64,000 nucleotides of DNA from Nothopassalora personata (lineage: Eukaryota > Ascomycota > Dothideomycetes > Mycosphaerellales > Mycosphaerellaceae): assembly GCA_033816765.1 (NCBI GenBank), contig CM066289.1:620001-684000 (forward strand), read 5' to 3'. Shown piece by piece: positions 1 through 64,000 of the stretch. A program made the position numbers and the translations under genes. The notes under the pieces are model-generated. The model searched no databases and was not told the origin of the DNA. It saw only the letters and a program-made list of their open reading frames with translations. Numbering within the stretch: the stretch's first letter is position 1; every line of letters starts with the position of its first letter.

Positions 1-396
1 ATAAGAAGATAGACTAAGAAACTAGATCACGTTAAGGTCGGACCATTTTTAATCGACAAAGTCGTAGGACTAGTTAACTACCGCCTACGACTACTACCTA
101 ACGCGAAAATCCACCTAGTCTTCTACATTTCTAAGTTGGAACCCGTAGACGCCGAAACACCTTGCTAGGAGAGCTTCCATTTCGAGCCGGAAGTAGAAAA
201 CGAATTCGAAGTCGAAAGAATCCTAGATAAGAAAGGTTAGCAATACCTTATTAAATAGAAAGGATACGACGAATTAGAAAATACCTAGGAACTAAAACAA
301 AACCTACGAAACTGTTAGTAAAGGCTCTAGGAGTATAAAAAACGGTCTAGTAGACTAACCCCCGCGTTAGAGACTAATCTACTAGAAAGTAGCTAG
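1..396 (+). pseudogene. pol: RIP-inactivated pol 3' end: integrase C-terminal region and chromodomain
   Basis: Translation in the pol frame, with many in-frame TAG/TAA, parallels the C-terminal 110 residues of the intact pol at 26197-29601. The stretch around 1-130 matches the basic KLDHVKVGPF-like segment and the NYRLQLP and HPVFHISKLEP segments. Positions 230-310 match the chromodomain core YLVKWKGYDDSENTWEPE, with Trp and Gln codons turned into TAG. In this family the chromodomain directs integration to marked chromatin. The frame runs to a TAG near 394-396, at the edge of the tRNA-like sequence. Non-functional as it stands. Confidence 0.85.
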
Positions 397-464
397 AGTA
401 GGAATCGAACCTACGACCTTAAGAGTGTAGATAGCTTACGCTCTAACTACTAAGCTACATAACC
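390..464 (-). ncRNA. tRNA-like sequence inside retrotransposon E1
   Basis: Read on the minus strand, this is a 74-75 nt tRNA-like unit. It has an A-box-like D arm (TAGCTTAGTAGTTAGAGC), a T arm with stem GTAGG/CCTAC around TTCGATT containing a perfect B box (GGTTCGATTCC), and a 7-bp acceptor stem that is now imperfect. The anticodon arm is odd: stem TAAG/CTTA with an 11-nt loop, so I assign no amino acid. Near-identical units lie at the same element position at 39936-40009 and 53967-54040. Differences between copies are mostly C to T or G to A. Confidence 0.6.
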
Positions 465-640
465 GGGTTTAATAAGGGAAACGAAGAACTTATATAAATA
501 TATCCCTTATAAGAAATTAACACCTATCTACTAGAGGAGCTAGCGCTCGAAGAAGCTACTACGGCTTCCTTAAGGGTCGGATATAACTAGAGGGCATTAT
601 CCGGAATTATCAAAAGGTCCTCCTAGGAAGGAATCGACAT

Positions 641-1166
641 CTAGAAAACCCCCTCCAGTTCTTCGGGGCTACCTTTAGGAACGAGAAGACAGGACGAAGG
701 CGCGGAAAAGGCATCGACACCTACGCTCGGCAAACTACGAAGATCCTCGAAATCCTTCGCTATCGCCTTTTCCTCCCTATCCTTAGTAACGCGTAGCTGT
801 TTCCTAAGACGATACACCTTTAACATCGCCTCTATTACCTTCTCTTTAGCCTTATTAAGCTCTCGCTTTAGCTTTCGACGCTAGTTACGAAGCCGCTCCT
901 ACTTAGTCTACGTAATAGTTACGTTACACTTAATACCCTTACGAACGTACTCCGAGTAATACCTAAAGCGTATATCCACTACGTAACGAGGACTCTTCTT
1001 TCCTTTAGGTACTCTAGCCTTCTAGCAACTAGAACATAGGGATAGCATCTCGCGGCCCTCGGCTTCGATGCCTAGTACTTAACGTTCGCGGCGCTCATAA
1101 CGTATTAGCCGCTCGCCGCTTATAGTAAAAGATAGGAACTTATAGGAGAAGAAAGAAAACTCGAGG
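641..1166 (-). pseudogene. antisense Zn-cluster/coiled-coil accessory gene of E1 (RIP-damaged)
   Basis: On the minus strand, one reading frame runs from about 1166 (SFFSYK-like start, aligned to MSSSSYK of E7) to a TAA at 641-643 with only a few stops. It holds a Cys/Tyr array C-x2-C-x13-Y-x8-Y-x2-Y-x6-C followed by a Lys/Arg/Glu-rich helical stretch (for example RELNKAKEKVIEAMLKVYRL). The Tyr codons (TAC/TAT) are what RIP makes of Cys codons (TGC/TGT). It sits, convergent to pol, between the pol end and the 3' LTR like the intact homologues at 22530-23030 and 25687-26190. The exact start is uncertain because the ATG appears mutated. Confidence 0.65.
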
Positions 1167-1192
1167 ACAAGTTTTAGTAGGAAGGGGGATAG

Positions 1193-1623
1193 TATTACGG
1201 TTCGGATAAAGGACGGTGTAGGACGTAGTATAGGAGAAAGAATTAGAAGATAAGAACTAATCGCTAGGAAGAGGAAGGGACCCTACGTCTAGGTTACGTG
1301 CACGACCGCGCGCTTAGTACATGGTCGAACACGACCGTAGAAGTAGCGTATAGACGTACACGACTACACGACTAGGCGACCGGTCGAGTGGATAGACGGA
1401 CGCCTAACACCGGATAGCATACGAGTCTCCGTTGTATTTAGGAACGCTAAGAACCCTTATGGTTTCGATGCGTTCAACTTATGTTACTATCTCACTAATT
1501 GGAATATAACTCTTATTCCTATTATTTATCTTCGCTTAGCTTACTTTAGCCTCTCTAAAGAATACCGCTACGTAACTTAACTTATCTCTCCTTTAAGACT
1601 AGCCCTAGAACGAGATAATAACA
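1193..1623 (+). repeat. 3' LTR of E1 (431 bp)
   Basis: Starts TATTACGG (RIP form of TGTTACGG) just after a purine tract and ends ACGAGATAATAACA. The right half, from about 1440 (TATTTAGGAACGCTAAGAACCC), is homologous to the R/U5 part of the E5, E6 and E7 LTRs. The left half (U3) is unlike any other LTR here. The segment GATGCGTTCAAC near 1467 corresponds to the proposed self-primer of the family. The next base, 1624, is inside the giant-element protease region and aligns with 24890 in copy B. Confidence 0.8.
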
Positions 1624-4600
1624 ATTAGGTGCCTAATTAATAAGGGTTCCGAGGTGAATATTATCGGCTAGAGGAACGCTTATAGGTTTAGGTTACTAGT
1701 AATGTCGAGTACTTAGCTTACCTTTCGAGGTGCTAGAGGGCGGGCCTAGTTTAAAGATGTTATAGGCAATTTAGATATTTAGGTACTTAGGGTTTACTAC
1801 TAGGTAGACATGTTTATCTCCTCGGATCTAAACTCACTAACAATCCTAGGACGACCGTAGGCCCGTAAGGTACGGCTTACTACCCGTAACTACGATAATA
1901 GTTCGTAGGAGGGGACTATTACTAGCCGTAAAGGTGAAAGTGTTATGTTTACTACCCTAATTAGTTTAGATAGGTACAAGACCCTTTAAGAACTATTAAA
2001 AGCGTCGGGAAATAGAAGGGTAGGTTAAGTTACGGCGCTTAACCTACCGGTAACTTACTAAAGCCGGATTTAATAAAATTAGTAAGGTTCTCGCACGATC
2101 TCGGAGAAACCTCGGACTTTAATTTACCGGTCCTAGGACCGGTAAATAGCTATAGTAAGGAAAACGGATACGACTACGACACGACGTATCTATAGGAAGA
2201 CACGACGCATCTATAGGAACCCGGTAAGGCTCTAACGCCTAGTAACTATTTAGCTTACTTATTAGGATTGCTTAGGAGTGCTAGAACAAAGGAACGAGTT
2301 ATAGAAATTGGAATAGGCGCGTTTAAGGGAGATTCTATTACTAACGTTTATTTAGTTTAAGGGGATTAGCCCTCTAAGATCTTAAGGCAATCTACATTAA
2401 ATACTTAGGCACGGAAGTAATAAGTAGGCTAACATATAGCTAACATTAGGATGCCGTAGGTCTTTACGATATATAAGCGTAAGGCGGATAAGAAGAAGCT
2501 AGTAGACGCGAGCGTTTACGAGCGCCTAGAATTACGAGTTAAGGGAGATATAGAATAGAAGCGTAGGGCGCTATACCTAGAGTCTAAGATGCCTAAAGGA
2601 TAAGGTCCGTTTAACGGGAAGTACTTAACTAAGAAATTCTTAAGTATAGAGCGAGGTAGCCGGATTACTCTAGAACGGCTTACCTTAATTAAGGTTAGCA
2701 TTAAGCTATTGCTAATAGAAAGGGCCTTATTCGATAAGATGCTCTATAACCGGGAGGTAGTCCTCGCTTAGGATTTTAGTTACATAAAGTAAATTAGGCA
2801 CGACGTTATACTACCTTAGAAGATTAACACGGTCCCTTATAAGCTATAGTAGGTACGCCCTATCCGGTTACACCTAAGTCTTAGGGCAGTTGTTAAACGC
2901 ATAATTAGGGCCCGGAGTAAGAATAACATCCTAGAATACTTATAGGGGGCATATTCTAATAGCTAGTTCCTAGTCGTAAAGAAAGTTAATGCCTCTAGAA
3001 GCGATGTGCTATATTAGTCAATTAATTTAGCTATACTCCTAAATAAGGTTACTATACGCGATGCTAACATTCCACCGGACACGGATAGCTTCTTAGAGGA
3101 TTTTACCGGGTACCGAGTCGCTTTACTTATAGACCTGTTTTTAGGTTATAATTAGATTACTTTAGATAAGTCCTACCGGGACTTAATAGCCTTTATAACC
3201 CCTCTTAGCCTAGTACGTAACACGACTCTACCTTAAGGAGCTACTAATTTAGTTGCTTAGTTCGTGCGTACGGTAACAAAGATTCTACTTAATTATATCT
3301 CGCATCGAGCGAAGACGTTTCTCAATAACATCGGTATTAAGGGACTAACTAAGGACTATAGGAATGTAGAAGTAGAGCCTAGGTTAAGGAAATAGGTCGT
3401 TAAGCACATTGTTTCCCTAGATCTAGTTCTTACTAACTTAGAAAGAGCTAGTGCGGTAGTTACTAGAGGTAAATCCTAATAGTTATACAAAAAGCTTAAG
3501 ATCGTTATGTACGTTACTAGCCCGGATAGTCGCCATCCTAACCTAAAGATTATAGCTAAGATCCTAGATTAGCCTACGCCTACCTATATTAAGGAGGTCC
3601 GTACCTATATAGGGCTATATATGTACTTCCAGATATAGATCCCCTAGTTCGTTATTATCGCTCGACTAATGTATAAGCTGCTAAAAAAGGACGCCGAGTT
3701 CACCTAGATAGAAAATAAGCAGTTCTCGAAGGAAGAGGTTACTAGATATCTTATATAGGCTCTAGCCTTAGTTACCCTCTACTACTTACCTAGTGCTAGG
3801 TCTATCTTTGTCTTAGTTAATGCTAGCGGCACTAGATAGGGATATATCGTTTCTTAAGAATTAATAGACAGCACCCGACGGCGTTACCCGGTACGGTATA
3901 AGAGTAGAATCTAGAACGCGTTAGAATCTAGATATAATGCTAGTAAGCGGGAATGCCTTAGGGTCCTTAAGGGGCTTAAGAAGATCTAGAGATATGTTAC
4001 TAGCGTTAATTTTGTCCTTAAGGTTAATACTAAAACACTTGTATAGTAGCTTAACCGGCCGGCTTCGGACCTGCCTAACTCGGCAATAGCCCGGTAGATT
4101 ATATAGATTAGGCTATTTACGTTCGAAGTAAAGCACGTTACGGGGACTAGGTACACTAGCCTAGATACCCTATCTCGTAGGCCCTCTATACCTTAGGAAC
4201 CTATAGAAGCTAACGAAGACGAAGTCGACCGGATAATTAATAATAAACTATTCGGGTACCCGGAGCCGGTCGACACCTATCTAGTTAAAATCTAGAAAAC
4301 ACGACATCTCGGGGACTAATATTCTAAAAGCTCTTAGCACCTTACTTAGGTTATAGAAACTAGGACCTAGCCCGATAGTATTACCCGTACTAAGTACCGG
4401 CGGCTAGTGAAGAAGAGCGTTAACTTCTTTACCCGAGACTAATTGCTATTCTTCTAGAAGCGCCGAGGAGCACCATTATAACTTATAATTAACGATAATA
4501 AGGCTTAGAAGGAGATTGTTATAGAATACTATAAAAGACACGGTTATCGCAGCGCTAAGGTCGTGTATAACCTTATTTCCGATCGGTATTACTAGGACGG

Positions 4601-5888
4601 GTGCTTCGCCGATGTCTCTACGTAGGTTCGAAGTTATACTCCCTATAGGTTTCGCGAAGGTAACTAGCGCGCTAGTAAGCTTTACTTATCGAGCCCTTAG
4701 GTTATTAGTAAGAAGTGGTACTTAGACCCCGTCTAGGTGCATAAAAATGGATACCTCCTAGTTACGCGCGAAGCACTTAGTAACTAGATCGAGGCTAGAG
4801 TAACGAGGGCACCTCCTAGCTCTAAGACGGTTACTAAGTTTCTATATGAAGATGTCTTCTATAGGCACGGCTACTATGCTAAAATTGTGCTTAATAACGC
4901 TACGGTTTATGCGGCTAAGGTTAAGCGGTTACTCGTAGGGCTTAGTGTTCGAAGGATCCGAATATTACCGTACTATCCGTAGTCTAATACTCCGGTCGAG
5001 GTTAGATACCGTCCGATTCTTATAGCGTTAGTAAAGCTTATAAGGAACACATACCGCGGATAGGAGCAATAGGTACCCGCTATATTATAGGCTAATAGGA
5101 CTACGACCTGTCGTACTACTAGAATAACGCTAGCTTAGGTCCTATATAGCTATCGCACGATTCTACTAATTAAGGTTAAGTACCCGACGTAGGCTAATTA
5201 TTAATAGGGATCGTTAAGGACGACTAAGGACCTACTTACTATACGTGCGCGTTAGCTCTAGGCTCGAGACCTTAGTTTAGAAGAGCTACATGCTCGAAGG
5301 AAGCGGCTACGAGAACTTAGTAAGGACTACTTTAATTCTTACCGGAATGTTAACTTTATTAGTTTCTAGAAGGGCGACCTTATTATAAGGTTTAATAAGC
5401 TATATAAGGACGACTTCTTACGTAAGATCGGTTACCGTTAGTAAGGTCTATATCGGGTGTCTAGTGTCTCTAGGGAATTTAGTACCTATATTCTTAAGGA
5501 ACTTAATAGCACGCTAATAAAGGGTGTTTAGGCACGAGAAAACCTTAAGCTAGTTCTAGAGCTTCGCCCGGATAATATAGGAGTACTAAACTTAGATAAT
5601 AGGATCGATCTCGTAATAGGGGAGGGAGAAGTCGCTAATAGCGAAGATAGTAGTAATTCGAACGAGATCGAGCCTATCGCCGACGAAGAGGTACTACCTA
5701 TAGGAGTTAACGAAAGGGGATCGGATCCTAAACCGGAATCTAAGAAGCTATAGGTTAGGCCTTATAACCTTTCTATAGCCGAAATTTCACAGTTTAGTAG
5801 GATTGAGGCTAAGAACTAATTAGTTAGCAATAGCGTACGGAGTTCACTTCCCTTAGGCATATATTGCGTATGCCCTTTAGTTTGTTAA
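1624..5888 (+). pseudogene. pol: giant-element pol, copy A: protease, RT, RNase H, integrase (RIP-inactivated)
   Basis: The start matches the retropepsin-like LIxxGSEVNIIG segment. From about 2450 a long frame with scattered TAG codons gives a Ty3-type RT. Recognisable parts are FLVVKK, the ..PPDTDSFLED.. segment, LIDLFLGYN..ITLDKSYRDLIAF, and FL(D/N)NIGIKG in place of the usual catalytic DD. Further on come an RNase H segment (FEVKHVTG...SLDxLSRRPS), an integrase zinc-binding region (HGYRSAKVVYNLISDRYY), an integrase-core-like DNATVYAAKVKRLLVG region, and an integrase C-terminal GPYRV...LKELNxTxIKG-type segment near 5400-5560. The frame ends at TAA 5886-5888. This is a long-diverged Ty3 lineage, not the E1-E7 family. 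Confidence 0.8.
2122..2147. repeat. 26-bp perfect palindrome, pol 5' side, copy A
   Basis: Half-site ATTTACCGGTCCT followed directly by its reverse complement. Copy B has the same palindrome at 32265-32290 with centre CCCGGG instead of CCTAGG. The central CpG has changed to TpA, so symmetry is preserved. It lies between the protease and RT coding regions. Confidence 0.85.
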
Positions 5889-5960
5889 GCTAATTTGGTT
5901 ATCTAGACTTTACTTTATAGGGTGTTCTTGCCTTAGTTAGACCTTAGTTAGTAGAGTTAC

Positions 5961-5986
5961 ATTTACCGGTCCCGGGACCGGTAAAT
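5961..5986. repeat. 26-bp perfect palindrome, pol 3' side, copy A
   Basis: Half-site ATTTACCGGTCCC plus its exact reverse complement, about 70 bp after the pol stop. It is identical to the palindromes at 32265-32290 and 35594-35619. With the one at 2122 it brackets the RT-integrase block. The core CGGTCCCGGGACCG also occurs in the element's own LTRs. Confidence 0.85.
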
Positions 5987-6419
5987 CGGATTACGTAATA
6001 GTGTAGTATGCCTCTATTAAATGCTTACCTAGGTAGTTACTAGTACTAGTTTTTGGTTACATATAGGGTTATCGGACCTTTAGTATAACCTTAATAGTAC
6101 TACTCTTACCACTTATAAGACCGACCTCGGTACTACTACCTTATAACGGTTATAGGGATATACGCTAAGAGGCATACTTAAGTATAGCTCTCTACCTACT
6201 ACTTCCTCTCTTTTTCTTTAAATACTAACACTAGCACTAGAACTACTAATACATCTATCTACTACTACTATATACATTAGACGGTTCTTTAGCCTCTCTC
6301 TTTACGACCTTAACCTTCTTTAAAGCCCCTACCCCGACATTAAGCTTTTAAAGCTTACTAACACTCTAGAGTAGTACTACGAGATAGCTAACTCTTACGA
6401 TCTTACTACTAGCGAATCC

Positions 6420-8180
6420 TAGTTATTATAGCTTTAACTAGTCCTTCGTTACGCCCGGCTAGTTCGTGTATAGCACTTACTAGTACTATTACTAGGCTTA
6501 ACTACCTACCTTAGACCTTGTTCGAGTCCCTTCGTCTACCGGATAATGTTAAGTATGTCCTTACTAATACGAATACGCCGAAGTCCGCCGCTAATGTTAT
6601 GTTCCGGGAGCTTAGTCCTTAGAAGCGGGTTAAGGTATTAAAGGACTTCTATAAGGGCTTCGAGAAGGTATTCGAGGACTACTCCGTCTAGGTTAACCTG
6701 TTTTTTGAGGAAGTTAAGAACGGTATAGGTAAGAGCTATAAGGATAAATTCCTTAGTAATAAGAAGCTCGATGTCTTGTTTCCTATCGTCGGTAAGATTC
6801 GTAAGACCGGTTTAGAGATTCGTAATTGTAAGAAGACTCTTCGAGCTACGCTTACCCGCTACTAGCTATAGTAGATAGACAATAAGATTCTTAATCGACG
6901 TATTATCTCCGAGCTTTATAGTACTAATAGCGGGCGCCGCTAGTTCACGGCCTTTATTAACAAGTACCTAGACTATAGTAGGGCTATTAGTAGAATTTAG
7001 AGGGCATTAATCTAGCGTATAAGGATTGGCCGTAAGGGCATAGATCGTAAGCAAATTCTAGAGCCTAGTAATCTTATCCGGTACGATAGGGAGGCTAAAG
7101 CACGTAGTATTAATCCGTAGTCGGCTAAGAGTAGGGAGATTATTAGAAGACACCGCCTAGCCGTCTATAAGGATAGCCTTCTATACTTTATAGAAGGTAC
7201 TATTACTAAGAAGTCCGCGTCCCTAGAGGACAGTATAGATTAACCTAGACTATCTAGCTAGTAATAGCCTTAGCTACTACCGGGTAGTAAAGGCAAAGGA
7301 CGTATAAAGAGTACTACGCTAACTCTACTACTAGTCTCTACTTAGCCTATAGTCCTATCGAGAGGCGGTCGTAAGTCGAGTTAACTTAAGTAGCTCCGTA
7401 TAGGCGAGAGTATAGGTAAGGGTATAACTACGCCTACTCGATCCTCGCCTAACTAAACGCTAGACGGCGCACCTATACGCGAGGGCAGTCCGCTAGGTAC
7501 ACCGGTTAGTACTCTACGATCTACTCCGGCCTTAACTAAGAATAGCAATCCGATACTTACTATGTTACCTTCGGCTATAATTAGGGATGTATTAGTCTTT
7601 AAGGATTAGATCCTATAAGAAGACGAGGCCCTCCGGATTAAGCGCGCTAACTACACCTATAATAAGCGGTACTATAGCGTTAAGTTTAGAAACTTAATTA
7701 ACGTAGATAGTATTAACTAGCTACCTAAGTACCGGATAGCGGGCCTTAAGATGCTCGAACATACTATCTCGTAGGTTCTTAAGAGGGATAGTAAGGTTAG
7801 CGCTATAATATACGATTAGTATATTCGAGATTTCTACTATAAGGCCCTCTACTTCGTTACGAATCCCGGTATTACCGCTAATACCCTATGTAAGCGTACG
7901 CTTAAGGTCTAAGACTAGCTCTTTAAAGGTAAGAGTTTTTTAGCTATTAAGGTAAAAAATAGGTCGTGGTTTCGCCCTAATAAGCGTAGTTAGAAGACTA
8001 TTAACCCGCTTAGCTACCTCCGTGTTCGAGGCAAAATCGGTACTACGAGTAGTATCGTTACGTATACTAACTATAACTAGATCCTCGACAAATTTAGCAT
8101 TAATAAAGCTAACTAAGCCGATCTTAATAGCACCGGTACCTACATTAATAGTAACATGCTATACTAGTACAATAACGCTA
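6420..8180 (+). pseudogene. giant-element downstream coding region of unknown function, copy A
   Basis: After about 450 bp without clear coding potential, one plus-strand frame runs to the E2 LTR with only TAG/TAA stops of the RIP type. It reads as a Lys/Arg-rich protein (for example VKVLKDFYKGFEKVFEDYS near 6630-6690, FLSNKKLDVLFPIVGKIRKTG near 6750-6810, and YIRDFYYKALYFVTNPGITA near 7820-7880). The parallel frame in copy B (36160-38847) shows it is a real, shared coding region. I do not recognise a domain. It follows integrase, where other elements have only an LTR. Confidence 0.6.
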
Positions 8181-8643
8181 TGTTAGGTTTAGTATAACCT
8201 AATAATATCACAAGTTAAGAAGATAAGCTTAATCGGGTTTGTTCTCGGGCCGATAGGAAGTCGAGGGAGAGTAATAAAGTAGTAGCTGTCTTGTCTTATA
8301 AAGACTAAGTAGTAGTGAGGTAGAGGTCAGGTTATAGTGTATTCTAAACAGTAATATTAAATAGTAAGTTAAACGCCTCGAAGCTATAAGGGATTCTTAG
8401 CGTTCCTAAATACAAAGGAAATTATTATTGATCTACTCTAATCTATTGATCTACTTTATAGATTATATAGAGTAATAGATTAATTAGTGTCGTACTCTAT
8501 TCTAATCTATTAATCTGTTTTATAGATTATATAGAGTAACAGATTACTCCGCGGTAGCTGTGCCTTTCCGGCTATAGTTACGCCTACTTAACTATAGAGG
8601 CTCTAATTAGTCGCTAAGCATTAGCTTAATCTAACCCGTAACA
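8181..8643 (-). repeat. 3' LTR of E2 (463 bp)
   Basis: On the plus strand it reads TGTTAGGTTTAGTATAACC to CTAACCCGTAACA. A purine tract on the minus strand (complement of CTATCCCCCTC, from 8644) abuts it. Positions 8181 to about 8420 (U5 and R) match 14683-14920 and, inverted, 18690-18928. The remainder (U3) has AT-rich repeats (TCTATTAATCTGTTTTATAGATTATATAGAGTAA-like) found nowhere else in the window. Confidence 0.8.
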
Positions 8644-8723
8644 CTATCCCCCTCTTAGCTTAGCTCGCTACGAGCTTAGGTTATAGTCCTACCGCCTTGT
8701 CCCTTCGTTTAGTGTTTTTATCT

Positions 8724-9298
8724 ATGTCTTCCTTAATATACTAAAGGCTCCTTCTTCCTCGAGTACCTCTCGTCGTCTTAAGTTAGCGGAAACTATCGAT
8801 AACTTTAGAGAAATAATAGTGCGGTCCTATTCTAACTATCGGGCGCATTCGCGGGTATGTAAGGTGTACGTGTTATCGGGGCGGTATAATAAGTATATTC
8901 GTCGAAACATCCGTTATAACATAAAGGTGTCGCGTTCCGAGTTTAATCGCCTTATTAGTAAAAAGAAGAAATTGCAGCGGTAGATAAAGGAAGCCCGCGA
9001 GGCTTAAGAGCGTACTTACGAGGCCCTAAATACTACGTATATAAAGGAAGAACGGTTACGTAGGTAGATAGAGCTCGTAGATTAGAGAGCTAACGAGGCT
9101 ATTACCGTAGAGTCGGCGAACCTGTTAGAGCTAGAGTAGGAGGAGTTAGCGGACTTCTACCTAGCTCCTAACACTTAGAATCTCTTAGTCGATTAAGGTT
9201 ATAATGTCTCCTCCGATTTCTAGTTATATAGTCCTCCTTCTCTTCGAGGTTCTTCCGGTGCTAGAAATACTCTATTAGAAGTAGTCGGTAGTTCTTAA
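8724..9298 (+). pseudogene. antisense Zn-cluster/coiled-coil accessory gene of E2 (RIP-damaged)
   Basis: Begins ATGTCTTCC at 8724, as do the homologues in E5, E6 and E7. An indel after the start shifts the frame. The main frame carries Y-x2-Y-x6-C-x8-Y-x2-Y-x6-Y near 8850-8945, the Zn2Cys6-like spacing with five of six Cys codons turned to Tyr. A charged stretch follows (ISKKKKLQR..., YIKEERLR...). The end is uncertain: TAA at 9194-9196 may be a mutated CAA, and the frame continues to TAA at about 9298. It is transcribed toward the pol 3' end. Confidence 0.6.
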
Positions 9299-12200
9299 GG
9301 TTTCTTTCTAGTTCCTAGGTATTTTCTAATTTGTCGTATTCTTTCTATTTAATAAGGTATCGCTAACCTTTCTTATCTAGGATTTTTTCGACTTCGAATT
9401 CGTTTTCTACTTCTAGCTCAAAAAGAAGCTTTCCTAGTAGGGTGTTTCGGCGTCTACGGGTTCTAACTTAGAGATGTGGAAGACTAGGTAGATTTTTACG
9501 TTAGGTAGTAGCCGTAGACGGTAGTTAACTAGTCCTATGACTTTATCGATGAAAAATGGTCCGACCTTAATATAATCTAGTTTCTTAGTCTATCTTCTTG
9601 TTCTTAAGTTTTTTATAAGGAGATAGACCTTATCCCCCTCTTTTAGTAGAGGTGCTATTTTTCTCGTGTCTTACCGTTACTAAGACAGTTCATGTTATGC
9701 ATCTTCGATCGCCTTACGTGTTTCTTTATACACTTCCTTAAGAGTGTCCGTTGTTACGATCGCTCTTTCGGCTTATAGGTAGGATCTAAGTGTTCTAAAT
9801 AGGTTAGGATCTTTACTAAAGTTCGTATAGAATAGTGTCGTTAAAGTTGTCTCCGATTTGTAGTTGTTTAGTACAATCTGCGCCATTAGCAGTAATAAAA
9901 CCTAGTTATCTTATGCGTAGTTAATGTAGTATCGTAGGTATTGCTCGAGTATTTAATTTATCCTCTCCGTTTGTCCGTCTGTTTCTAGATAATATGCTAT
10001 AGATAGCTTATGTTTAATTCCGATCGTTCCTATAAGCGTCTTCTAGTAGTTTAATGTAAATAGCTTGTCTCTGTCCGTTATAAACGCTTAAGGGAATCCG
10101 TAGTATCGGATAAGTCTATCTAGTACGAGGTATCCGAGCTACTCTACATTGTACGTTTCTAATGTAGGAATAAAGTGTGCGTATTTCGTAAGTCTATTAA
10201 CCATAACTAGTATTATGTCGTATGGTTGTTTCGTAACTTAATCTCTTAACGGTAGGAGTTTCGTAATAAAGTCCATTATAACTTCGTCCTATGGTTTCGT
10301 CGGTAGTGTCCTAAACTGTAGGTAACCGTATTTTACATGTCTCGTAGCCTTGTTTCGTTAGTAGTGTACGTATTGTTTAATGTAGCGTAACACCTTAAGT
10401 CTTATCTATAGAAATGAGAAACTGCGCTATATTAGGTCTATAGTTTTTAAAGTTCTAGGGTGTCTATAAGTTAGTCCGTCGTAATGTTGTTAAATATATT
10501 CTTCTTCTCGATCCTTAGGTACTTAGTATTTTCCTTACGATATAGGGAACTGTTCGTCCCTATCGCCTAATATCCGTACGATGTTGTTAAATTCTCTTAT
10601 GTTAGTACTAAGACTTCCGTCGGGGTTTGTCTTTAATATTTTATGTTACACTAGTTCCTTTCCTTCTATGTAATCGCTTCTTTGGGTTAGCGCGTCGGCG
10701 CGGCTATTCTCTCTTCCTAGAGTATATTTAATTTCGAACTTATACTGTCCTAGCAGCTCCGACTAGCGGGCTTGCCTTCGGGTAAGTTCTTTCGTCGTCG
10801 TGAAGTACGTAAGATTCTTATAGTTAGAAAGAATCGTTAACTTCGGTAGACCCTCGATATATACTCTCTAATGTTATATAGTAGCAATAATGGCTAGAAG
10901 CTCTTTATTATAGATGTCGTAGTTCTATTCCGCTATAGTTATTTTCCGGGAGTGATAGGCTACTAGGTGTCTCTACTTATCGTGTGTCTATGTTAGACAC
11001 GCGCCTATTACTATATTAGACGCATCGGTCTCGATATAGACTTCCTTACTACTATCGAATAGTCGAAGCGTAGGGGCTAAAGCGCATTGTTCCTTAAGTT
11101 TCTTAAACGCTTTAATCTATTCCTTTCCCTATTCTAGGTAACGTCTTTTCTTGTAAGTATCGTTATTAGTACTATTGTCTTTACGTAGTCCTTAATGAAT
11201 TTCCGGTTGTAGTTCGCTAGTCTAAGGAATGATTGTACGTCCTTAACTGTTTTTAGTTCTAGCTATTCTCTAATTAACTATGTCTTCGTAGGGTCGATCG
11301 TTATCCCTATAGTGCTAATAATAAAGCCTAAGAATTTAACTTCTTTCTTATAGAATTCGTATTTCTCGGGTGCTGACTTAAATCCTAAACGCGTAAGTCG
11401 TTCGAATACGTCCTAGACTTGCTTTATATAATTCTAAAGGGATCCTTTCGTGTAGACTAATATATCGTCTATGTAAGCGATAACGCATACGTCGAGTAGG
11501 TCTCTAAGTGTTTCGTTAACAAGGTCCTAATAGGATGCGGGCACGTTAGTTAATCCTATTAGCATAACTAAGAATTCGTAAAGTCCGTATCTTATCCTAA
11601 AAGCGGTCTTCTATTCTTCTCCTTCTACTATACGGATAGTATAGAAGGCATCTCGTAGATTAATCTTCGTATACTAGTTAGATCCGGTTAATCTATCTTA
11701 TGCTTCTTCGATGTTTAGTAGTAGATATTGGTTTTTAATCGTAATCTCGTTTAACTTCCTATAGTCTTATACGAGTCGTAACTTCCCGTTTGCTTTTAGA
11801 ACGAACATGTATAGAGTTCCTATACTTAAGGTGGATCTTCTTATCTATCCTTTAGCTAGCTTCTCCTTTAGCTATTCTCGTAGGGTCTATAGCTCTTTCT
11901 TAGACATTTAATATAGGGGTCCCTATAGAGGCTCTTTCCCTAGCTAAATGTTTATCTTATGATCCTATAGTTAGTGCTTAGGTAAGGCATCCTTACCTCT
12001 TTCCTCTTTAAAGAGTCGCGACTACTTACGATACTCTTTAGGAATACCTAACTCTAAGATGTTAGTATCCTTCGATAGTACGTTACTTCTATTACTACTA
12101 GTAACTTCGTAACCCGGCGGCCCTACGTTAGTGTCTATCCCGGTCGAAGGTAGTTCTTCTATCCTTCTATTCGGCGTAAGCTATATCCTATTTAGCTGTC

Positions 12201-12663
12201 TCTTTACCTTATCTACTAGCGAATGCTACCGCTACGTAGGCTAAATATCGATAATGCAATCGTATTCCCTAAATATAAGTACTCCTCTTCTCTAGTCGAT
12301 AACTAGATTATGCTTTCTTAACTAAGGCATACCTAATACGATGTTATAACTAGCTATATTAGTAATATCTAAGATAATTTCCTTGTAGTACCGTTAGATA
12401 GTAAGTAGTAGCGGTATCGTCTCGCGCTCTATACTAGGTAAGGATAATCCGTCTACCGTGATCAATTTATAACCCTCTTTCTTCTTATAGGTAGCGATCC
12501 TATGTCTTATAATAAATAATTTAGAGGTAAAGTTCCCGCTTACTCCAGAATCTATTATAGTATCTATCTTATGCCCGTTAACGATAATCTTAGTTTAAAA
12601 CACTACTATCGTTAGTAATGCTTAAGCCTTTTCTATGTCGTATAACTCCCTTTAGTCGCTTAT
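9285..12663 (-). pseudogene. pol: pol of E2: protease, RT, RNase H, integrase, chromodomain (RIP-inactivated)
   Basis: Aligns along its whole length, without large gaps, with the intact pol at 26197-29601. Recognisable are the chromodomain near 9310-9400, the integrase zinc finger and catalytic segments near 9950-10370, RNase H near 10690-11080, RT with the box around the YMDD motif near 11460-11500, and the protease near 12530-12570. The presumed start is at 12663, where ATG reads ATA, overlapping the gag stop in the ATGA arrangement of the intact element. Stops are nearly all TAG. Boundaries are by homology. Confidence 0.8.
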
Positions 12664-14665
12664 TCCTAGGGAGTTAATCCTTTTCCCTATTCGTATATAG
12701 AACGTCGTACTTCGTGTCTCGAGGCCTCCGCTTAAACCTAGCGCGAGCCTTTCTATATCTATATCTATATCCGTTAACGTTCCTAGATCTTTTACATTCC
12801 TAAGTAGAGTACGCGTACGTACTATACTATGTTTCTTAATTCGTTTAATACAAATATTCCTAACGGTATAAGGTATCCGGTACCTGTTATTCGACTCCCT
12901 ATCGGTAGTCGTTCTATAATAGCGGTTACTAGATTCTCGGTCGTTTCTATAAGTAGGTATCCCTAGGCTATGCCTCGTAGGGTGTCGAGTGTCTTATTAA
13001 ACTTAATAGAGTGTAGTATCCTTCGTCCGCCTATCTTAGGTAGGAATTCCTCGTGCCTTCTTTATAGGTGTACGATTATATTGTATAATTTCTTAGGTAC
13101 ATTGATCGTAAAGGTTAGTTATTTATTATCGTCGTTAGTGTCGCTCTCTTCTCCTTCGGAGGAATCTTCTTCGCTCGATTCTTCCGGATTCTAGTCTTCT
13201 TTAATAGTATCTAGCCCGGTAGTTTCTTAACTTTCTTCCTATAGTTCTAGTAACTACAATCCGTTCTATCCTAGGTCTTAGTTTTCCTTATCGCTTCTAT
13301 CGTTATTAAAGTAGGATTCGTTAATATTTACTTCTTAAAGCGTAGCGTTCTACCTATACGTCGCTCCTAGGGTTCCTCTCGGTTATTAAGGCTAATACCC
13401 TACGCCTAACTTCGCAGCGTAGTAAACTTAATACGAGTCTTAGTAATAGAATCGCTAATAAAGGCTTCTATAACTATTTCGAGACTCGGATTCGATCTCG
13501 TAGTCGACTCTTCGTGTTATTATGTTAAACTATCGTAGTTAGTTCTTCACATTAAATAGAATAACTACTATTTACTACCTATAGTATCCTCCTCCTCCTT
13601 TTAAGGGGTCTAGGAGAGGCGTCGTACTTCTATTACTAGCTCTCTCCCCTACTCTCCGAGTATAGTCGGTATCTCCTCGAGATCTAACGCTACTCTTAGA
13701 TTTACTACTTCGGGGTTATATTATGTTAAACTGTTTACGGCGCACTATATTCTTACCGCGGCAGTCCCTTACTATGTAGCTAGGTTTACTATATCTATAG
13801 TAAGTTTATGTTTCTTTTAAACTCCGGGATGTTCTATTCCCGTTACTGTTCCTAATCTTACGACCTTTCTCGGTAACGTCGAGCTCTATTAGCTATAGTC
13901 CGTAGTACGGTTTGTCCCTAGGCTTATTATTATAGTTGTCGTAGAAGCCTCTATTACGGTTATCGTAGCCTAGTGTATATCTAGCCTTTCCGAATATCTT
14001 AGAGTCGTATCGTCGTTCTATAGCTCTCTCGTAGAGCTTATCGTTAAGATTAATTGTAACTCTAACGAGATCGCCTAAGCTATCGATCTTCCGACCGTCC
14101 CTTATTAACTCGTCCTTAATATACTCCTTTAGTCCTCTTCGGTATACAACTTAAAGTGCTTCGTCGTCCTAATCGGTAACTTGCGCGTATTCTTAGAATT
14201 TAGTAGCATATTCGGTAGTAGATGTCTTCTAGCTTAAATGCTAAATAACACGAACGGTAGTAGCAATCTTATTAGAGATACTAAAGACGCTCTTTATAGT
14301 ATGCTTAAGATAGTTATATAACCTAAAGATTCCGTCGGCATTGTCTTCTCCGTTACTATCTAGGTATTTCCTAAGGAATAGTTTAACCTAATGCTATACT
14401 CGTCCTCTTAAGAAGGCAGTAGTAAAAATAGGCTTAAGGTTCTTAGGCATAGAGTTAAACAAGAAGTATATATCTATCTAAGAGACCTAAGTGTCGAACT
14501 TGTCTCGATCGCTATAGTAGTATTCTAGCTTACTAACCTTAAGGGTGTCGTTACCTATATAAGTAGCTAAGGCATTAATAGCATCGTTCGCGGTCTAAGG
14601 TCGTCGGGCTCTACTTACTTTACTAGGGGCGGGTGTTCCCCGTTTACTCTATCGGTCTCCTATCG
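12660..14665 (-). pseudogene. gag: gag of E2 (RIP-inactivated)
   Basis: Parallels the intact gag at 29598-31694: an acidic Ser/Glu-rich C-terminal segment (near 13120-13200), the zinc-knuckle segment near 13720-13800 with most Cys codons mutated, and the capsid-like region near 14100-14520. The N-terminal end near 14640 keeps the GTGTTCCCC-containing segment seen at 31660 but lacks a recognisable start codon. Many TAG/TAA stops. Confidence 0.75.
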
Positions 14666-14682
14666 TAGAGGGCGTTTAAAGC

Positions 14683-15086
14683 TATTAGGTTTAGTATAAC
14701 CTAATAATATTACAAGTTAAGAAGATAAGCTTAATCGGGTTTATTCTCGGGCCGATAGGAAGTTAAGGGAGAGTAATAAAGTAGTAGCTATCTTATCTCG
14801 TAGAAACTAAGTAGTAGTAAGGTAGAGGTTATATTATAGTGTATTCTAAATAGTAATATTAAATAGTGAGTTAAACGCATCGAAACTATAAGGGATTCTT
14901 AGCGTTCCTAAATATAAGGGAGATTCGTAGATCTCGGTAATTAGTCTAATTATTCCGAGTATAAGTAGTCTAATTAGTCTAAGTATAAGTAGTCTAATTG
15001 CCCTAAGTCTAAGCGCTTAGGTAGGATAAGTCACGTGCTCGTTTCGTTATTATAATTCTAGGGTCTATAGGAATCATTCCGTAATA
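14683..15086 (-). repeat. 5' LTR of E2 (404 bp), hybrid type
   Basis: Plus-strand reading TATTAGGTTTAGTATAACC to CATTCCGTAATA. The first 240 bp (R/U5) match the E2 3' LTR. The rest (U3, with short repeats of GTCTAATTAGTCTAAGTATAA and GCGCTTAGGTAGGATAAGT) matches the U3 of the E7 LTRs at 53150-53314. It is therefore a mosaic of two LTR types. The inner neighbour GGCGTTTAAAGC (14671-14682) is the conserved primer-binding region. Confidence 0.8.
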
Positions 15087-17944
15087 TAATAGAAGTAATG
15101 CACTATCGAAGGATACTAATATCTTAGAGTTAAGTATTCCTAAGGAGTATCGCAAGTGGTCGCGACTCTTTAAAGAGGAAGAGACAAAACCGCCTTACCT
15201 AAGCACCGCCTATAGGATTACAAGATTAACATTTAGCTAGGGAAAGAGCCTCTATAGGGACCCCTATATTAAATGTCTAAGAAAGAGCTATAGACCCTAC
15301 GAGAATAGCTAAAGGAGAAGCTAGCTAAAGGATAGATAAGAAGATCTACCTTAAGTGTAGGAACTCTATGCATGTTCGTTCTAAAAGCAAACGGGAAGTT
15401 ACGACTCGTATAAGATTATAGGAAGTTAAACGAGATTACGATTAAGAACCGATACCCGCTACCTAACATCGAAGAAGCATAAGACAGATTAACCGGATTA
15501 GACTAGTATACGAAGATTGACCTACGAGATGCCTTCTACGCTATACGAATGGCGGAAGGAGAAGAATGGAAAACCGCTTTTAGAATAAGATACGGACTTT
15601 ACGAATTCTTAGTTATGCTAATAGGATTAACTAACGTACCCGCATCCTACTAGGACCTTATTAACGAAACACTTAGAGACCTACTCGACGTATGCGTTAT
15701 CGCCTACATGGACGACATACTAGTCTATACGAAAGGATCCCTTTAGACTTATATAAAACAAGTCTAGGACGTATTCGAACGACTTACGCGTTTAGGATTT
15801 AAGATAGTACCCGAGAAATGCGAATTCTATAAGAAAGAAGTTAAATTCTTAGGCTTTATTATTAGTATTATAGGGATAACGATCGACCCTACGAAAACAT
15901 AGTTAATTAGAGAATAGCTAGAACTAAAAACAGTTAAGGACGTATAATTATTCCTTGGACTAGCGAACTATAACCGGAAATTTATTAAGGACTACGTAAA
16001 GACAGCAGCGCTAATAACGATACTTACGAGAAAAGACGTTACCTAGAAATAGGGAAGAGAATAGACTAAAGTGTTTAAGAAATTTAAGGAACAATACGCT
16101 TTAGCCCCTACGCTTTAACTATTCGATAGTAGTAAGGAAGTCTATATCGAGACCGACGCGTCTAATATAGTAATAGGCGCATGTCTAATATAGACATACG
16201 ATAGGTAGAGACACCTAGTAGCCTATTACTCCCGGAAAATAACTAAAGCGGAATAGAACTACGACATCTATAATAAAGAGCTTCTAGCTATTGTTACTAC
16301 TATATAATATTAGAGAGTATATATCGAGGGCCTACCGAAGTTAACGATTCTTTCTAACTATAAGAATCTTACGTACTTTACGACGATAAAAGAACTTACC
16401 TAAAGGTAAGCCCGCTAGTCGGAGCTACTAGGATAGTACAAGTTTAAAATTAAATACACTCTAGGAAAGGAAAATAGCCGCGTAGACGCGCTAAGCCGAA
16501 GAAGCGACTATATAGAAGGAAAAGAACTAGTGTAATATAAGATACTAAAGACAAACCCCGACGGAAGCCTTAGTACTAACATAAGAGAATTAAATAACAT
16601 CGTACGGATATTAGGCGATAAGGACGAGCAATTCCCTATATCGCGAGGAAAATACTAAGTACCGAGGGATCGAGAAGAAGAATGTATACGACAATATTAC
16701 GACGGACTAACTTATAGACAACCTAGAACTTTAAAGATAATAGACCTAATATAACGTAGCTTCTTATTTCTATAGATAAGACTTAAGGTGCTACGCTATA
16801 TTAAATAGTACGTACACTACTAATAACATAAGGCTACGAGGCACGCAAAATACGGTTACCTACAGTTTAGGACACTACCGACGAAACTATAGGACGAAGT
16901 TACGATAGACTTTATTACAAAACTCCTACCGTTAAAGGACTAAGTTACGGAACAACTATACGATATAATACTAGTTATAGTTAATAGGCTTATAAAATAC
17001 GTATACTTTATTCCTACGTCGGAAACATATAATGTAGAGTAGCTCGGATACCTTGTACTAGATAGACTTATCCGATATTACGGATTCCCTTAAGCGTTTA
17101 TAACGGACAGGGACAAGCTATTTACATTAAACTATTAGAAAACGCTTATAGGAACGATCGGAATTAAACATAAGCTATTAACGGTATATTATCTAGAAAT
17201 AGACAGATAAACTAAGAGGATAAATTAAACGCTAGAACAATACTTACGACACTATATTAACTACGTATAAGACAACTAGGTTTTATTACTACTAATAGCG
17301 TAGATTGTACTAAACAACCATAAATCGGAGACAACTTTAATAACGCTATTCTATACGAACTTTAGTAAAGATCCTAACCTATTCGGAACACCTAGATCCT
17401 ATCTATAGGCCGAAAGAGCAATCGTAATAACGGATACTCTTAAGGAAGTATATAAAGAAATTCGTAAGGTAATTAAAGATGTATAATAAAAACCGTCTTA
17501 ATAACGGCAAGACATAAGAAAAATAGCACCTCTACTAAAAGAGGGGGATAAGGTCTATCTCCTTATAAAAAACTTAAGAATAAGAAGATAGACTAAGAAA
17601 CTAGATTACGTTAAGGTCGGACTATTTTTAGTTAAGAAAGTTATTAGACTAGTTAACTACCGCCTACGACTACTACCTAACGCAAAAATCCACCTAATCT
17701 TCTATATCTCTAAACTAGAACCTATAGACGCTAAAACACCTTACTATGAGAGCTTCTATTTCGAACCGGAAGTAGGAAACGAATTCGAAGTCGAAAGAAT
17801 CCTAGATAAAAGAGGTTAGCGATACCTTATTAAATAGAAAGGATACGACAAATTAGAAAATACCTAGGAACTAGAGAAGGACCTACATAACTATTAGTAA
17901 AAGGTCTAATAGTTCCTAAAGAATAGGACCTACGTAGCTACCTA
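15087..17944 (+). pseudogene. pol: partial pol of E3: RT, RNase H, integrase, chromodomain (RIP-inactivated)
   Basis: Aligns with intact pol from about residue 190 to the end. Start of the matching region: SIPKEYRKWSRLFKEEE near 15140-15180. RT around 15690-15720 keeps the IAYMDDIL box intact. RNase H lies at about 16150-16510, the integrase zinc finger at 16680-16830, the integrase core with its DRDKLFT segment at 16900-17230, and the chromodomain at 17780-17880. The TAG at 17942-17944 overlaps the convergent antisense stop at 17938 by a few bases, the same tail-to-tail arrangement as the intact element. Confidence 0.8.
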
Positions 17945-18423
17945 GTAGAACTAGAAGGAACGGAGAAATCGATCGCGTTATTAATAAAGTCGATCGAGGA
18001 CTATACCGTAGGGGATAGACTAATAGTCGCATCCGCGGTAGGACAATCAATATCCTTAATCTCGCCGGAGGCTTCTATCTTAGCCTCTAAACAAAGCGCC
18101 TTCTTACGCGCGCGCTCCTCCGCTTAGCGAAGTATTGCCTTCTTACGCATTAACCGCGCTAGGACTTCCGTAAGGTCCTCCTTATCCTTTTCGACCTTTT
18201 TCTTATACTCCTTACGAGTCTTATTAAGAGACTCCTAGGATAGGTTTACGCATTTACGCCCACGACGAATATACTCCGAGTACCGAAGACGGAAGTTTCC
18301 CTCTATAGTAACATAAGAAAGCCCGTTAAGAAAATAATAATCGTAGGTAAGATCTACTAGACGGCCGTATTCGTTAATCTCCTTTACTAGCCGAAGACGA
18401 TTCTTAGAAGATAAAGAAGATAT
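17938..18423 (-). pseudogene. antisense Zn-cluster/coiled-coil accessory gene of E3 (Cys-to-Tyr fossil)
   Basis: A 162-codon frame from 18423 (ATATCTTCT, RIP form of ATGTCTTCT) to TAG 17938-17940, nearly the same length as the intact homologues (166 and 167 residues). Tyr or Cys occurs at residues 27, 30, 37, 48, 51 and 58, exactly the six Cys positions of the intact E4 and E5 proteins. The first five are Tyr and only 58 is still Cys. A Lys/Glu-rich coiled-coil-like region follows (about residues 62-95). The upstream LTR and convergent pol are as in the other elements. Inactive, but the best fossil evidence for the conserved cluster. Confidence 0.75.
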
Positions 18424-18501
18424 CGTTACTAACTTACGAGGAGGGGCTATTATATTATCTTATATAAGCTTCGGGACGAAGCTAGGCCGGAAGGGGGATA
18501 G

Positions 18502-18928
18502 TGTTACGGTTCGGGTTAAGCTACGACGGTACATGTAGCTATTAGCCGATAAGATTACGTACGCTACACGAGATTACTCGCTTACTAGTAACTTAGTAAT
18601 TCGAGATTACTCGCTTACTAGTAACTCGGTAATTCGAGATTACTCGCTTACTAGTAATTAAGTAATCGGACGAAATACGACTACGAGTCTCCTTTATATT
18701 TAGGAACGCTAAGGACCCTGTATAGTTTCGAGGCGTTTAACTTACTGTTTAATATTACTATTTAGAATATACTATAACCTAACCTCTACCTTACTGCTAC
18801 TTAGTCTTTATAAGATAAGATAGCTACTACTTTATTACTTTCCCTCGACTTCCTATCGGCCCGAGAACATACCTAATTAAGCTTATCTTCTTAACTTGTA
18901 ATATCATTAGGTTATACTAAACCTAACA
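18502..18928 (+). repeat. 3' LTR of E3 (427 bp)
   Basis: TGTTACGGTTCGGG to TACTAAACCTAACA. The R/U5 half (from about 18690) is the inverted counterpart of the E2 R/U5. The U3 half is a third, different type and contains three copies of a 33-bp unit (18569-18667). TATA-like TTTATATTTAGG near 18693, then GAGGCGTTTAAC near 18740, the proposed self-primer. Confidence 0.8.
18569..18667 (+). repeat. three tandem 33-bp units in the U3 of the E3 LTR
   Basis: Unit CGAGATTACTCGCTTACTAG followed by TAACTTAGTAATT, starting at 18569, 18602 and 18635. The copies differ at a few C/T positions. Position and repetition suggest an enhancer-like array upstream of the LTR TATA region; function not shown. Confidence 0.8.
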
Positions 18929-19624
18929 TCTATTTAGCTCTATTAGGTCTGTTTAATGCTTTAGTTAGGGTAGTAGGATCTATAAGCTTCCCCTTCTTTA
19001 TATTATCTATAGCTAATATAGCGAATACTTTCTTAAGTTTACTATAATTATAATTAGATCTATTCTATCTTAAACTTCTCCTTATTAGCTTAGGATAGAC
19101 CTTAGCTTATTTAGTCTTTATAGGCTTATAAGTCCTATCTCTCTTCCTCTTACTAATATATTTAGTAGGGTAGAATAGTATTATAGCCTAATTAGGGTCT
19201 TCTTATATAGCTAGGGCTATGTCTTCTTAGGTAGTAGGAGCTACTTCTTTATGTTATAGCTCTTTCGACTAAGAAGTCTAAGGCTTATACTCTATAGGAG
19301 ATTGTTCCTAGAGCTAGGGGGATATATCTCTAAATAGTAGATGTGAATCTTCTATTATATACTCCCCCTAAGACTAACCTTAGTTAGGGGAGTCTTGTTA
19401 CGAAGCCCTTTATATTTTAGGTTAGTTACTATGCTACTATAGCTCCCCCTCTAGCTATATAGCTCCCCCTAAAGGTTTATAGGGTTATTAACTCGCTTCT
19501 AGCGCGTATAGCGCTTTATAAGGTATATAAATACCCTTATATTTATAGTAAGGGTCCTTAGGGTTATCCTAGGGATATCTTAGGAAGGTAATCTTATTAT
19601 CTAGGACAGCATTCTTATTACTAG
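18929..19624 (-). pseudogene. copia element, segment 1: linker between integrase and RT (RIP-inactivated)
   Basis: On the minus strand this reads, with many TAG, as the region between integrase and RT of a Ty1/copia pol. It begins KDPYYKYKGIYIPYKALYAL near 19550, then has a Ser/Glu/Pro-rich middle, and ends near 18935 with KLIDPTTLTKALNRPNRAK, resembling the segment that precedes copia RT. It continues into 47132 across giant element EB: the target duplication ACTAG is at 19620-19624 and 47127-47131. RT and the 3' LTR are missing, cut off by E3 at 18928. Confidence 0.65.
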
Positions 19625-20017
19625 TATTGACGACTAATTGGTTGTATTAACCTTAGGTTTAGTTGTGTCGACCTTAGGTTTAGAGGGAGGGTCCCTTAGG
19701 TCTAACTTGCCCCAATTTCATTTAGGTTTAATTAGACATTTAGGTAAGCTAGCGGGACCTAGTATAGCTGTTAAGATATATACTACGCAGTTAAGCATTG
19801 TAAGCGTAGCATTAAGGTAACAATTCAATTCATACCTCTCGAGTAGAGGGTATAGGGGTTTAGGTCCGCTAATCCTCTTATTTTATCTAGCTACTACGCT
19901 ACTTGTCACGTGACCTAATTTCACGGTCCCGGGACCGGCAAATACCTCTACTTACATAAGCGCCGCTCCACACTACTATAACTTAGACAGGCCTACATAG
20001 GGTAGTTAGTAGACGTT
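19625..20017 (+). repeat. 5' LTR of giant element EB (393 bp)
   Basis: Matches 46733-47126 nearly base for base, with differences mostly C/T or G/A. Begins TATTGACGAC (RIP form of TGTTGACGAC). The end is GACGTT or GACGTTA, since the base after it is A in both places; the duplication is then 5 bp (ACTAG) or 4 bp (CTAG). Contains the core CGGTCCCGGGACCG near 19925, shared with the palindromes around pol. Confidence 0.85.
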
Positions 20018-20082
20018 ATTTTAGTGGTTAATAAGGGGGGGGTATTAAGTGTACACCCGGTAGCGTATTAGCATCTAGTTTA

Positions 20083-20220
20083 TAAGGTTAAAATCACGGT
20101 TTAAGGTCTAAGGTTCACGGTTAAGGTTATTACTTAAGGTTAAGGTTTAAGGTTAAGGTTTAAGGTTAAGGTTTACGGTTAAGGTCGACTAAGGTTAAAA
20201 ACACTTAAGGTTTAAGGTAT
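20083..20220 (+). repeat. TTAAGG-rich degenerate tandem repeat in the EB leader
   Basis: About 140 bp of variants of GGTTTAAGGTTAAGGT between the 5' LTR and gag. It is not the telomere repeat TTAGGG. It lies in the expected untranslated leader or packaging region of the element. Confidence 0.7.
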
Positions 20221-20298
20221 TTAGTAACAATTACGGTTATAAGGTCCTATTAAGTAACAACTAGTATTAGTACATTCTAAAGTAAGTACTACGTAACA

Positions 20299-21076
20299 AT
20301 AGATACGGCTGCATCACTAGAAAAACTTAGCACCTTTGCCGACATAGGTAGAGGCTACGAATAGCCTATAAACCCCACGAAAATAGAAGGGGTCTATAGG
20401 GATTCTATCCCTTATAAGGGGATAGAGGAATCGGAGGAAGGGGAAACACCTAAATCTAGTAAAGAAGGGAGAAGCGGAACTAGCGCCGCTAAATTAGGTA
20501 TAGGTGTAGGAACGAATAGCATAATTGGAATAGATACTATAACTGCCCTCTTTAGACAATTAGCAGTAGTAATAGAAAACGCTAGCCCTCGCTTTCTACC
20601 TCTAGGAGGTGCTAAGAATCCGTTCTTTAATAGCACTAATACTACTAAGTTCTAGGAGCGGTTTAGCGACCTAATGGACTAGTATCCGCCTCGGGCATCT
20701 ATTAAGAAGGATGATTTCTAGGGTAGGTTTAAGCGCAATTACGAAACTACTATCCGGCGCGTAGTTATAAGGCTGCCTAGGTAGCTCACTAACAAGGCAC
20801 GTTTTAGGAGGGCGTTCTTATTAGAGTTCTTAAGGTTTAACGCCTACTCGATGTTAGGGAGTCGGGAATATCTTAAGGAGATTATTAGGGCGTAGTAAGG
20901 CAAGAGGCCTAAAGAATAAGATGTAAAGGAATTTATCCGCCTATTTGTATCCTTAAGTAACCTAATTAAACCTAAGGATTTAGATAATAGCTCCCGGAGT
21001 CGCCTCCTCCTTTAGGGATTACTAGAGGGAGTCGCGAAAGCGGTCTACAAGGCTTACGGGCTTCACCTAAAGCAAC
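20299..21076 (+). pseudogene. gag: giant-element gag, first part (RIP-inactivated, split by E4)
   Basis: A frame opens at 20299 (ATA, probably a mutated ATG, then DTAASLEKLSTFADIG) and continues to the E4 insertion with a modest number of TAG/TAA. It reads as a capsid-like protein (for example RQLAVVIENASPRFLPLGGAKNPFFN, RFKRNYETTIRRVVIRLP, and VAKAVYKAYGLHLKQ at the end). Gag identity rests on position between LTR leader and protease-pol and on its helical character. It continues at 23454. Confidence 0.65.
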
Positions 21077-21392
21077 TGTTACGGTCCGGTACGATCGTGC
21101 ACGTGGAAGAACTTCATTCGTTGGGAATAGGGACACGCGCTGCCAATGAGCGGGCGCTCTTGTGTGACTCATAGCAGAGCGCTCTTAGTGCTCTACCGAG
21201 AGAGCAGGACAGACCGCGCCAAGACATGGCACTATATAGACGACGCTCTTTTGCAAGTAGATAGGAGCTTCGTGCTCAACTCATTTTAAGTATACACCAT
21301 ATACTGTTTGGAACCACTACCTTCATAACTGATTGAGACATCCCTGCAAAGATCCAAGCCCGAGTTGTGATAACGTACAGCGGTTCCTAACA
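21077..21392 (+). repeat. 5' LTR of E4 (316 bp)
   Basis: TGTTACGGTCCGG to GCGGTTCCTAACA. Identical to 23134-23449 except one position near 21286 (T here, C there, in a CpA context). TATATA at 21233-21238. GTGCTCAA at 21272-21279, about 35-40 bp downstream, is complementary to the site just inside the LTR. Confidence 0.95.
21233..21238 (+). promoter_or_regulatory. TATA box of the E4 LTR promoter
   Basis: TATATA in ACTATATAGACG. It is the only good TATA match in the LTR and stands a normal distance before the proposed transcript start near 21265-21272. The 3' LTR copy is at the matching position. Confidence 0.6.
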
Positions 21393-21404
21393 ACTTTGAG
21401 CACC
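21393..21404 (+). promoter_or_regulatory. primer-binding site of E4 (self-priming type proposed)
   Basis: ACTTTGAGCACC directly follows the 5' LTR. Its reverse complement contains GTGCTCAA, also found in the leader part of the LTR at 21272-21279. It lacks the TGG start usual for full tRNA 3'-end priming. E5 has a different sequence at both places that also pairs. Confidence 0.6.
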
Positions 21405-21424
21405 ACCACCAGGGCCCTTTGCAT

Positions 21425-22417
21425 ATGTCTGGGAGAGACGCTACCCGGAGTCCGTCACGACAACAGCCACAGTCAACTGGCATCACGGAACGAATGAGCG
21501 AAATGTCGATTACAGGAAGCAGCAAGAACAACAACACTCCTATGGGTATGCTGAACCCATTGGACCACCACCGTGCACCTAAGGTGTCTACGCCGGAGAC
21601 GTTCGACGGGACCAAGGACAAACTGGAGGCTTTTCAACTGCAGGTTCAGTTGTACCTTCACTTCAACGCACACCAGTTTCAAGGCGAGGCCTCTAAGGTC
21701 TTGTACGCCGCATCCTTCCTACGAGGAAAAGCAGCTAGAGGATTCCGACCATACCTCAAGGACTGGCTACACAACCAGGGCGAGGGAGAAACACCGAAAA
21801 CGGAAACTCGAAAAATTTTCCACGACTACGACGAGTTTGAGACGAAACTCGATGATCTATACGGGATACCAAATGAGGAGGTATACGCCGACCGACATAT
21901 CCGACAACTTCGACAGACTACTTCTGTAGCGCTGTACGCCTCAGAATTCCAAGGATATGCCGCCGACCTGGAATGGAACGACGCAGCTTTGCGATCGCAG
22001 TTCTACCTCGGGCTGAAAGACAACGTCAAAGCCGAACTATCCCGAAACGCCAGCGTCGTTACGCTAGGGGCGATGATCAAGGCAGCAAAGGAGATCGACG
22101 AAAGGCTCCAGGAGTTGAGGTACGACCGACACGTACAGCCTGGATACCAGAGACCCGCCGCGGGCGGAAGAGGGGGCTTCAAGGCCAGAAGTCAGGACCC
22201 TAATGGTTACGGAGACCCAATGGAATTGGACGTAACGGAACGTAGGACAGGAAGGGGGCTGAAGAGCAAAGGTTCCACCTGCTACGTATGTGGCGAGCAA
22301 GGCCACTTTGCAAGAAACTGCAAGAAGAAGAACATGGTTAGCCGCGAGTTCAACGCAATGATTCGCGAAGAGAATACATACCAGGAATGCGAGAACTTCT
22401 TCTCGAAATCTGCCTAG
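21425..22417 (+). CDS. gag: Gag-like nucleocapsid protein of the gag-only element E4
   Basis: 330 residues, intact. The structural protein of the retrotransposon particle, which packages RNA in the cytoplasm. The N-terminal 45 residues are Ser/Thr/Asn-rich. A retrotransposon gag (capsid-like) region spans about residues 55-225, with TFDGTKDKLEAF and SFLRGKAARGF. Then a Gly/Arg-rich linker, the motif MELDVT, and one CCHC zinc knuckle (C286-x2-C289-x4-H294-x4-C299). The E5 Gag has the same MELDVT-linker-knuckle order but is 698 residues, so this one ends soon after the knuckle. I chose ATG 21425 as the first ATG; the frame itself opens at 21419. No pol follows, so it probably helps mobilise the element in trans. 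Confidence 0.9.
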   Translation: MSGRDATRSPSRQQPQSTGITERMSEMSITGSSKNNNTPMGMLNPLDHHRAPKVSTPETFDGTKDKLEAFQLQVQLYLHFNAHQFQGEASKVLYAASFLRGKAARGFRPYLKDWLHNQGEGETPKTETRKIFHDYDEFETKLDDLYGIPNEEVYADRHIRQLRQTTSVALYASEFQGYAADLEWNDAALRSQFYLGLKDNVKAELSRNASVVTLGAMIKAAKEIDERLQELRYDRHVQPGYQRPAAGGRGGFKARSQDPNGYGDPMELDVTERRTGRGLKSKGSTCYVCGEQGHFARNCKKKNMVSREFNAMIREENTYQECENFFSKSA

Positions 22418-22529
22418 CAGAAACAACCTGAGGACAGCAAGGCATCAAACAGCGGCTTCTTGATTTGATGACCTAGGACACAGAAGTCAACACAACGACA
22501 CGGGACAAATGACTACTGGATATCACGAC
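22418..22529. other. junction between gag and the antisense gene of E4, pol missing
   Basis: 112 bp between two convergent stops. In E5 this interval holds the gag C-terminal half and all of pol (about 5 kb). I see no leftover pol motif here, so the deletion is clean at this resolution. Confidence 0.7.
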
Positions 22530-23030
22530 TTACGACGGATGGCCATCGGGCCACGAGAACGGAGAAGCGAGGCCGGCTCCAAGAAGATCGCTCTCGAGAC
22601 CAGGGAAGTCCGACAGTTCGGGGTCGTTCGGATCGAACTCTGTGTTGGCGGCGAGGTGGGCTACTTCCTCGTCGACCCGGGAGTTATTCATGTTTCGAAC
22701 CTCGCGATTGCGACGGATCCGCTGACGGAGAGCCTCGATCTTTCGGAAAATGTCTTCCGCGGAAATCTTGAGCCGCTCTATCTCCTGCTCGTCTGACTCG
22801 ATCTTCTCTGTCAACTCTTCCACGACGCGGTCGAGTTTCTCGAGGGAGGAGGTGACACAAGGTTTCCCGAGGCGGGTGCAGTTGGCACAAGACATGATGG
22901 AAAAATCGGCAATGTAAACGCAGGGGCGCTGATTCCGGCAACAGTGGTCGCAAGGTTTAGAAGGAACAAAGGGATCAGCAAAGATTTTAGCAAGACGACG
23001 TTTTTTGCGCTGGGCGGAGGACGAAGACAT
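22530..23030 (-). CDS. antisense Zn2Cys6-like/coiled-coil protein carried by E4
   Basis: 166 residues, intact, on the strand opposite to gag. Basic N-terminus (QRKKRRLAK), then C27-x2-C30-x6-C37-x10-C48-x2-C51-x6-C58, which fits the fungal Zn2Cys6 consensus (C-x2-C-x6-C-x5-12-C-x2-C-x6-8-C). Next EKLDRV and a coiled-coil-like charged stretch (about 63-120), then an acidic tail. The E5 homologue has the six Cys at the same residue numbers and shares CVYIADFS, CVTSS and EKLDRV. I chose ATG 23030 over the upstream 23096 because ATGTCTTC starts all homologues. CACGTG lies 64 bp upstream. A nuclear DNA-binding regulator is the likeliest role; this is inference, with no DNA target known. Confidence 0.8.
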   Translation of the reverse strand: MSSSSAQRKKRRLAKIFADPFVPSKPCDHCCRNQRPCVYIADFSIMSCANCTRLGKPCVTSSLEKLDRVVEELTEKIESDEQEIERLKISAEDIFRKIEALRQRIRRNREVRNMNNSRVDEEVAHLAANTEFDPNDPELSDFPGLESDLLGAGLASPFSWPDGHPS

Positions 23031-23093
23031 GGTAAGAAAAGGGTGGTTGCGGAATTTGAACTTCGGAGGACAGGACCTACTTATGACTAACGA

Positions 23094-23099
23094 CACGTG
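23094..23099 (-). promoter_or_regulatory. CACGTG box upstream of the E4 antisense gene
   Basis: Palindromic E-box 64 bp before the ATG, between 3' LTR and gene. E5 has the same TCACGTGT at a similar place (25629-25634). It suggests the antisense gene has its own promoter, separate from the LTR sense promoter. Confidence 0.4.
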
Positions 23100-23117
23100 A
23101 TCGCTGGGGCATCGATC

Positions 23118-23133
23118 CTAGGGAGGGGGATGG
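23118..23133 (+). promoter_or_regulatory. polypurine tract of E4
   Basis: AGGGAGGGGGATGG directly before the 3' LTR; the usual primer for plus-strand DNA synthesis in LTR retrotransposons. Related tracts precede the LTRs of E1 and E3 (GAAGGGGGATAG). Confidence 0.75.
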
Positions 23134-23449
23134 TGTTACGGTCCGGTACGATCGTGCACGTGGAAGAACTTCATTCGTTGGGAATAGGGACACGCGCTGC
23201 CAATGAGCGGGCGCTCTTGTGTGACTCATAGCAGAGCGCTCTTAGTGCTCTACCGAGAGAGCAGGACAGACCGCGCCAAGACATGGCACTATATAGACGA
23301 CGCTCTTTTGCAAGTAGATAGGAGCTTCGTGCTCAACTCATTTCAAGTATACACCATATACTGTTTGGAACCACTACCTTCATAACTGATTGAGACATCC
23401 CTGCAAAGATCCAAGCCCGAGTTGTGATAACGTACAGCGGTTCCTAACA
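23134..23449 (+). repeat. 3' LTR of E4 (316 bp)
   Basis: Identical to 21077-21392 but for one base. Near identity of LTRs means recent insertion, because LTRs are identical at integration. Confidence 0.95.
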
Positions 23450-23453
23450 TAAC

Positions 23454-24889
23454 GCTCTATGTAACCGGAGAGGCACGACCTAGATACTAAACTATAGGTT
23501 TACGTAATGTAGCGTCCCCTATCGTAGAATCGCGAACAGTCTAAAGCGATAGATGGTTGTTACTACAACTGTAGCAGTTCGAAGCACTAGGCTAGTAACT
23601 ATAGGGCGATAAGGTCCTTAATATCTCGGGGCTACGTACACCTTGCCCCGAATAACTAGTAGTATCTAGGGAAAGAAGGCGATCCGCGTCCTACCAAGTT
23701 CAACTTTCGGAGGGACTATAGTAAACCGAAACTACTCTATATGCTCCCTCTACTCGAAGAACATTATAGGCCGATCGAGTTTAATAACTAGTATAATATT
23801 TCTACACTACGTAAGTAATAGATAGGTAGGGACTATACTAGGGTAATAAAGGTTACGCCTCCTAATTATTCTAAGCCCCCTCCTAACTTTAGGCATTTAA
23901 TAGAGTATAGCCCTTAGGACGCACGGTCTAGCTAAATAGAGAAGGCTACTAGTACATATTAGGTCTTATTTGGAGAAAGTGAAGTGGAGTAGGCGGTCGA
24001 CTTAGGCGAGCTTAACGAGGTATCTGCCTATCCTATGCAGTCTAACAAAGTGAAAGGGAAGGCACCCGTAGGCATTCTAAAGAATCCGTACCCGAGGACC
24101 CGGTCCTTAGCCTAGGATCTACGAGCCCGAGCTAAGGCTACTAAGAAAGTTCGCCTACAATTAGAACAGGAGATCCGGTAAGCTAAGATTAACTAGTAGG
24201 AGGTTGAAATAATTAACGAAGTTAGTACTTAAATAAGCGAAACTTAATTATTAGCTAAATCCGGGGTAACCCTAGGAAGGGGAAATAATGCCTAAGTAAA
24301 TAGATTAGGGAACGATGCTAATAAAGGACTGCCTAAGGATATGCCTATTAGTCCCGTAAACGCCCCCTTCGCATAAAGAAAGCGTATATAGAATGCTAAG
24401 ACTATAAGGATTAATAACTACGTCCGACAATATAGTTTAGCTAGTAATAGCCCGGTTATAAAGGAAGAGGGTATTATCTACTAGATTAATTAGATCCTCT
24501 AGACAACGTTTCCTAATGTAAACGCCTAAGATTAGTTTCGATATAGTCGCTAGTTCGAGGCTACCCTCTTCGGTCGCGTTACTAACACCCCCGATCTTTA
24601 GGAGAAGCTTGCTATAGTACGACGCCTTATAGGAAAGGACCCTAAGGTTCGCACTAGATAAGTAGTCACCTGTGAAGATAAACCTAAGTATAATAAGGAG
24701 GTCTTCCGCGAAGATAGTTAGGCCTAGTATGTCGGAGTATATTTAACTATACTTTACTCTAAAGGAGCGGTCCCTACTACTAAGCTCTATAAGGACGTTA
24801 AGAAAATCGGGCTCTCTAGTGTCCTTAACAACTTTACTATAGTCCCTAGTCCTTAGGTAGTAGCGGAGTTCGGGATAAACAAGAACTAG
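23454..24889 (+). pseudogene. giant-element gag/pro region, second part (RIP-inactivated)
   Basis: Continues the EB gag after E4. Plus-strand frames with RIP stops read as a charged, Arg/Lys/Glu-rich protein (for example KKVRLQLEQEIR near 24150) and, before the protease, VTCEDKPKYNKEVFRED and KKIGLSSVLNNFTIVPSP (24670-24860). I see no clear zinc knuckle. It runs without an obvious break into the protease segment at 24890. Confidence 0.55.
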
Positions 24890-25214
24890 ATTAGGTGCCT
24901 AATTAACGAGGGTTCCGAGGTAAATATTATCGGCTAGAGGAACGCTTATAGATTTAGGTTACCGGTAATGTCGAGTACTTAGCTTACCTTTCGAGGTGCT
25001 AGAGGGCGGGCCTAGTTTAAAGGTGTTGTAGGCAATTTAGATGTTTAGGTATTTAGGGTTTACTACTAAATAGACATGTTTATCTCCTCGGATCTAAACT
25101 TACTAACAATCCTAGGACGTCCGTAGGCCCGTAAGGTGCAACTTACTACCCGTAACTACGATAATGGTTTATAGGAGGGGACTATTACTAGCCGCAAAGG
25201 TAAAAGTGTTATGT
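24890..25214 (+). pseudogene. pol: giant-element pol, copy B: protease segment before E5
   Basis: Aligns with 1624-1950 of copy A. CLINEGSEVNIIG at the start is a retropepsin-like active-site region (D replaced by N), and LTILGRP resembles the second retropepsin motif. The frame is cut by E5 and resumes at 32095 after the duplication TATGT. Confidence 0.7.
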
Positions 25215-25592
25215 TGTTATGTCTCGTTCCAGGGCTAATCTCAAGGGGGGAGAGAAGTCAAGTCACGTGGCGGTATTCTTTGGAGAGGCTGAGGCGAGCT
25301 GAGAGCGAAGTGCAATAATTGGAGTAAGAGGTGTATTCCAATCAGTGAGATAGTAACATGAGTTGAACGCCTCGAAGCCATAAGGGTTTCTCAGCGTTCC
25401 TAAATACATAGGAGAATGCTTCTGGCTCGAAGCTCTTGGCAGGCGCGCTGTGTCGCGCTGGCTCGACATTGCGCAGGCTCGACAGCCGTCGCGCTCTTGC
25501 AGCGTCGCGCCATATCTTATTGGTCCTTGCTTCCTGTGAGCTGTAGGGCGTCCATTGGCTGGGCAGTGTCCTCGTCATATTGATCCGTAACA
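25215..25592 (-). repeat. 3' LTR of E5 (378 bp)
   Basis: Plus-strand reading TGTTATGTCTCGTTCC to TGATCCGTAACA. R/U5 (left part on this strand) is homologous to that of E1, E6 and E7; the U3 part is unique in the window. Contains CACGTG near 25263. Confidence 0.95.
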
Positions 25593-25613
25593 CCATCTCC
25601 CTCCTTCCTTTGG
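25593..25613 (-). promoter_or_regulatory. polypurine tract of E5
   Basis: The minus strand reads CAAAGGAAGGAGGGAGATGG directly before the 3' LTR; the expected plus-strand primer. Confidence 0.75.
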
Positions 25614-25628
25614 CCGTGTCCTCACGGT

Positions 25629-25652
25629 CACGTGTTAGTAAGATGATATAAT
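25629..25652 (+). promoter_or_regulatory. putative promoter of the E5 antisense gene
   Basis: CACGTG at 25629-25634 and an AT-rich GATATAAT at about 25645-25652, some 35-55 bp before ATG 25687. The E-box recurs before the E4 homologue. The close placement suggests a short leader; no transcript evidence. Confidence 0.4.
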
Positions 25653-25686
25653 CAGGGTTGTCCCCGCCCTCGTGGATACTGTAACG

Positions 25687-26190
25687 ATGTCTTCTCGCAA
25701 GTCCTCCGACCGTCATTCTCGCCATCGACGAATACTCGCCAATCCCCTCGACGCTCCAGTCCCTTGCGATTTCTGCTCTTCTCGTAGCCGTTGCTGCGTA
25801 TACATCGCGGATTTTTCCCTTATGCCTTGCGCAGAGTGTGCTCGTCGCGGCAAGGAGTGCGTCACTTCTTCCTGGGAGAAGCTAGACCGGGTGGACGACG
25901 CTCTCGCGGCTAGGATCGAGGCCGATAAGAAAGAGATGGACGAGACAACGCGAGAAGCTCTTCGGTTGTTTTCTCGCATGTCGGAGCTCCAGGCGCGGAT
26001 AGATCGCAACTCGAAGGTCCGGGATGCGAACAACAAACTGCTGAACGCGAAGATTGCGTGCGTCTCCCGGGAGGTATCCTCCTCGAATATCGATCCTCCT
26101 CCGGATCTAGAATCATTCGCCCAAGACTTGGAGGCTATTGGTGTGGCGTCTCCATTTGTCTTCTCCGGGAGTTCTGAAGTTCGATTATAG
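25687..26190 (+). CDS. antisense Zn2Cys6-like/coiled-coil protein carried by E5
   Basis: 167 residues, intact, opposite strand to gag-pol. Basic, Ser/Arg-rich start, then C27-x2-C30-x6-C37-x10-C48-x2-C51-x6-C58 (extra Cys at 36), the spacing of a Zn2Cys6 DNA-binding cluster. EKLDRVDDAL and a heptad-like charged region (about 62-115) suggest a dimerising coiled coil; the tail is acidic and Pro/Ser-rich. The E4 homologue shares CVYIADFS, CVTSS, EKLDRV and the SPF near the end. The frame opens at GTG 25672, but ATG 25687 matches the homologues. Its TAG (26188-26190) lies six bases from the pol stop, so the two genes are tail to tail. It could regulate LTR transcription or silence competitors; neither is shown. 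Confidence 0.8.
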   Translation: MSSRKSSDRHSRHRRILANPLDAPVPCDFCSSRSRCCVYIADFSLMPCAECARRGKECVTSSWEKLDRVDDALAARIEADKKEMDETTREALRLFSRMSELQARIDRNSKVRDANNKLLNAKIACVSREVSSSNIDPPPDLESFAQDLEAIGVASPFVFSGSSEVRL

Positions 26191-26196
26191 CGTAGG

Positions 26197-29100
26197 TCAC
26201 TCTCGTTCCCGAAATTGTTTGATCCTTTGCTGACAGTTCTGAAGGTTCTTTTCTGGTTCCCAGGTATTTTCTGAGTCGTCGTATCCTTTCCATTTGACGA
26301 GGTAGTGCTGACCTCGCTTTTGCAGGATCTTTTCGACTTCGAATTCGTCTTCTTCTTCCGTCTGGAAATGGAATGTCTGTTGGCATGGTGTTTTGGGGTC
26401 TGCTGGTTCTAGCTTGGAAATGTGGAATACTGGGTGGATTTTTGCGTCCTTTGGCAATTGCAGTCGGTAGTTGGTTGGTCCTCGTACTTCCTCAACGAGA
26501 AATGGTCCGACTTTCACATGGTCCAGTTTTTTGGTCTTCCTTCTTGTTCTCAATTTTGCGGTAAGGAGGTAGACCTTATCCCCCTTCTTAAGCTGAGGTG
26601 CCATTTGTCGTTTCGCTCGTGTTTTCGTAAGTATTGTCTGTTGTTGTTGAATTCTGGAATTGAGCTTGTCGTGTATTTTTCGTAGGCTCTCTGTAGCCGT
26701 AATTGCTCTTTCCGCTTGCGGGTGGCCTTGCCGTTCTCCGAACAGGTTTGGATGCTTGCCGTAGTTGGCGAAGAACGGTGTCTCTTTTGTAGTTTCTGAT
26801 TCGTGATTGTTTAGTGCAAGTTGTGCCATAGGTAGGAGTGATACCCAGTTGTCTTGTGCGTAGTTGACGTAGTGTCGCAGGTACTGTTCCAATGTCTGAT
26901 TTGTTCTTTCCGTCTGACCGTCCGTCTGTGGATGGTACGCCGTGGACAGCTTGTGTCGTATACCAATTTCTGCTACAAGGGTCTTCCAGTAGTTTGATGT
27001 AAATAGCTTGTCTCTGTCTGTAATGAAGACTTTGGGGAATCCGTGGTACCGTACTAGTCTATCGAGAACGAGGTATCCGAGTTGTTCTGCTGTGTATGTC
27101 TCGCTAGCAGGTATGAAGTGTGCATATTTGGTTAGTCGATCGACCATAACAAGTATCATGTCGCACCTTGTCCCGTTTGCTTTGTCCGTAGAGATAGGGA
27201 GCTTTGTAATGAAGTCCATCGTAACTTCTTCCCATGGTTGTGTCGGTGGTGTCCTGAACTGTATTTCTCCGTACTTCTCGTGTCTTGCAGCCTTGTTTCG
27301 TTGGCAGTGTGTGCATTCTTTGATGTACTGAAGCACCTTTTGTCTCATCTGTGGGAAAGAGAAGCTGCGTCGTATGATCTCGAGAGTCTTCGTGGTTCCA
27401 GGATGTCCGTATACGGGGTTGTCGTGATGTTGCTGTATGCATTCTTGTTCTCGTTCCTTCGGTACTTGGTATTTTCCTTGTGCTAGTGGGAACTGTTCTT
27501 CTGTGTCCTGAAGAACGCGCACTATGCTGTTAAACTCCTTTGTGTTGGCGCTAAGACTTCCGTCGTGGTTAGTCTTCAATATTTGTTGCTGCACTGGTTC
27601 TTTTCCTTCCATGTAGTCGCTTCTTCGGCTCAGTGCGTCGGCCCTGCCGTTGTCCTTTCCGGGTGTATAGCGGATTTCGAACTTGTACTGACCAAGCAGT
27701 TCCGACCAGCGGGACTGTCTTCGTGTCAGCACTTTCGTCGTAGTGAAGTAAGTGAGATTCTTGTGATCAGAAAGAATCGTCAGCTTAGGTGCTCCTTCCG
27801 CGTATACCCTCCAGTGCTGCATTGCAGCGACAATAGCGAGAAGTTCTTTATCATGGATGTCGTAGTTTCGTTCCGCGGGTGTCATTTTCCTTGAGTAATA
27901 GGCCACTGGGTGTCGTTTCCCATCATGCTCCTGCGTGAGGCATGCTCCTATAGCCATGTCCGATGCGTCAGTCTCAATCTGGACTTCTTTTGTGCCGTCG
28001 AATAATCGTAGTGTAGGTGCTCGGGTGCATTGTTCCTTCAGTAGTTGGAACGCTTGTTGTTCTTTGCTGCCCCATTTCCATTTGGTATCCTTTCGTGTGA
28101 GCGCTGTCATAGCCGCAGCTGTCTTAGAGTAATCCTTGATGAACTTCCTGTTGTAGTTCGCGAGTCCTAGGAAGGATTGTACGTCCTTGACATTAGCTGG
28201 TGTCGGCCATTCTTGGATAGACTGTGTCTTTGCTGGGTCGATCTGGATTCCTGTTGTGCTTATAATAAATCCAAGGAATTTGACTCGTTTCTTGTGGAAT
28301 TCGCATTTCTCTGGTGCCGTCTTGAATCCTGCGCGGGTAAGGCGCTCGAAGACGTCCTGGACCCGTGTAATGTGTTCCTGTAGCGATCCTCTAGTATAGA
28401 CGAGGATGTCGTCCATGTAGGCAATAACGCACACGTCGAGAAGGTCTCTCAGTGTCTCATTGACTAGATCTTGACAGGATGCAGGTGCGTTGGTTAACCC
28501 CATAGGCATAACCAAGAATTCGTAGAGTCCGTATCGTGTTCTAAATGCGGTTTTCCATTCCTCTCCTTCTGCCATGCGTATAGCGTAGAAGGCGTCTCGT
28601 AGATCGATCTTCGTGTACCAGTCTGATCCAGTAAGTCTGTCCTGTGCTTCTTCGATATTCGGTAGTGGGTATCGGTTCTTGATGGTGATCTCGTTCAACT
28701 TTCGGTAGTCTTGGACGAGTCGTAGTTTCCCGTTCTGCTTTGGAACAAACATACATGGAGTTCCCGCGCTTGAGGTGGACCGTCGTATCCATCCTTTGGC
28801 GAGTTTCTCCTTCAGCCATTCTCGTAGGGTTTCTAGCTCTTTCTCGGACATTTGATATAGGGGTCCCCATGGAGGCTCTTTCCCTGGCTGAATGTTTATC
28901 TTGTGGTCCCATGGTTGATGTTTAGGTAAGGCGTCTTTGCCCTTTTCCTCTTCAAAGAGCCTCTTCCACTTGAGGTACTCCTTGGGGATAGCTGGTTCCG
29001 ATATGCCAGTATCCTTCGATGGTGCGTTACGTCCATCCGTTCCAGTGACTTCGTGATCCGGCGGCCCCACGCCAGTATCTGTCCCGGTCGAAGGTGGTTC

Positions 29101-29601
29101 TTCTGTCCTTCTGTTCGGCGCAAGCTCGAATGCGTTGAGCTGTTTCCTTGCCTCATCTACCATCGTCCGCTGTCGATGCGTAGGCTGAATGCCAATAACG
29201 CAATTGCATTCCCTAAATGTGAGTACTCCTCTCCTCCAGTCGATTGCTGGGTTGTGCTGTCTCAACCAAGGCATACCTAATACTATGTCATGACTGGCCA
29301 TATCAGTGACATCCAAGGTAATATTCTCGTGGTGCTGTTGGATAGCCAGTGGCAATGGTGTCGTCTCCCATTCCACGTTAGGTAACGATGATCCGTCTAC
29401 CGCGATCAACTCGTAACCCCATTTCTTCAGGGTAGCTAACCCGTTTCTTCTTGCGAAAGACTTGGAGACAAAATTCCCCGCTGCTCCGGAGTCGATCATG
29501 ACACTAGTTCTGTGTCCGTTGACGATTGCTTTGGTTTGGAAAACTGTTAGTGATGTCGATGCTCGAGCTTCTGTGTTGCATAACTCCCTTTGGCCGCTCA
29601 T
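26197..29601 (-). CDS. pol: Pol polyprotein of E5: protease, RT, RNase H, integrase, chromodomain
   Basis: 1134 residues, intact. Retropepsin: active site DSGA at 38-41. RT: about 240-460, with D333 in KIDLRDAF and YMDD at 395-398. RNase H: D545, E586, D612, D655. Integrase: zinc finger with H733, C763 and C766; catalytic D796, D862, E898 with 35 residues between the last two (DD35E). C-terminal chromodomain about 1085-1130 (HYLVKWKGYDDSENTWEPE). This makes cDNA in the particle and inserts it in the nucleus; the chromodomain places it among Ty3 chromodomain elements of the Tf1/sushi type. ATG 29601 overlaps the gag stop as ATGA, so it is expressed by reinitiation or -1 frameshift. TGA stop at 26197-26199. 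Confidence 0.95.
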   Translation of the reverse strand: MSGQRELCNTEARASTSLTVFQTKAIVNGHRTSVMIDSGAAGNFVSKSFARRNGLATLKKWGYELIAVDGSSLPNVEWETTPLPLAIQQHHENITLDVTDMASHDIVLGMPWLRQHNPAIDWRRGVLTFRECNCVIGIQPTHRQRTMVDEARKQLNAFELAPNRRTEEPPSTGTDTGVGPPDHEVTGTDGRNAPSKDTGISEPAIPKEYLKWKRLFEEEKGKDALPKHQPWDHKINIQPGKEPPWGPLYQMSEKELETLREWLKEKLAKGWIRRSTSSAGTPCMFVPKQNGKLRLVQDYRKLNEITIKNRYPLPNIEEAQDRLTGSDWYTKIDLRDAFYAIRMAEGEEWKTAFRTRYGLYEFLVMPMGLTNAPASCQDLVNETLRDLLDVCVIAYMDDILVYTRGSLQEHITRVQDVFERLTRAGFKTAPEKCEFHKKRVKFLGFIISTTGIQIDPAKTQSIQEWPTPANVKDVQSFLGLANYNRKFIKDYSKTAAAMTALTRKDTKWKWGSKEQQAFQLLKEQCTRAPTLRLFDGTKEVQIETDASDMAIGACLTQEHDGKRHPVAYYSRKMTPAERNYDIHDKELLAIVAAMQHWRVYAEGAPKLTILSDHKNLTYFTTTKVLTRRQSRWSELLGQYKFEIRYTPGKDNGRADALSRRSDYMEGKEPVQQQILKTNHDGSLSANTKEFNSIVRVLQDTEEQFPLAQGKYQVPKEREQECIQQHHDNPVYGHPGTTKTLEIIRRSFSFPQMRQKVLQYIKECTHCQRNKAARHEKYGEIQFRTPPTQPWEEVTMDFITKLPISTDKANGTRCDMILVMVDRLTKYAHFIPASETYTAEQLGYLVLDRLVRYHGFPKVFITDRDKLFTSNYWKTLVAEIGIRHKLSTAYHPQTDGQTERTNQTLEQYLRHYVNYAQDNWVSLLPMAQLALNNHESETTKETPFFANYGKHPNLFGERQGHPQAERAITATESLRKIHDKLNSRIQQQQTILTKTRAKRQMAPQLKKGDKVYLLTAKLRTRRKTKKLDHVKVGPFLVEEVRGPTNYRLQLPKDAKIHPVFHISKLEPADPKTPCQQTFHFQTEEEDEFEVEKILQKRGQHYLVKWKGYDDSENTWEPEKNLQNCQQRIKQFRERE
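29598..29601 (-). promoter_or_regulatory. ATGA gag stop / pol start overlap
   Basis: The minus strand reads ATGA: pol ATG and gag TGA share two bases, putting pol in the -1 frame. In E2, E6 and E7 the same place reads ATAA (RIP form), so the arrangement is ancestral. It points to termination-reinitiation or -1 frameshifting for pol synthesis. Confidence 0.75.
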
Positions 29602-31694
29602 TCCTGGGGAGCTGATCCTTTTCCCGAATGGTATGTGGTTCGCTGTGCTTCGTGCCTAGATGCTTCGGGTAGAACCTGTAGCCCGTTGCTCTGTGTCCAC
29701 ACCTGTAGTTTGTTGCGTTCCTGGATCTTCTGCGATTCTGAGTAGAGAGCACGTACGTGCTGTACTGCTTGGCGTAATTCGTTGGATACAAATATCCCTG
29801 ACGGTGTAAGGTACCCGGTACCTATCATCTTGCTTCCTATTGGTGGTCGCTCGGTCATTGCTCGCATAGTGTCGAGTGTCTTGTCAAATTCGACTGGATG
29901 CAAGTATCTCTTGCCCGAGACCTTGGGTAGGAATTCTTCGTGCTTGCGCGTCAGATAGACAATAATGTCGTAGAACTTCTTGGGTGCGTCTATCGTGAAC
30001 GTCAAGACTTCATTGTCGTCGTCAGTTTCGCTCTCTTCTCCTTCGGATGAGTCCTCGCTCGACTCTTCCGGGGTATGATCTTCTTCGATGGTATCCAGGG
30101 TTTCTTCTTGTTGTACGGGGGACCATCGTCCATCCCATGTTGGTTCCTGGTTTTCTTTGTCTTCATCATCGAAGCAAGACTCATCAATGTCCACTTCTCG
30201 GAGCCTGGCATCTTGCCTGTGCTGAGCTCCCAGGGTTCTCCTTGGCTGTTGTGGCCAATACCCTGCTCCTTCCTTCGCGGAGTAGTGGATCGAGCACGAG
30301 TCTTGGTAACAGAAGCTCCAATGAAGGGTTCCGTGACCATTTCGAGGGCCCGTAGCAGCCTCGTTTCCCCGCGCTATCATGCCGAATTCTCGTTTCTCCT
30401 GTCGTTCGATCTCGCTGGTTATTTCCCACCATCGCTTATGGAGGTCGTCGTGTTGTTGTATAGCTGTGAGATCTATCCGGTCCTCGTGAAGATACATCCA
30501 GGTGTCAATCTGGTCGAATGCATTATCGAGGTCGTTCCTTTCCTGGAGAAGTTGTTCGAGTTCGCATGTTTCTGTGAACTGTTGTGGCTGGTCCTCTTGA
30601 CCATGGTATCCTCCTCGTCCCATCGAGGGGTCCAAGGAAGGTCCTTCGTTAACTCTTCCTTCCACTCCCTGAGTATAGTCGGTGTCTCCCAGAGTCCCAA
30701 CGCTGCTCCCAGGTTTACTAGTTCGTGGTTGCATCATGTTGAACTGCTCGCGGCGCACCATATTTTTACCGCGGCAATCCCGCGCCATGTGGCCTTCCTT
30801 GCCACACGCGTAGCATGTCGGTTTTCCTTTTCCCTTGAAGGGCTTTCCTCGGCCCTTGCCTCTGTCGATCCTTTCTCCTCGTTGGGTAACGTCCAGCTCC
30901 ATTGGTTGTGGTCCGTAGTAGGGCTGGTTGTGTCGCGGAAAGTTCCCCTTCGCAACGTAGCCCGTAGAAGGCTTGCGATCCGGAACGTATCCTGCCATGC
31001 CTCCCACTTTGGAGTCGTATTTCTTTTCCTGGTAACGTTCCCACAACTGATCGTCGATCTCAATCGATGCTCGCATCAGTCGCTCGAGGGTGTCGACCTG
31101 TCCTCCGTGTCTCATGAGCTCGTCCTTGACGGAGTCCTTGAGTCCACGTCTGAACATTGTCATCAACGCCGTCTGGTCCCATCCGGTAATCTGTCCGTAT
31201 TCTTCAAACTTGGCCGCGTACTCCGAAGTAGACGTCTTCTGCTTCAGGTGTTGGATTATTCGTATGGCCTGTTGAACCTCGTTGGAAGTCCCAAAGATAG
31301 ACTTCATCTTGTCCTTAAAGAGGGTGTAGTTCCTGAACATTCCGGTGGGGTCTCGTTGTCCCATACCGTCAAGGTATTCCTTGAGGTACGGCTTGATCCA
31401 GTTCTGCGCGCTTCCACGAAGGAACGTGATGGCGAAAATAGTTCTCTTGTCGGAGTCGACTGGGTTGAACATGAGGTACATATCCATTTGATTGACCCAA
31501 TCATCGAACTTGGCCCTGTCTCCATAGAAGAGGTCCGGCTTGGCAGCCTTAACGTCCTTCTTCCTAGGAACGGGTTCGTCGTCGTCATCAGACTCATCGT
31601 CCTTCATGGTGGTTTGTTGCGGTGGCGCACGGCGGATGCTTCCTGCTTCGCTGGGGGCGGGTGTTCCCCTACCAGCTGCCTGAGTAGCACTCAT
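29598..31694 (-). CDS. gag: Gag polyprotein of E5
   Basis: 698 residues, intact, structural protein of the particle. The start is ATG 31694; the frame opens upstream at a TTG at 31709. An acidic patch (DESDDDDEP, about 33-41) precedes the capsid-like gag region (about 50-225, with FYGDRAKFDDWVNQMD and FLRGSAQNWIKPYL). A Gly/Lys-rich linker with MELDVT leads to a CCHC zinc knuckle C294-x2-C297-x4-H302-x4-C307. The roughly 390 residues after the knuckle are unusual: Gln/Glu-rich, with acidic runs near 530-570 (EEDHTPEESSEDSSEGEESE). That tail is present in fossils E2, E6 and E7 but missing in E4. TGA at 29598-29600 overlaps the pol ATG. Confidence 0.93.
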   Translation of the reverse strand: MSATQAAGRGTPAPSEAGSIRRAPPQQTTMKDDESDDDDEPVPRKKDVKAAKPDLFYGDRAKFDDWVNQMDMYLMFNPVDSDKRTIFAITFLRGSAQNWIKPYLKEYLDGMGQRDPTGMFRNYTLFKDKMKSIFGTSNEVQQAIRIIQHLKQKTSTSEYAAKFEEYGQITGWDQTALMTMFRRGLKDSVKDELMRHGGQVDTLERLMRASIEIDDQLWERYQEKKYDSKVGGMAGYVPDRKPSTGYVAKGNFPRHNQPYYGPQPMELDVTQRGERIDRGKGRGKPFKGKGKPTCYACGKEGHMARDCRGKNMVRREQFNMMQPRTSKPGSSVGTLGDTDYTQGVEGRVNEGPSLDPSMGRGGYHGQEDQPQQFTETCELEQLLQERNDLDNAFDQIDTWMYLHEDRIDLTAIQQHDDLHKRWWEITSEIERQEKREFGMIARGNEAATGPRNGHGTLHWSFCYQDSCSIHYSAKEGAGYWPQQPRRTLGAQHRQDARLREVDIDESCFDDEDKENQEPTWDGRWSPVQQEETLDTIEEDHTPEESSEDSSEGEESETDDDNEVLTFTIDAPKKFYDIIVYLTRKHEEFLPKVSGKRYLHPVEFDKTLDTMRAMTERPPIGSKMIGTGYLTPSGIFVSNELRQAVQHVRALYSESQKIQERNKLQVWTQSNGLQVLPEASRHEAQRTTYHSGKGSAPQE

Positions 31695-31700
31695 CCTGAG

Positions 31701-31711
31701 GGCGTTCAAAG
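31701..31711 (-). promoter_or_regulatory. primer-binding site of E5 (self-priming type proposed)
   Basis: The minus strand reads CTTTGAACGCC directly after the 5' LTR. Its complement GGCGTTCAA occurs in the LTR leader (31860-31868, minus strand), about 35 bp from the TATA-like TATTTA. No TGG start for ordinary tRNA priming. Confidence 0.6.
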
Positions 31712-32089
31712 TGTTATGTCTCGTTCCAGGGCTAATCTCAAGGGGGGAGAGAAGTCAAGTCACGTGGCGGTATTCTTTGGAGAGGCTGAGGCGAGCTGAG
31801 AGCGAAGTGCAATAATTGGAGTAAGAGGTGTATTCCAATCAGTGAGATAGTAACATGAGTTGAACGCCTCGAAGCCATAAGGGTTTCTCAGCGTTCCTAA
31901 ATACATAGGAGAATGCTTCTGGCTCGAAGCTCTTGGCAGGCGCGCTGTGTCGCGCTGGCTCGACATTGCGCAGGCTCGACAGCCGTCGCGCTCTTGCAGC
32001 GTCGCGCCATATCTTATTGGTCCTTGCTTCCTGTGAGCTGTAGGGCGTCCATTGGCTGGGCAGTGTCCTCGTCATATTGATCCGTAACA
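31712..32089 (-). repeat. 5' LTR of E5 (378 bp)
   Basis: Same sequence as 25215-25592 by eye. TATA-like CTATGTATTTAGG (minus strand) near 31900-31911 gives a start near 31870. The segment CGAGGCGTTCAAC begins the presumed transcript and pairs with the site just inside the LTR. Confidence 0.95.
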
Positions 32090-32094
32090 TATGT

Positions 32095-35000
32095 TTACTA
32101 CCCTAGTTAGCTCGGATAGGTACAAGACCCTTTAAGAACTGTTAAAAGCGTCGGGAAATAGAAGGGTAGGTTAAGTTACGGCGCTTAACCTACCGATTTA
32201 CTAAAGCCGGATTTAATAAAATCAGTAAGGTTCTCGCACTATCTCGGAGAAACCTCGGACTTTAATTTACCGGTCCCGGGACCGGTAAATAGCTATAGTA
32301 AGGAAAACGGATACGACTACGGCACGACGTAGCTATAGGAAGGCACGACGCATCTATAGGAACCTGGTAAGGCTCTAACGCCTAGTAACCATTTAGCTTA
32401 CTTATTAGGATTACTTAGAAGTGCTAGAACAAAGGAACGAGTTGTAGAAATTGGAACAGGCGCGTTTAAGGGAGATTCTATTACTAACGTTTATTCAGTT
32501 TAAGGAGATTAGCCCTCCGAGATCCTAAGGCAATCTGCATTAAATACTTAGGCACGGAAGCAATAGGTAGGCTAACATATAGCTAACATTAGGATGCCGT
32601 AGGTCTTTACGATGTATAAGCGTAAGGCGGATAAGAAGAAGCTAGTAGACGCAAGCGTTTACGAACGCCTAGAATCACGAGTTAAGGGAGATATAGAATA
32701 GAAGCGTAGGGTACTATACCTAGAATCTAAGATGCCTAAAGGACAAGGTCCGTTCGATAGGAAGTACTTAACTAAGAAATTCTCAAGTATTAAGCGAGGT
32801 AGCCGAATTACTCTAGAACGACTTACCTTAATTAAGGTTAGTATTAAGCTATTACTAATGGAAAGGGCCTTATTCGATGAGATACTCTATAACCGGGAGG
32901 CAGTCCTCGCTTGGGACTTTAGTCACATAAGGCAAATTAGGCACGACGTCGTACTACCTTAGAAGATTAACACGGTCCCTTGTAGGCTATAGTAGGCACG
33001 CCCTATCCGGTTGTACCTAAGTCTTAGGGCAATTGTTAAGCGCATAATTAGAGCCCGGATTAAGAACAACATCCTAGAATACTTACAAGGGGCATACTCT
33101 AATAGCTAGTTCCTAGTTGTAAAGAAGATTAATGCCTCTAGAAGCGATATGCTATATCGGTTAATTAACTTAGCTATACTCCTAAATGAGGTTACTATAC
33201 GCGATGCTAACATTCCACCGGACACGGATAGCTTCTTAGAGGATTTTGCCGGTTGCCGAGTCGCTTCACTTATAGACCTGTTTTTAGGTTATAATTAGAT
33301 TACTTTAGATAAGTCCTACCGGGACTTAATAGCCTTCATGACCCCTCTTAGCCTAGTACGTAACACGACTCTACCTTAAGGAGCTACTAATTCAGTTACT
33401 TAGTTCGTGCGTACGGTAATAAAGATACTACTTAATTATATCTCGCATCGAGCGAAGCCGTTCCTCGATAACATCGGTATTAAGGGACTAACTAAGGACT
33501 ATAGGAACGTAGAAGTAGAGCCTAGGTTAAGGAGATAGGTCGTTAAGCACATTGTTTCCCTAGATCTAGTTCTTACTAACCTAGAGAGAGCTAGTACGGT
33601 GGTTACTAGAGGCAAATCCTAATAGTTATATAAAAAGCTTAAGATTGTTAGGTACGTTACTAGCCCGGATAGTCGCTATCCTAACCTAAAGGTTATAGTT
33701 AAGATCCTAGACTAGCCTACGCCTACCTATATTAAGGAGGTCCGTACCTATGTAGGGCTATGTGTATACTTCCGGATATAGATTCCCTAGTTCGTTATTA
33801 TCGCTCGACTAATGTACAAGCTACTAAAGAAGGGCGCCGAGTTCACCTAGATAGAAAATGAGCAGTTCTTAAAAGAAGAGGTTACTAGATATCTTATGTA
33901 GGCTCTAGCCTTAGTTACCCTCTACTACTTACCTAGTGCTAGGTCTATCTTTGTCTTAGTTAATGCTAGCGGCACTAGATAGGGATGTATCGTTTCTTAA
34001 GAATTAATAGACAGTACTCGACGGCGTCACCTAGTGCGGTATAAGAGTAGAATCTAGAACGCGTTAGAATCTAGATATAATGCTAGTAAGCGGGAATGCC
34101 TTAGGGTCCTTAAGGGGCTTAAGAAGATCTAGAGATATATTACTAGCGTTGATTTTATCCTTAAGGTTAATACTAAGACACTTATATAGTAGCTTAACCG
34201 GCCGGCTTCGGACCTACCGAACTCGGCAATGGCCCGGTAGGTCGCATAGATTAGGCTATTCACATTCGAAGTAAAGCACGTTACGGGAGCTAGGCATACT
34301 AGCCTAGATGCCCTGTCTCGCAGGCCCTCTACACCTTAGGAACCTAGAGAAGCTAACGAAGACGAAGTCGACCGGATGATTAATAATAAGCTATTCGGGT
34401 ACCTAGAGCCGGTCGACATATATCCAGTTAAAATCTAGAAAGCACGACATCTCGGGGACTAATATTCTAAGGGCTCTTAATAGCTTACTTAGGTTATAGA
34501 AACTAGGACCTAACCCGATAGTGTTACCCGTACTAAGTACCGGCGGCTAGTAAAGAAGAGCGTTAACTTCTTTATCCGAGACTAATTACTATTCTTCTAG
34601 AAGCGCCGAGGAGTACCGTTATAACTTATAATTAACGATAATAAGGCTTAGAAGGAGATCGTTATAGAATGCTATAAAAGACACGGTTATCGCAGCGCTA
34701 AGGTCGTGTATAACCTTATTTCCGATCGGTATTACTAGGACGGGTGCTTCGCCGATGTCTCTACGTAGGTTCGAAGTTATACTCCTTATAGGTTTCGCGA
34801 AGGCAACTAGCGCGCTAGTAAGCTTCACTTATCGAGCCCTTAGGTCATTAGTAAGAAGTAGTACTCGGACCCCGTCTAGGTACATAAAAATAGATACCTC
34901 CTAGTTGCGCGCGAAGCACTTAGTAACTAGATCGAGGCTAGAGTAATAAGGGTACCTCCTAGCTTTAAGACGGTTACTAAGTTTCTATATAAAGATGTCT

Positions 35001-35521
35001 TCTATAGGTACGGCTACTATGCTAAAATTGTGCTCGATAACGCTACGGTTTACGCGGCTAAGGTTAAGCGGTTACTTGTAGGACTTAGTATTCGAAGGAT
35101 CCGAATATTACCGTACTATCCGTAGTCTAATACTCCGGTCGAGGTTAGATACCGTCCGATTCTTATAGCGTTAGTAAAGCTTATAAGGAACACATACCGC
35201 GGATAGGAGCAATAGGTACCCGCTATGTTATGGGCTAATAGGACTACGACCTATCGTACTACTAGAATAACGCTAGCTTAGGTCCTATATAGCCATCGCA
35301 CGATTCTACCGATTAAGGTTAAGTACCCGACGTAGGCGAATTATTAAAGGGGATCGTATCCTAAACCGGAATCTAAGAAGCTATAGGTTAGGCCTTATAA
35401 CCTTTCTACAGCCGAAATTTCACAGTTTAGTAGGATCGAGGCTAAGAACTAATCAGTTAGTAATAGCGTACGGAGTTCACTTCTACTAGGCATGTGTTGC
35501 ATATGCCCTTTAGTTTATTAA
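32095..35521 (+). pseudogene. pol: giant-element pol, copy B: RT, RNase H, integrase (RIP-inactivated, internal deletion)
   Basis: Resumes after E5. Protease remnant to about 32250, palindrome, then RT with an open 76-codon stretch (32732-32962), FLVVKKINASRSDMLYRLINL, LIDLFLGYN, FLDNIGIKG (33450-33485), RNase H near 33950-34320 (FEVKHVTGARHTSLDALSRRPS), integrase zinc finger near 34670-34760 and integrase core near 35010-35140. At about 35345 the sequence jumps over about 500 bp present in copy A (5214-5716), removing the integrase C-terminal part. The frame then reaches TAA 35519-35521. Less mutated than copy A at many sites. Confidence 0.8.
32265..32290. repeat. 26-bp perfect palindrome, pol 5' side, copy B
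   Basis: Half-site ATTTACCGGTCCC plus its reverse complement. Same place as 2122-2147 in copy A. Confidence 0.9.
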
Positions 35522-35593
35522 GCCGATTCGGTTATCTAGACTTCACTTTATAGGGTGTTCTTACCTTAGTTAGACCTTAGTTAGTAGAGTTAC

Positions 35594-35619
35594 ATTTACC
35601 GGTCCCGGGACCGGTAAAT
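35594..35619. repeat. 26-bp perfect palindrome, pol 3' side, copy B
   Basis: Identical to 32265-32290 and to 5961-5986; about 75 bp after the pol stop. Confidence 0.9.
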
Positions 35620-36159
35620 CGGATTACGTAATAGCGTAGCATGCCCCTACTAAATGCTTACCTAGGTAATCACTAGTACTGGTTTTCGGTTACATATAGG
35701 GTTATCGGACCTTTAGTGTAACCTTAATAGTACTACTCTTACTACTTATAAGAGCGGTCTCGGCGCTGCTACCTTATAACGGTTATAGGGATATACGTTA
35801 AGAGGCATACTTAAGCATAGCTCTCTACCTACTACTTCCCCTCTTTTCTTTAAACACTAGCACATCCTTACCGACAACTAACTACTAACACATCTATCTA
35901 CTACTACTACACACATTAGACGGTTCTTTAGCCTCTCTCTCTTTACGACCTTAACCTTCTTTAAAGCCCCCACCCCGATACTAAGCTTTTAAAGCTTACT
36001 AATACTCTAGAGTAGCACTACGAGATAGCTAGCTCTTACGATCTTACTAATAGCGAATCCTAGTTATCATAGCTTTAGCTAGTCTATCGTTACGCCCGGC
36101 TAGCTCGAGCACAGCGCTTACTAGTACTATTACTAGGCTTACCCGCCTACCTTAGACCT

Positions 36160-38847
36160 TGTTCGAGTCTCTTCGCCTACCGGACAACGTTAAACATGTC
36201 CTTACTAACACGAATACGCCGAAGTCCGCCGCTAATGTTATGTTCCGAGAGCTTAGTCCTTAGAAGCGGGTTAAGGTATTAAAGGACTTCTATAAGGGCT
36301 TCGAGAAGGTGTTCGAAGACTACTCCGTCTAGGTTAACCTATTTTTCGAGGAAGTTAAGAGCGGCATAGGTAAGAGCTATAAGGATAAATTCCTTAGTAA
36401 TAAGAAGCTCGATGTCTTGTTTCCTATCGTCGGTAAGATTCGTAAGACCGGTTTAGAGATTCGTAACCGAGAGAAGACTCTTCGAGCTACGCTTACACGC
36501 TACTAGCTACAGTAGATAGATAATAAGATTCTTAATCGACGCGTTATCTCCGAGCTTTGTAGTACTAACAGCGGGCGCCGCTAGTTTACGGCCTTTATTA
36601 ACAAGTACCTAGACTATAGTTGGGCTATTAGTAGAATCTAGAGGGCATTAATCTAGCGTATAAGGATCGGCCGCAAGGGTATAGATCGTAAGCAAATTCT
36701 AGAGCCTAGTGATCTTACCCGGTGCGATAGGGAGGCTAAAGTACGTAGCATTAATCCGCAATCGCCTAAGAGTAGGGAGATTATTAGAAGACACCGCCTA
36801 GCCGTCTATAAGGATAGCCTTCTATACTTTATAGAGGGTACTATTACTAAGAAGTCCGCGTCCCTAGAGGACAGTATAGATCAACCTAGACCATCTAGCT
36901 AGTAATAGCCTTAGCTACGTTAGCTACCGGGTAGTAAAGGTAAAGGACGTGTAAAGAGTACTACGCTAACTCCACTACTAGCTTCTACCTAGCCTATAGT
37001 CCTATCGAGAGGCAGTCGTAAGTCGAGTCGACTTAAGTAGCTCCGTATAGGCGAAAGTATAGGTAAGGGTATAACTACGCCTACTCGATCCTCGCCTAAC
37101 CGAACGCTAGATAGCGTACCTATACGCGAGGGCAGTCCGCTAGGTACACCGGTTAGCACCCTACGATCCACTCCGGCCTTAACTAAGAATAGCAATCCGA
37201 TACTTACTATGTTACCTTCGGCTATAATTAGGGATATATTAGTCTTTAAAGATTAGATCCTATAAGAAGACGAGGCCCTCCGAATTGAGCGCGCTAACTA
37301 CACCTATAATGAGCGGTACTGTAGCATTAAGTTTAGAAACTCGATTAATGTAGATAGCATTAACTAGCTACCTAAGTACCGGATAGCGGGCCTTAAGATG
37401 CTCGAATATGCTATCTCGGACGTTCTTAAGAGGGATAGTAAGGTTAGCGCTATAATGTGCGATTAGTATATTCGAGATTTCTACTATAAGGCCCTCTACT
37501 TCGTTACGAATCCCGGTATTACCACTAATACCCTATGTGAGCGCGCGCTTAAGGTCTAAGACTAGCTCTTTAAAGGTAAGAGTTTTTTAGCTATTAAGAT
37601 GAAGAATGGGTCGTAGTTTCGCCCTAATAAGCGTAGTTAGAAGACTGTTAACCCGCTTAGCTACCTCCGTGTTTGAGGTAAAGTCGGCACTACGAGTAGT
37701 ATCGTTACGCATACTAACTATAACTAGATCCTCGACAAATTCGGCATTAATAAAGCTAACTAAGCCGATCTTAATAGCACCGGTACCTACATTAATAGTA
37801 ATATACTATACTAGTATAATAACGCTAAACTAGTACCGCGGGTTAAATTAGTTAGAGAAATAATAAGTCGAGAATTCGACGTGTACCGATAGTACCTACG
37901 AGAATTGAATAAGGTTAGTAACGGCGGCGTCTACTAGAACATGTAGTATTCTCTAAGTTAATAGATTATACAATAAGACCCTATGCTATAGTTCTTATAA
38001 GTAGCGCTACACCCTTAGCACTACACTCGGTTCATCTCCTTCCCTAGGCCTACGATTTTCAGCTTTAATAGGGCTCATTAGGGGGGTGACGCGAACACTA
38101 TAGTGTAGTATACTAGGGTCGACTTAAACCTCGAAATTGAAAACTACTAGACTAGTAACCGGCTTAACATGCTATACTCTCTTAACTTAGAGGGCACTAG
38201 TAGGCCGGAGTTTTTACACGGTTTTTATAAGAAAGGGAATGCTAGAGAGTTTATCTAGTAGTACTAGAGTAACGACTATATAGAAGACGGCCGATTTAAG
38301 CGTTTCTTCTCGGTTAGGGTCTAAAATTACCTAAGCAAGAACAGCATTAGCTAGTTTAGAGAGGACCTAAGCGCTAAGCAAATGCAGGTAACTACTATAG
38401 GCGTCCTAATAAGGCAGGCCGTACATAAGAAGACGCTACGTTAGATTAACCCTTACTTTATCGAGATCCGCGACGATAACTATCTTAAACTCTAGAGAAG
38501 CTAGAGAATGCACTAGGTGATAGACCTCTATCGTAACTTTAAGACGCTAAGTAAGAGCACTATAGGGTTTAAGTATCGACGCTTAGTACCCGGCTATCCT
38601 TTTCCTACGGCCGTACACCTTAGTAGCATTAGCCCTCTATCCGATGCCCTAGCGGGTTTAAAGTCTTAGAACGATAACGAAGTTATCCTTAATGCTAGGA
38701 GGTAGCTTAATGCTACGGTCCGCCTAGACTCGGAGCTCTTCTATAAGAAGATGTATAATTAGCGCGTCCGAGCTATAAAATTGATAGACAAGTAGCTTAG
38801 CTTAGTACTACTCTCGAGTAGATATGCTTTATAAGCGAAGGGCGTAA
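36160..38847 (+). pseudogene. giant-element downstream coding region of unknown function, copy B
   Basis: Long plus-strand frame with RIP-type TAG stops, parallel to copy A (6420-8180) and extending about 1 kb further. Segments: KVLKDFYKGFEKVFEDYS; FLSNKKLDVLFPIVGKIRKTG; RRHRLAVYKDSLLYFIEGT; a Pro/Ser/Arg-rich middle (36890-37200); YIRDFYYKALYFVTNPGI; VDLNLEIEN (38120); LYSLNLEGTSRPEFLHGFYKKGN (38180); RYRRLVPGYPFPTAVHLSS-like (38580-38620). Length (over 850 codons) and two-copy conservation argue for a real protein. No domain recognised. Not gag, protease, RT, RNase H or integrase, all of which are placed elsewhere. It may be a second structural, envelope-like or regulatory protein; I cannot tell. 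It is cut by E6. Confidence 0.6.
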
Positions 38848-39256
38848 TGTTATTGTCTCGTTCTAGGGCTAGTCTCAAAAGAGAGATAAGTCAAGTCACG
38901 TAGCGGTATTATTCTTTAGAGAGGCTAAAGCAAGCTAAGCGAAGATAAATGATAGGAATAAGAGTTATATTCCAATTAGTAAGATAGTAACATAAGTTAA
39001 ACGCATTAGAACTATAAGGGTTTCTAGCGTTCCTAAATTTAAAGGAGATAGAGCGTTTACTCTCCGTACTCTCTATGCTCTCTATACTCTCTCGAGATTA
39101 CCGAGATTAACGAGATTAAGGAGATTACTTCAGTTGCTCTCTCGGTTCCTTAGTTTTATTCCTACGGGTAAGAGAGCACTTCTCGGGCGGAAGCGCCTAC
39201 CAATTGTAGAGGTCTAATAGGTTAGCTTCCTTTAGCCCTAGATTAGAACCGTAACA
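38848..39256 (-). repeat. 3' LTR of E6 (409 bp)
   Basis: Plus-strand TGTTATTGTCTCGTTC to TTAGAACCGTAACA, followed by CTATCCCCCTTTT (complement of the purine tract). The U3 has CTCTCTATGCTCTC- and CGAGATTACCGAGATTAACG-type short repeats (39058-39130). Confidence 0.9.
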
Positions 39257-39331
39257 CTATCCCCCTTTTAGCCTAGCTCTGTCCTAGAGCTTCATAAGTC
39301 ATGTTATACTTCCTTTTCGTATCTCGTAACG

Positions 39332-39895
39332 ATGTCTTCTTCCTCCTAATCTAAATCTACCGCTCGCCGTAAGAAGAAAGCCTAGTAGATCTTTCGTAAC
39401 GGCGATACCGCGATGCGTCCGTGTGATTCTTATTAAAAGGAGGGCCGTATGTGCAAGGTGCACATCTTATCTAGTCGCTGTTCCGAGTGCTAGCAGCGGA
39501 ATCTAAAGAGTTGCAATACGAGGGTAACCGAGGGCGAGTAGAAGCGCTTATCGCTTTAGCGGAAGAAATTGTTATAGGAACTAGATACCGCGAAGAGGAT
39601 TCTTAGTAAAAGGTAGGATGCCTTAATAGAAGCGTATATAAAGGAAATGCGCCTTCGTAAGCAATTGGATACGGTTAATTAGAAGGTTGCGGAGGGTCGT
39701 TCGTTAGAAGATCGGTTATTACTAGACGAGGATCTAGGGGCGTAGGAGTACGCTATAGTAGACGCAGATCCTAGTGCTCCTAATCTATCCTTGTCTCCTT
39801 AGACCTAGAGTGCTATCGAAGGTCTTCCGGACGACTTCTAGCTTTCTCCTTCTAGCGAGACGGTGCCGTCGGTAGCTTAGCCGTCTCCTTCGTAA
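39332..39895 (+). pseudogene. antisense Zn-cluster/coiled-coil accessory gene of E6
   Basis: 188 codons in one frame from ATGTCTTCTTCC (39332) to TAA 39893-39895, with about a dozen internal TAG/TAA of the RIP type. C31-x2-Y34-x6-C41-x8-C50-x2-C53-x7-C61, a Zn2Cys6 pattern with one Cys turned to Tyr. Then a charged helical region (RKKL..ELDTAKRILSKR, EAYIKEMRLRKQLDTVN) and an acidic tail. It lies between 3' LTR and tRNA-like sequence, convergent to pol. Non-functional now, but the intact frame length shows it was a protein gene. Confidence 0.7.
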
Positions 39896-39935
39896 GGGTA
39901 TTTATTTATAAGTTGTGTCCCTGTTCTTATCAATC

Positions 39936-40009
39936 GGCTAAGTAGCTTAGTAGTAGAGCGTAAGCTGTCTACACTCTTAAGGTCGTAGGTTCGATTCCTA
40001 CTCTAGTCG
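39936..40009 (+). ncRNA. tRNA-like sequence inside E6
   Basis: 74 nt. Acceptor GGCTAAG with TCTAGTC, D arm in TAGCTTAGTAGTAGAGCG (A box), T arm GTAGG-TTCGATT-CCTAC (perfect B box GGTTCGATTCC). Anticodon arm TAAG/CTTA with an 11-nt loop, not canonical. It starts about 40 bp after the stop of the antisense gene. Same sequence with few changes at 53967 and (inverted) 390-464. Confidence 0.6.
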
Positions 40010-40069
40010 TCCGTTTACTTAAAAGTTACTATGTCTTATAGTGTAGTTACTTCTAAGCAAGCGCCGTTT

Positions 40070-43000
40070 TGATACTCCCGAATCTTCTGCTAACAGTTTC
40101 GTAGGTTTTCTTTTAGTTCCTAGGTATTTTCTGATTCGTCGTATCCCTTCCATTTAATAAGGTATCGCTAACCCTTTTTATCTAGGATTTTTTCGACTTT
40201 AAATTCGTTTTCTGCTTCCGGCTCGAAATAGAAGCTCTCTTAGTAAGGTGTTCTAGCGTCTACGGGTTCCAGCTTAGAGATATAGAAGACTGGGTGGATT
40301 TTTGCGTTAGGTGGTAGTCGTAGTCGATAGTTAACTAGTCCTACGACTTTGTCGATTAAAAATGGTCCGACCTTAACGTAATCTAGTTTCTTAGTCTATC
40401 TTCTTGTTCTTAAGTTTTTTGTAAGGAGATAGACCTTATCCCCCTTTTTTAGTAGAGGTACTATTTTTCTCGTGTCCTACCGTTATTAAGACAGTTTTCG
40501 TTGTACATCTTCGATCGCCTTGCGTGTTTCTTTATGCACTTCCTTAAGAGTATCCGTCGTTACGATTACTCTCTCGGCCTGTGGATGGGATCTAGGTGTT
40601 CCGAATAGGTTAGGATCTTTACTAAAGTTCGTATAAAATGGCGTCGTTGAAGTTGTCTCCGATTTGTGGTTGTTTAGTGCAATCTGCGCCATTAGTAGTA
40701 ATGAAACCTAGTTGTCTTATACATAGTTAATGTAGTGTCGTAGGTATTGTTCTAGCGTTTAATTCATCCTTTCGGTTTGTCCGTCTATCTCCGGATAATA
40801 TGCTGTTAACAGCTTATGTTTAATTCCGATCGTTCCTATAAGCGTCTTCTAGTAGTTTAATGTAAATAGCTTGTCTCTGTCCGTTATAAACGCTTAAGGG
40901 AATCCGTAGTATCGGATAAGTCTATCTAGTACGAGGTATCCGAGCTACTCTACATTGTACGTTTCTAATGTAGGAATAAAGTGTGCGTATTTCGTAAGTC
41001 TATTAACCATAACTAGTATTATGTCGTATGGTTGTTTCGTAACTTAATCTCTTAACGGTAGGAGTTTCGTAATAAAGTCCATTATAACTTCGTCCTATGG
41101 TTTCGTCGGTAGTGTCCTAAACTGTAGGTAACCGTATTTTACATGTCTCGTAGCCTTGTTTCGTTAGTAGTGTACGTATTGTTTAATGTAGCGTAACACC
41201 TTAAGTCTTATCTATAGAAATGAGAAACTGCGCTATATTAGGTCTATAGTTTTTAAAGTTCTAGGGTGTCTATAAGTTAGTCCGTCGTAATGTTGTTAAA
41301 TATATTCTTCTTCTCGATCCTTAGGTACTTAGTATTTCCCTTGCGATATAGGGAACTGTTCGTCCTTATCGCCTAGTATCCGTACGATGTTATTAAATTC
41401 TCTCGTGTTTGTACTAAGACTTCCGTTAGGGTTTGTCTTTAATATCTTGTGTTACACTAGTTCTTTTCCTTCTATATAGTCGCTTCTTCGGCTTAGCGCG
41501 TCGGCGCGGCCATTCTCTCTTCCTAGAGTATATTTAATTTCGAACTTATACTATCCTAGCAGCTCCGACTAGCGGGCTTGCCTTCGGGTAAGTTCTTTCG
41601 TCGTTATAAAGTACGTAAGATTCTTATGGTTAGAAAGAATCGTTAACTTCGGTAAGCCCTCGACATATACTCTCTAATGTTATATAGCAGCAATAATGGC
41701 TAGAAGCTCTTTATTATAGATGTCGTAGTTCTATTCCGCTATAGTCATTTTCCGGGAGTTATAGGCTACTAGGTGTCTCTACCTATTATATGTCTATGTT
41801 AAACACGCGCCTATTGCTATATTAGACGCATCGGTCTCGATGTGGACTTCCTTACTACTATCGAATAGTCGAAGCGTAGGGGCTAAAGCGCATTATTCCT
41901 TAAGTTTCTTAAATGCTTTAATCTGTTCTTTTCCCTATTTCTAAGTAACGTCCTTTCTTATAAGCATTGTTATTAGTGCTGCTATCTTTAAGTAGTCCTT
42001 AATGAATTTCCGGTTGTAGTTCGCTAGTCTAAGGAATGATTGTACGTCCTTGACTGTTTTCGGTTCTAGCTATTCTCTAATTGACTGTGTCTTCGTAGGG
42101 TCGATCGTTATCCCTATAGTGCTAATAATGAAGCCTAGGAATTTAACTTCTTTCTTATAGAATTCGCATTTCTCGGGTGCCGTCTTGAATCCTAATTGCG
42201 TAAGTCGTTCGAAGACGTCCTAGACTTGTCTTATGTGTTCCTATAGGGATCCTTTCGTATAGACTAGTATGTCGTCTATGTAGGCGATAACGCATACGTC
42301 GAGTAGGTCTCTAAGTGTTTCGTTAACAAGGTCCTAGTAGGATGCGGGTGCGTTAGTTAATCCTATTAGCATAACTAAGAATTCGTAGAGTCCGTATCTT
42401 ATTCTAAAAGCGGTTTTCCATTCTTCTCCTTCTACTATCCGTATAGTATAGAAGGCATCTCGTAGGTTAATCTTCGTATACTAGTCCGATCCGGTTAATC
42501 TAGCTTATGCTTCTTCGATGTTAGGTAGCGGGTATCGGTTCTTAATCGTGATCTCGTTTAACTTCCTATAGTCTTATACGAGTCGTAACTTCCCGTTTAC
42601 TTTTAGAACGAACATGTATAGAGTTCCTACACTTAAGGTGGATCTTCTTATCTATCCTTTAGCTAGCTTCTCCTTTAGCTATTCTCGTAGGGTCTATAGC
42701 TCTTTCTTAGACATTTAATATAGGGGTCCCTATAGAGGCTCTTTCCCTAGCTAAATGTTAATCTTATAATCCTATAGGCGGTGCTTAGGTAAGGCGGTTT
42801 TGCCTCTTTCCTCTTTAAAGAGTCGCGACCACTTGCGATACTCCTTAGGAATACTCAACTCTAAGATGTTAGTATTCTTCGATAGTGCGTTACTTCTATT
42901 ACTTCTAGTAACTTCGTGACCCGGCGGCCCTACGCTAGTGTCTATCCCGGTCGAAGGTGGTTCTTCTATTCTTCTATTTGGCGTAAGCTATATCTCGTTT

Positions 43001-43467
43001 AGCTATTTCCTTACCTTATCTACTAGTGAACGCTACTACTACGTAGGCTAAATGTCGATAACGCAATCGCATTCCCTAAATGTAAGTACTCCTCTTCTCT
43101 AGTCGATTACTAGATTGTGCTTTCTTAACTAAGGCATACCTAATACTATGTTATAACTAGCTATATTAGTAACATTCAAGGTAATATTCTCGTAGTGCTA
43201 TTAGATAGCTAGTAGCAATAGTATCGTCTCCTATTCTACGCTAGGTAACGATAATCCGTTTACCGCGATTAACTCGTAACCCTATTTCTTCTTTAGGGTA
43301 GCTAACCCGTTTCTTCTTATAAAAGACTTGGAGATAAAGTTCCCCGCTACTCCTAAGTCGATTATAACACTAGTCTTGTGTCCGTTAACGATTGCTTATG
43401 TCTAGAAAACTGTGTTTAATGTCGATGCGTAAGCCTAAGTATTGCATAACTCCCTCCGGTCGCTTAT
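40070..43467 (-). pseudogene. pol: pol of E6 (RIP-inactivated)
   Basis: Aligns end to end with intact pol of E5: chromodomain 40110-40200, integrase 40480-41180 (including an open 68-codon stretch, MAQIALNNHKSETT, at 40486-40692), RNase H 41480-41880, RT 42050-42600 with the YMDD region near 42250-42290, protease 43320-43390. The start codon at 43467 reads ATA instead of ATG and overlaps the gag stop. Most stops are TAG. Confidence 0.8.
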
Positions 43468-45491
43468 TCCTAGGGAGCTGATCCTTTTCCCAAATAGTAT
43501 GTAGTTCGCTATGCTTCGTGCCTAGAGGCTTCGGCTAGAACCTGTAGCTCGTTACCCTATGTCTACACTTATAGTCTATTACGTTCCTAGATCTTCTACG
43601 TTTCTAAGTAGAGTACGCGTGCGTGCTGCACTATGTTACGTAATTTATTCGATATAAATGTTCCTAACGGTATAAGATATCCGGTTCCTATTATTCGGCT
43701 TCCTATCGGTAGTCGTTCTATAACGGTAGTTACTAGATTCTCGGTTGTTTCTATAAGTAGGTATCCCTAGGCTATGCCTCGTAGGGTGTCGAGTGTCTTA
43801 TTAAACTTAATAGAGTGTAGCCTCCTTCGTCTACCTATCTTAGGTAGGAATTCCTCGTGCCTTCTTTATAGGTAGATAATTATGTCGTACAGTTTTTTAG
43901 GTGCATCTACCGTAAAGGTAAGTTGTTCGTTATCGTCGTTAGTGTCGCTCTCTTCTCCTTCGGAGGAATCTTCTTCGCTTAATTCTTCCGGATCCTGTTC
44001 TTCCTCGATGGTATCTAGCCCGGTAGTTTCTTGACTTTCTTCCTATGGTTCTAGTAACTATAATCCGTTCTATCCTAGGTCCTAACTTTCTTTATCGCTT
44101 CTATCTTCGTTAAAGTAGGATTTATTGATGTCTACTTCTCGGAGCGTAGCGTCTTGCCTATACGTCGCTCCTAGGGTTCCTCGTAGTTGCTAAGGCTAAT
44201 ACCCTACGCCTAACTTCGCGGCGTAGTAGATTTAACACGAGTCTTGGTAACAGAATTGCTAATGAAGGCTTCTATAACTATTTCGAGACTTAGATTCGGT
44301 CTCGTAGTCGACTCTTCGTATTATTATGTTAAACTGTCGTGGTTAGTTCTTCGCATTAAATGGAATAACCACTATTTGCTGCCTATAGTATCCTCCTCGT
44401 CCTTCTAAGGGGTCTAGGAGAGGCGTCGTGCTTCTGTTACTAGCTCTCTCCTCTACTCTCCGAGTATAGTCGGTATCTCCTCGAGATCTAACGCTGCTCT
44501 TAGATTTACTAGTTCGGGGTTGCATTATATTAAACTGCTCGCGGCGCACTATATTCTTACCGCGGCAATCCCGCGCTATGTGACCTTCCTTACTATAGGC
44601 ATAGCATATGAGTTTTCCTTTTCCTTTAAAGGGCTTCTTTCCGTAGCCCCTACTCTTATCGATCCTCCGTCCTCGTTAGGTAACGTCTAGTTGTATTAGC
44701 TGTGGTCTATAGTAGGGTTGGCTTTGTCGTGAGAATTCTCCCTTCGTAACGTATCCTCCTAAGGGTCTACGGTCCGGAGCGTATCCTGCTATTCCTCCTA
44801 CTTTAGAGTCGTATTTCTTCTCCTAGTATCGTTCCTAGAGCTAGTTATCGATGTTAATCGACGCTTTCATTAGCTCTTCGAGGTTAGTAATCTGTCCTCC
44901 GTGTCTTATTAACTCGTCCTTAACGGAGTCCTTAAGTCCACGTCGGAACATAGTTATTAACGCCGTCTAGTCCCATCTAGTAATTTGTCTGTATTCTTCG
45001 AATTTAGCGGTATACTCTAAAGTAGACGTCTTCTACTTTAGGTGTTGAATAATTCGTATAGCCTATTAGACTTCGTTCGAGGTTCTAAAGATTAATTTCA
45101 TCTTCTCTTTAAAAAGGGTGTAGCTCCTAAACATTCTAGTGGGGTCTAATCGTCCTATACCTTTAAGGTATTCCTTAAGGTAAGGTTTGATCTAGTTCTA
45201 CGCGCTTCTACGAAGGTACGTAATAGCGAAGATAGTTCTTTTATCGGCATCGACTAGGTTGAACATAAGGTACATATCTATCTAATTAATCCAGTCGTCG
45301 AACTTGGCCCTGTCTCTATAGAAGAGGTCTGGCTTAGCAGCCTTAACGTCGTTCTTCCTTAGAGTAGGCTCGTTATCGTTATTAGACTTATCGTCCTTCG
45401 TAGTAGTAGTCTATTGTAGTAGCGTACGGCGGATGCTTCCTACTTCGCTAGGGGCGGGTGTTCCCCTACTAGCTGCTTAAGTAGCGCTCAT
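43464..45491 (-). pseudogene. gag: gag of E6 (RIP-inactivated)
   Basis: ATG retained at 45491 in the E5-like start context, acidic patch near 45370, capsid-like region 44880-45330, zinc knuckle near 44575-44620 with Cys and Trp codons mutated, and the Glu/Asp-rich tail near 43930-44040. An open stretch at 44343-44549 (MRREQFNIMQPRTSK) matches the segment after the knuckle in E5. Confidence 0.8.
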
Positions 45492-45508
45492 CCTAAGGGC
45501 GTTTCAAG

Positions 45509-45917
45509 TGTTATTGTCTCGTTCTAGGGCTAGTCTTAAAAGAGAGATAAGTTAAGTCACGTAGCGGTATTATTCTTTAGAGAGGCTAAAGCAAGCTAAG
45601 CGAAGATAAATGATAGGAATAAGAGTTGTATTCCAATTAGTAAGATAGTAACATAAGTTAAACGCATTAGAACTATAAGGGTTTCTAGCGTTCCTAAATA
45701 CAAAGGAGATAGAGCGTTTGCTCTCCGTGCTCTCTATGCTCTCTATGCTCTCTCGAGATTACCGAGATTAACGAGATTAAGGAGATTACTTTAGTTGCTC
45801 TCTCGGTTCCTTGGTTTTATTCCTACGGGTGAGAGAGCACTTCTCGGGCGGAAGCGCCCACCAATTGTAGAGGTCTAATGGGTTAGCTTCCTTCAGCCCC
45901 AGATTAGAACCGTAATA
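45509..45917 (-). repeat. 5' LTR of E6 (409 bp)
   Basis: Co-linear with 38848-39256; differences are mostly transitions. GGCGTTTCAAG at 45498-45508 is the inner primer-binding region. Confidence 0.9.
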
Positions 45918-45922
45918 CGTAA

Positions 45923-46732
45923 TAAGAGCTTCTTCCGCAACTACCATAGGAACTTTACTTGCTAGCTACTTAGGGACGCGTCTAGTAAGACTAGTATTAG
46001 CTACGACAACGAGTAGGTCTAGACAAAGGAGTTATGTAAGAATAAGTAGAACTAAGTAGTTAGTGCGGGTCTATAGGCTCCTAGTTTCTAGTTAATTTCC
46101 GGCTACAGCTATAGCCTATAGGATTCTAGTTCTAATTCTAGTTCTAATTCTAGTTCTAATGCTAGTTCTAATGCTAGTTCTAATGCTAGTTCTAATGCTA
46201 GTTCTAATGCTAGTTCTAATGCTAGTTCTAATGCTAGTTCTAATGCTTCGGGTACAGGTGCTTCTAGTCCTTAGATCTTACTTGTTTCTTATAGTTACTT
46301 ATCTTCCCTTAACTTACCTTCTAGCCACGCGGTGGACTCGTCTTTAGATTTATTAGGTTACTAGTACTAACGCTCACTTGTCTCATAAGTAGCGTTTACG
46401 TTATTCGACTATCTAGCCCGCTCGATTAATGCTAACATAGCTATCTATTCCCTCGCTAGTTTCGTAGCATACGTTAGTATAGTGCGACGGATGCGAGTCG
46501 CGGTTATTAACGTTATTATTACGGTCTCTATTAGAAGGATCCTTTCGATCTTTATAAACTGTCGCTAGTAGGCCCTAGGACTGCCTAACATCTTATATGT
46601 TAAGCTAAATGGTAGGGTAAGCTACTATGCTGCTATAAGACCACCTTAGCTTATAGCGACTAACTAAGCTACCTATAATGCCCGGGCTTACTGCTTTAGA
46701 ACCTAAGGACAGGTTCGTAATAGGGGAGGATA
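45923..46732 (+). pseudogene. giant-element downstream region after E6, with Ser/Asn repeat, and 3' non-coding end
   Basis: Continues the unknown region of EB after the CGTAA duplication. One frame reads KSFFRNYHRNFTC, then SYDNE and, across 46124-46247, repeated SSNA units, then SSPQILLVSYSYLSSLNLPSSHAVDSS; stops of the RIP type intervene. Coding potential fades after about 46650. A purine tract AGGGGAGGATA (46721-46732) precedes the 3' LTR. Confidence 0.5.
46124..46247 (+). repeat. 12-bp tandem repeat (TCTAGTTCTAAT / GCTAGTTCTAAT), about 10 copies
   Basis: Units of TCTAGTTCTAAT change to GCTAGTTCTAAT after the second. The length keeps the reading frame (SSSN then ASSN), fitting a low-complexity linker in the EB downstream protein. 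Confidence 0.85.
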
Positions 46733-47126
46733 TATTAACGACTAATTAGTTATGTTAACCTTAGGTTTAGTTATGTCGACCTTAGGTTTAGAGGGAGGGT
46801 CCCTTAGGTCTAACTTGCCCCTATTTCATTTTAGGTTTAATTAGACATTTAGGTAAGCTAGCGGGACCTAGTATAGCTGTTAAGATATATACTACGCAGT
46901 TAAGCATTGTAAGCGTAGCATTAAGGCAGCAATTCAATTTATACCTCTTAAGTAGAGGGCATAGGGGTTTAGGTCCGCTAATCCTCTTGTTTTATCCGGC
47001 TACTACGCTACTCGTCACGTGACCTGATTTCACGGTCCCGGGACCGGCAAATACCTCTGCTTACATAAGCGCCGCTCTACACTACTACAACTTAGACAGG
47101 CCTACATAGGGTGGTTAGTAGACGTT
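46733..47126 (+). repeat. 3' LTR of giant element EB (394 bp)
   Basis: Matches 19625-20017. Begins TATTAACGAC, ends GTAGACGTT, then ACTAG, the target duplication. The palindrome core CGGTCCCGGGACCG is near 47033. Confidence 0.85.
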
Positions 47127-47131
47127 ACTAG

Positions 47132-49092
47132 CAGCACGCTAGGAGCTCTTAATAGTCTATCCTATCTACTCACCCTAAGCGACCTACTTACCTATAGGGA
47201 TTTAGTATTACGTGTTCTATAGGAAATTCTTATTAAAAGTTATATAGGGGGTATAGGCTATCTTATAGACCTATTTACCCTTCTCCTACTATAGCTTCTA
47301 TAGTAGGTAGTTAGTTAATAAACTACCCTAGAATCCTATATACTACTATATATCCGCTCTTACGGAGAACTTCTTAGACTTAGTGTAATTGTCGTTATAT
47401 TTATATACTTTATATCTAAACCTTCTTATATTCTTTAAGTCTATCTCTTTAATATTAATACCTAGGTCCTTCTTAAAGTCCCTCTATAGCACATTCTTTA
47501 TTATTAAGTTAAAGAGGCGGTTCGTAATGTAGTATATAAAATCTATAGCTAGGGGCTAGAGGTTCTATAGTAAGCTAGAGTCTATAAGTATAGCTCTAGC
47601 CTTATTAATAATAACTTTGTTAGAAGCTTTAGTAATTATATTTTACTTAGGAGTATATAGTAATATAAAGTCCTATCTAATCCCTTTATATTAGGTATAT
47701 ATTCTAATTTTAATATTGTTAAACTCCCCTCTACTATCTAAGAACTAGATCTTAGGCGTCTTCTTATAGTAGTTCTATATTATAGTAAGCTAAGTTTTAA
47801 TTGCTACTAGAGCATTACTCTTCTTTAGAAGTAGTAAGCACTATCTTATCCTACTTTTAGCGTATATAAGCATAAGGCAATATACGTAACTATTATGAGA
47901 GATTAGAGTAATTAAACTAATAAGATTAGTATAGATCTCCTAGGGATTCTTAAAACAACTCTTTATAACCTTACTAGCTTATAAGTCTTATAATATCCTA
48001 ACTCTATAGTATTAATATCCTCTAGGCCCTTAACTACTTCTTTTATAGCATTAAGTAGTATACTTCTAATATACCTAAGCCTTTAATGCTATCTAACTAT
48101 ACTAGTTCTTAGCTTAGTAAATATAAGAGTAGTAAGTCCTTTTAATATTAATCTGTCTTTATTCTTCCTAGAGCCCCTCTTTACCCTAAGGTTCCTAAAG
48201 ACAATAATATTCTTTATTATCTTAATATAGCCTATAGGCTTGTCCTTCTAGAATAGCATTTTAGATAGTCTATCTAGGTAAACTCTATATTTCTTATATA
48301 GGAGTTCTATAGAGATTAGTGTTATATCTAACTCTAGAGAGTAAAGTATATTACGAAGGAGGAGGGTAGTCTCTTAACTAAGATAGTTCTTTATAACCTA
48401 TTCTAATTCTCCTTGTATTATAAGGGATCCTTGCCTAACGGCCTATAAGAAGTATATAGACCTAAGTCTTAGCCTAATATTTTAAAGGTCTATAAGATTA
48501 TTATAGATATAGAAGGATATACCTATATTATAGACTTTGTCTATTAATATTAGGTTTAATATAGTAGCTACTATACTTCCTATATACACTAGTTATATAA
48601 CGATAATAGCTACTCTAGACCTCCTATATAGTTATCTCTAGTCGCTATTACTATTAGAGCTATATTCCTAATTAGATAATATGTCTAACTAGTTATTAAT
48701 TGCTATAGCAATCCTCTTCCTAGAGGACTTACTACCCTTTACCTTCTTTACCCTATCCTTTAGGGTCTCTCTACCCTTCTTAGACTTGTTCCTAGGATTC
48801 TTCTCTAGATACTACTTATAGTAGTTCGCGTTAGTGTACTTATATAAGCACTATATATACTGCTTATTATTATTCTTACTTAAGAATACTCTAATAAAGC
48901 TATTACTAGGCTTATAGGTAGTAGGCACTTACTCCTTCCTAAGAGTTATAAACATTCTCTCTAGGGTAGTTAATTCTAGGGGATTATTATATCTCTATAT
49001 CCTAAGCTATTTAACATAGTTTAGGCCTTTAATAAAGTATAGTCTATAGATACTATCTAGGAGGATAAATAAGGATTTAAGTAGTAACTTAT
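47132..49092 (-). pseudogene. copia element, segment 2: gag end, protease, integrase (RIP-inactivated)
   Basis: On the minus strand: a gag zinc-knuckle-like stretch followed by LEKNPRNKSKKG near 48790-48860; a segment resembling the copia protease site (LIDKVYNIGISFYIYNN) near 48500; and an integrase core from about 47900 to 47400. The integrase includes YVYCLMLIYAKSRIR, LKKSNALVAIKT, KIxFLDSRGEFNN, GIRxDFILLYTPK and NKARAILIDSS, which is the order typical of Ty1/copia integrase. The frame continues in 19624-18929 once EB is removed, and in 62793-63354 once EC is removed. AT-rich and full of TAG/TAA. Confidence 0.75.
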
Positions 49093-49254
49093 TATAAGGG
49101 GCGGGCCCCTGTCTCTTAGTATAGGCTACGCCTATGCGTTCAGATTACTTTCCGACACCTTTTCTTCGGATAGCGTGTAACTTCCCCTTTCTTCTATATC
49201 GAACTTATTATAAACTTTACAGAACTTTAGTATATACGTCGTTTACCCGTGACA
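49093..49254 (+). repeat. 5' LTR of EC (162 bp)
   Basis: TATAAGGGGCGGGCCCC (RIP form of TGTAAGGGG) to TTTACCCGTGACA. Near-identical to 62626-62787. Unusually short for an LTR of this kind. Confidence 0.9.
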
Positions 49255-49496
49255 TTAAGTTCGATCCATTCGAATTAGCTAGGCACCTACTATTAAAGAG
49301 ACGGGATACGTAATAACGTCGCCGGGTAGCGAGAACCCCGGGACTAGTGCCCCGAATGAAAACTTCTAACTTATACTTTAGTAACTGTACTAGCGATAGG
49401 AAGAGATGTAAGCCGAGTTAATTATAACGCGCGCCGCTTTAAAAGAATCGGAAGACGCTCGACGTTAATTAACACCTATAGTCTCGCTACTAGTTT

Positions 49497-50590
49497 ATAA
49501 TGAGACGACTACTAGTGACCTAATAAGACAGCTACTATAGACGCTAAACGCCGCCGCGCCCTCGCCGCGTACCGGAGAAGAACCGTCGGGTCCTAGAGGT
49601 TAGAACCTCCCTTCCTAGGACGGTAAGGTAGAGACATTCCGCGATTACTTCTTAAGGTTAAAGAGCTCTTTTAGGGTGCGATCCGCCCTAAAACCGACGC
49701 TCTCTAAGGAGTATTACTAGGACGCGATTAACGACACCTTACTAGCGAGAGAGCGTACTAGGATGCGGCACTTCTAGGATAAGGGAGACGGTAAACTTAG
49801 GAAGGACCCCGTTACTTTCTTTACGTAACTCGAGAAAGTCTTCGGTAATAGTAACGAGCGCGCTAAGGCCCTAGAGTAGCTTACTAAGATTAAACATACG
49901 AACGGTTAACCTTAGTACGATTACTAGATAAAATTCGACGGACTCCTACTAAGCGCCGGCGGAGAGAACTAGAGCGACGACGCGAAGATTAGTTACTTAC
50001 GCAATACCTTCTCGAACCCCGTTCGGATGTATACGGCGGCTATACCGAAAAAGGAGGACTACTACGAGTTTACGGGGGAGGTCGAACGGATTATAACTAA
50101 CCTCGAGGACACGGACTAGTTTAAAATAGCCTATAAGAGGTAGAAGGACAACAATAAGGACTCTAGTATAACTACTATAGTTACTACCCGTTCTTTTACG
50201 AGAGCGGCTAGTAGCTAGGTTAATACCGATAGTAATACTATTATAGCACTAACCCGGATAAGCGGAGGCCGCTCTAGAAGTCGTAGAGATCGGAAGGAGG
50301 ATAAAGGGAGGTAGAGAGTAAAATAGGTAGACACCGCGGAGAGGGATCGTAGGCGCTAAGAATAGCTCTACTTCCGCTATAGAGCGAGCGGACATCGAGT
50401 AAAGGAATGCCCGTACGCCATAGTAGTTAATCCTACTAGGATTAACGCGGCCTCGGTCGCGCCGATTCTAGAGGACGACGGGTTTAAGTCGGATCCCGAA
50501 GAGATAGGAAAAGACTAGCTCCTAGTCGAAAGCTAGAACTAGGAGATAAAGAAGCACTAGTAAAGGGGTAGAACGTAGTTAAGAGTTCTA
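49497..50590 (+). pseudogene. gag: gag of EC (RIP-inactivated)
   Basis: One frame with TAG/TAA stops: VETFRDYFLRLKSSFRVRS, HFxDKGDGKLRKDPVTFFT, LEKVFGNSNERAKALE, KISYLRNTFSNPVRMYTAAIP and, at about 50370-50415, YFRYRASGHRVKECPY. The last is a CCHC knuckle (x2, x4, x4 spacing) with the first two Cys turned to Tyr. This is the capsid and nucleocapsid of a Ty3-type element. The start is uncertain; the frame is readable from about 49497. Confidence 0.75.
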
Positions 50591-52954
50591 TAAATAGGAA
50601 TCTTATATATACCGACGTACTCCTAAACGAAAGTTACGGAACGTTTACCCTTATCGATAAAGGATGTATATACTACGCTATAATTAACGGAGACTTAGCG
50701 AAAGGCCTCGGTCTTACATATATTAGTAATAAGAGCCGTAAGGCTATAGGGTTTACGAAGGCGATGCGGAACTCGATCGAAGGAGTAGTCGCCTTCCGTA
50801 TAGAAATTGCCGGGATCTACTAGGTAGTTTATGCTTATGTCGTAGCTAATCTAGACTTCCCTATAATCCTAGGGAACCCGTAGAAGGCGCATAATTAGAT
50901 CCGGACCGCGCCTAAAAAGCGCCGGTACTACTATAGCTTAGTAAAGAAATAGGTACCCGAAGGGCGTAACTACGAAGAACGCGAGTCGGGTAAGCGTTCC
51001 GCTACGATTACCGCGGTAACCGTAGAAGATATTAAGAAAGCCCTTAGTAAGAAGAAGCCGCCTACGCGAGAGGAACTTAAGAAGGGCTTACCTCTAGAAC
51101 TTTAGGATATATTACCGTTATTTTCTACTAGGGAAGCTAATAAACTAGCTCTATACCGTAGCGACCTTAACTATAAGATCGAGATACGGACGAAAGCCGA
51201 CGGAAGCCCGGAACCATTGCCCTAGGGACCGCTCTATAGTATGTCGAAAGACGAGCTACTTATCCTCCGGAAGTCGCTAACGGAGTTATAGCGTAAGGGT
51301 TACATTCGCCCTTCTACCTTAGAAGCGGCGGCTCCCGTCTTGTTCGTAAAGAAGCCCGGGGGAGGACTTAGGTTCTACTACGATTATAGAGTACTAAACT
51401 CGATTACTAAGTAGGACCGTTACCCGCTTCTATTAATCCCGGAAACTATTCGGAACCTAACGGGCGCTAGATAGATTACGAAGGTTAACGTTATTGCCGC
51501 ATTCTATTACCTCTAGATAGCTCGAGGTAAAGAGTATAAGACGGCTTTTTGAACTAGATTCGGTCTATAGGAATAGCTAGTATACCCGTTCGGTTTGTCC
51601 GGGGCCCCCGTAACATTCTAGCGGTACATTAACAGTTTATTACGGGACTACCTAGACGACTTTACCTCGGCCTACGCTAACGACGTCGTTATTTACTCCG
51701 ACGGAACAAAAGAGGACTATTTCTAGAAGGTTCGCATCGTGCTCTAGAAGCTTTAGAATGGAGGCCTTTTCCTAGATCTAGGGAAGTATAAGTTCGTATA
51801 GAAGAAGGTTAAGTACCTCGAGTTTATTATATATGCCAACGGGATAGGAGTAGGACCCGACCCCGAAAAGGTAGTAGTAGTAAAGAACTAGAAGGCACTA
51901 GTTACCTAGAAGGAAGTACGGCGGTTCTTAGGCTTCGCGAACTACTATCGAATGTTTATTCTAAACTATTTAAAGCTCGCCGAGCCCTTAACGTCGCTAA
52001 GCGGTAAGAACAAGGTGTTTTCCTAGGGAGATCGTTAGGCTAATACGTTTAAGACCCTAAAGGACAAGTACTATAAAGCACTAGTTTTAGCCTACTAGAA
52101 CCCGGAGCTCCCTACGTTTTTAGAGACGGACTATAGCGGCTTTACGCTTAGAGGCGCCCTCCTATAAGAAAAGGACGGAGTCGTAAGACTAGTAGGATTC
52201 TACTCGAAGAAGCTTAATAAGGCTAAGATTAACTACGACATTTACGATAAGGAGATACTCGCGGTAGTGTCCTATCTTAAGGAATAGGCTCCCGAGTTAA
52301 AAACATATAGGCCCTTTATAATCTAGACGGACTATAAGAACCTAGAATACTTTATAACGAAGAGATAGCTCTCCGAACGGTAGATCCGGTAGGTTAAGGA
52401 AGTTATAAAGTTCTAGTTTTTACTAGTATATAGGCCGGGTACCGAGGCGATTATGCCGGATGCCCTTTCTCGAAGGGAGTAGGATACGCTTAGGTAGGAC
52501 GATAAGTTATTACGGTATCGTAGATTTCTTAAACCGGACATCATAAAGAATTAGCCGGGCCCGAAGGTAGTAGACGCTAGCTTAACTATAAAGGTTTCGT
52601 TAGTACGAATCTTAGCTACGTAGTTCGAAGGACTATCCGCTATAGAAGAGGCGGATTCACCGGGCGCACTATAGGGACCCTTCTAAGACTAAGAGCTAAA
52701 CGACCTCTAGGAAAGAACTATCGAGAAGGATAGCACGTTCTAAGCGGTACACCGCGCGATTAAGGTAGGAGCGCGTTTACTTCCTAGCGAGGTAAAACTT
52801 AAGGTATAAGTAGGTAACTATAGTATCGACCGTAACGGGTATCTTCGCTACCGCGGTAGGATTTAGGTGCCTAGAGCTCCTAGTTCTACGGAGTCCGACT
52901 ATAAGGAGGCGGACATAGCGATTCTATAGAACGATACCCTTCGAACTAAGCTAA
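50591..52954 (+). pseudogene. pol: pol of EC, first part: protease, RT, RNase H (RIP-inactivated, split by E7)
   Basis: Protease-like region 50620-50890 (TFTLIDKGCIYYAIINGDLAK; FPIILGNP). RT 51170-51860: [57 protein letters not shown] in the place of the YxDD box, and [12 protein letters not shown]. RNase H 52120-52470: LETDYSGFTLRGAL, YDIYDKEILAVV and MPDALSRR. Integrase N-terminus from about 52740. The frame is interrupted at 52954 and resumes at 59871. Confidence 0.8.
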
Positions 52955-53314
52955 TGTTATGTCTCGTTCTAGGGCTAGTCTTAAAGGAGAGATAAGTTAA
53001 GTTACGTAGCGGTATTCTTTAGAGAGGCTAAAGTAAGCTAAGCGAAGATAAATGATTAGAATAAGAGTTATATTCCAAATAGTGAGATAGTAACATAAGT
53101 TAAACGCATTAGAACTATAAGGGTTTCTAGCGTTCCTAAATATAAAGGAGATTCGTAGATCTCGGTAATTAGTCTAATTAGTCTAAGTATAAGCAGTCTA
53201 ATCAGTCTAAGCATAAGCAGTCTAATCGCTCTAAGTCTAAGCGCTTAGGTAGGATAAGTTACGTGTTCGTCTTATCGTTATAATTCTAGGGTCCCTAGGA
53301 ATTATTCCGTAACA
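52955..53314 (-). repeat. 3' LTR of E7 (360 bp)
   Basis: Plus-strand TGTTATGTCTCGTTC to AATTATTCCGTAACA. R/U5 as in E5 and E6; the U3 has repeats of AGTCTAAGCATAAGCAGTCT type (53165-53235). Confidence 0.9.
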
Positions 53315-53387
53315 CTATCCCCTTGTTAGCCTAGCTTCGTCCCGAAGCTTCTTAAGCCGTTATCATTTCTTGTAGTAATAGTTAACT

Positions 53388-53927
53388 ATGTCTTCTTCCT
53401 CCTATAAACGCCGTTATCGACTTACTCTAGATACTAAAATTTCCGGTATCGAAATAGCTCTATACACGAATTGTTAGAAGTCTCGATCCTCGGGCGTAGT
53501 AGTAAAGTGTATCGTAGGTTCTCGGTCTAGGAAGTGTTCGGCCTACATTCGAAAAGGCTATAAGGATTGCGATATACGTCTTTCTCGTCCGGAGTAGGAA
53601 CGTCTTCGCGATTCGCGCGATAAGCTTAAGCTAGAGCTTAAGAGGATTAAAGAGGAGGAGGTGCGGCTAAAGATACGTAAGATCTGTCTTCGGAAATAGC
53701 TACGATTAGCTAAGCGTCGTACCGACGATACCGTCGCTAAGGAGTTAGAGGAGCTCGAGGAGGAAGAGGCGCGCGAGGAGCTAGCGTCTCTTAAGCGGGC
53801 GTCGGGGGTAGAGGTGTCGCCTTCGCTAGTCTCCTTCTCGGATATCCTAGAGATGCCCGTAAATAACTAGGCGGCGCTTTCTAGAGCGGAGCCTTAGGAC
53901 GAGTCCCTAGGGGTAGAGACTTATTAG
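53388..53927 (+). pseudogene. antisense Zn-cluster/coiled-coil accessory gene of E7
   Basis: 180 codons from ATGTCTTCTTCC (53388) to TAG 53925-53927, with only a few internal TAG. Cys/Tyr array Y26-x2-C29-x11-C41-x8-C50-x2-Y53-x7-C61, close to E1. Then a long charged helix: ERLRDSRDKLKLELKRIKEE, KRRTDDTVAKELEELEEEEA; strongly coiled-coil-like. It has the least frame damage among the fossils, so its CpG-rich codons may have few RIP targets. Confidence 0.7.
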
Positions 53928-53966
53928 GGTACTTATTTATAAGTTGTGTCCCTATTCTCATTAATC

Positions 53967-54040
53967 GGCTAGGTAGCTCAGTAGTAGAGCGTAAGCTGTC
54001 TACACTCTTAAGGTCGTAGGTTCGATTCCTACTCTAGCTG
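53967..54040 (+). ncRNA. tRNA-like sequence inside E7, with a downstream T run
   Basis: 74 nt, best preserved of three. Acceptor GGCTAGG/TCTAGCT (with G-T pairs), A box TAGCTCAGTAGTAGAGCG, T arm GTAGG-TTCGATT-CCTAC with perfect B box. Non-standard anticodon arm. A run of seven T at 54086-54092 could terminate Pol III. It is read opposite to pol, from just beyond the pol end. Confidence 0.65.
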
Positions 54041-54109
54041 CTTCCGGCCGACTAGTCGCTAATCGGTAACTTAGTCGGCTAGTCGTTTTTTTGTTTTATA
54101 GTATTCCTA

Positions 54110-57100
54110 GATTTTTTGCTAACAGTTTCGTAGGTTCTAGTTCCTAGGTATTTTCTAATTCGTCGTATTCTTTCTATTTAACAAGGTATCGCTAACCTTT
54201 CTTATCTAGGATTCTTTCGACTTCGAATTCGTTTTCTGCTTCCGGCTTGAAATAGAAGCTCTCCTAGCAAGGTGTTTCGGCGTCTACTAGTTCTAGCTTA
54301 GAGATATAGAAGACTAGGTAGATTTTAGCGTTAGGTAGTAGTCGTAGTCGATAGTTAACTAGTCCTACGACTTTGTCGATTAAAAATGGTCCGACCTTAA
54401 CGTAATCTAGTTTCTTAGTCTATCTTCTTATTCTTAAGTTTTTTATAAGGAGATAGACCTTATCCCTCTCTTTTAGTAGAGGTGCCATTTTTCTCGTATC
54501 CTACCGTTATCGAGACAGTTTTTGTTATGTATCTTCGATCGCCTTACGTGTTTCTTTATGCACTTCCTTAAGAGTATCCGTCGTTACGATTGCTCTTTCG
54601 GCTTATAGGTAAGATCTAGGTATTCTAAATAGGTTAGGGTCTTTACTAAAGTTCGTATAGAATAGCGTCGTTAAAGTTGTCTCTAATTTATAATTGTTTA
54701 GTGCAATCTACGCTATTAGTAGTAATGAAACCTAGTTATCTTGTGCATAATTGATATAGTGTCGTAGGTATTGTTCTAGCGTTTAATTTATCCTTTCGGT
54801 TTATCCGTCTATCTCCGGATGATATGCTATTAACAGCTTATGTTTAATTCCGATCGTTCCTATAAGTGTCTTCTAGTAATTTGATGTGAATAGCTTGTCT
54901 CTATCCGTTATAAACGCTTAGGGAAATCCGTAGTATTAGATAAGTCTATCTAGTACGAGGTATCCGAGCTACTCTACATTATATGTCTCTAATGTAGGAA
55001 TAAAGTGTGCGTATTTCGTAAGTCTATTAACCATAACTAGTATTATGTCGTATAGTTATTTCGTAACTTAGTCTTTTAACGGTAAGAGTTTCGTAATAAA
55101 GTCTATTATAACTTTGTCCTATGGTTTTACTAGTAGTGTCCTAAACTGTAGGTAACCGTATTTCGCATGTCTCGTAGCCTTATTTCGTTAATAGTGCACG
55201 TATTGCTTAATGTAGCGTAGCACCTTTTACCTTATCTATAGGAATAAGAAGCTACGCTATATTAGGTCTATTGTTTTCGAAGTTCCGGGGTGCCTATATG
55301 TTAGTCCGTCGTAATGTTATCGTATGCATTCTTCTTCTCGATCCTTAGGTACTTAGTATTTTTCTTGCGATATAGGGAATTATTCGTCTTTATCGCCTAG
55401 TATCCGTACGATGTTATTAAATTCTCTCGTGTTTATACTAAGACTTCCGTCGGGGTTTATCTTTAATATTTTATGTTGCACTGGTTCTTTTCCTTCTATG
55501 TAGTCGCTTCTTTGGCTTAGCGCGTCGGCGCGGCTATTCTCTCGTCCTAGAGTATATTTAATTTCGAACTTATATTGCCCTAGTAGCTCCGACTAGCGGG
55601 CTTACCTTCGGGTAAGTTCTTTTATCGTCGTAAAGTACGTAAGATTCTTATAGTTAGAAAGAATCGTTAACTTCGGTAGGCCCTCGATATATACTCTCTA
55701 ATGTTATATAGCAGTAACAATAGCTAGAAGCTCTTTATTATAGATGTTGTAGTTCTGTTCCGCTATAGTCATTTTTCGGGAGTAATAGGCTACTAGGTGT
55801 CTCTACCCGTCGTGTGTCTATGTTAGATACGCGCCTATTACTATATTAGACGCATCGGTCTCGATATAGACTTCCTTACTACTATCGAATAGTCGAAGCG
55901 TAGGGGCTAAAGCGCATTATTCCTTAAGTTTCTTAAATGCTTTAATCTGTTTCTTTCCCTATTTCTAAGTAACGTCTTTCCTCGTAAGCATCGTTATTAG
56001 TACTACTGTCTTTACGTAGTCCTTAATGAATTTCCGGTTATAGTTCGCTAGTCTAAGGAATAATTGTACGTCCTTAACTGTTTTTAGTTCTAGCTATTCT
56101 CTAATTGACTATGTCTTCGTAGGGTCGATCGTTATCCCTATAGTACTAATAATAAAGCCTAAGAATTTAACTTCTTTCTTATGGAATTCGCATTTCTCGG
56201 GTGCCGTCTTGAATCCTAATTGCGTAAGTCGTTCAAAGACGTCCTAGACTTGTCTTATATACTCCTATAGGGATCCTTTCGTATAGACTAGTATGTCGTC
56301 CATATAGGCGATAACGTATACGTCGAGTAGGTCTCTAAGTGTTTCGTTAATAAGGTCCTAGTAGGATGCGGGTACGTTAGTTAATCCTATTAGCATAACT
56401 AAGAATTCGTAAAGTCCGTATCTTATTCTAAAAGCGGTTTTCCATTCTTCTCCTTCCGCTATTTGTATAGCGTAGAAGGCATCTCGTAGGTCAATCTTCG
56501 TATACTAGTCTAATCTAGTTAATCTATCTTATGCTTCTTCGATGTTAGGTAGCGGGTATCGGTTCTTAATCGTAATCTCGTTTAACTTCCTATAATCTTA
56601 TACGAGTCGTAACTTCCCGTTTGCTTTTAGAACGAACATATATAGAGTTCCTACACTTAAGGTAGATCTTCTTATCTATCCTTTAGCTAGCTTCTCCTTT
56701 AGCTATTCTCGTAGGGTCTATAGCTCTTTCTTAGACATTTAATATAGGGGTCCCTATAGAGGCTCTTTCCCTAGCTAAATGTTAATCTTATAATCCTATA
56801 GGCGGTACTTAGGTAAGGCGGTTTTGCCTCTCTCCTCTTTAAAGAGTCGCGATCACTTGCGATACTCCTTAGGAATACTCAACTCTAAGATGTTAGTATT
56901 CTTCGATAGTGCGTTACTTCTATTACTTCTAGTGACTTCGTAACCCGGCGGCCCTACGCTAGTGTCTATCCCGGTCGAAGGTAGTTCTTAATTCCTTCTA
57001 TTCGGCGTAAGCTATATCTTATTTAGCTGTTTCCTTACCTTATCTACTAGTGAACGCTACTACTACGTAGGCTAAATATCGATAACGCAATCGCATTCCC

Positions 57101-57491
57101 TAAATGTAAGTACTCCTCTTCTCTAGTCGATTACTAGATTATGCTTTCTTAACTAAGGCATACCTAATACTATGTTATAACTAGCTATATTAGTAACATC
57201 TAAGGTAATATTCTCGTAGTGCTATTAGATAGCTAGTGGCAATGGTATCGTCTCCCATTCTACGCTAGGTAACGATAATCCGTTTACCGCGATCAATTCG
57301 TAACCCTATTTCTTCTTTAGGGTAGCTAACCCGTTTCTTCTTATAAAAGACTCGGAGATAAAATTCCCCGCTGCTCCTAAGTCGATTATAATACTAGTCT
57401 TATGTCCGTTAACGATTGCTTATGTCTAGAAAACTGTGTTTAATGTCGATGCGTAAGCCTAAGTATTGCATAACTCCCTCCGGTCGCTTAT
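54110..57491 (-). pseudogene. pol: pol of E7 (RIP-inactivated)
   Basis: Co-linear with pol of E5 and E6: chromodomain 54140-54230, integrase 54530-55250, RNase H 55500-55920, RT 56090-56640, protease 57340-57410; start codon ATA at 57491 overlapping the gag stop. Dense TAG stops. Confidence 0.8.
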
Positions 57492-59488
57492 TCCTAGGGA
57501 GCTGATCCTTTTCCCGAATAGTATGTAGTTCGCTATGCTTCGTGCCTAGAGGCTTCGGCTAGAACCTGTAGCCCGTTGCCCTATGTCTATACTTGTAGTC
57601 TATTGCGTTCCTAGATCTTCTACGATTCTAAGTAGAGAGCCCGTATATACTGTACTGCTATTCGTAGTTCGTTTAAGACGAAAGTTCCTACCGGTATTAG
57701 GTATCCGGTATCCGTTATTCGGCTTCCTATAGGTAGTCGTTCGATAATCGCTTTAGCTAAGTTCTTAGTATTATTTATAGTTAGGTAGCCCTATACTATA
57801 CCCCTTATTGTGTCGAGTGTCTTGTCGAATTCGTTAGGGTTTAGGTATCGTTTCCCTAAGAACTTTAGTAGGAATTCTTCGTGCCTTCGTTAGAGGTAGA
57901 TAATTAACTTATAGAGTTTTCTTAGCGTATCTACCGTAAATGTATATACTTCGTTTTCGTCGTTAGTGTCGCTCTCTTCTTCTTCGGATAAGTCCTCGCT
58001 TAACTCCTCCGGTACGTAATCTTCTTCGATAGTATCTAGTTCGTTTGTTTATTATTCTAGTACTAGTAACTAGCGTCCGTTCTACTCTAGATCCTAGTTT
58101 TCTTTATTATCGTTATCGAAGTAAGATTCGTCTATGTCTACTTCTTAGAGCTTATTTTGTCCGTACTAAGCTCCTAGGGTTCCTACTAGCTATCGTAGCT
58201 AGTACCCTACGCCTAACTTAGCGTCGTAGTAGGTTTAACACGAGTCCTAGTAATAGAATCGCTAATAAAGGCTTCCGTAACCGTGTCGAGATTCTTTCTT
58301 AACTTCGTAGTTAACTCCTCGTACTATTATACTAAACAGTCTAATAGTCTTTAGCTGTTAGTTATTCGGTAGTAGTGTATGTTACTAAACATAGTATCCT
58401 CCTCGTCCTTATAAGGGGTCTAGGAGAGGCGTCGTAACCCGGTTACTATCCTTCTCCTCTACTCTCTAGGTATAGTTAAATTGTTGGGGTCTAACACTAC
58501 TCCTAGATTTGCCTACCTTCGGTTGTATTATATTAAACTGCTCGCGGCGTACTATATTTTTACCGCGGCAATCCCGTGCTATGTAACCTTCCTTACTATA
58601 GGCATAACATGTGAGTTTTCCTTTTCCTTTAAAGGGCTTTCCGTAGCCCCTACTCTTATCGATCCTCCGTCCTCGTTAGGTAACGTCTAGTTCTATTAGC
58701 TATAGTCTATAGTAGGGCTGGCTTTATCGTAAGAATTCTCCCTTCGTAACGTATCCTCCTAAGGGTCTACGATCCGGAGCGTATCCTACTATACCTCCTA
58801 CTTTAGAGTCGTATTTCTTTTCCTAGTGTCGTTCCTAGAGCTGGTTATCGATGTTAATCGACGCTTTTATTAGCTCTTCGAGGTTAGTAATCCGTCCCCC
58901 GTGTCTTATTAACTCGTCCTTAACGGAGTTCTTAAGTCTACGTCGGAACATAGTTATTAACGCCGTCTAGTCCTATCTAGTGATTTGTCCGTATTCTTCG
59001 AATTTAGCGGCATACTCTAAAGTAGACGTCTTCTACTTTAGGTGTTAAATGATTCGTATAGCCTATTAGACTTCGTTCGAGGTTCTAAAGATTAACTTCA
59101 TCTTATCTTTAAAGAGGGTATAGCTCCTAAACATTCCGGTAGGGTCTAATCGTCCTATACCTTTAAGGTATTCCTTAAGGTAAGGTTTAATCTAGTTCTA
59201 CGTACTTCCGCGAAGGTACGTAATAGCGAAGATAGTTCTTTTATCGGCATCGACTAGGTTAAACATAAGGTACATATCTATCTAGTTAATCTAGTCGTTA
59301 AACTTAGCCCTGTCTCTATAGAAGAGGTCTAGCTTAGTAGCCTTAACGTCGTTCTTCCTTAGAGTAGGCTCGTCATCGTTATTAGACTTATCGTCCTTCG
59401 TAGTAGTCTATTGTAGTAGCGCACGGCGGATGCTTCCTACTTCGCTAGGGGCGGGTGTTCCCCTACTAGCTACTTAAGTAGCGCTTAT
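57488..59488 (-). pseudogene. gag: gag of E7 (RIP-inactivated)
   Basis: Co-linear with gag of E5/E6: start at 59488 (ATA for ATG), capsid-like region 58850-59330, zinc knuckle near 58560-58620 (Cys codons partly TAT/TAC), acidic tail 57950-58030. The part after the knuckle (57640-58400) is the most diverged from E6. Confidence 0.78.
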
Positions 59489-59505
59489 CCTAAGGGCGTT
59501 TAAAG

Positions 59506-59865
59506 TGTTATATCTCGTTCTAGGGCTAGTCTTAAAGGAGAGATAAGTTAAGTCACGTAGCGGTATTCTTTAGAGAGGCTAAAGTAAGCTAAGCGAAGAT
59601 GAATAATTGGAATAAGAGTTATATTCCAATTAGTGAGATAGTAACATAAGTTAAACGTATTAGAACTATAAGGGTTTCTAGCGTTCCTAAATACAAAGGA
59701 GATTCGTAGATCTCGGTAATTAGTCTAATTAGTCTAAGCATAAGCAGTCTAATTAGTCTAAGCATGAGCAGTCTAATTGCTCTAAGTCTAAGCGCTTAGG
59801 TAGGATGAGTCACGTGTTCGTCTTATTGTTATAATTCTAGGGTCCCTAGGAATTATTCCGTAATA
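59506..59865 (-). repeat. 5' LTR of E7 (360 bp)
   Basis: Matches 52955-53314; terminal CA has become TA. Inner flank GGCGTTTAAAG (59495-59505) is the primer-binding region. Confidence 0.9.
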
Positions 59866-59870
59866 GCTAA

Positions 59871-61175
59871 TCTAATCCGTGTACGATTCACCGGTGTACG
59901 GCTACCCTAGCCGGGACTCTATAGCATCGATACTAAGTCGTAACTTCTACTAGCCCCTATAGTCTAAGCACGTAAGGCAGTTCTTAAGGAACTATAACTA
60001 CTACGGTAGGAATAAGGTATAGAGAGAATAAAAACACGGCCTCCTACAACCCTTACCGGTCCCCGACCGATTCTTCTAGGAGATCTCGATAGATTTTATA
60101 ACGGATATACCCGAGTCGTAAGGGAACACTTACCTCTAGGTAATTAAGGATCGACTAAATAAGACCGTCGTTTTAGAAGCGATGCCTACTATAAAAGCCA
60201 AGGACTGCGCTAAAGGGTTCTTAGACTACTAGGTAAGATACTATAGCCTCCCTTAAGCTATTACGAGTAACCGGGGTACTAACTGGACGAGTATCTTCTA
60301 GAGGACCTTCTATCGTTTAACCGGTGTAAAATAGAGGCTTAGCTCCGCCTACTACCTATAAACCGACGGAGGCCCGGAACGGTTAAACTAGGAAGTCTAG
60401 GCTTACCTTCGTAACTATATTAACTATAAGTAGTCCGACTAGAAACGCTAGCTCCCTACGGCGTAACTTGCTCTAAACGCGCGGTATTACGCTAGGCTAG
60501 GAATAAGCCCCTTCTTTACGGTATACGGATACGAGGCACTATTACCCGTTTAGTTACAACCGGATCTAGAGACCTCTTAGTTAGACGCCGCGCAACGGGT
60601 AACGCTATTCGTAGAAAGGATACAAAAGATTACGGACCTATATTAGGCGAGTATAGCGGAAGCCGCCTAAAAATAGGAGGACTACGCTAACCGGGATAGG
60701 AAGCCCGTACTAATCTATCGTGTAGGCGATAAAGTTTAGCTAGATCTACGCAACTATGTTACTATACGACTAAAGAAGAGCCTCGACTATAGATACGCGA
60801 AGTATACGGTAGTAGAAGTGATCTTACCGTTATCTATACGCTTGTCTAGGATCCCTAACGGGATATACCCGGTCTTCTATCCTAACTTACTACGACCTAT
60901 AAGCTAAGACCCCTTACCTAGATAGGAGATCGATAATAAACAGCCGGACCCTATTATAATTTAGTCTTACGAAGAGTAGTAGGTAGAAGAGATTCTTTAC
61001 GCTAGAACTAAGGTTAGAGGTAGAGGCCGAGTACGCGAAGTCCTAGTAAAATAGACCGGATACTATAAGCCTATATAGGAACTATTAGGGTACCTCGCGG
61101 ACACAGCGGCCGCGGATAACTTCGAGAGGAAATATAGTAACCTAATAACGTATAACGGACCGAAGGAGGCATAGG
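59871..61175 (+). pseudogene. pol: pol of EC, second part: integrase and chromodomain-like end (RIP-inactivated)
   Basis: Continues EC pol after GCTAA. Integrase zinc-binding region SPVYGYPSRDSIASILSRNFY; core SIDFITDIPES (first catalytic D), AITSNRGTNWTS (second D replaced by N) and TDGGPERLN (third, E). Around 60960-61100: SYEEQQVEEILYARTKVRGR...VLVKQTGYYKPIQEPLGYL, a degraded chromodomain. The frame fades after about 61175. Confidence 0.78.
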
Positions 61176-62625
61176 ATACGAATAGAAGGGGAAAAGGCGA
61201 AAAGGTAAGGATTACTAGGGATTTAGCGTAGACATAGGCGTTTAGGAAAAGACAGGCGTTCTTTTTAGTTAGGGAGTCTTTTTAGGAGATAGAGAGAAGT
61301 GAGAAGGCATAGGTAAGTTTAAGAGCGTTTTATTTTAGCGGCGTCCGCCGTAAAAGTAGCGGAGCCCGATCCCTTTCGAGATAGCTACATACTATAATAG
61401 CCCGGTCGCGGCCCGCGCGAAAGACGAGGGTACCCGAAGGCTAGTTAGTAGAGGCCGAGGCCTAACGTACGCGGCGCTAGCCTAGCTAGAGGTCGCGTAG
61501 GGCGCCCCCGGGACTAAGAGGTCGGTTAGCGATAGTTTTATAACGGGGCCCGTAGTATATACGTCTACCTAAAGGTAAGCTAAGCATTAGCTATAGTGCC
61601 TATAACCTTAGCGGCGACCGTACTAAAAGAATCGGTAAGCGTATATAAAGAGGCGGGGGCCGTAGAAACTTACCGGGAGAGTATACTAGTATGCTAGAGA
61701 GGCTTTAAAGCCTTCTAGGCTTTAAGGACGGCGCGGAGCTTAGTACGAGCGTCGTCGCTAAAAGACCGTAAGCCGGTAGAAAAGTCGCGGAGGACGCTAG
61801 GGAGGATACTTACGCGCGGTTCTAGTTAGTAGCGCGGGTCCACTTAGTATAGGCGGCGTAGGCGAGCTCCGGCCTAAAACGCGTAGTTAGCGATAATTTT
61901 CCTTCGGGGTCCGCGCGGTACATACATGTCCTCGCAATGCTTACGATTAGTATTATAGGCCTAGTAGGCGCGCGCGGTTACGCCCTAACGATAATTAGCG
62001 GACCCCGATAAGAATAGGACGAGGACCGGTACTTATATACTAGGAGACGTAGTCTACGCTAGTAGAGGCGTAGGGGACGTAGTAGATGCGGCATTAGGCC
62101 ATTTTATGCTAGGCTCCGGTTAGAATGTTTCGGTCTCCGTAGGAATTTATTCGGACTTACTTAATAGTATTAATAGGAGATATAGTAGTAGTAGTTTCTA
62201 TTTACGGCATGCTATTAGTATCTATCGGAACCCGTAGGGAAAATGTCGTCTCCCTAAGCGGTAGGTATAAGATGCGCGATATACCCCTAAGGCTAGAGAC
62301 GCTTAGCTAGGGGGAGGGGGAGGGGCGACTTACGCGTGCGGTAGGTAATTAGAAAAAGAAAGAAAAGAAAAAAGAGAACGAGAACCTAAAGATATGTTCT
62401 AGGCTCCTATTATTTATATATAACAATAGCTATTGTCACTTAGTAGACAATAGTAAACCTTATACTTACCTAGGTAACAATACTTCGTCTCGGCGTCGGC
62501 GGGGCTAGACAATAAGGAAGAGAAGCTCGGGCACTTCCTATTACGAGCCTAATAAAAACACCTAGGACAATAGGCTCTAGGGCGGAGCTATAACTAGGGG
62601 CGGCGGAGGAGGAAGGGGGGGGTAG
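61176..62625 (+). other. long GC-rich 3' region of EC without clear coding potential
   Basis: About 1.45 kb between chromodomain and 3' LTR. It contains two diverged copies of a segment around AGCGATAGTTTTATAACGGGG (61530) and AGCGATAATTTTCCTTCGGGG (61891), a purine-rich block (62330-62380) and a final purine tract AGGAGGAAGGGGGGGGTAG before the LTR. I found no Zn-cluster gene or tRNA-like sequence here. Confidence 0.6.
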
Positions 62626-62787
62626 TGTAAGGGGCGGGCCCCTATCTCTTAGTATAGGCTACGCCTATGCGTTCGGATTGCTTTCCGACACCTTTTCTTC
62701 GGACAGCGTATAACTTTCCCTTTCTTCTATATCGAACTTATTACAAACTTCATAGAACTTTAGTATATACGTCGTTTACCCGTAACA
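62626..62787 (+). repeat. 3' LTR of EC (162 bp)
   Basis: TGTAAGGGGCGGGCCCC to TTTACCCGTAACA. Less mutated than the 5' LTR (TG start retained). Confidence 0.9.
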
Positions 62788-62792
62788 CTTAT

Positions 62793-63354
62793 TATTAACT
62801 AGGGAGGATCTAATAAATTGCTCTATAGTAGTCTTATAGTTATATACCTAAGCTTAAAAGTCTTTATAGTACTTTAATATATTAGGTCTTATAGTATCTA
62901 ACTTAATATACCTAACTACCTTTAGAGTATTATATAGATTAATTATAATAACTAGCTTATATATTGCCTTAATTAAATTATATAATTCCTTAGCTAACTT
63001 GTCTATATCTCTAAAGTTTAGCCTTAGAATAGAGTCTAATCTAGCTATAATAATGCTAAAAGATTGTATGTCCTCTTTCTTCTATCGCTTATAGGCAGCT
63101 TTGTATCCTATACTACTAGTAATGTCCTAAGGAGATTTATTCTAGGTAGTAGTCTTATTCTAGGTATTCTTAGTTGTATCTTAGGGTTGTTTAAAAGCTA
63201 CCCTGTTTAGAGTATGCTTTAGATTAACCTAGTCTAGGTTATAGATAATATATCTAACTAGATCCTTCTCTAGTAGTACGCTAATTAGTATAGATTTCTA
63301 TACCTAAAACTGTACGCCTTTTCTAAGCACCTAGTTATCCTTAGTAGACCTTAT
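62793..63354 (-). pseudogene. gag: copia element, segment 3: gag N-terminal part (RIP-inactivated)
   Basis: Minus-strand frame from about 63354 (ATA for ATG, then RSTKDN) through ILISVLLEKDLVRYII, SFSIIIARLDSILRLNF and VRYIKLDTIRPNILKYYKDF. Long helical character fits copia gag. The CTTAT duplication around EC joins it to 49092. Confidence 0.6.
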
Positions 63355-63709
63355 CACGATCTAAGCGTACACCGGCGCTGCAGCCTAATTAAACCTAAGG
63401 TAGCAGCGGCTAAGAATTAGGTAACATTAATTAGTTACCTACAGCCTTTCTATAAGTAGCTCGTTCAATTCTAGCTTAGATACATGCAATCTACTACCTG
63501 CTTTTGAAACACCTTTATAAGCCCATTTCATAACTTCCAACCACTTGTAACGTAATAGTTATAAGCCCGATAGGCGCTTACTAACGTTCGCTACATAAAA
63601 CGAAGCCCTAGAGCAGATTTTGCATCGTTATTAAAAACCAGTAGGATCCATTATTATCCTATTAACAACCATTGTACAGTAGTGTAGTAACCCTAGTAGA
63701 CCTATAGGA
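63355..63709. other. less mutated stretch, probable LTR or leader between two copia-like gags
   Basis: It holds CpA and TpG more often than its surroundings. On the minus strand there is GGGCTTATAAAGGTG near 63505-63520, a TATAAA-type promoter about 150 bp before the minus-strand copia gag, so part is probably that element's 5' LTR. I cannot define ends because no second LTR is in the window. Confidence 0.35.
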
Positions 63710-64000
63710 ACTTTTATTAGGCCCATCAATACCGTTATAGCGACTACCGAGACACCCGGTAGTACCGGTACTTTACCGCACGCTACTATCGTTCTTAAGA
63801 GTTATAACTAATAGGACAAGTTTAACCGTTAGTTAGAGCTCTACGCTAAGTCTCTAAACATCTAGAAGTATGTAGATCCGAACGATACTACCGCCGAGCT
63901 AATAGAGCCGGTGTACTTAACGTTCGAGTAAATCCAATTAGTATACACTACTAAAGACGCTACGGCTAAAGATAAGGAGCTTATTAAGCTCCGCCAGTTA
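63710..64000 (+). pseudogene. gag: start of a plus-strand copia-like gag, continuing past the window
   Basis: Plus-strand frame: VIATTETPGSTGTLPHATIV, LKSYN..DKF (like the NYxxWxxF start of copia gag), LELYAKSLNI, KYVDPNDTTAELIEPVYLTF, TKDATAKDKELIKLRQL, with RIP-type TAG stops. It points away from the minus-strand copia gag 350 bp to the left. Confidence 0.5.

Follow-up and report, generated by a model that had tools for sequence, protein, structure and literature searches.

A Zn2Cys6-like antisense gene inherited jointly with the U3 in Ty3 elements of Nothopassalora personata, a candidate regulator of its own LTR

Why do Ty3 elements of this fungus carry, opposite to their gag or pol genes and next to the 3' LTR, a small gene with six regularly spaced cysteines, and what might its product do? 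The question arises from a window of 64,000 nucleotides (the whole stretch of DNA analysed), for which an earlier note had described two intact antisense ORFs, in the elements E4 and E5, and fossil homologues in E1, E2, E3, E6 and E7. A tblastn search with the antisense proteins of 19 types defined in the genome confirmed both observations: there are seven antisense-gene places in the whole window, each opposite in strand to the adjoining pol or gag (Table 1), and hence the gene is present in all seven Ty3 elements counted. The five fossil genes contain 2-15 stops each in their best alignment. Four weaker traces of pol, with 22-39% identity, lie at 3039-3980, 33158-34324, 51133-52476 and 59882-60898, and the tblastn search showed no antisense-gene place alongside any of them.

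Table 1. Antisense genes and associated features of the seven Ty3 elements, in window positions.
Feature	Position	Strand	Description
E1 fossil antisense gene	668..1108	-	closest to type I
E2 fossil antisense gene	8729..9295	+	type O-like, with O-like U3
E3 fossil antisense gene, partial	18076..18411	-	tblastn E=4e-11; closest to type F; U3 matches 0/19 types
E4 5' LTR	21077..21392	+	variable U3 ~21085-21216; TATA-like box ~21230-21239
E4 gag	21425..22417	+	330 aa, CCHC; near-constant across gag-only family
E4 antisense gene	22530..23030	-	intact ORF, 166 aa, Zn2Cys6-like coiled-coil protein, type E4
E4 3' LTR	23134..23449	+	variable U3 ~23142-23273, just upstream of antisense gene
E5 3' LTR	25215..25592	-	variable U3 ~25418-25584, GCGCGA / CGAGCC repeats
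E5 antisense gene	25687..26190	+	intact ORF, 167 aa, Zn2Cys6-like coiled-coil protein
E5 pol	26197..29601	-	intact; protease, RT, RNase H, integrase, chromodomain
E5 gag ORF	29598..31709	-	listed from TTG; capsid, CCHC
E5 5' LTR	31712..32089	-	LTR
E6 fossil antisense gene	39332..39892	+	type M-like, with M-like U3
E7 fossil antisense gene	53382..53924	+	type Q-like, with Q-like U3

E5 is a Ty3 chromodomain retrotransposon by its gag with CCHC, the protease-RT-RNase H-integrase order, the chromodomain and the LTRs, with the Pfam domains in order and the rve integrase core scoring 30.9 against a Pfam cutoff of 32.6; another copy of its type (L017) has a gag of 698 aa that begins with ATG. E4 is a gag-only element of 2.4 kb with the order LTR, gag, antisense gene, LTR. 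The claimed location between pol and the 3' LTR, in antisense orientation, therefore holds for E5 and the fossil elements but not for E4, which has no pol and where the gene follows gag. At the level of its family E4 belongs to the non-autonomous gag-only LTR elements, which have LTRs, target-site duplications, gag, no pol and many near-identical copies; perfect 5-bp duplications were found in many fetched gag-only copies (e.g. L003, L005-L007, L034, L038, L042), and E4 itself is flanked by GCAAC and TAACG, with no matching target-site duplication. Since the E4 protein has 111 matches genome-wide at E≤1e-3 (150 scored of 201 candidates) and the reading frames have remained open although synonymous divergence is close to saturation, we set aside a chance ORF.

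Zn2Cys6 clusters are defined by the pattern CX2CX6CX5-12CX2CX6-8C. Six cysteines stand at residues 27, 30, 37, 48, 51 and 58 of both intact proteins, as noted earlier, and their spacing of CX2CX6CX10CX2CX6C fits this definition; they are invariant in the seven-sequence alignment A3 and form the sole invariant columns across the 19 types, in six of which (H, I, J, K, Lm, Q) the Cys2-Cys3 loop is longer and departs from the strict spacing. The HMM comparison that had been proposed as a check did not place the proteins in the family, PF00172 giving 10.1 and 11.4 bits for E4 and E5 at a gathering score of 21, and we therefore speak of a Zn2Cys6-like protein rather than of a Pfam member. Among the 19 types, Pfam Zn_clus matched one at E≤0.1 (best 3.6e-4), most other Pfam matches resembled coiled-coil noise, and Pfam as the only detector was rejected, as it would have missed the gene in E4 and E5. 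A sequence search of the PDB returned LAC9 as the best match (E=0.062). AlphaFold2 models with a mean pLDDT of 87.6 (type N) and 81.8 (E5) predict two short helices in the cysteine region, one long helix of 81 (type N) or 70 (E5) residues and an acidic tail. With Foldseek against the PDB at E≤10, type N had two matches, both Pho7, and E5 had five, namely AlcR, the CBF3 complex, Pho7 twice and HAP1, all with weak scores. The structure prediction suggests, at these weak scores, a resemblance to a zinc cluster, the nearest solved folds being mostly Zn2Cys6 factors. By sequence and model the antisense protein is Zn2Cys6-like, and it probably binds zinc and DNA. In all 19 types the residues N-terminal to the first cysteine have a net charge of zero or above and the C-terminal 60 residues are net negative (-1 to -16, mean -8.6) with 2-8 aromatics. 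The start of type G is uncertain because no ATG precedes its conserved basic N-terminus.

A comparison of dN/dS, also suggested at the outset, gave 0.16-0.26 in six of ten pairs, at pairwise dS values of 1.6-2.6 that are near saturation, while in the other four pairs dS was saturated and yielded no finite value. Together with the invariant cysteines these ratios show that selection acts on the protein and that it is purifying. Two of the outcomes that would have spoken against the interpretation in the earlier note, an unrelated fold and a dN/dS near 1, were accordingly not observed.

The genome-wide comparison revealed a near-constant gag beside a variable antisense gene and U3, which amounts to a modular organisation. 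Among 13 gag-only types (78 pairs) the median identity is 98.9% for gag DNA and 32.8% for the antisense protein; E4 and type B differ at 5 of 990 gag nucleotides, and their antisense genes have a dS of 1.94. We scored 122 gag copies (of 1049 candidates), part of which were fetched, the unfetched ones being typed from coordinates and identities. An antisense match adjoins 98 of the 122, and 18 of the 20 copies fetched among the other 24 have a full-length antisense gene. The antisense gene and the U3 are inherited jointly: U3 type equals gene type in 43/43 scorable gag-only copies, and likewise in the fossils E2, E6 and E7. Among 106 stop-free copies (150 scored of 1940 candidates) the reverse transcriptase shows 95-100% identity. 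The 200 pol residues up to the chromodomain motif, however, fall into two groups, E5 with P and M with N, O and Q, that are only 47-50% identical, so that among pol-bearing elements a constant core is safest for M, N and Q, which are 95.0-96.5% identical in DNA; types M, N, O and P are represented by one partial copy each and Q by two (L049-L054).

The distal U3 is rich in repeated 6-mers (p<0.01 in 15/19 types), whereas R-U5 shows such an excess in 0/19 types even at p<0.05, and control slices reach p<0.01 in 1/56 cases for the antisense coding sequence and 0/11 for E4 gag. A TGNTC half-site that was picked post hoc (137 occurrences against 40.5 expected, p<0.01 in 12/19 types) was tried and rejected; it does not hold for E4, D, I, Lm, S16d, E5 and P.

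The reading of an element-encoded Zn2Cys6-like regulator put forward in the earlier note is thus supported, and we slightly favour the view that each family encodes its own activator together with the cognate sites, exchanged as one 3' cassette, which would constitute a private positive-feedback circuit. The antisense gene would encode a small, self-contained transcription activator of about 155-240 aa, with a basic N-terminus, a Zn2Cys6-like DNA-binding cluster, a long dimerising coiled coil and an acidic C-terminus containing aromatic and leucine residues. Its promoter would most likely lie in or near the U3 of the 3' LTR, because the gene is read away from this LTR. This U3, of which the 5' LTR has a second copy, would present groups of short sites specific to each family, located upstream of the conserved TATA and R-U5; by binding these sites the protein would regulate transcription of its own LTR, driving itself from the 3' LTR and gag or gag-pol from the 5' LTR, so that activation and autoregulation would go together. 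Antisense gene and U3 would move jointly as one 3' cassette, probably by template switching: during reverse transcription, strand transfer at R combined with a single template switch close to where gag or pol ends would exchange precisely the block of gene and U3, which could account for one gag with 13 different cassettes.

The protein might instead bind the same U3 sites as a repressor and silence its own family as copies accumulate, a form of immunity or copy-number control that we regard as unlikely but deserving attention. Under such a self-repressor, novel cassettes and their exchange should be strongly selected, as in phage immunity groups, since new cassettes would win where no resident repressor recognises them, and a repressor explains the coexistence of many divergent cassettes on nearly the same gag better than an activator does. 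The base contacts of Zn2Cys6 proteins reside in the Cys1-Cys3 stretch, and it is this stretch that is clearly less conserved than Cys3-Cys6 in 8/10 pairs (for example 0.11-0.33 against 0.70-0.81 in E4/B, E4/C, B/C and H/K), as a repressor under pressure for novelty would have it; yet the contrast is weak in N/O (0.56 against 0.65) and absent in E5/D (0.38 against 0.39). The acidic C-terminus with its aromatic and leucine residues resembles an activation domain, and sites upstream of the core promoter are where activator sites usually lie, both of which speak against repression.

We give distinctly lower probability to the U3 repeats being ordinary slippage arrays or host-factor sites, with the protein serving to tether the integration complex to DNA, in nuclear import or as an RNA/DNA chaperone; gene and U3 would then travel together only because both belong to the 3' segment that template switching transfers. 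Types C and H indeed have mostly regular 8-bp arrays, and ACGTG/CACGT, as in a CACGTG-like host site, was counted at least twice in 8/19 types (1.4 expected, a single CACGTG counting as two). Plain U3 identity showed no correlation with that of the proteins (rho 0.10, p=0.41), for which reason motif spectra were used, and their Mantel correlation with the protein is weak, as this alternative would allow. On the other hand, the arrays of M, N, O and F are irregularly spaced and mix both strands, inverted repeats occur at p<0.05 in the U3 of 7/19 types against 1/19 for R-U5, and the repeat excess is confined to U3 in the comparison with R-U5.

That the gene is a captured host transcription factor, either a passenger or directed at host genes instead of the element, seems very improbable: Zn2Cys6 factors are abundant in fungi and a 762-aa ORF with a C6 pattern (in L028) weakly matches the E4 protein, but the gene occurs in seven window elements and 19 element-borne types with one short architecture, its ORF was kept open although the gag-only family lost pol, and related proteins are present in other fungi, so this reading was set aside. 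A scan with alignment A2 found no relatives in viral_contigs. An antisense RNA acting through dsRNA control, a possibility raised for plant antisense ORFs in the excerpted text of PMC7264820, was likewise set aside, a function with the protein merely incidental being barely credible in view of the dN/dS ratios and the invariant cysteines.

With Gal4-type Zn2Cys6 factors (Gal4, HAP1, Put3, Ppr1, Pho7, AlcR, Leu3) the proposed activator shares six cysteines, two short helices in the cluster region, a linker and a long, possibly dimerising helix; it differs in being element-encoded, in its lack of a large regulatory domain, in falling below the Pfam cutoff (E4, E5) and in the longer Cys2-Cys3 loop of six types. 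Regulators of their own LTR are encoded by HTLV-1, whose HBZ is an antisense coiled-coil protein from the 3' LTR, and by foamy viruses, whose Bel1/Tas is an LTR trans-regulator, although their folds are unrelated to that of the antisense protein; we know of no swapping of regulator and U3 on a constant core among retroviral trans-regulators. In lambdoid phages, immunity regions exchange a regulator and its sites as a module on a shared genome; there the regulators are repressors of DNA phages, here we deal with an LTR retroelement and probably an activator. Still tentatively, and leaning slightly to the side of doubt, we propose that the families possess mutually orthogonal element-encoded pairs of transcription factor and promoter, cassette-exchanged by template switching, even onto a gag-only parasite that lost pol but kept its private switch, and that the resulting regulatory specificity groups, which resemble phage immunity groups, would allow many families to coexist in one genome with a common set of core proteins.

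The earlier note's remark that it knew of no standard Ty3 gene of this kind needs to be narrowed. As far as excerpts of the sources go, a single antisense gene between pol and the 3' LTR, brtn, is described in the Boty-like Ty3 elements of the fungus Botrytis cinerea (cited as Zhao et al. 2011; PMC7264820, PMC8365987), one such element having a gag-pol that ends in a chromodomain (PMC4227169). The likeness concerns position and orientation, and for brtn the same excerpts mention neither a zinc cluster nor U3 site arrays nor an exchange of cassettes (PMC7264820, PMC8365987, PMC4227169). The plant aORF-3R genes (maize Grande gene23, rice RIRE2, Silene Retand and PvRetro13) share the antisense orientation and the same place; the excerpts describe GENE23 as nuclear and suggest a regulatory role, and they mention no clear similarity to known proteins except an SMC domain in PvRetro13 and no cognate LTR sites (PMC7264820). 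Antisense Ty3 genes are thus already known, but our search of titles and abstract openings found no description of a Zn2Cys6-like one, of an LTR element in fungi that supplies a factor for its own LTR, of a regulator/U3 circuit or of such cassette swapping. If true, the proposed circuit would provide a testable function for the antisense genes found repeatedly in Ty3 elements of fungi and plants, whose role is called unknown in the available text (PMC7264820), and would illustrate one way for retroelements to diversify, namely by exchanging regulator and promoter while the core hardly changes. The 19 natural pairs of protein and site array form a ready dataset on how Zn2Cys6-like proteins choose their DNA and may yield orthogonal gene switches for use in yeast.

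The two open reading frames that the earlier note had described in E4 and E5 are intact and correctly placed, with six cysteines at identical residue numbers, and a search of the whole window with 19 antisense proteins from this genome found the gene at seven places, one in each of the seven Ty3 elements it had counted (E1-E7). Each place is nearest to a different antisense type (E1 I-like, E2 O-like, E3 F-like, E4, E5, E6 M-like, E7 Q-like), and none was found with these proteins at the four weaker pol traces in the window. The position between pol and the 3' LTR holds for E5, a complete element with an LTR pair, gag, a chromodomain-bearing pol and the antisense gene, but not for E4, which has LTRs, gag and the antisense gene without pol (total length 2373 bp). 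Nearly all stops interrupting degraded copies in this genome are TAG and TAA, a pattern that would be expected from RIP.

Positions of features in the window, in fetched loci (L) and on a contig of the same genome (G000:C12)
Feature	Position	Strand	Further copies
E5 3' LTR	window 25215-25592
E5 5' LTR	window 31712-32089
U3 of E3	beyond window 18411
tRNA-like sequence	window 53967-54041	+	L053:1146-1220, L054:1130-1204, L049:1220-1297
Type G antisense gene	L027:606-1070 and upstream
Tandem array of gag-only elements	G000:C12:1355698-1366475

In the genome (54.5 Mb, 40 contigs) the E4 protein has at least 111 matches (150 of 201 candidates scored), those free of stops clustering mostly at identities of 99-100, 63, 61, 40-41 and 26-27%, and a 50-residue piece of another type has at least 150 (150 of 437 scored). 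Nineteen types were defined, 13 on a gag-only element (E4, B, C, D, F, G, H, I, J, K, Lm, S16d, T16e) and six on pol-bearing elements (E5, M, N, O, P, Q), and there may be more; the six cysteines are the only invariant columns of their alignment. The U3 of E3, with a three-copy array of ~33 bp, belongs to a further type outside the 19. Type G has a conserved basic N-terminal region in frame without an ATG, and its start may therefore be non-AUG or spliced. Gag-only elements also occur in tandem arrays sharing LTRs, one with six antisense matches spaced 2056 bp and another locus (L024) with two copies 2100 bp apart.

The antisense protein is kept by selection, judging from pairwise Nei-Gojobori estimates for ten type pairs: rather than lying near 1, a value that would speak against the gene, dN/dS was 0.16 in E4/B and H/K, 0.20 in E4/C, 0.24 in N/O, 0.25 in E5/D and 0.26 in E5/E4, with dS saturated in the other four (B/C, M/S16d, J/Q, K/Q). 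Amino-acid identity is 0.11-0.33 from Cys1 to Cys3 against 0.70-0.81 from Cys3 to Cys6 in E4/B, E4/C, B/C and H/K, 0.21-0.22 against 0.62-0.67 in M/S16d, J/Q and K/Q, and 0.38 against 0.70 in E5/E4; the contrast is small in N/O (0.56 and 0.65) and E5/D (0.38 and 0.39).

The pol-less element retains the gene. An antisense match adjoins 98 of 122 scored gag copies, and among 20 fetched of the remaining 24, 18 have a full-length gene and two have internal deletions. Conversely, among the matches listed, those adjoining this gag are 26/26 for E4, 5/5 for B, 7/7 for C, 14/14 for F, at least 26/32 for G, at least 11/14 for S16d, at least 5/6 for T16e and 4/6 for D, the other two D matches (L019, L020) also having this gag. 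For E5 and four other pol-bearing classes the counts, among the gag copies listed, are 0/9, 0/24, 0/5, 0/15 and 0/17, so that no pol-bearing donor of gag-only cassettes (antisense gene plus U3) was seen among the matches listed by type. The gag-only element must borrow pol, having discarded its own; if its promoter needs a family-specific protein, the element itself would be the sole source seen, and this would be the strongest argument for the proposed function.

Across the 78 pairs among the 13 gag-only types, gag DNA is 95.6-100% identical (median 98.9) and the last 150 nt of the LTR have a median of 94.6% (minimum 69.4, the outlier being type D), while antisense proteins share 23.6-64.7% (median 32.8) and the upstream LTR part, in gapped alignment, a median of 72.9%. 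Between E4 and B, gag has 5 differences in 990 nt, and the antisense genes have a dS of 1.94. When five pairs are followed along the element in steps of 100 nt, identity runs from ~93-100% in gag through 73-89% in the spacer region to 34-90% over the antisense gene and U3, and then back to 82-100% near TATA and R. This near-identity of gag and TATA/R around a diverged gene and U3 argues that cassettes were exchanged rather than mutated in place. In the pol-bearing types M, N and Q, 600 nt of pol are 95.0-96.5% identical, and the antisense protein of N shares just 37% with M and 35% with Q. Such a block would be moved by strand transfer at R together with a single template switch close to where gag or pol ends. 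Among stop-free pol-bearing copies RT is 95-100% identical, yet over the 200 residues that lead to the chromodomain motif the copies compared (L049-L053 and L017) split into two groups, E5 and P against M, N, O and Q, with 47-50% identity between them, which suggests exchange inside pol as well.

Gene and U3 are inherited together: their types agree in 43 of 43 scorable gag-only copies (fetched loci with 46 gag copies, two without a detected LTR pair and one skipped) and in the old copies E2 (O), E6 (M) and E7 (Q), weakly also in E1 (I; score 39 against 30 for a shuffle), while the U3 of E3 matched none of the 19 types. All 19 types examined have an LTR starting with TGTTACGG. Gag-only types have similar TATA, R and U5, with D departing from the others at the end, and pol-bearing types have a second set, again similar to one another. 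The stretch between LTR start and TATA differs from type to type and is full of short repeated motifs (M TGATCTC/GAGAGCA; N TGATCA; O and S16d GATCTG; G GAGAGCA; H AAGAGATC; C CGAGCAGA; B GGTCGA/CGACCA; P GCGACG; E5 GCGCGA and CGAGCC). Repeats are in excess over dinucleotide shuffles at p<0.01 in 15 of 19 types (the others: K 0.018, Lm 0.060, E4 0.56, I 0.63), compared with no R-U5 stretch at p<0.05 and, at p<0.01, 1/56 slices of antisense CDS and 0/11 of E4 gag. Inverted repeats (p<0.05) occur in the U3 of 7/19 types and the R-U5 of 1/19, which suits dimer sites. Measured from the TATA-side end of the variable U3, TGNTC instances lie 5-195 nt away, mostly within 130, where upstream activating sites would sit. 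In addition to the type-specific arrays, CACGTG-like motifs recur in the variable U3 of many types (e.g., N, Q, F, I, S16d, Lm), with ACGTG/CACGT found at least twice in 8/19 types (1.4 expected; a single CACGTG counts twice), perhaps as sites for a host bHLH factor.

We lean, with a little better than even confidence, towards a self-activating circuit, whose nearest functional relatives are presumably retroviral LTR regulators such as HBZ and Bel1. Its main rival, self-repression, which we consider rather unlikely, is the better explanation of why new cassettes would be favoured, but the acidic tail agrees with it less well. Protein and U3-motif similarity correlate weakly across types (Mantel r=0.18, p=0.04; R-U5 control r=-0.06, p=0.75; zinc cluster alone p=0.06; 13 gag-only types r=0.12, p=0.15), and motifs are common to H/K and J/Q (98th percentile) but not to E4/B, E4/C or N/O. 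Such a pattern is expected for a family with fast-changing specificity and could also be obtained from chance and linkage. A role outside transcription, with gene and U3 linked passively, seems to us improbable.

A protein search found at least 180 relatives at E<=1e-3 (7998 scored candidates), and the 120 listed include Cercospora, Elsinoe, Hortaea, Aureobasidium, Sporormia, Bathelium and many other entries, a number of them on ~6-7 kb contigs; three UniRef entries among the matches listed (P0055, P0061, P0095) are named Zn(2)-C6 fungal-type domain. A search with the E4/E5 branch gave 14 relatives, Sporormia and Cercospora among them. Antisense genes of Ty3 elements are already known, as Boty brtn and plant aORF-3R, with function given as unknown (PMC7264820, PMC8365987), and a Monilinia transcript is mentioned as containing BRTN-like sequence (PMC5987419). 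Searches of open-licence papers found no description of an antisense gene that is Zn2Cys6-like and accompanied by matched U3 arrays, or of its swapping.

In types M and Q the interval from the antisense gene to the end of pol contains a tRNA-like sequence, on the strand of the antisense gene, that has a CTA-bearing anticodon loop and A- and B-box-like motifs; this sequence has at least 40 matching places in the genome (40 of 344 candidates scored). Its anticodon stem is imperfect, so instead of a suppressor tRNA it may be a Pol III promoter or boundary of tRNA origin.
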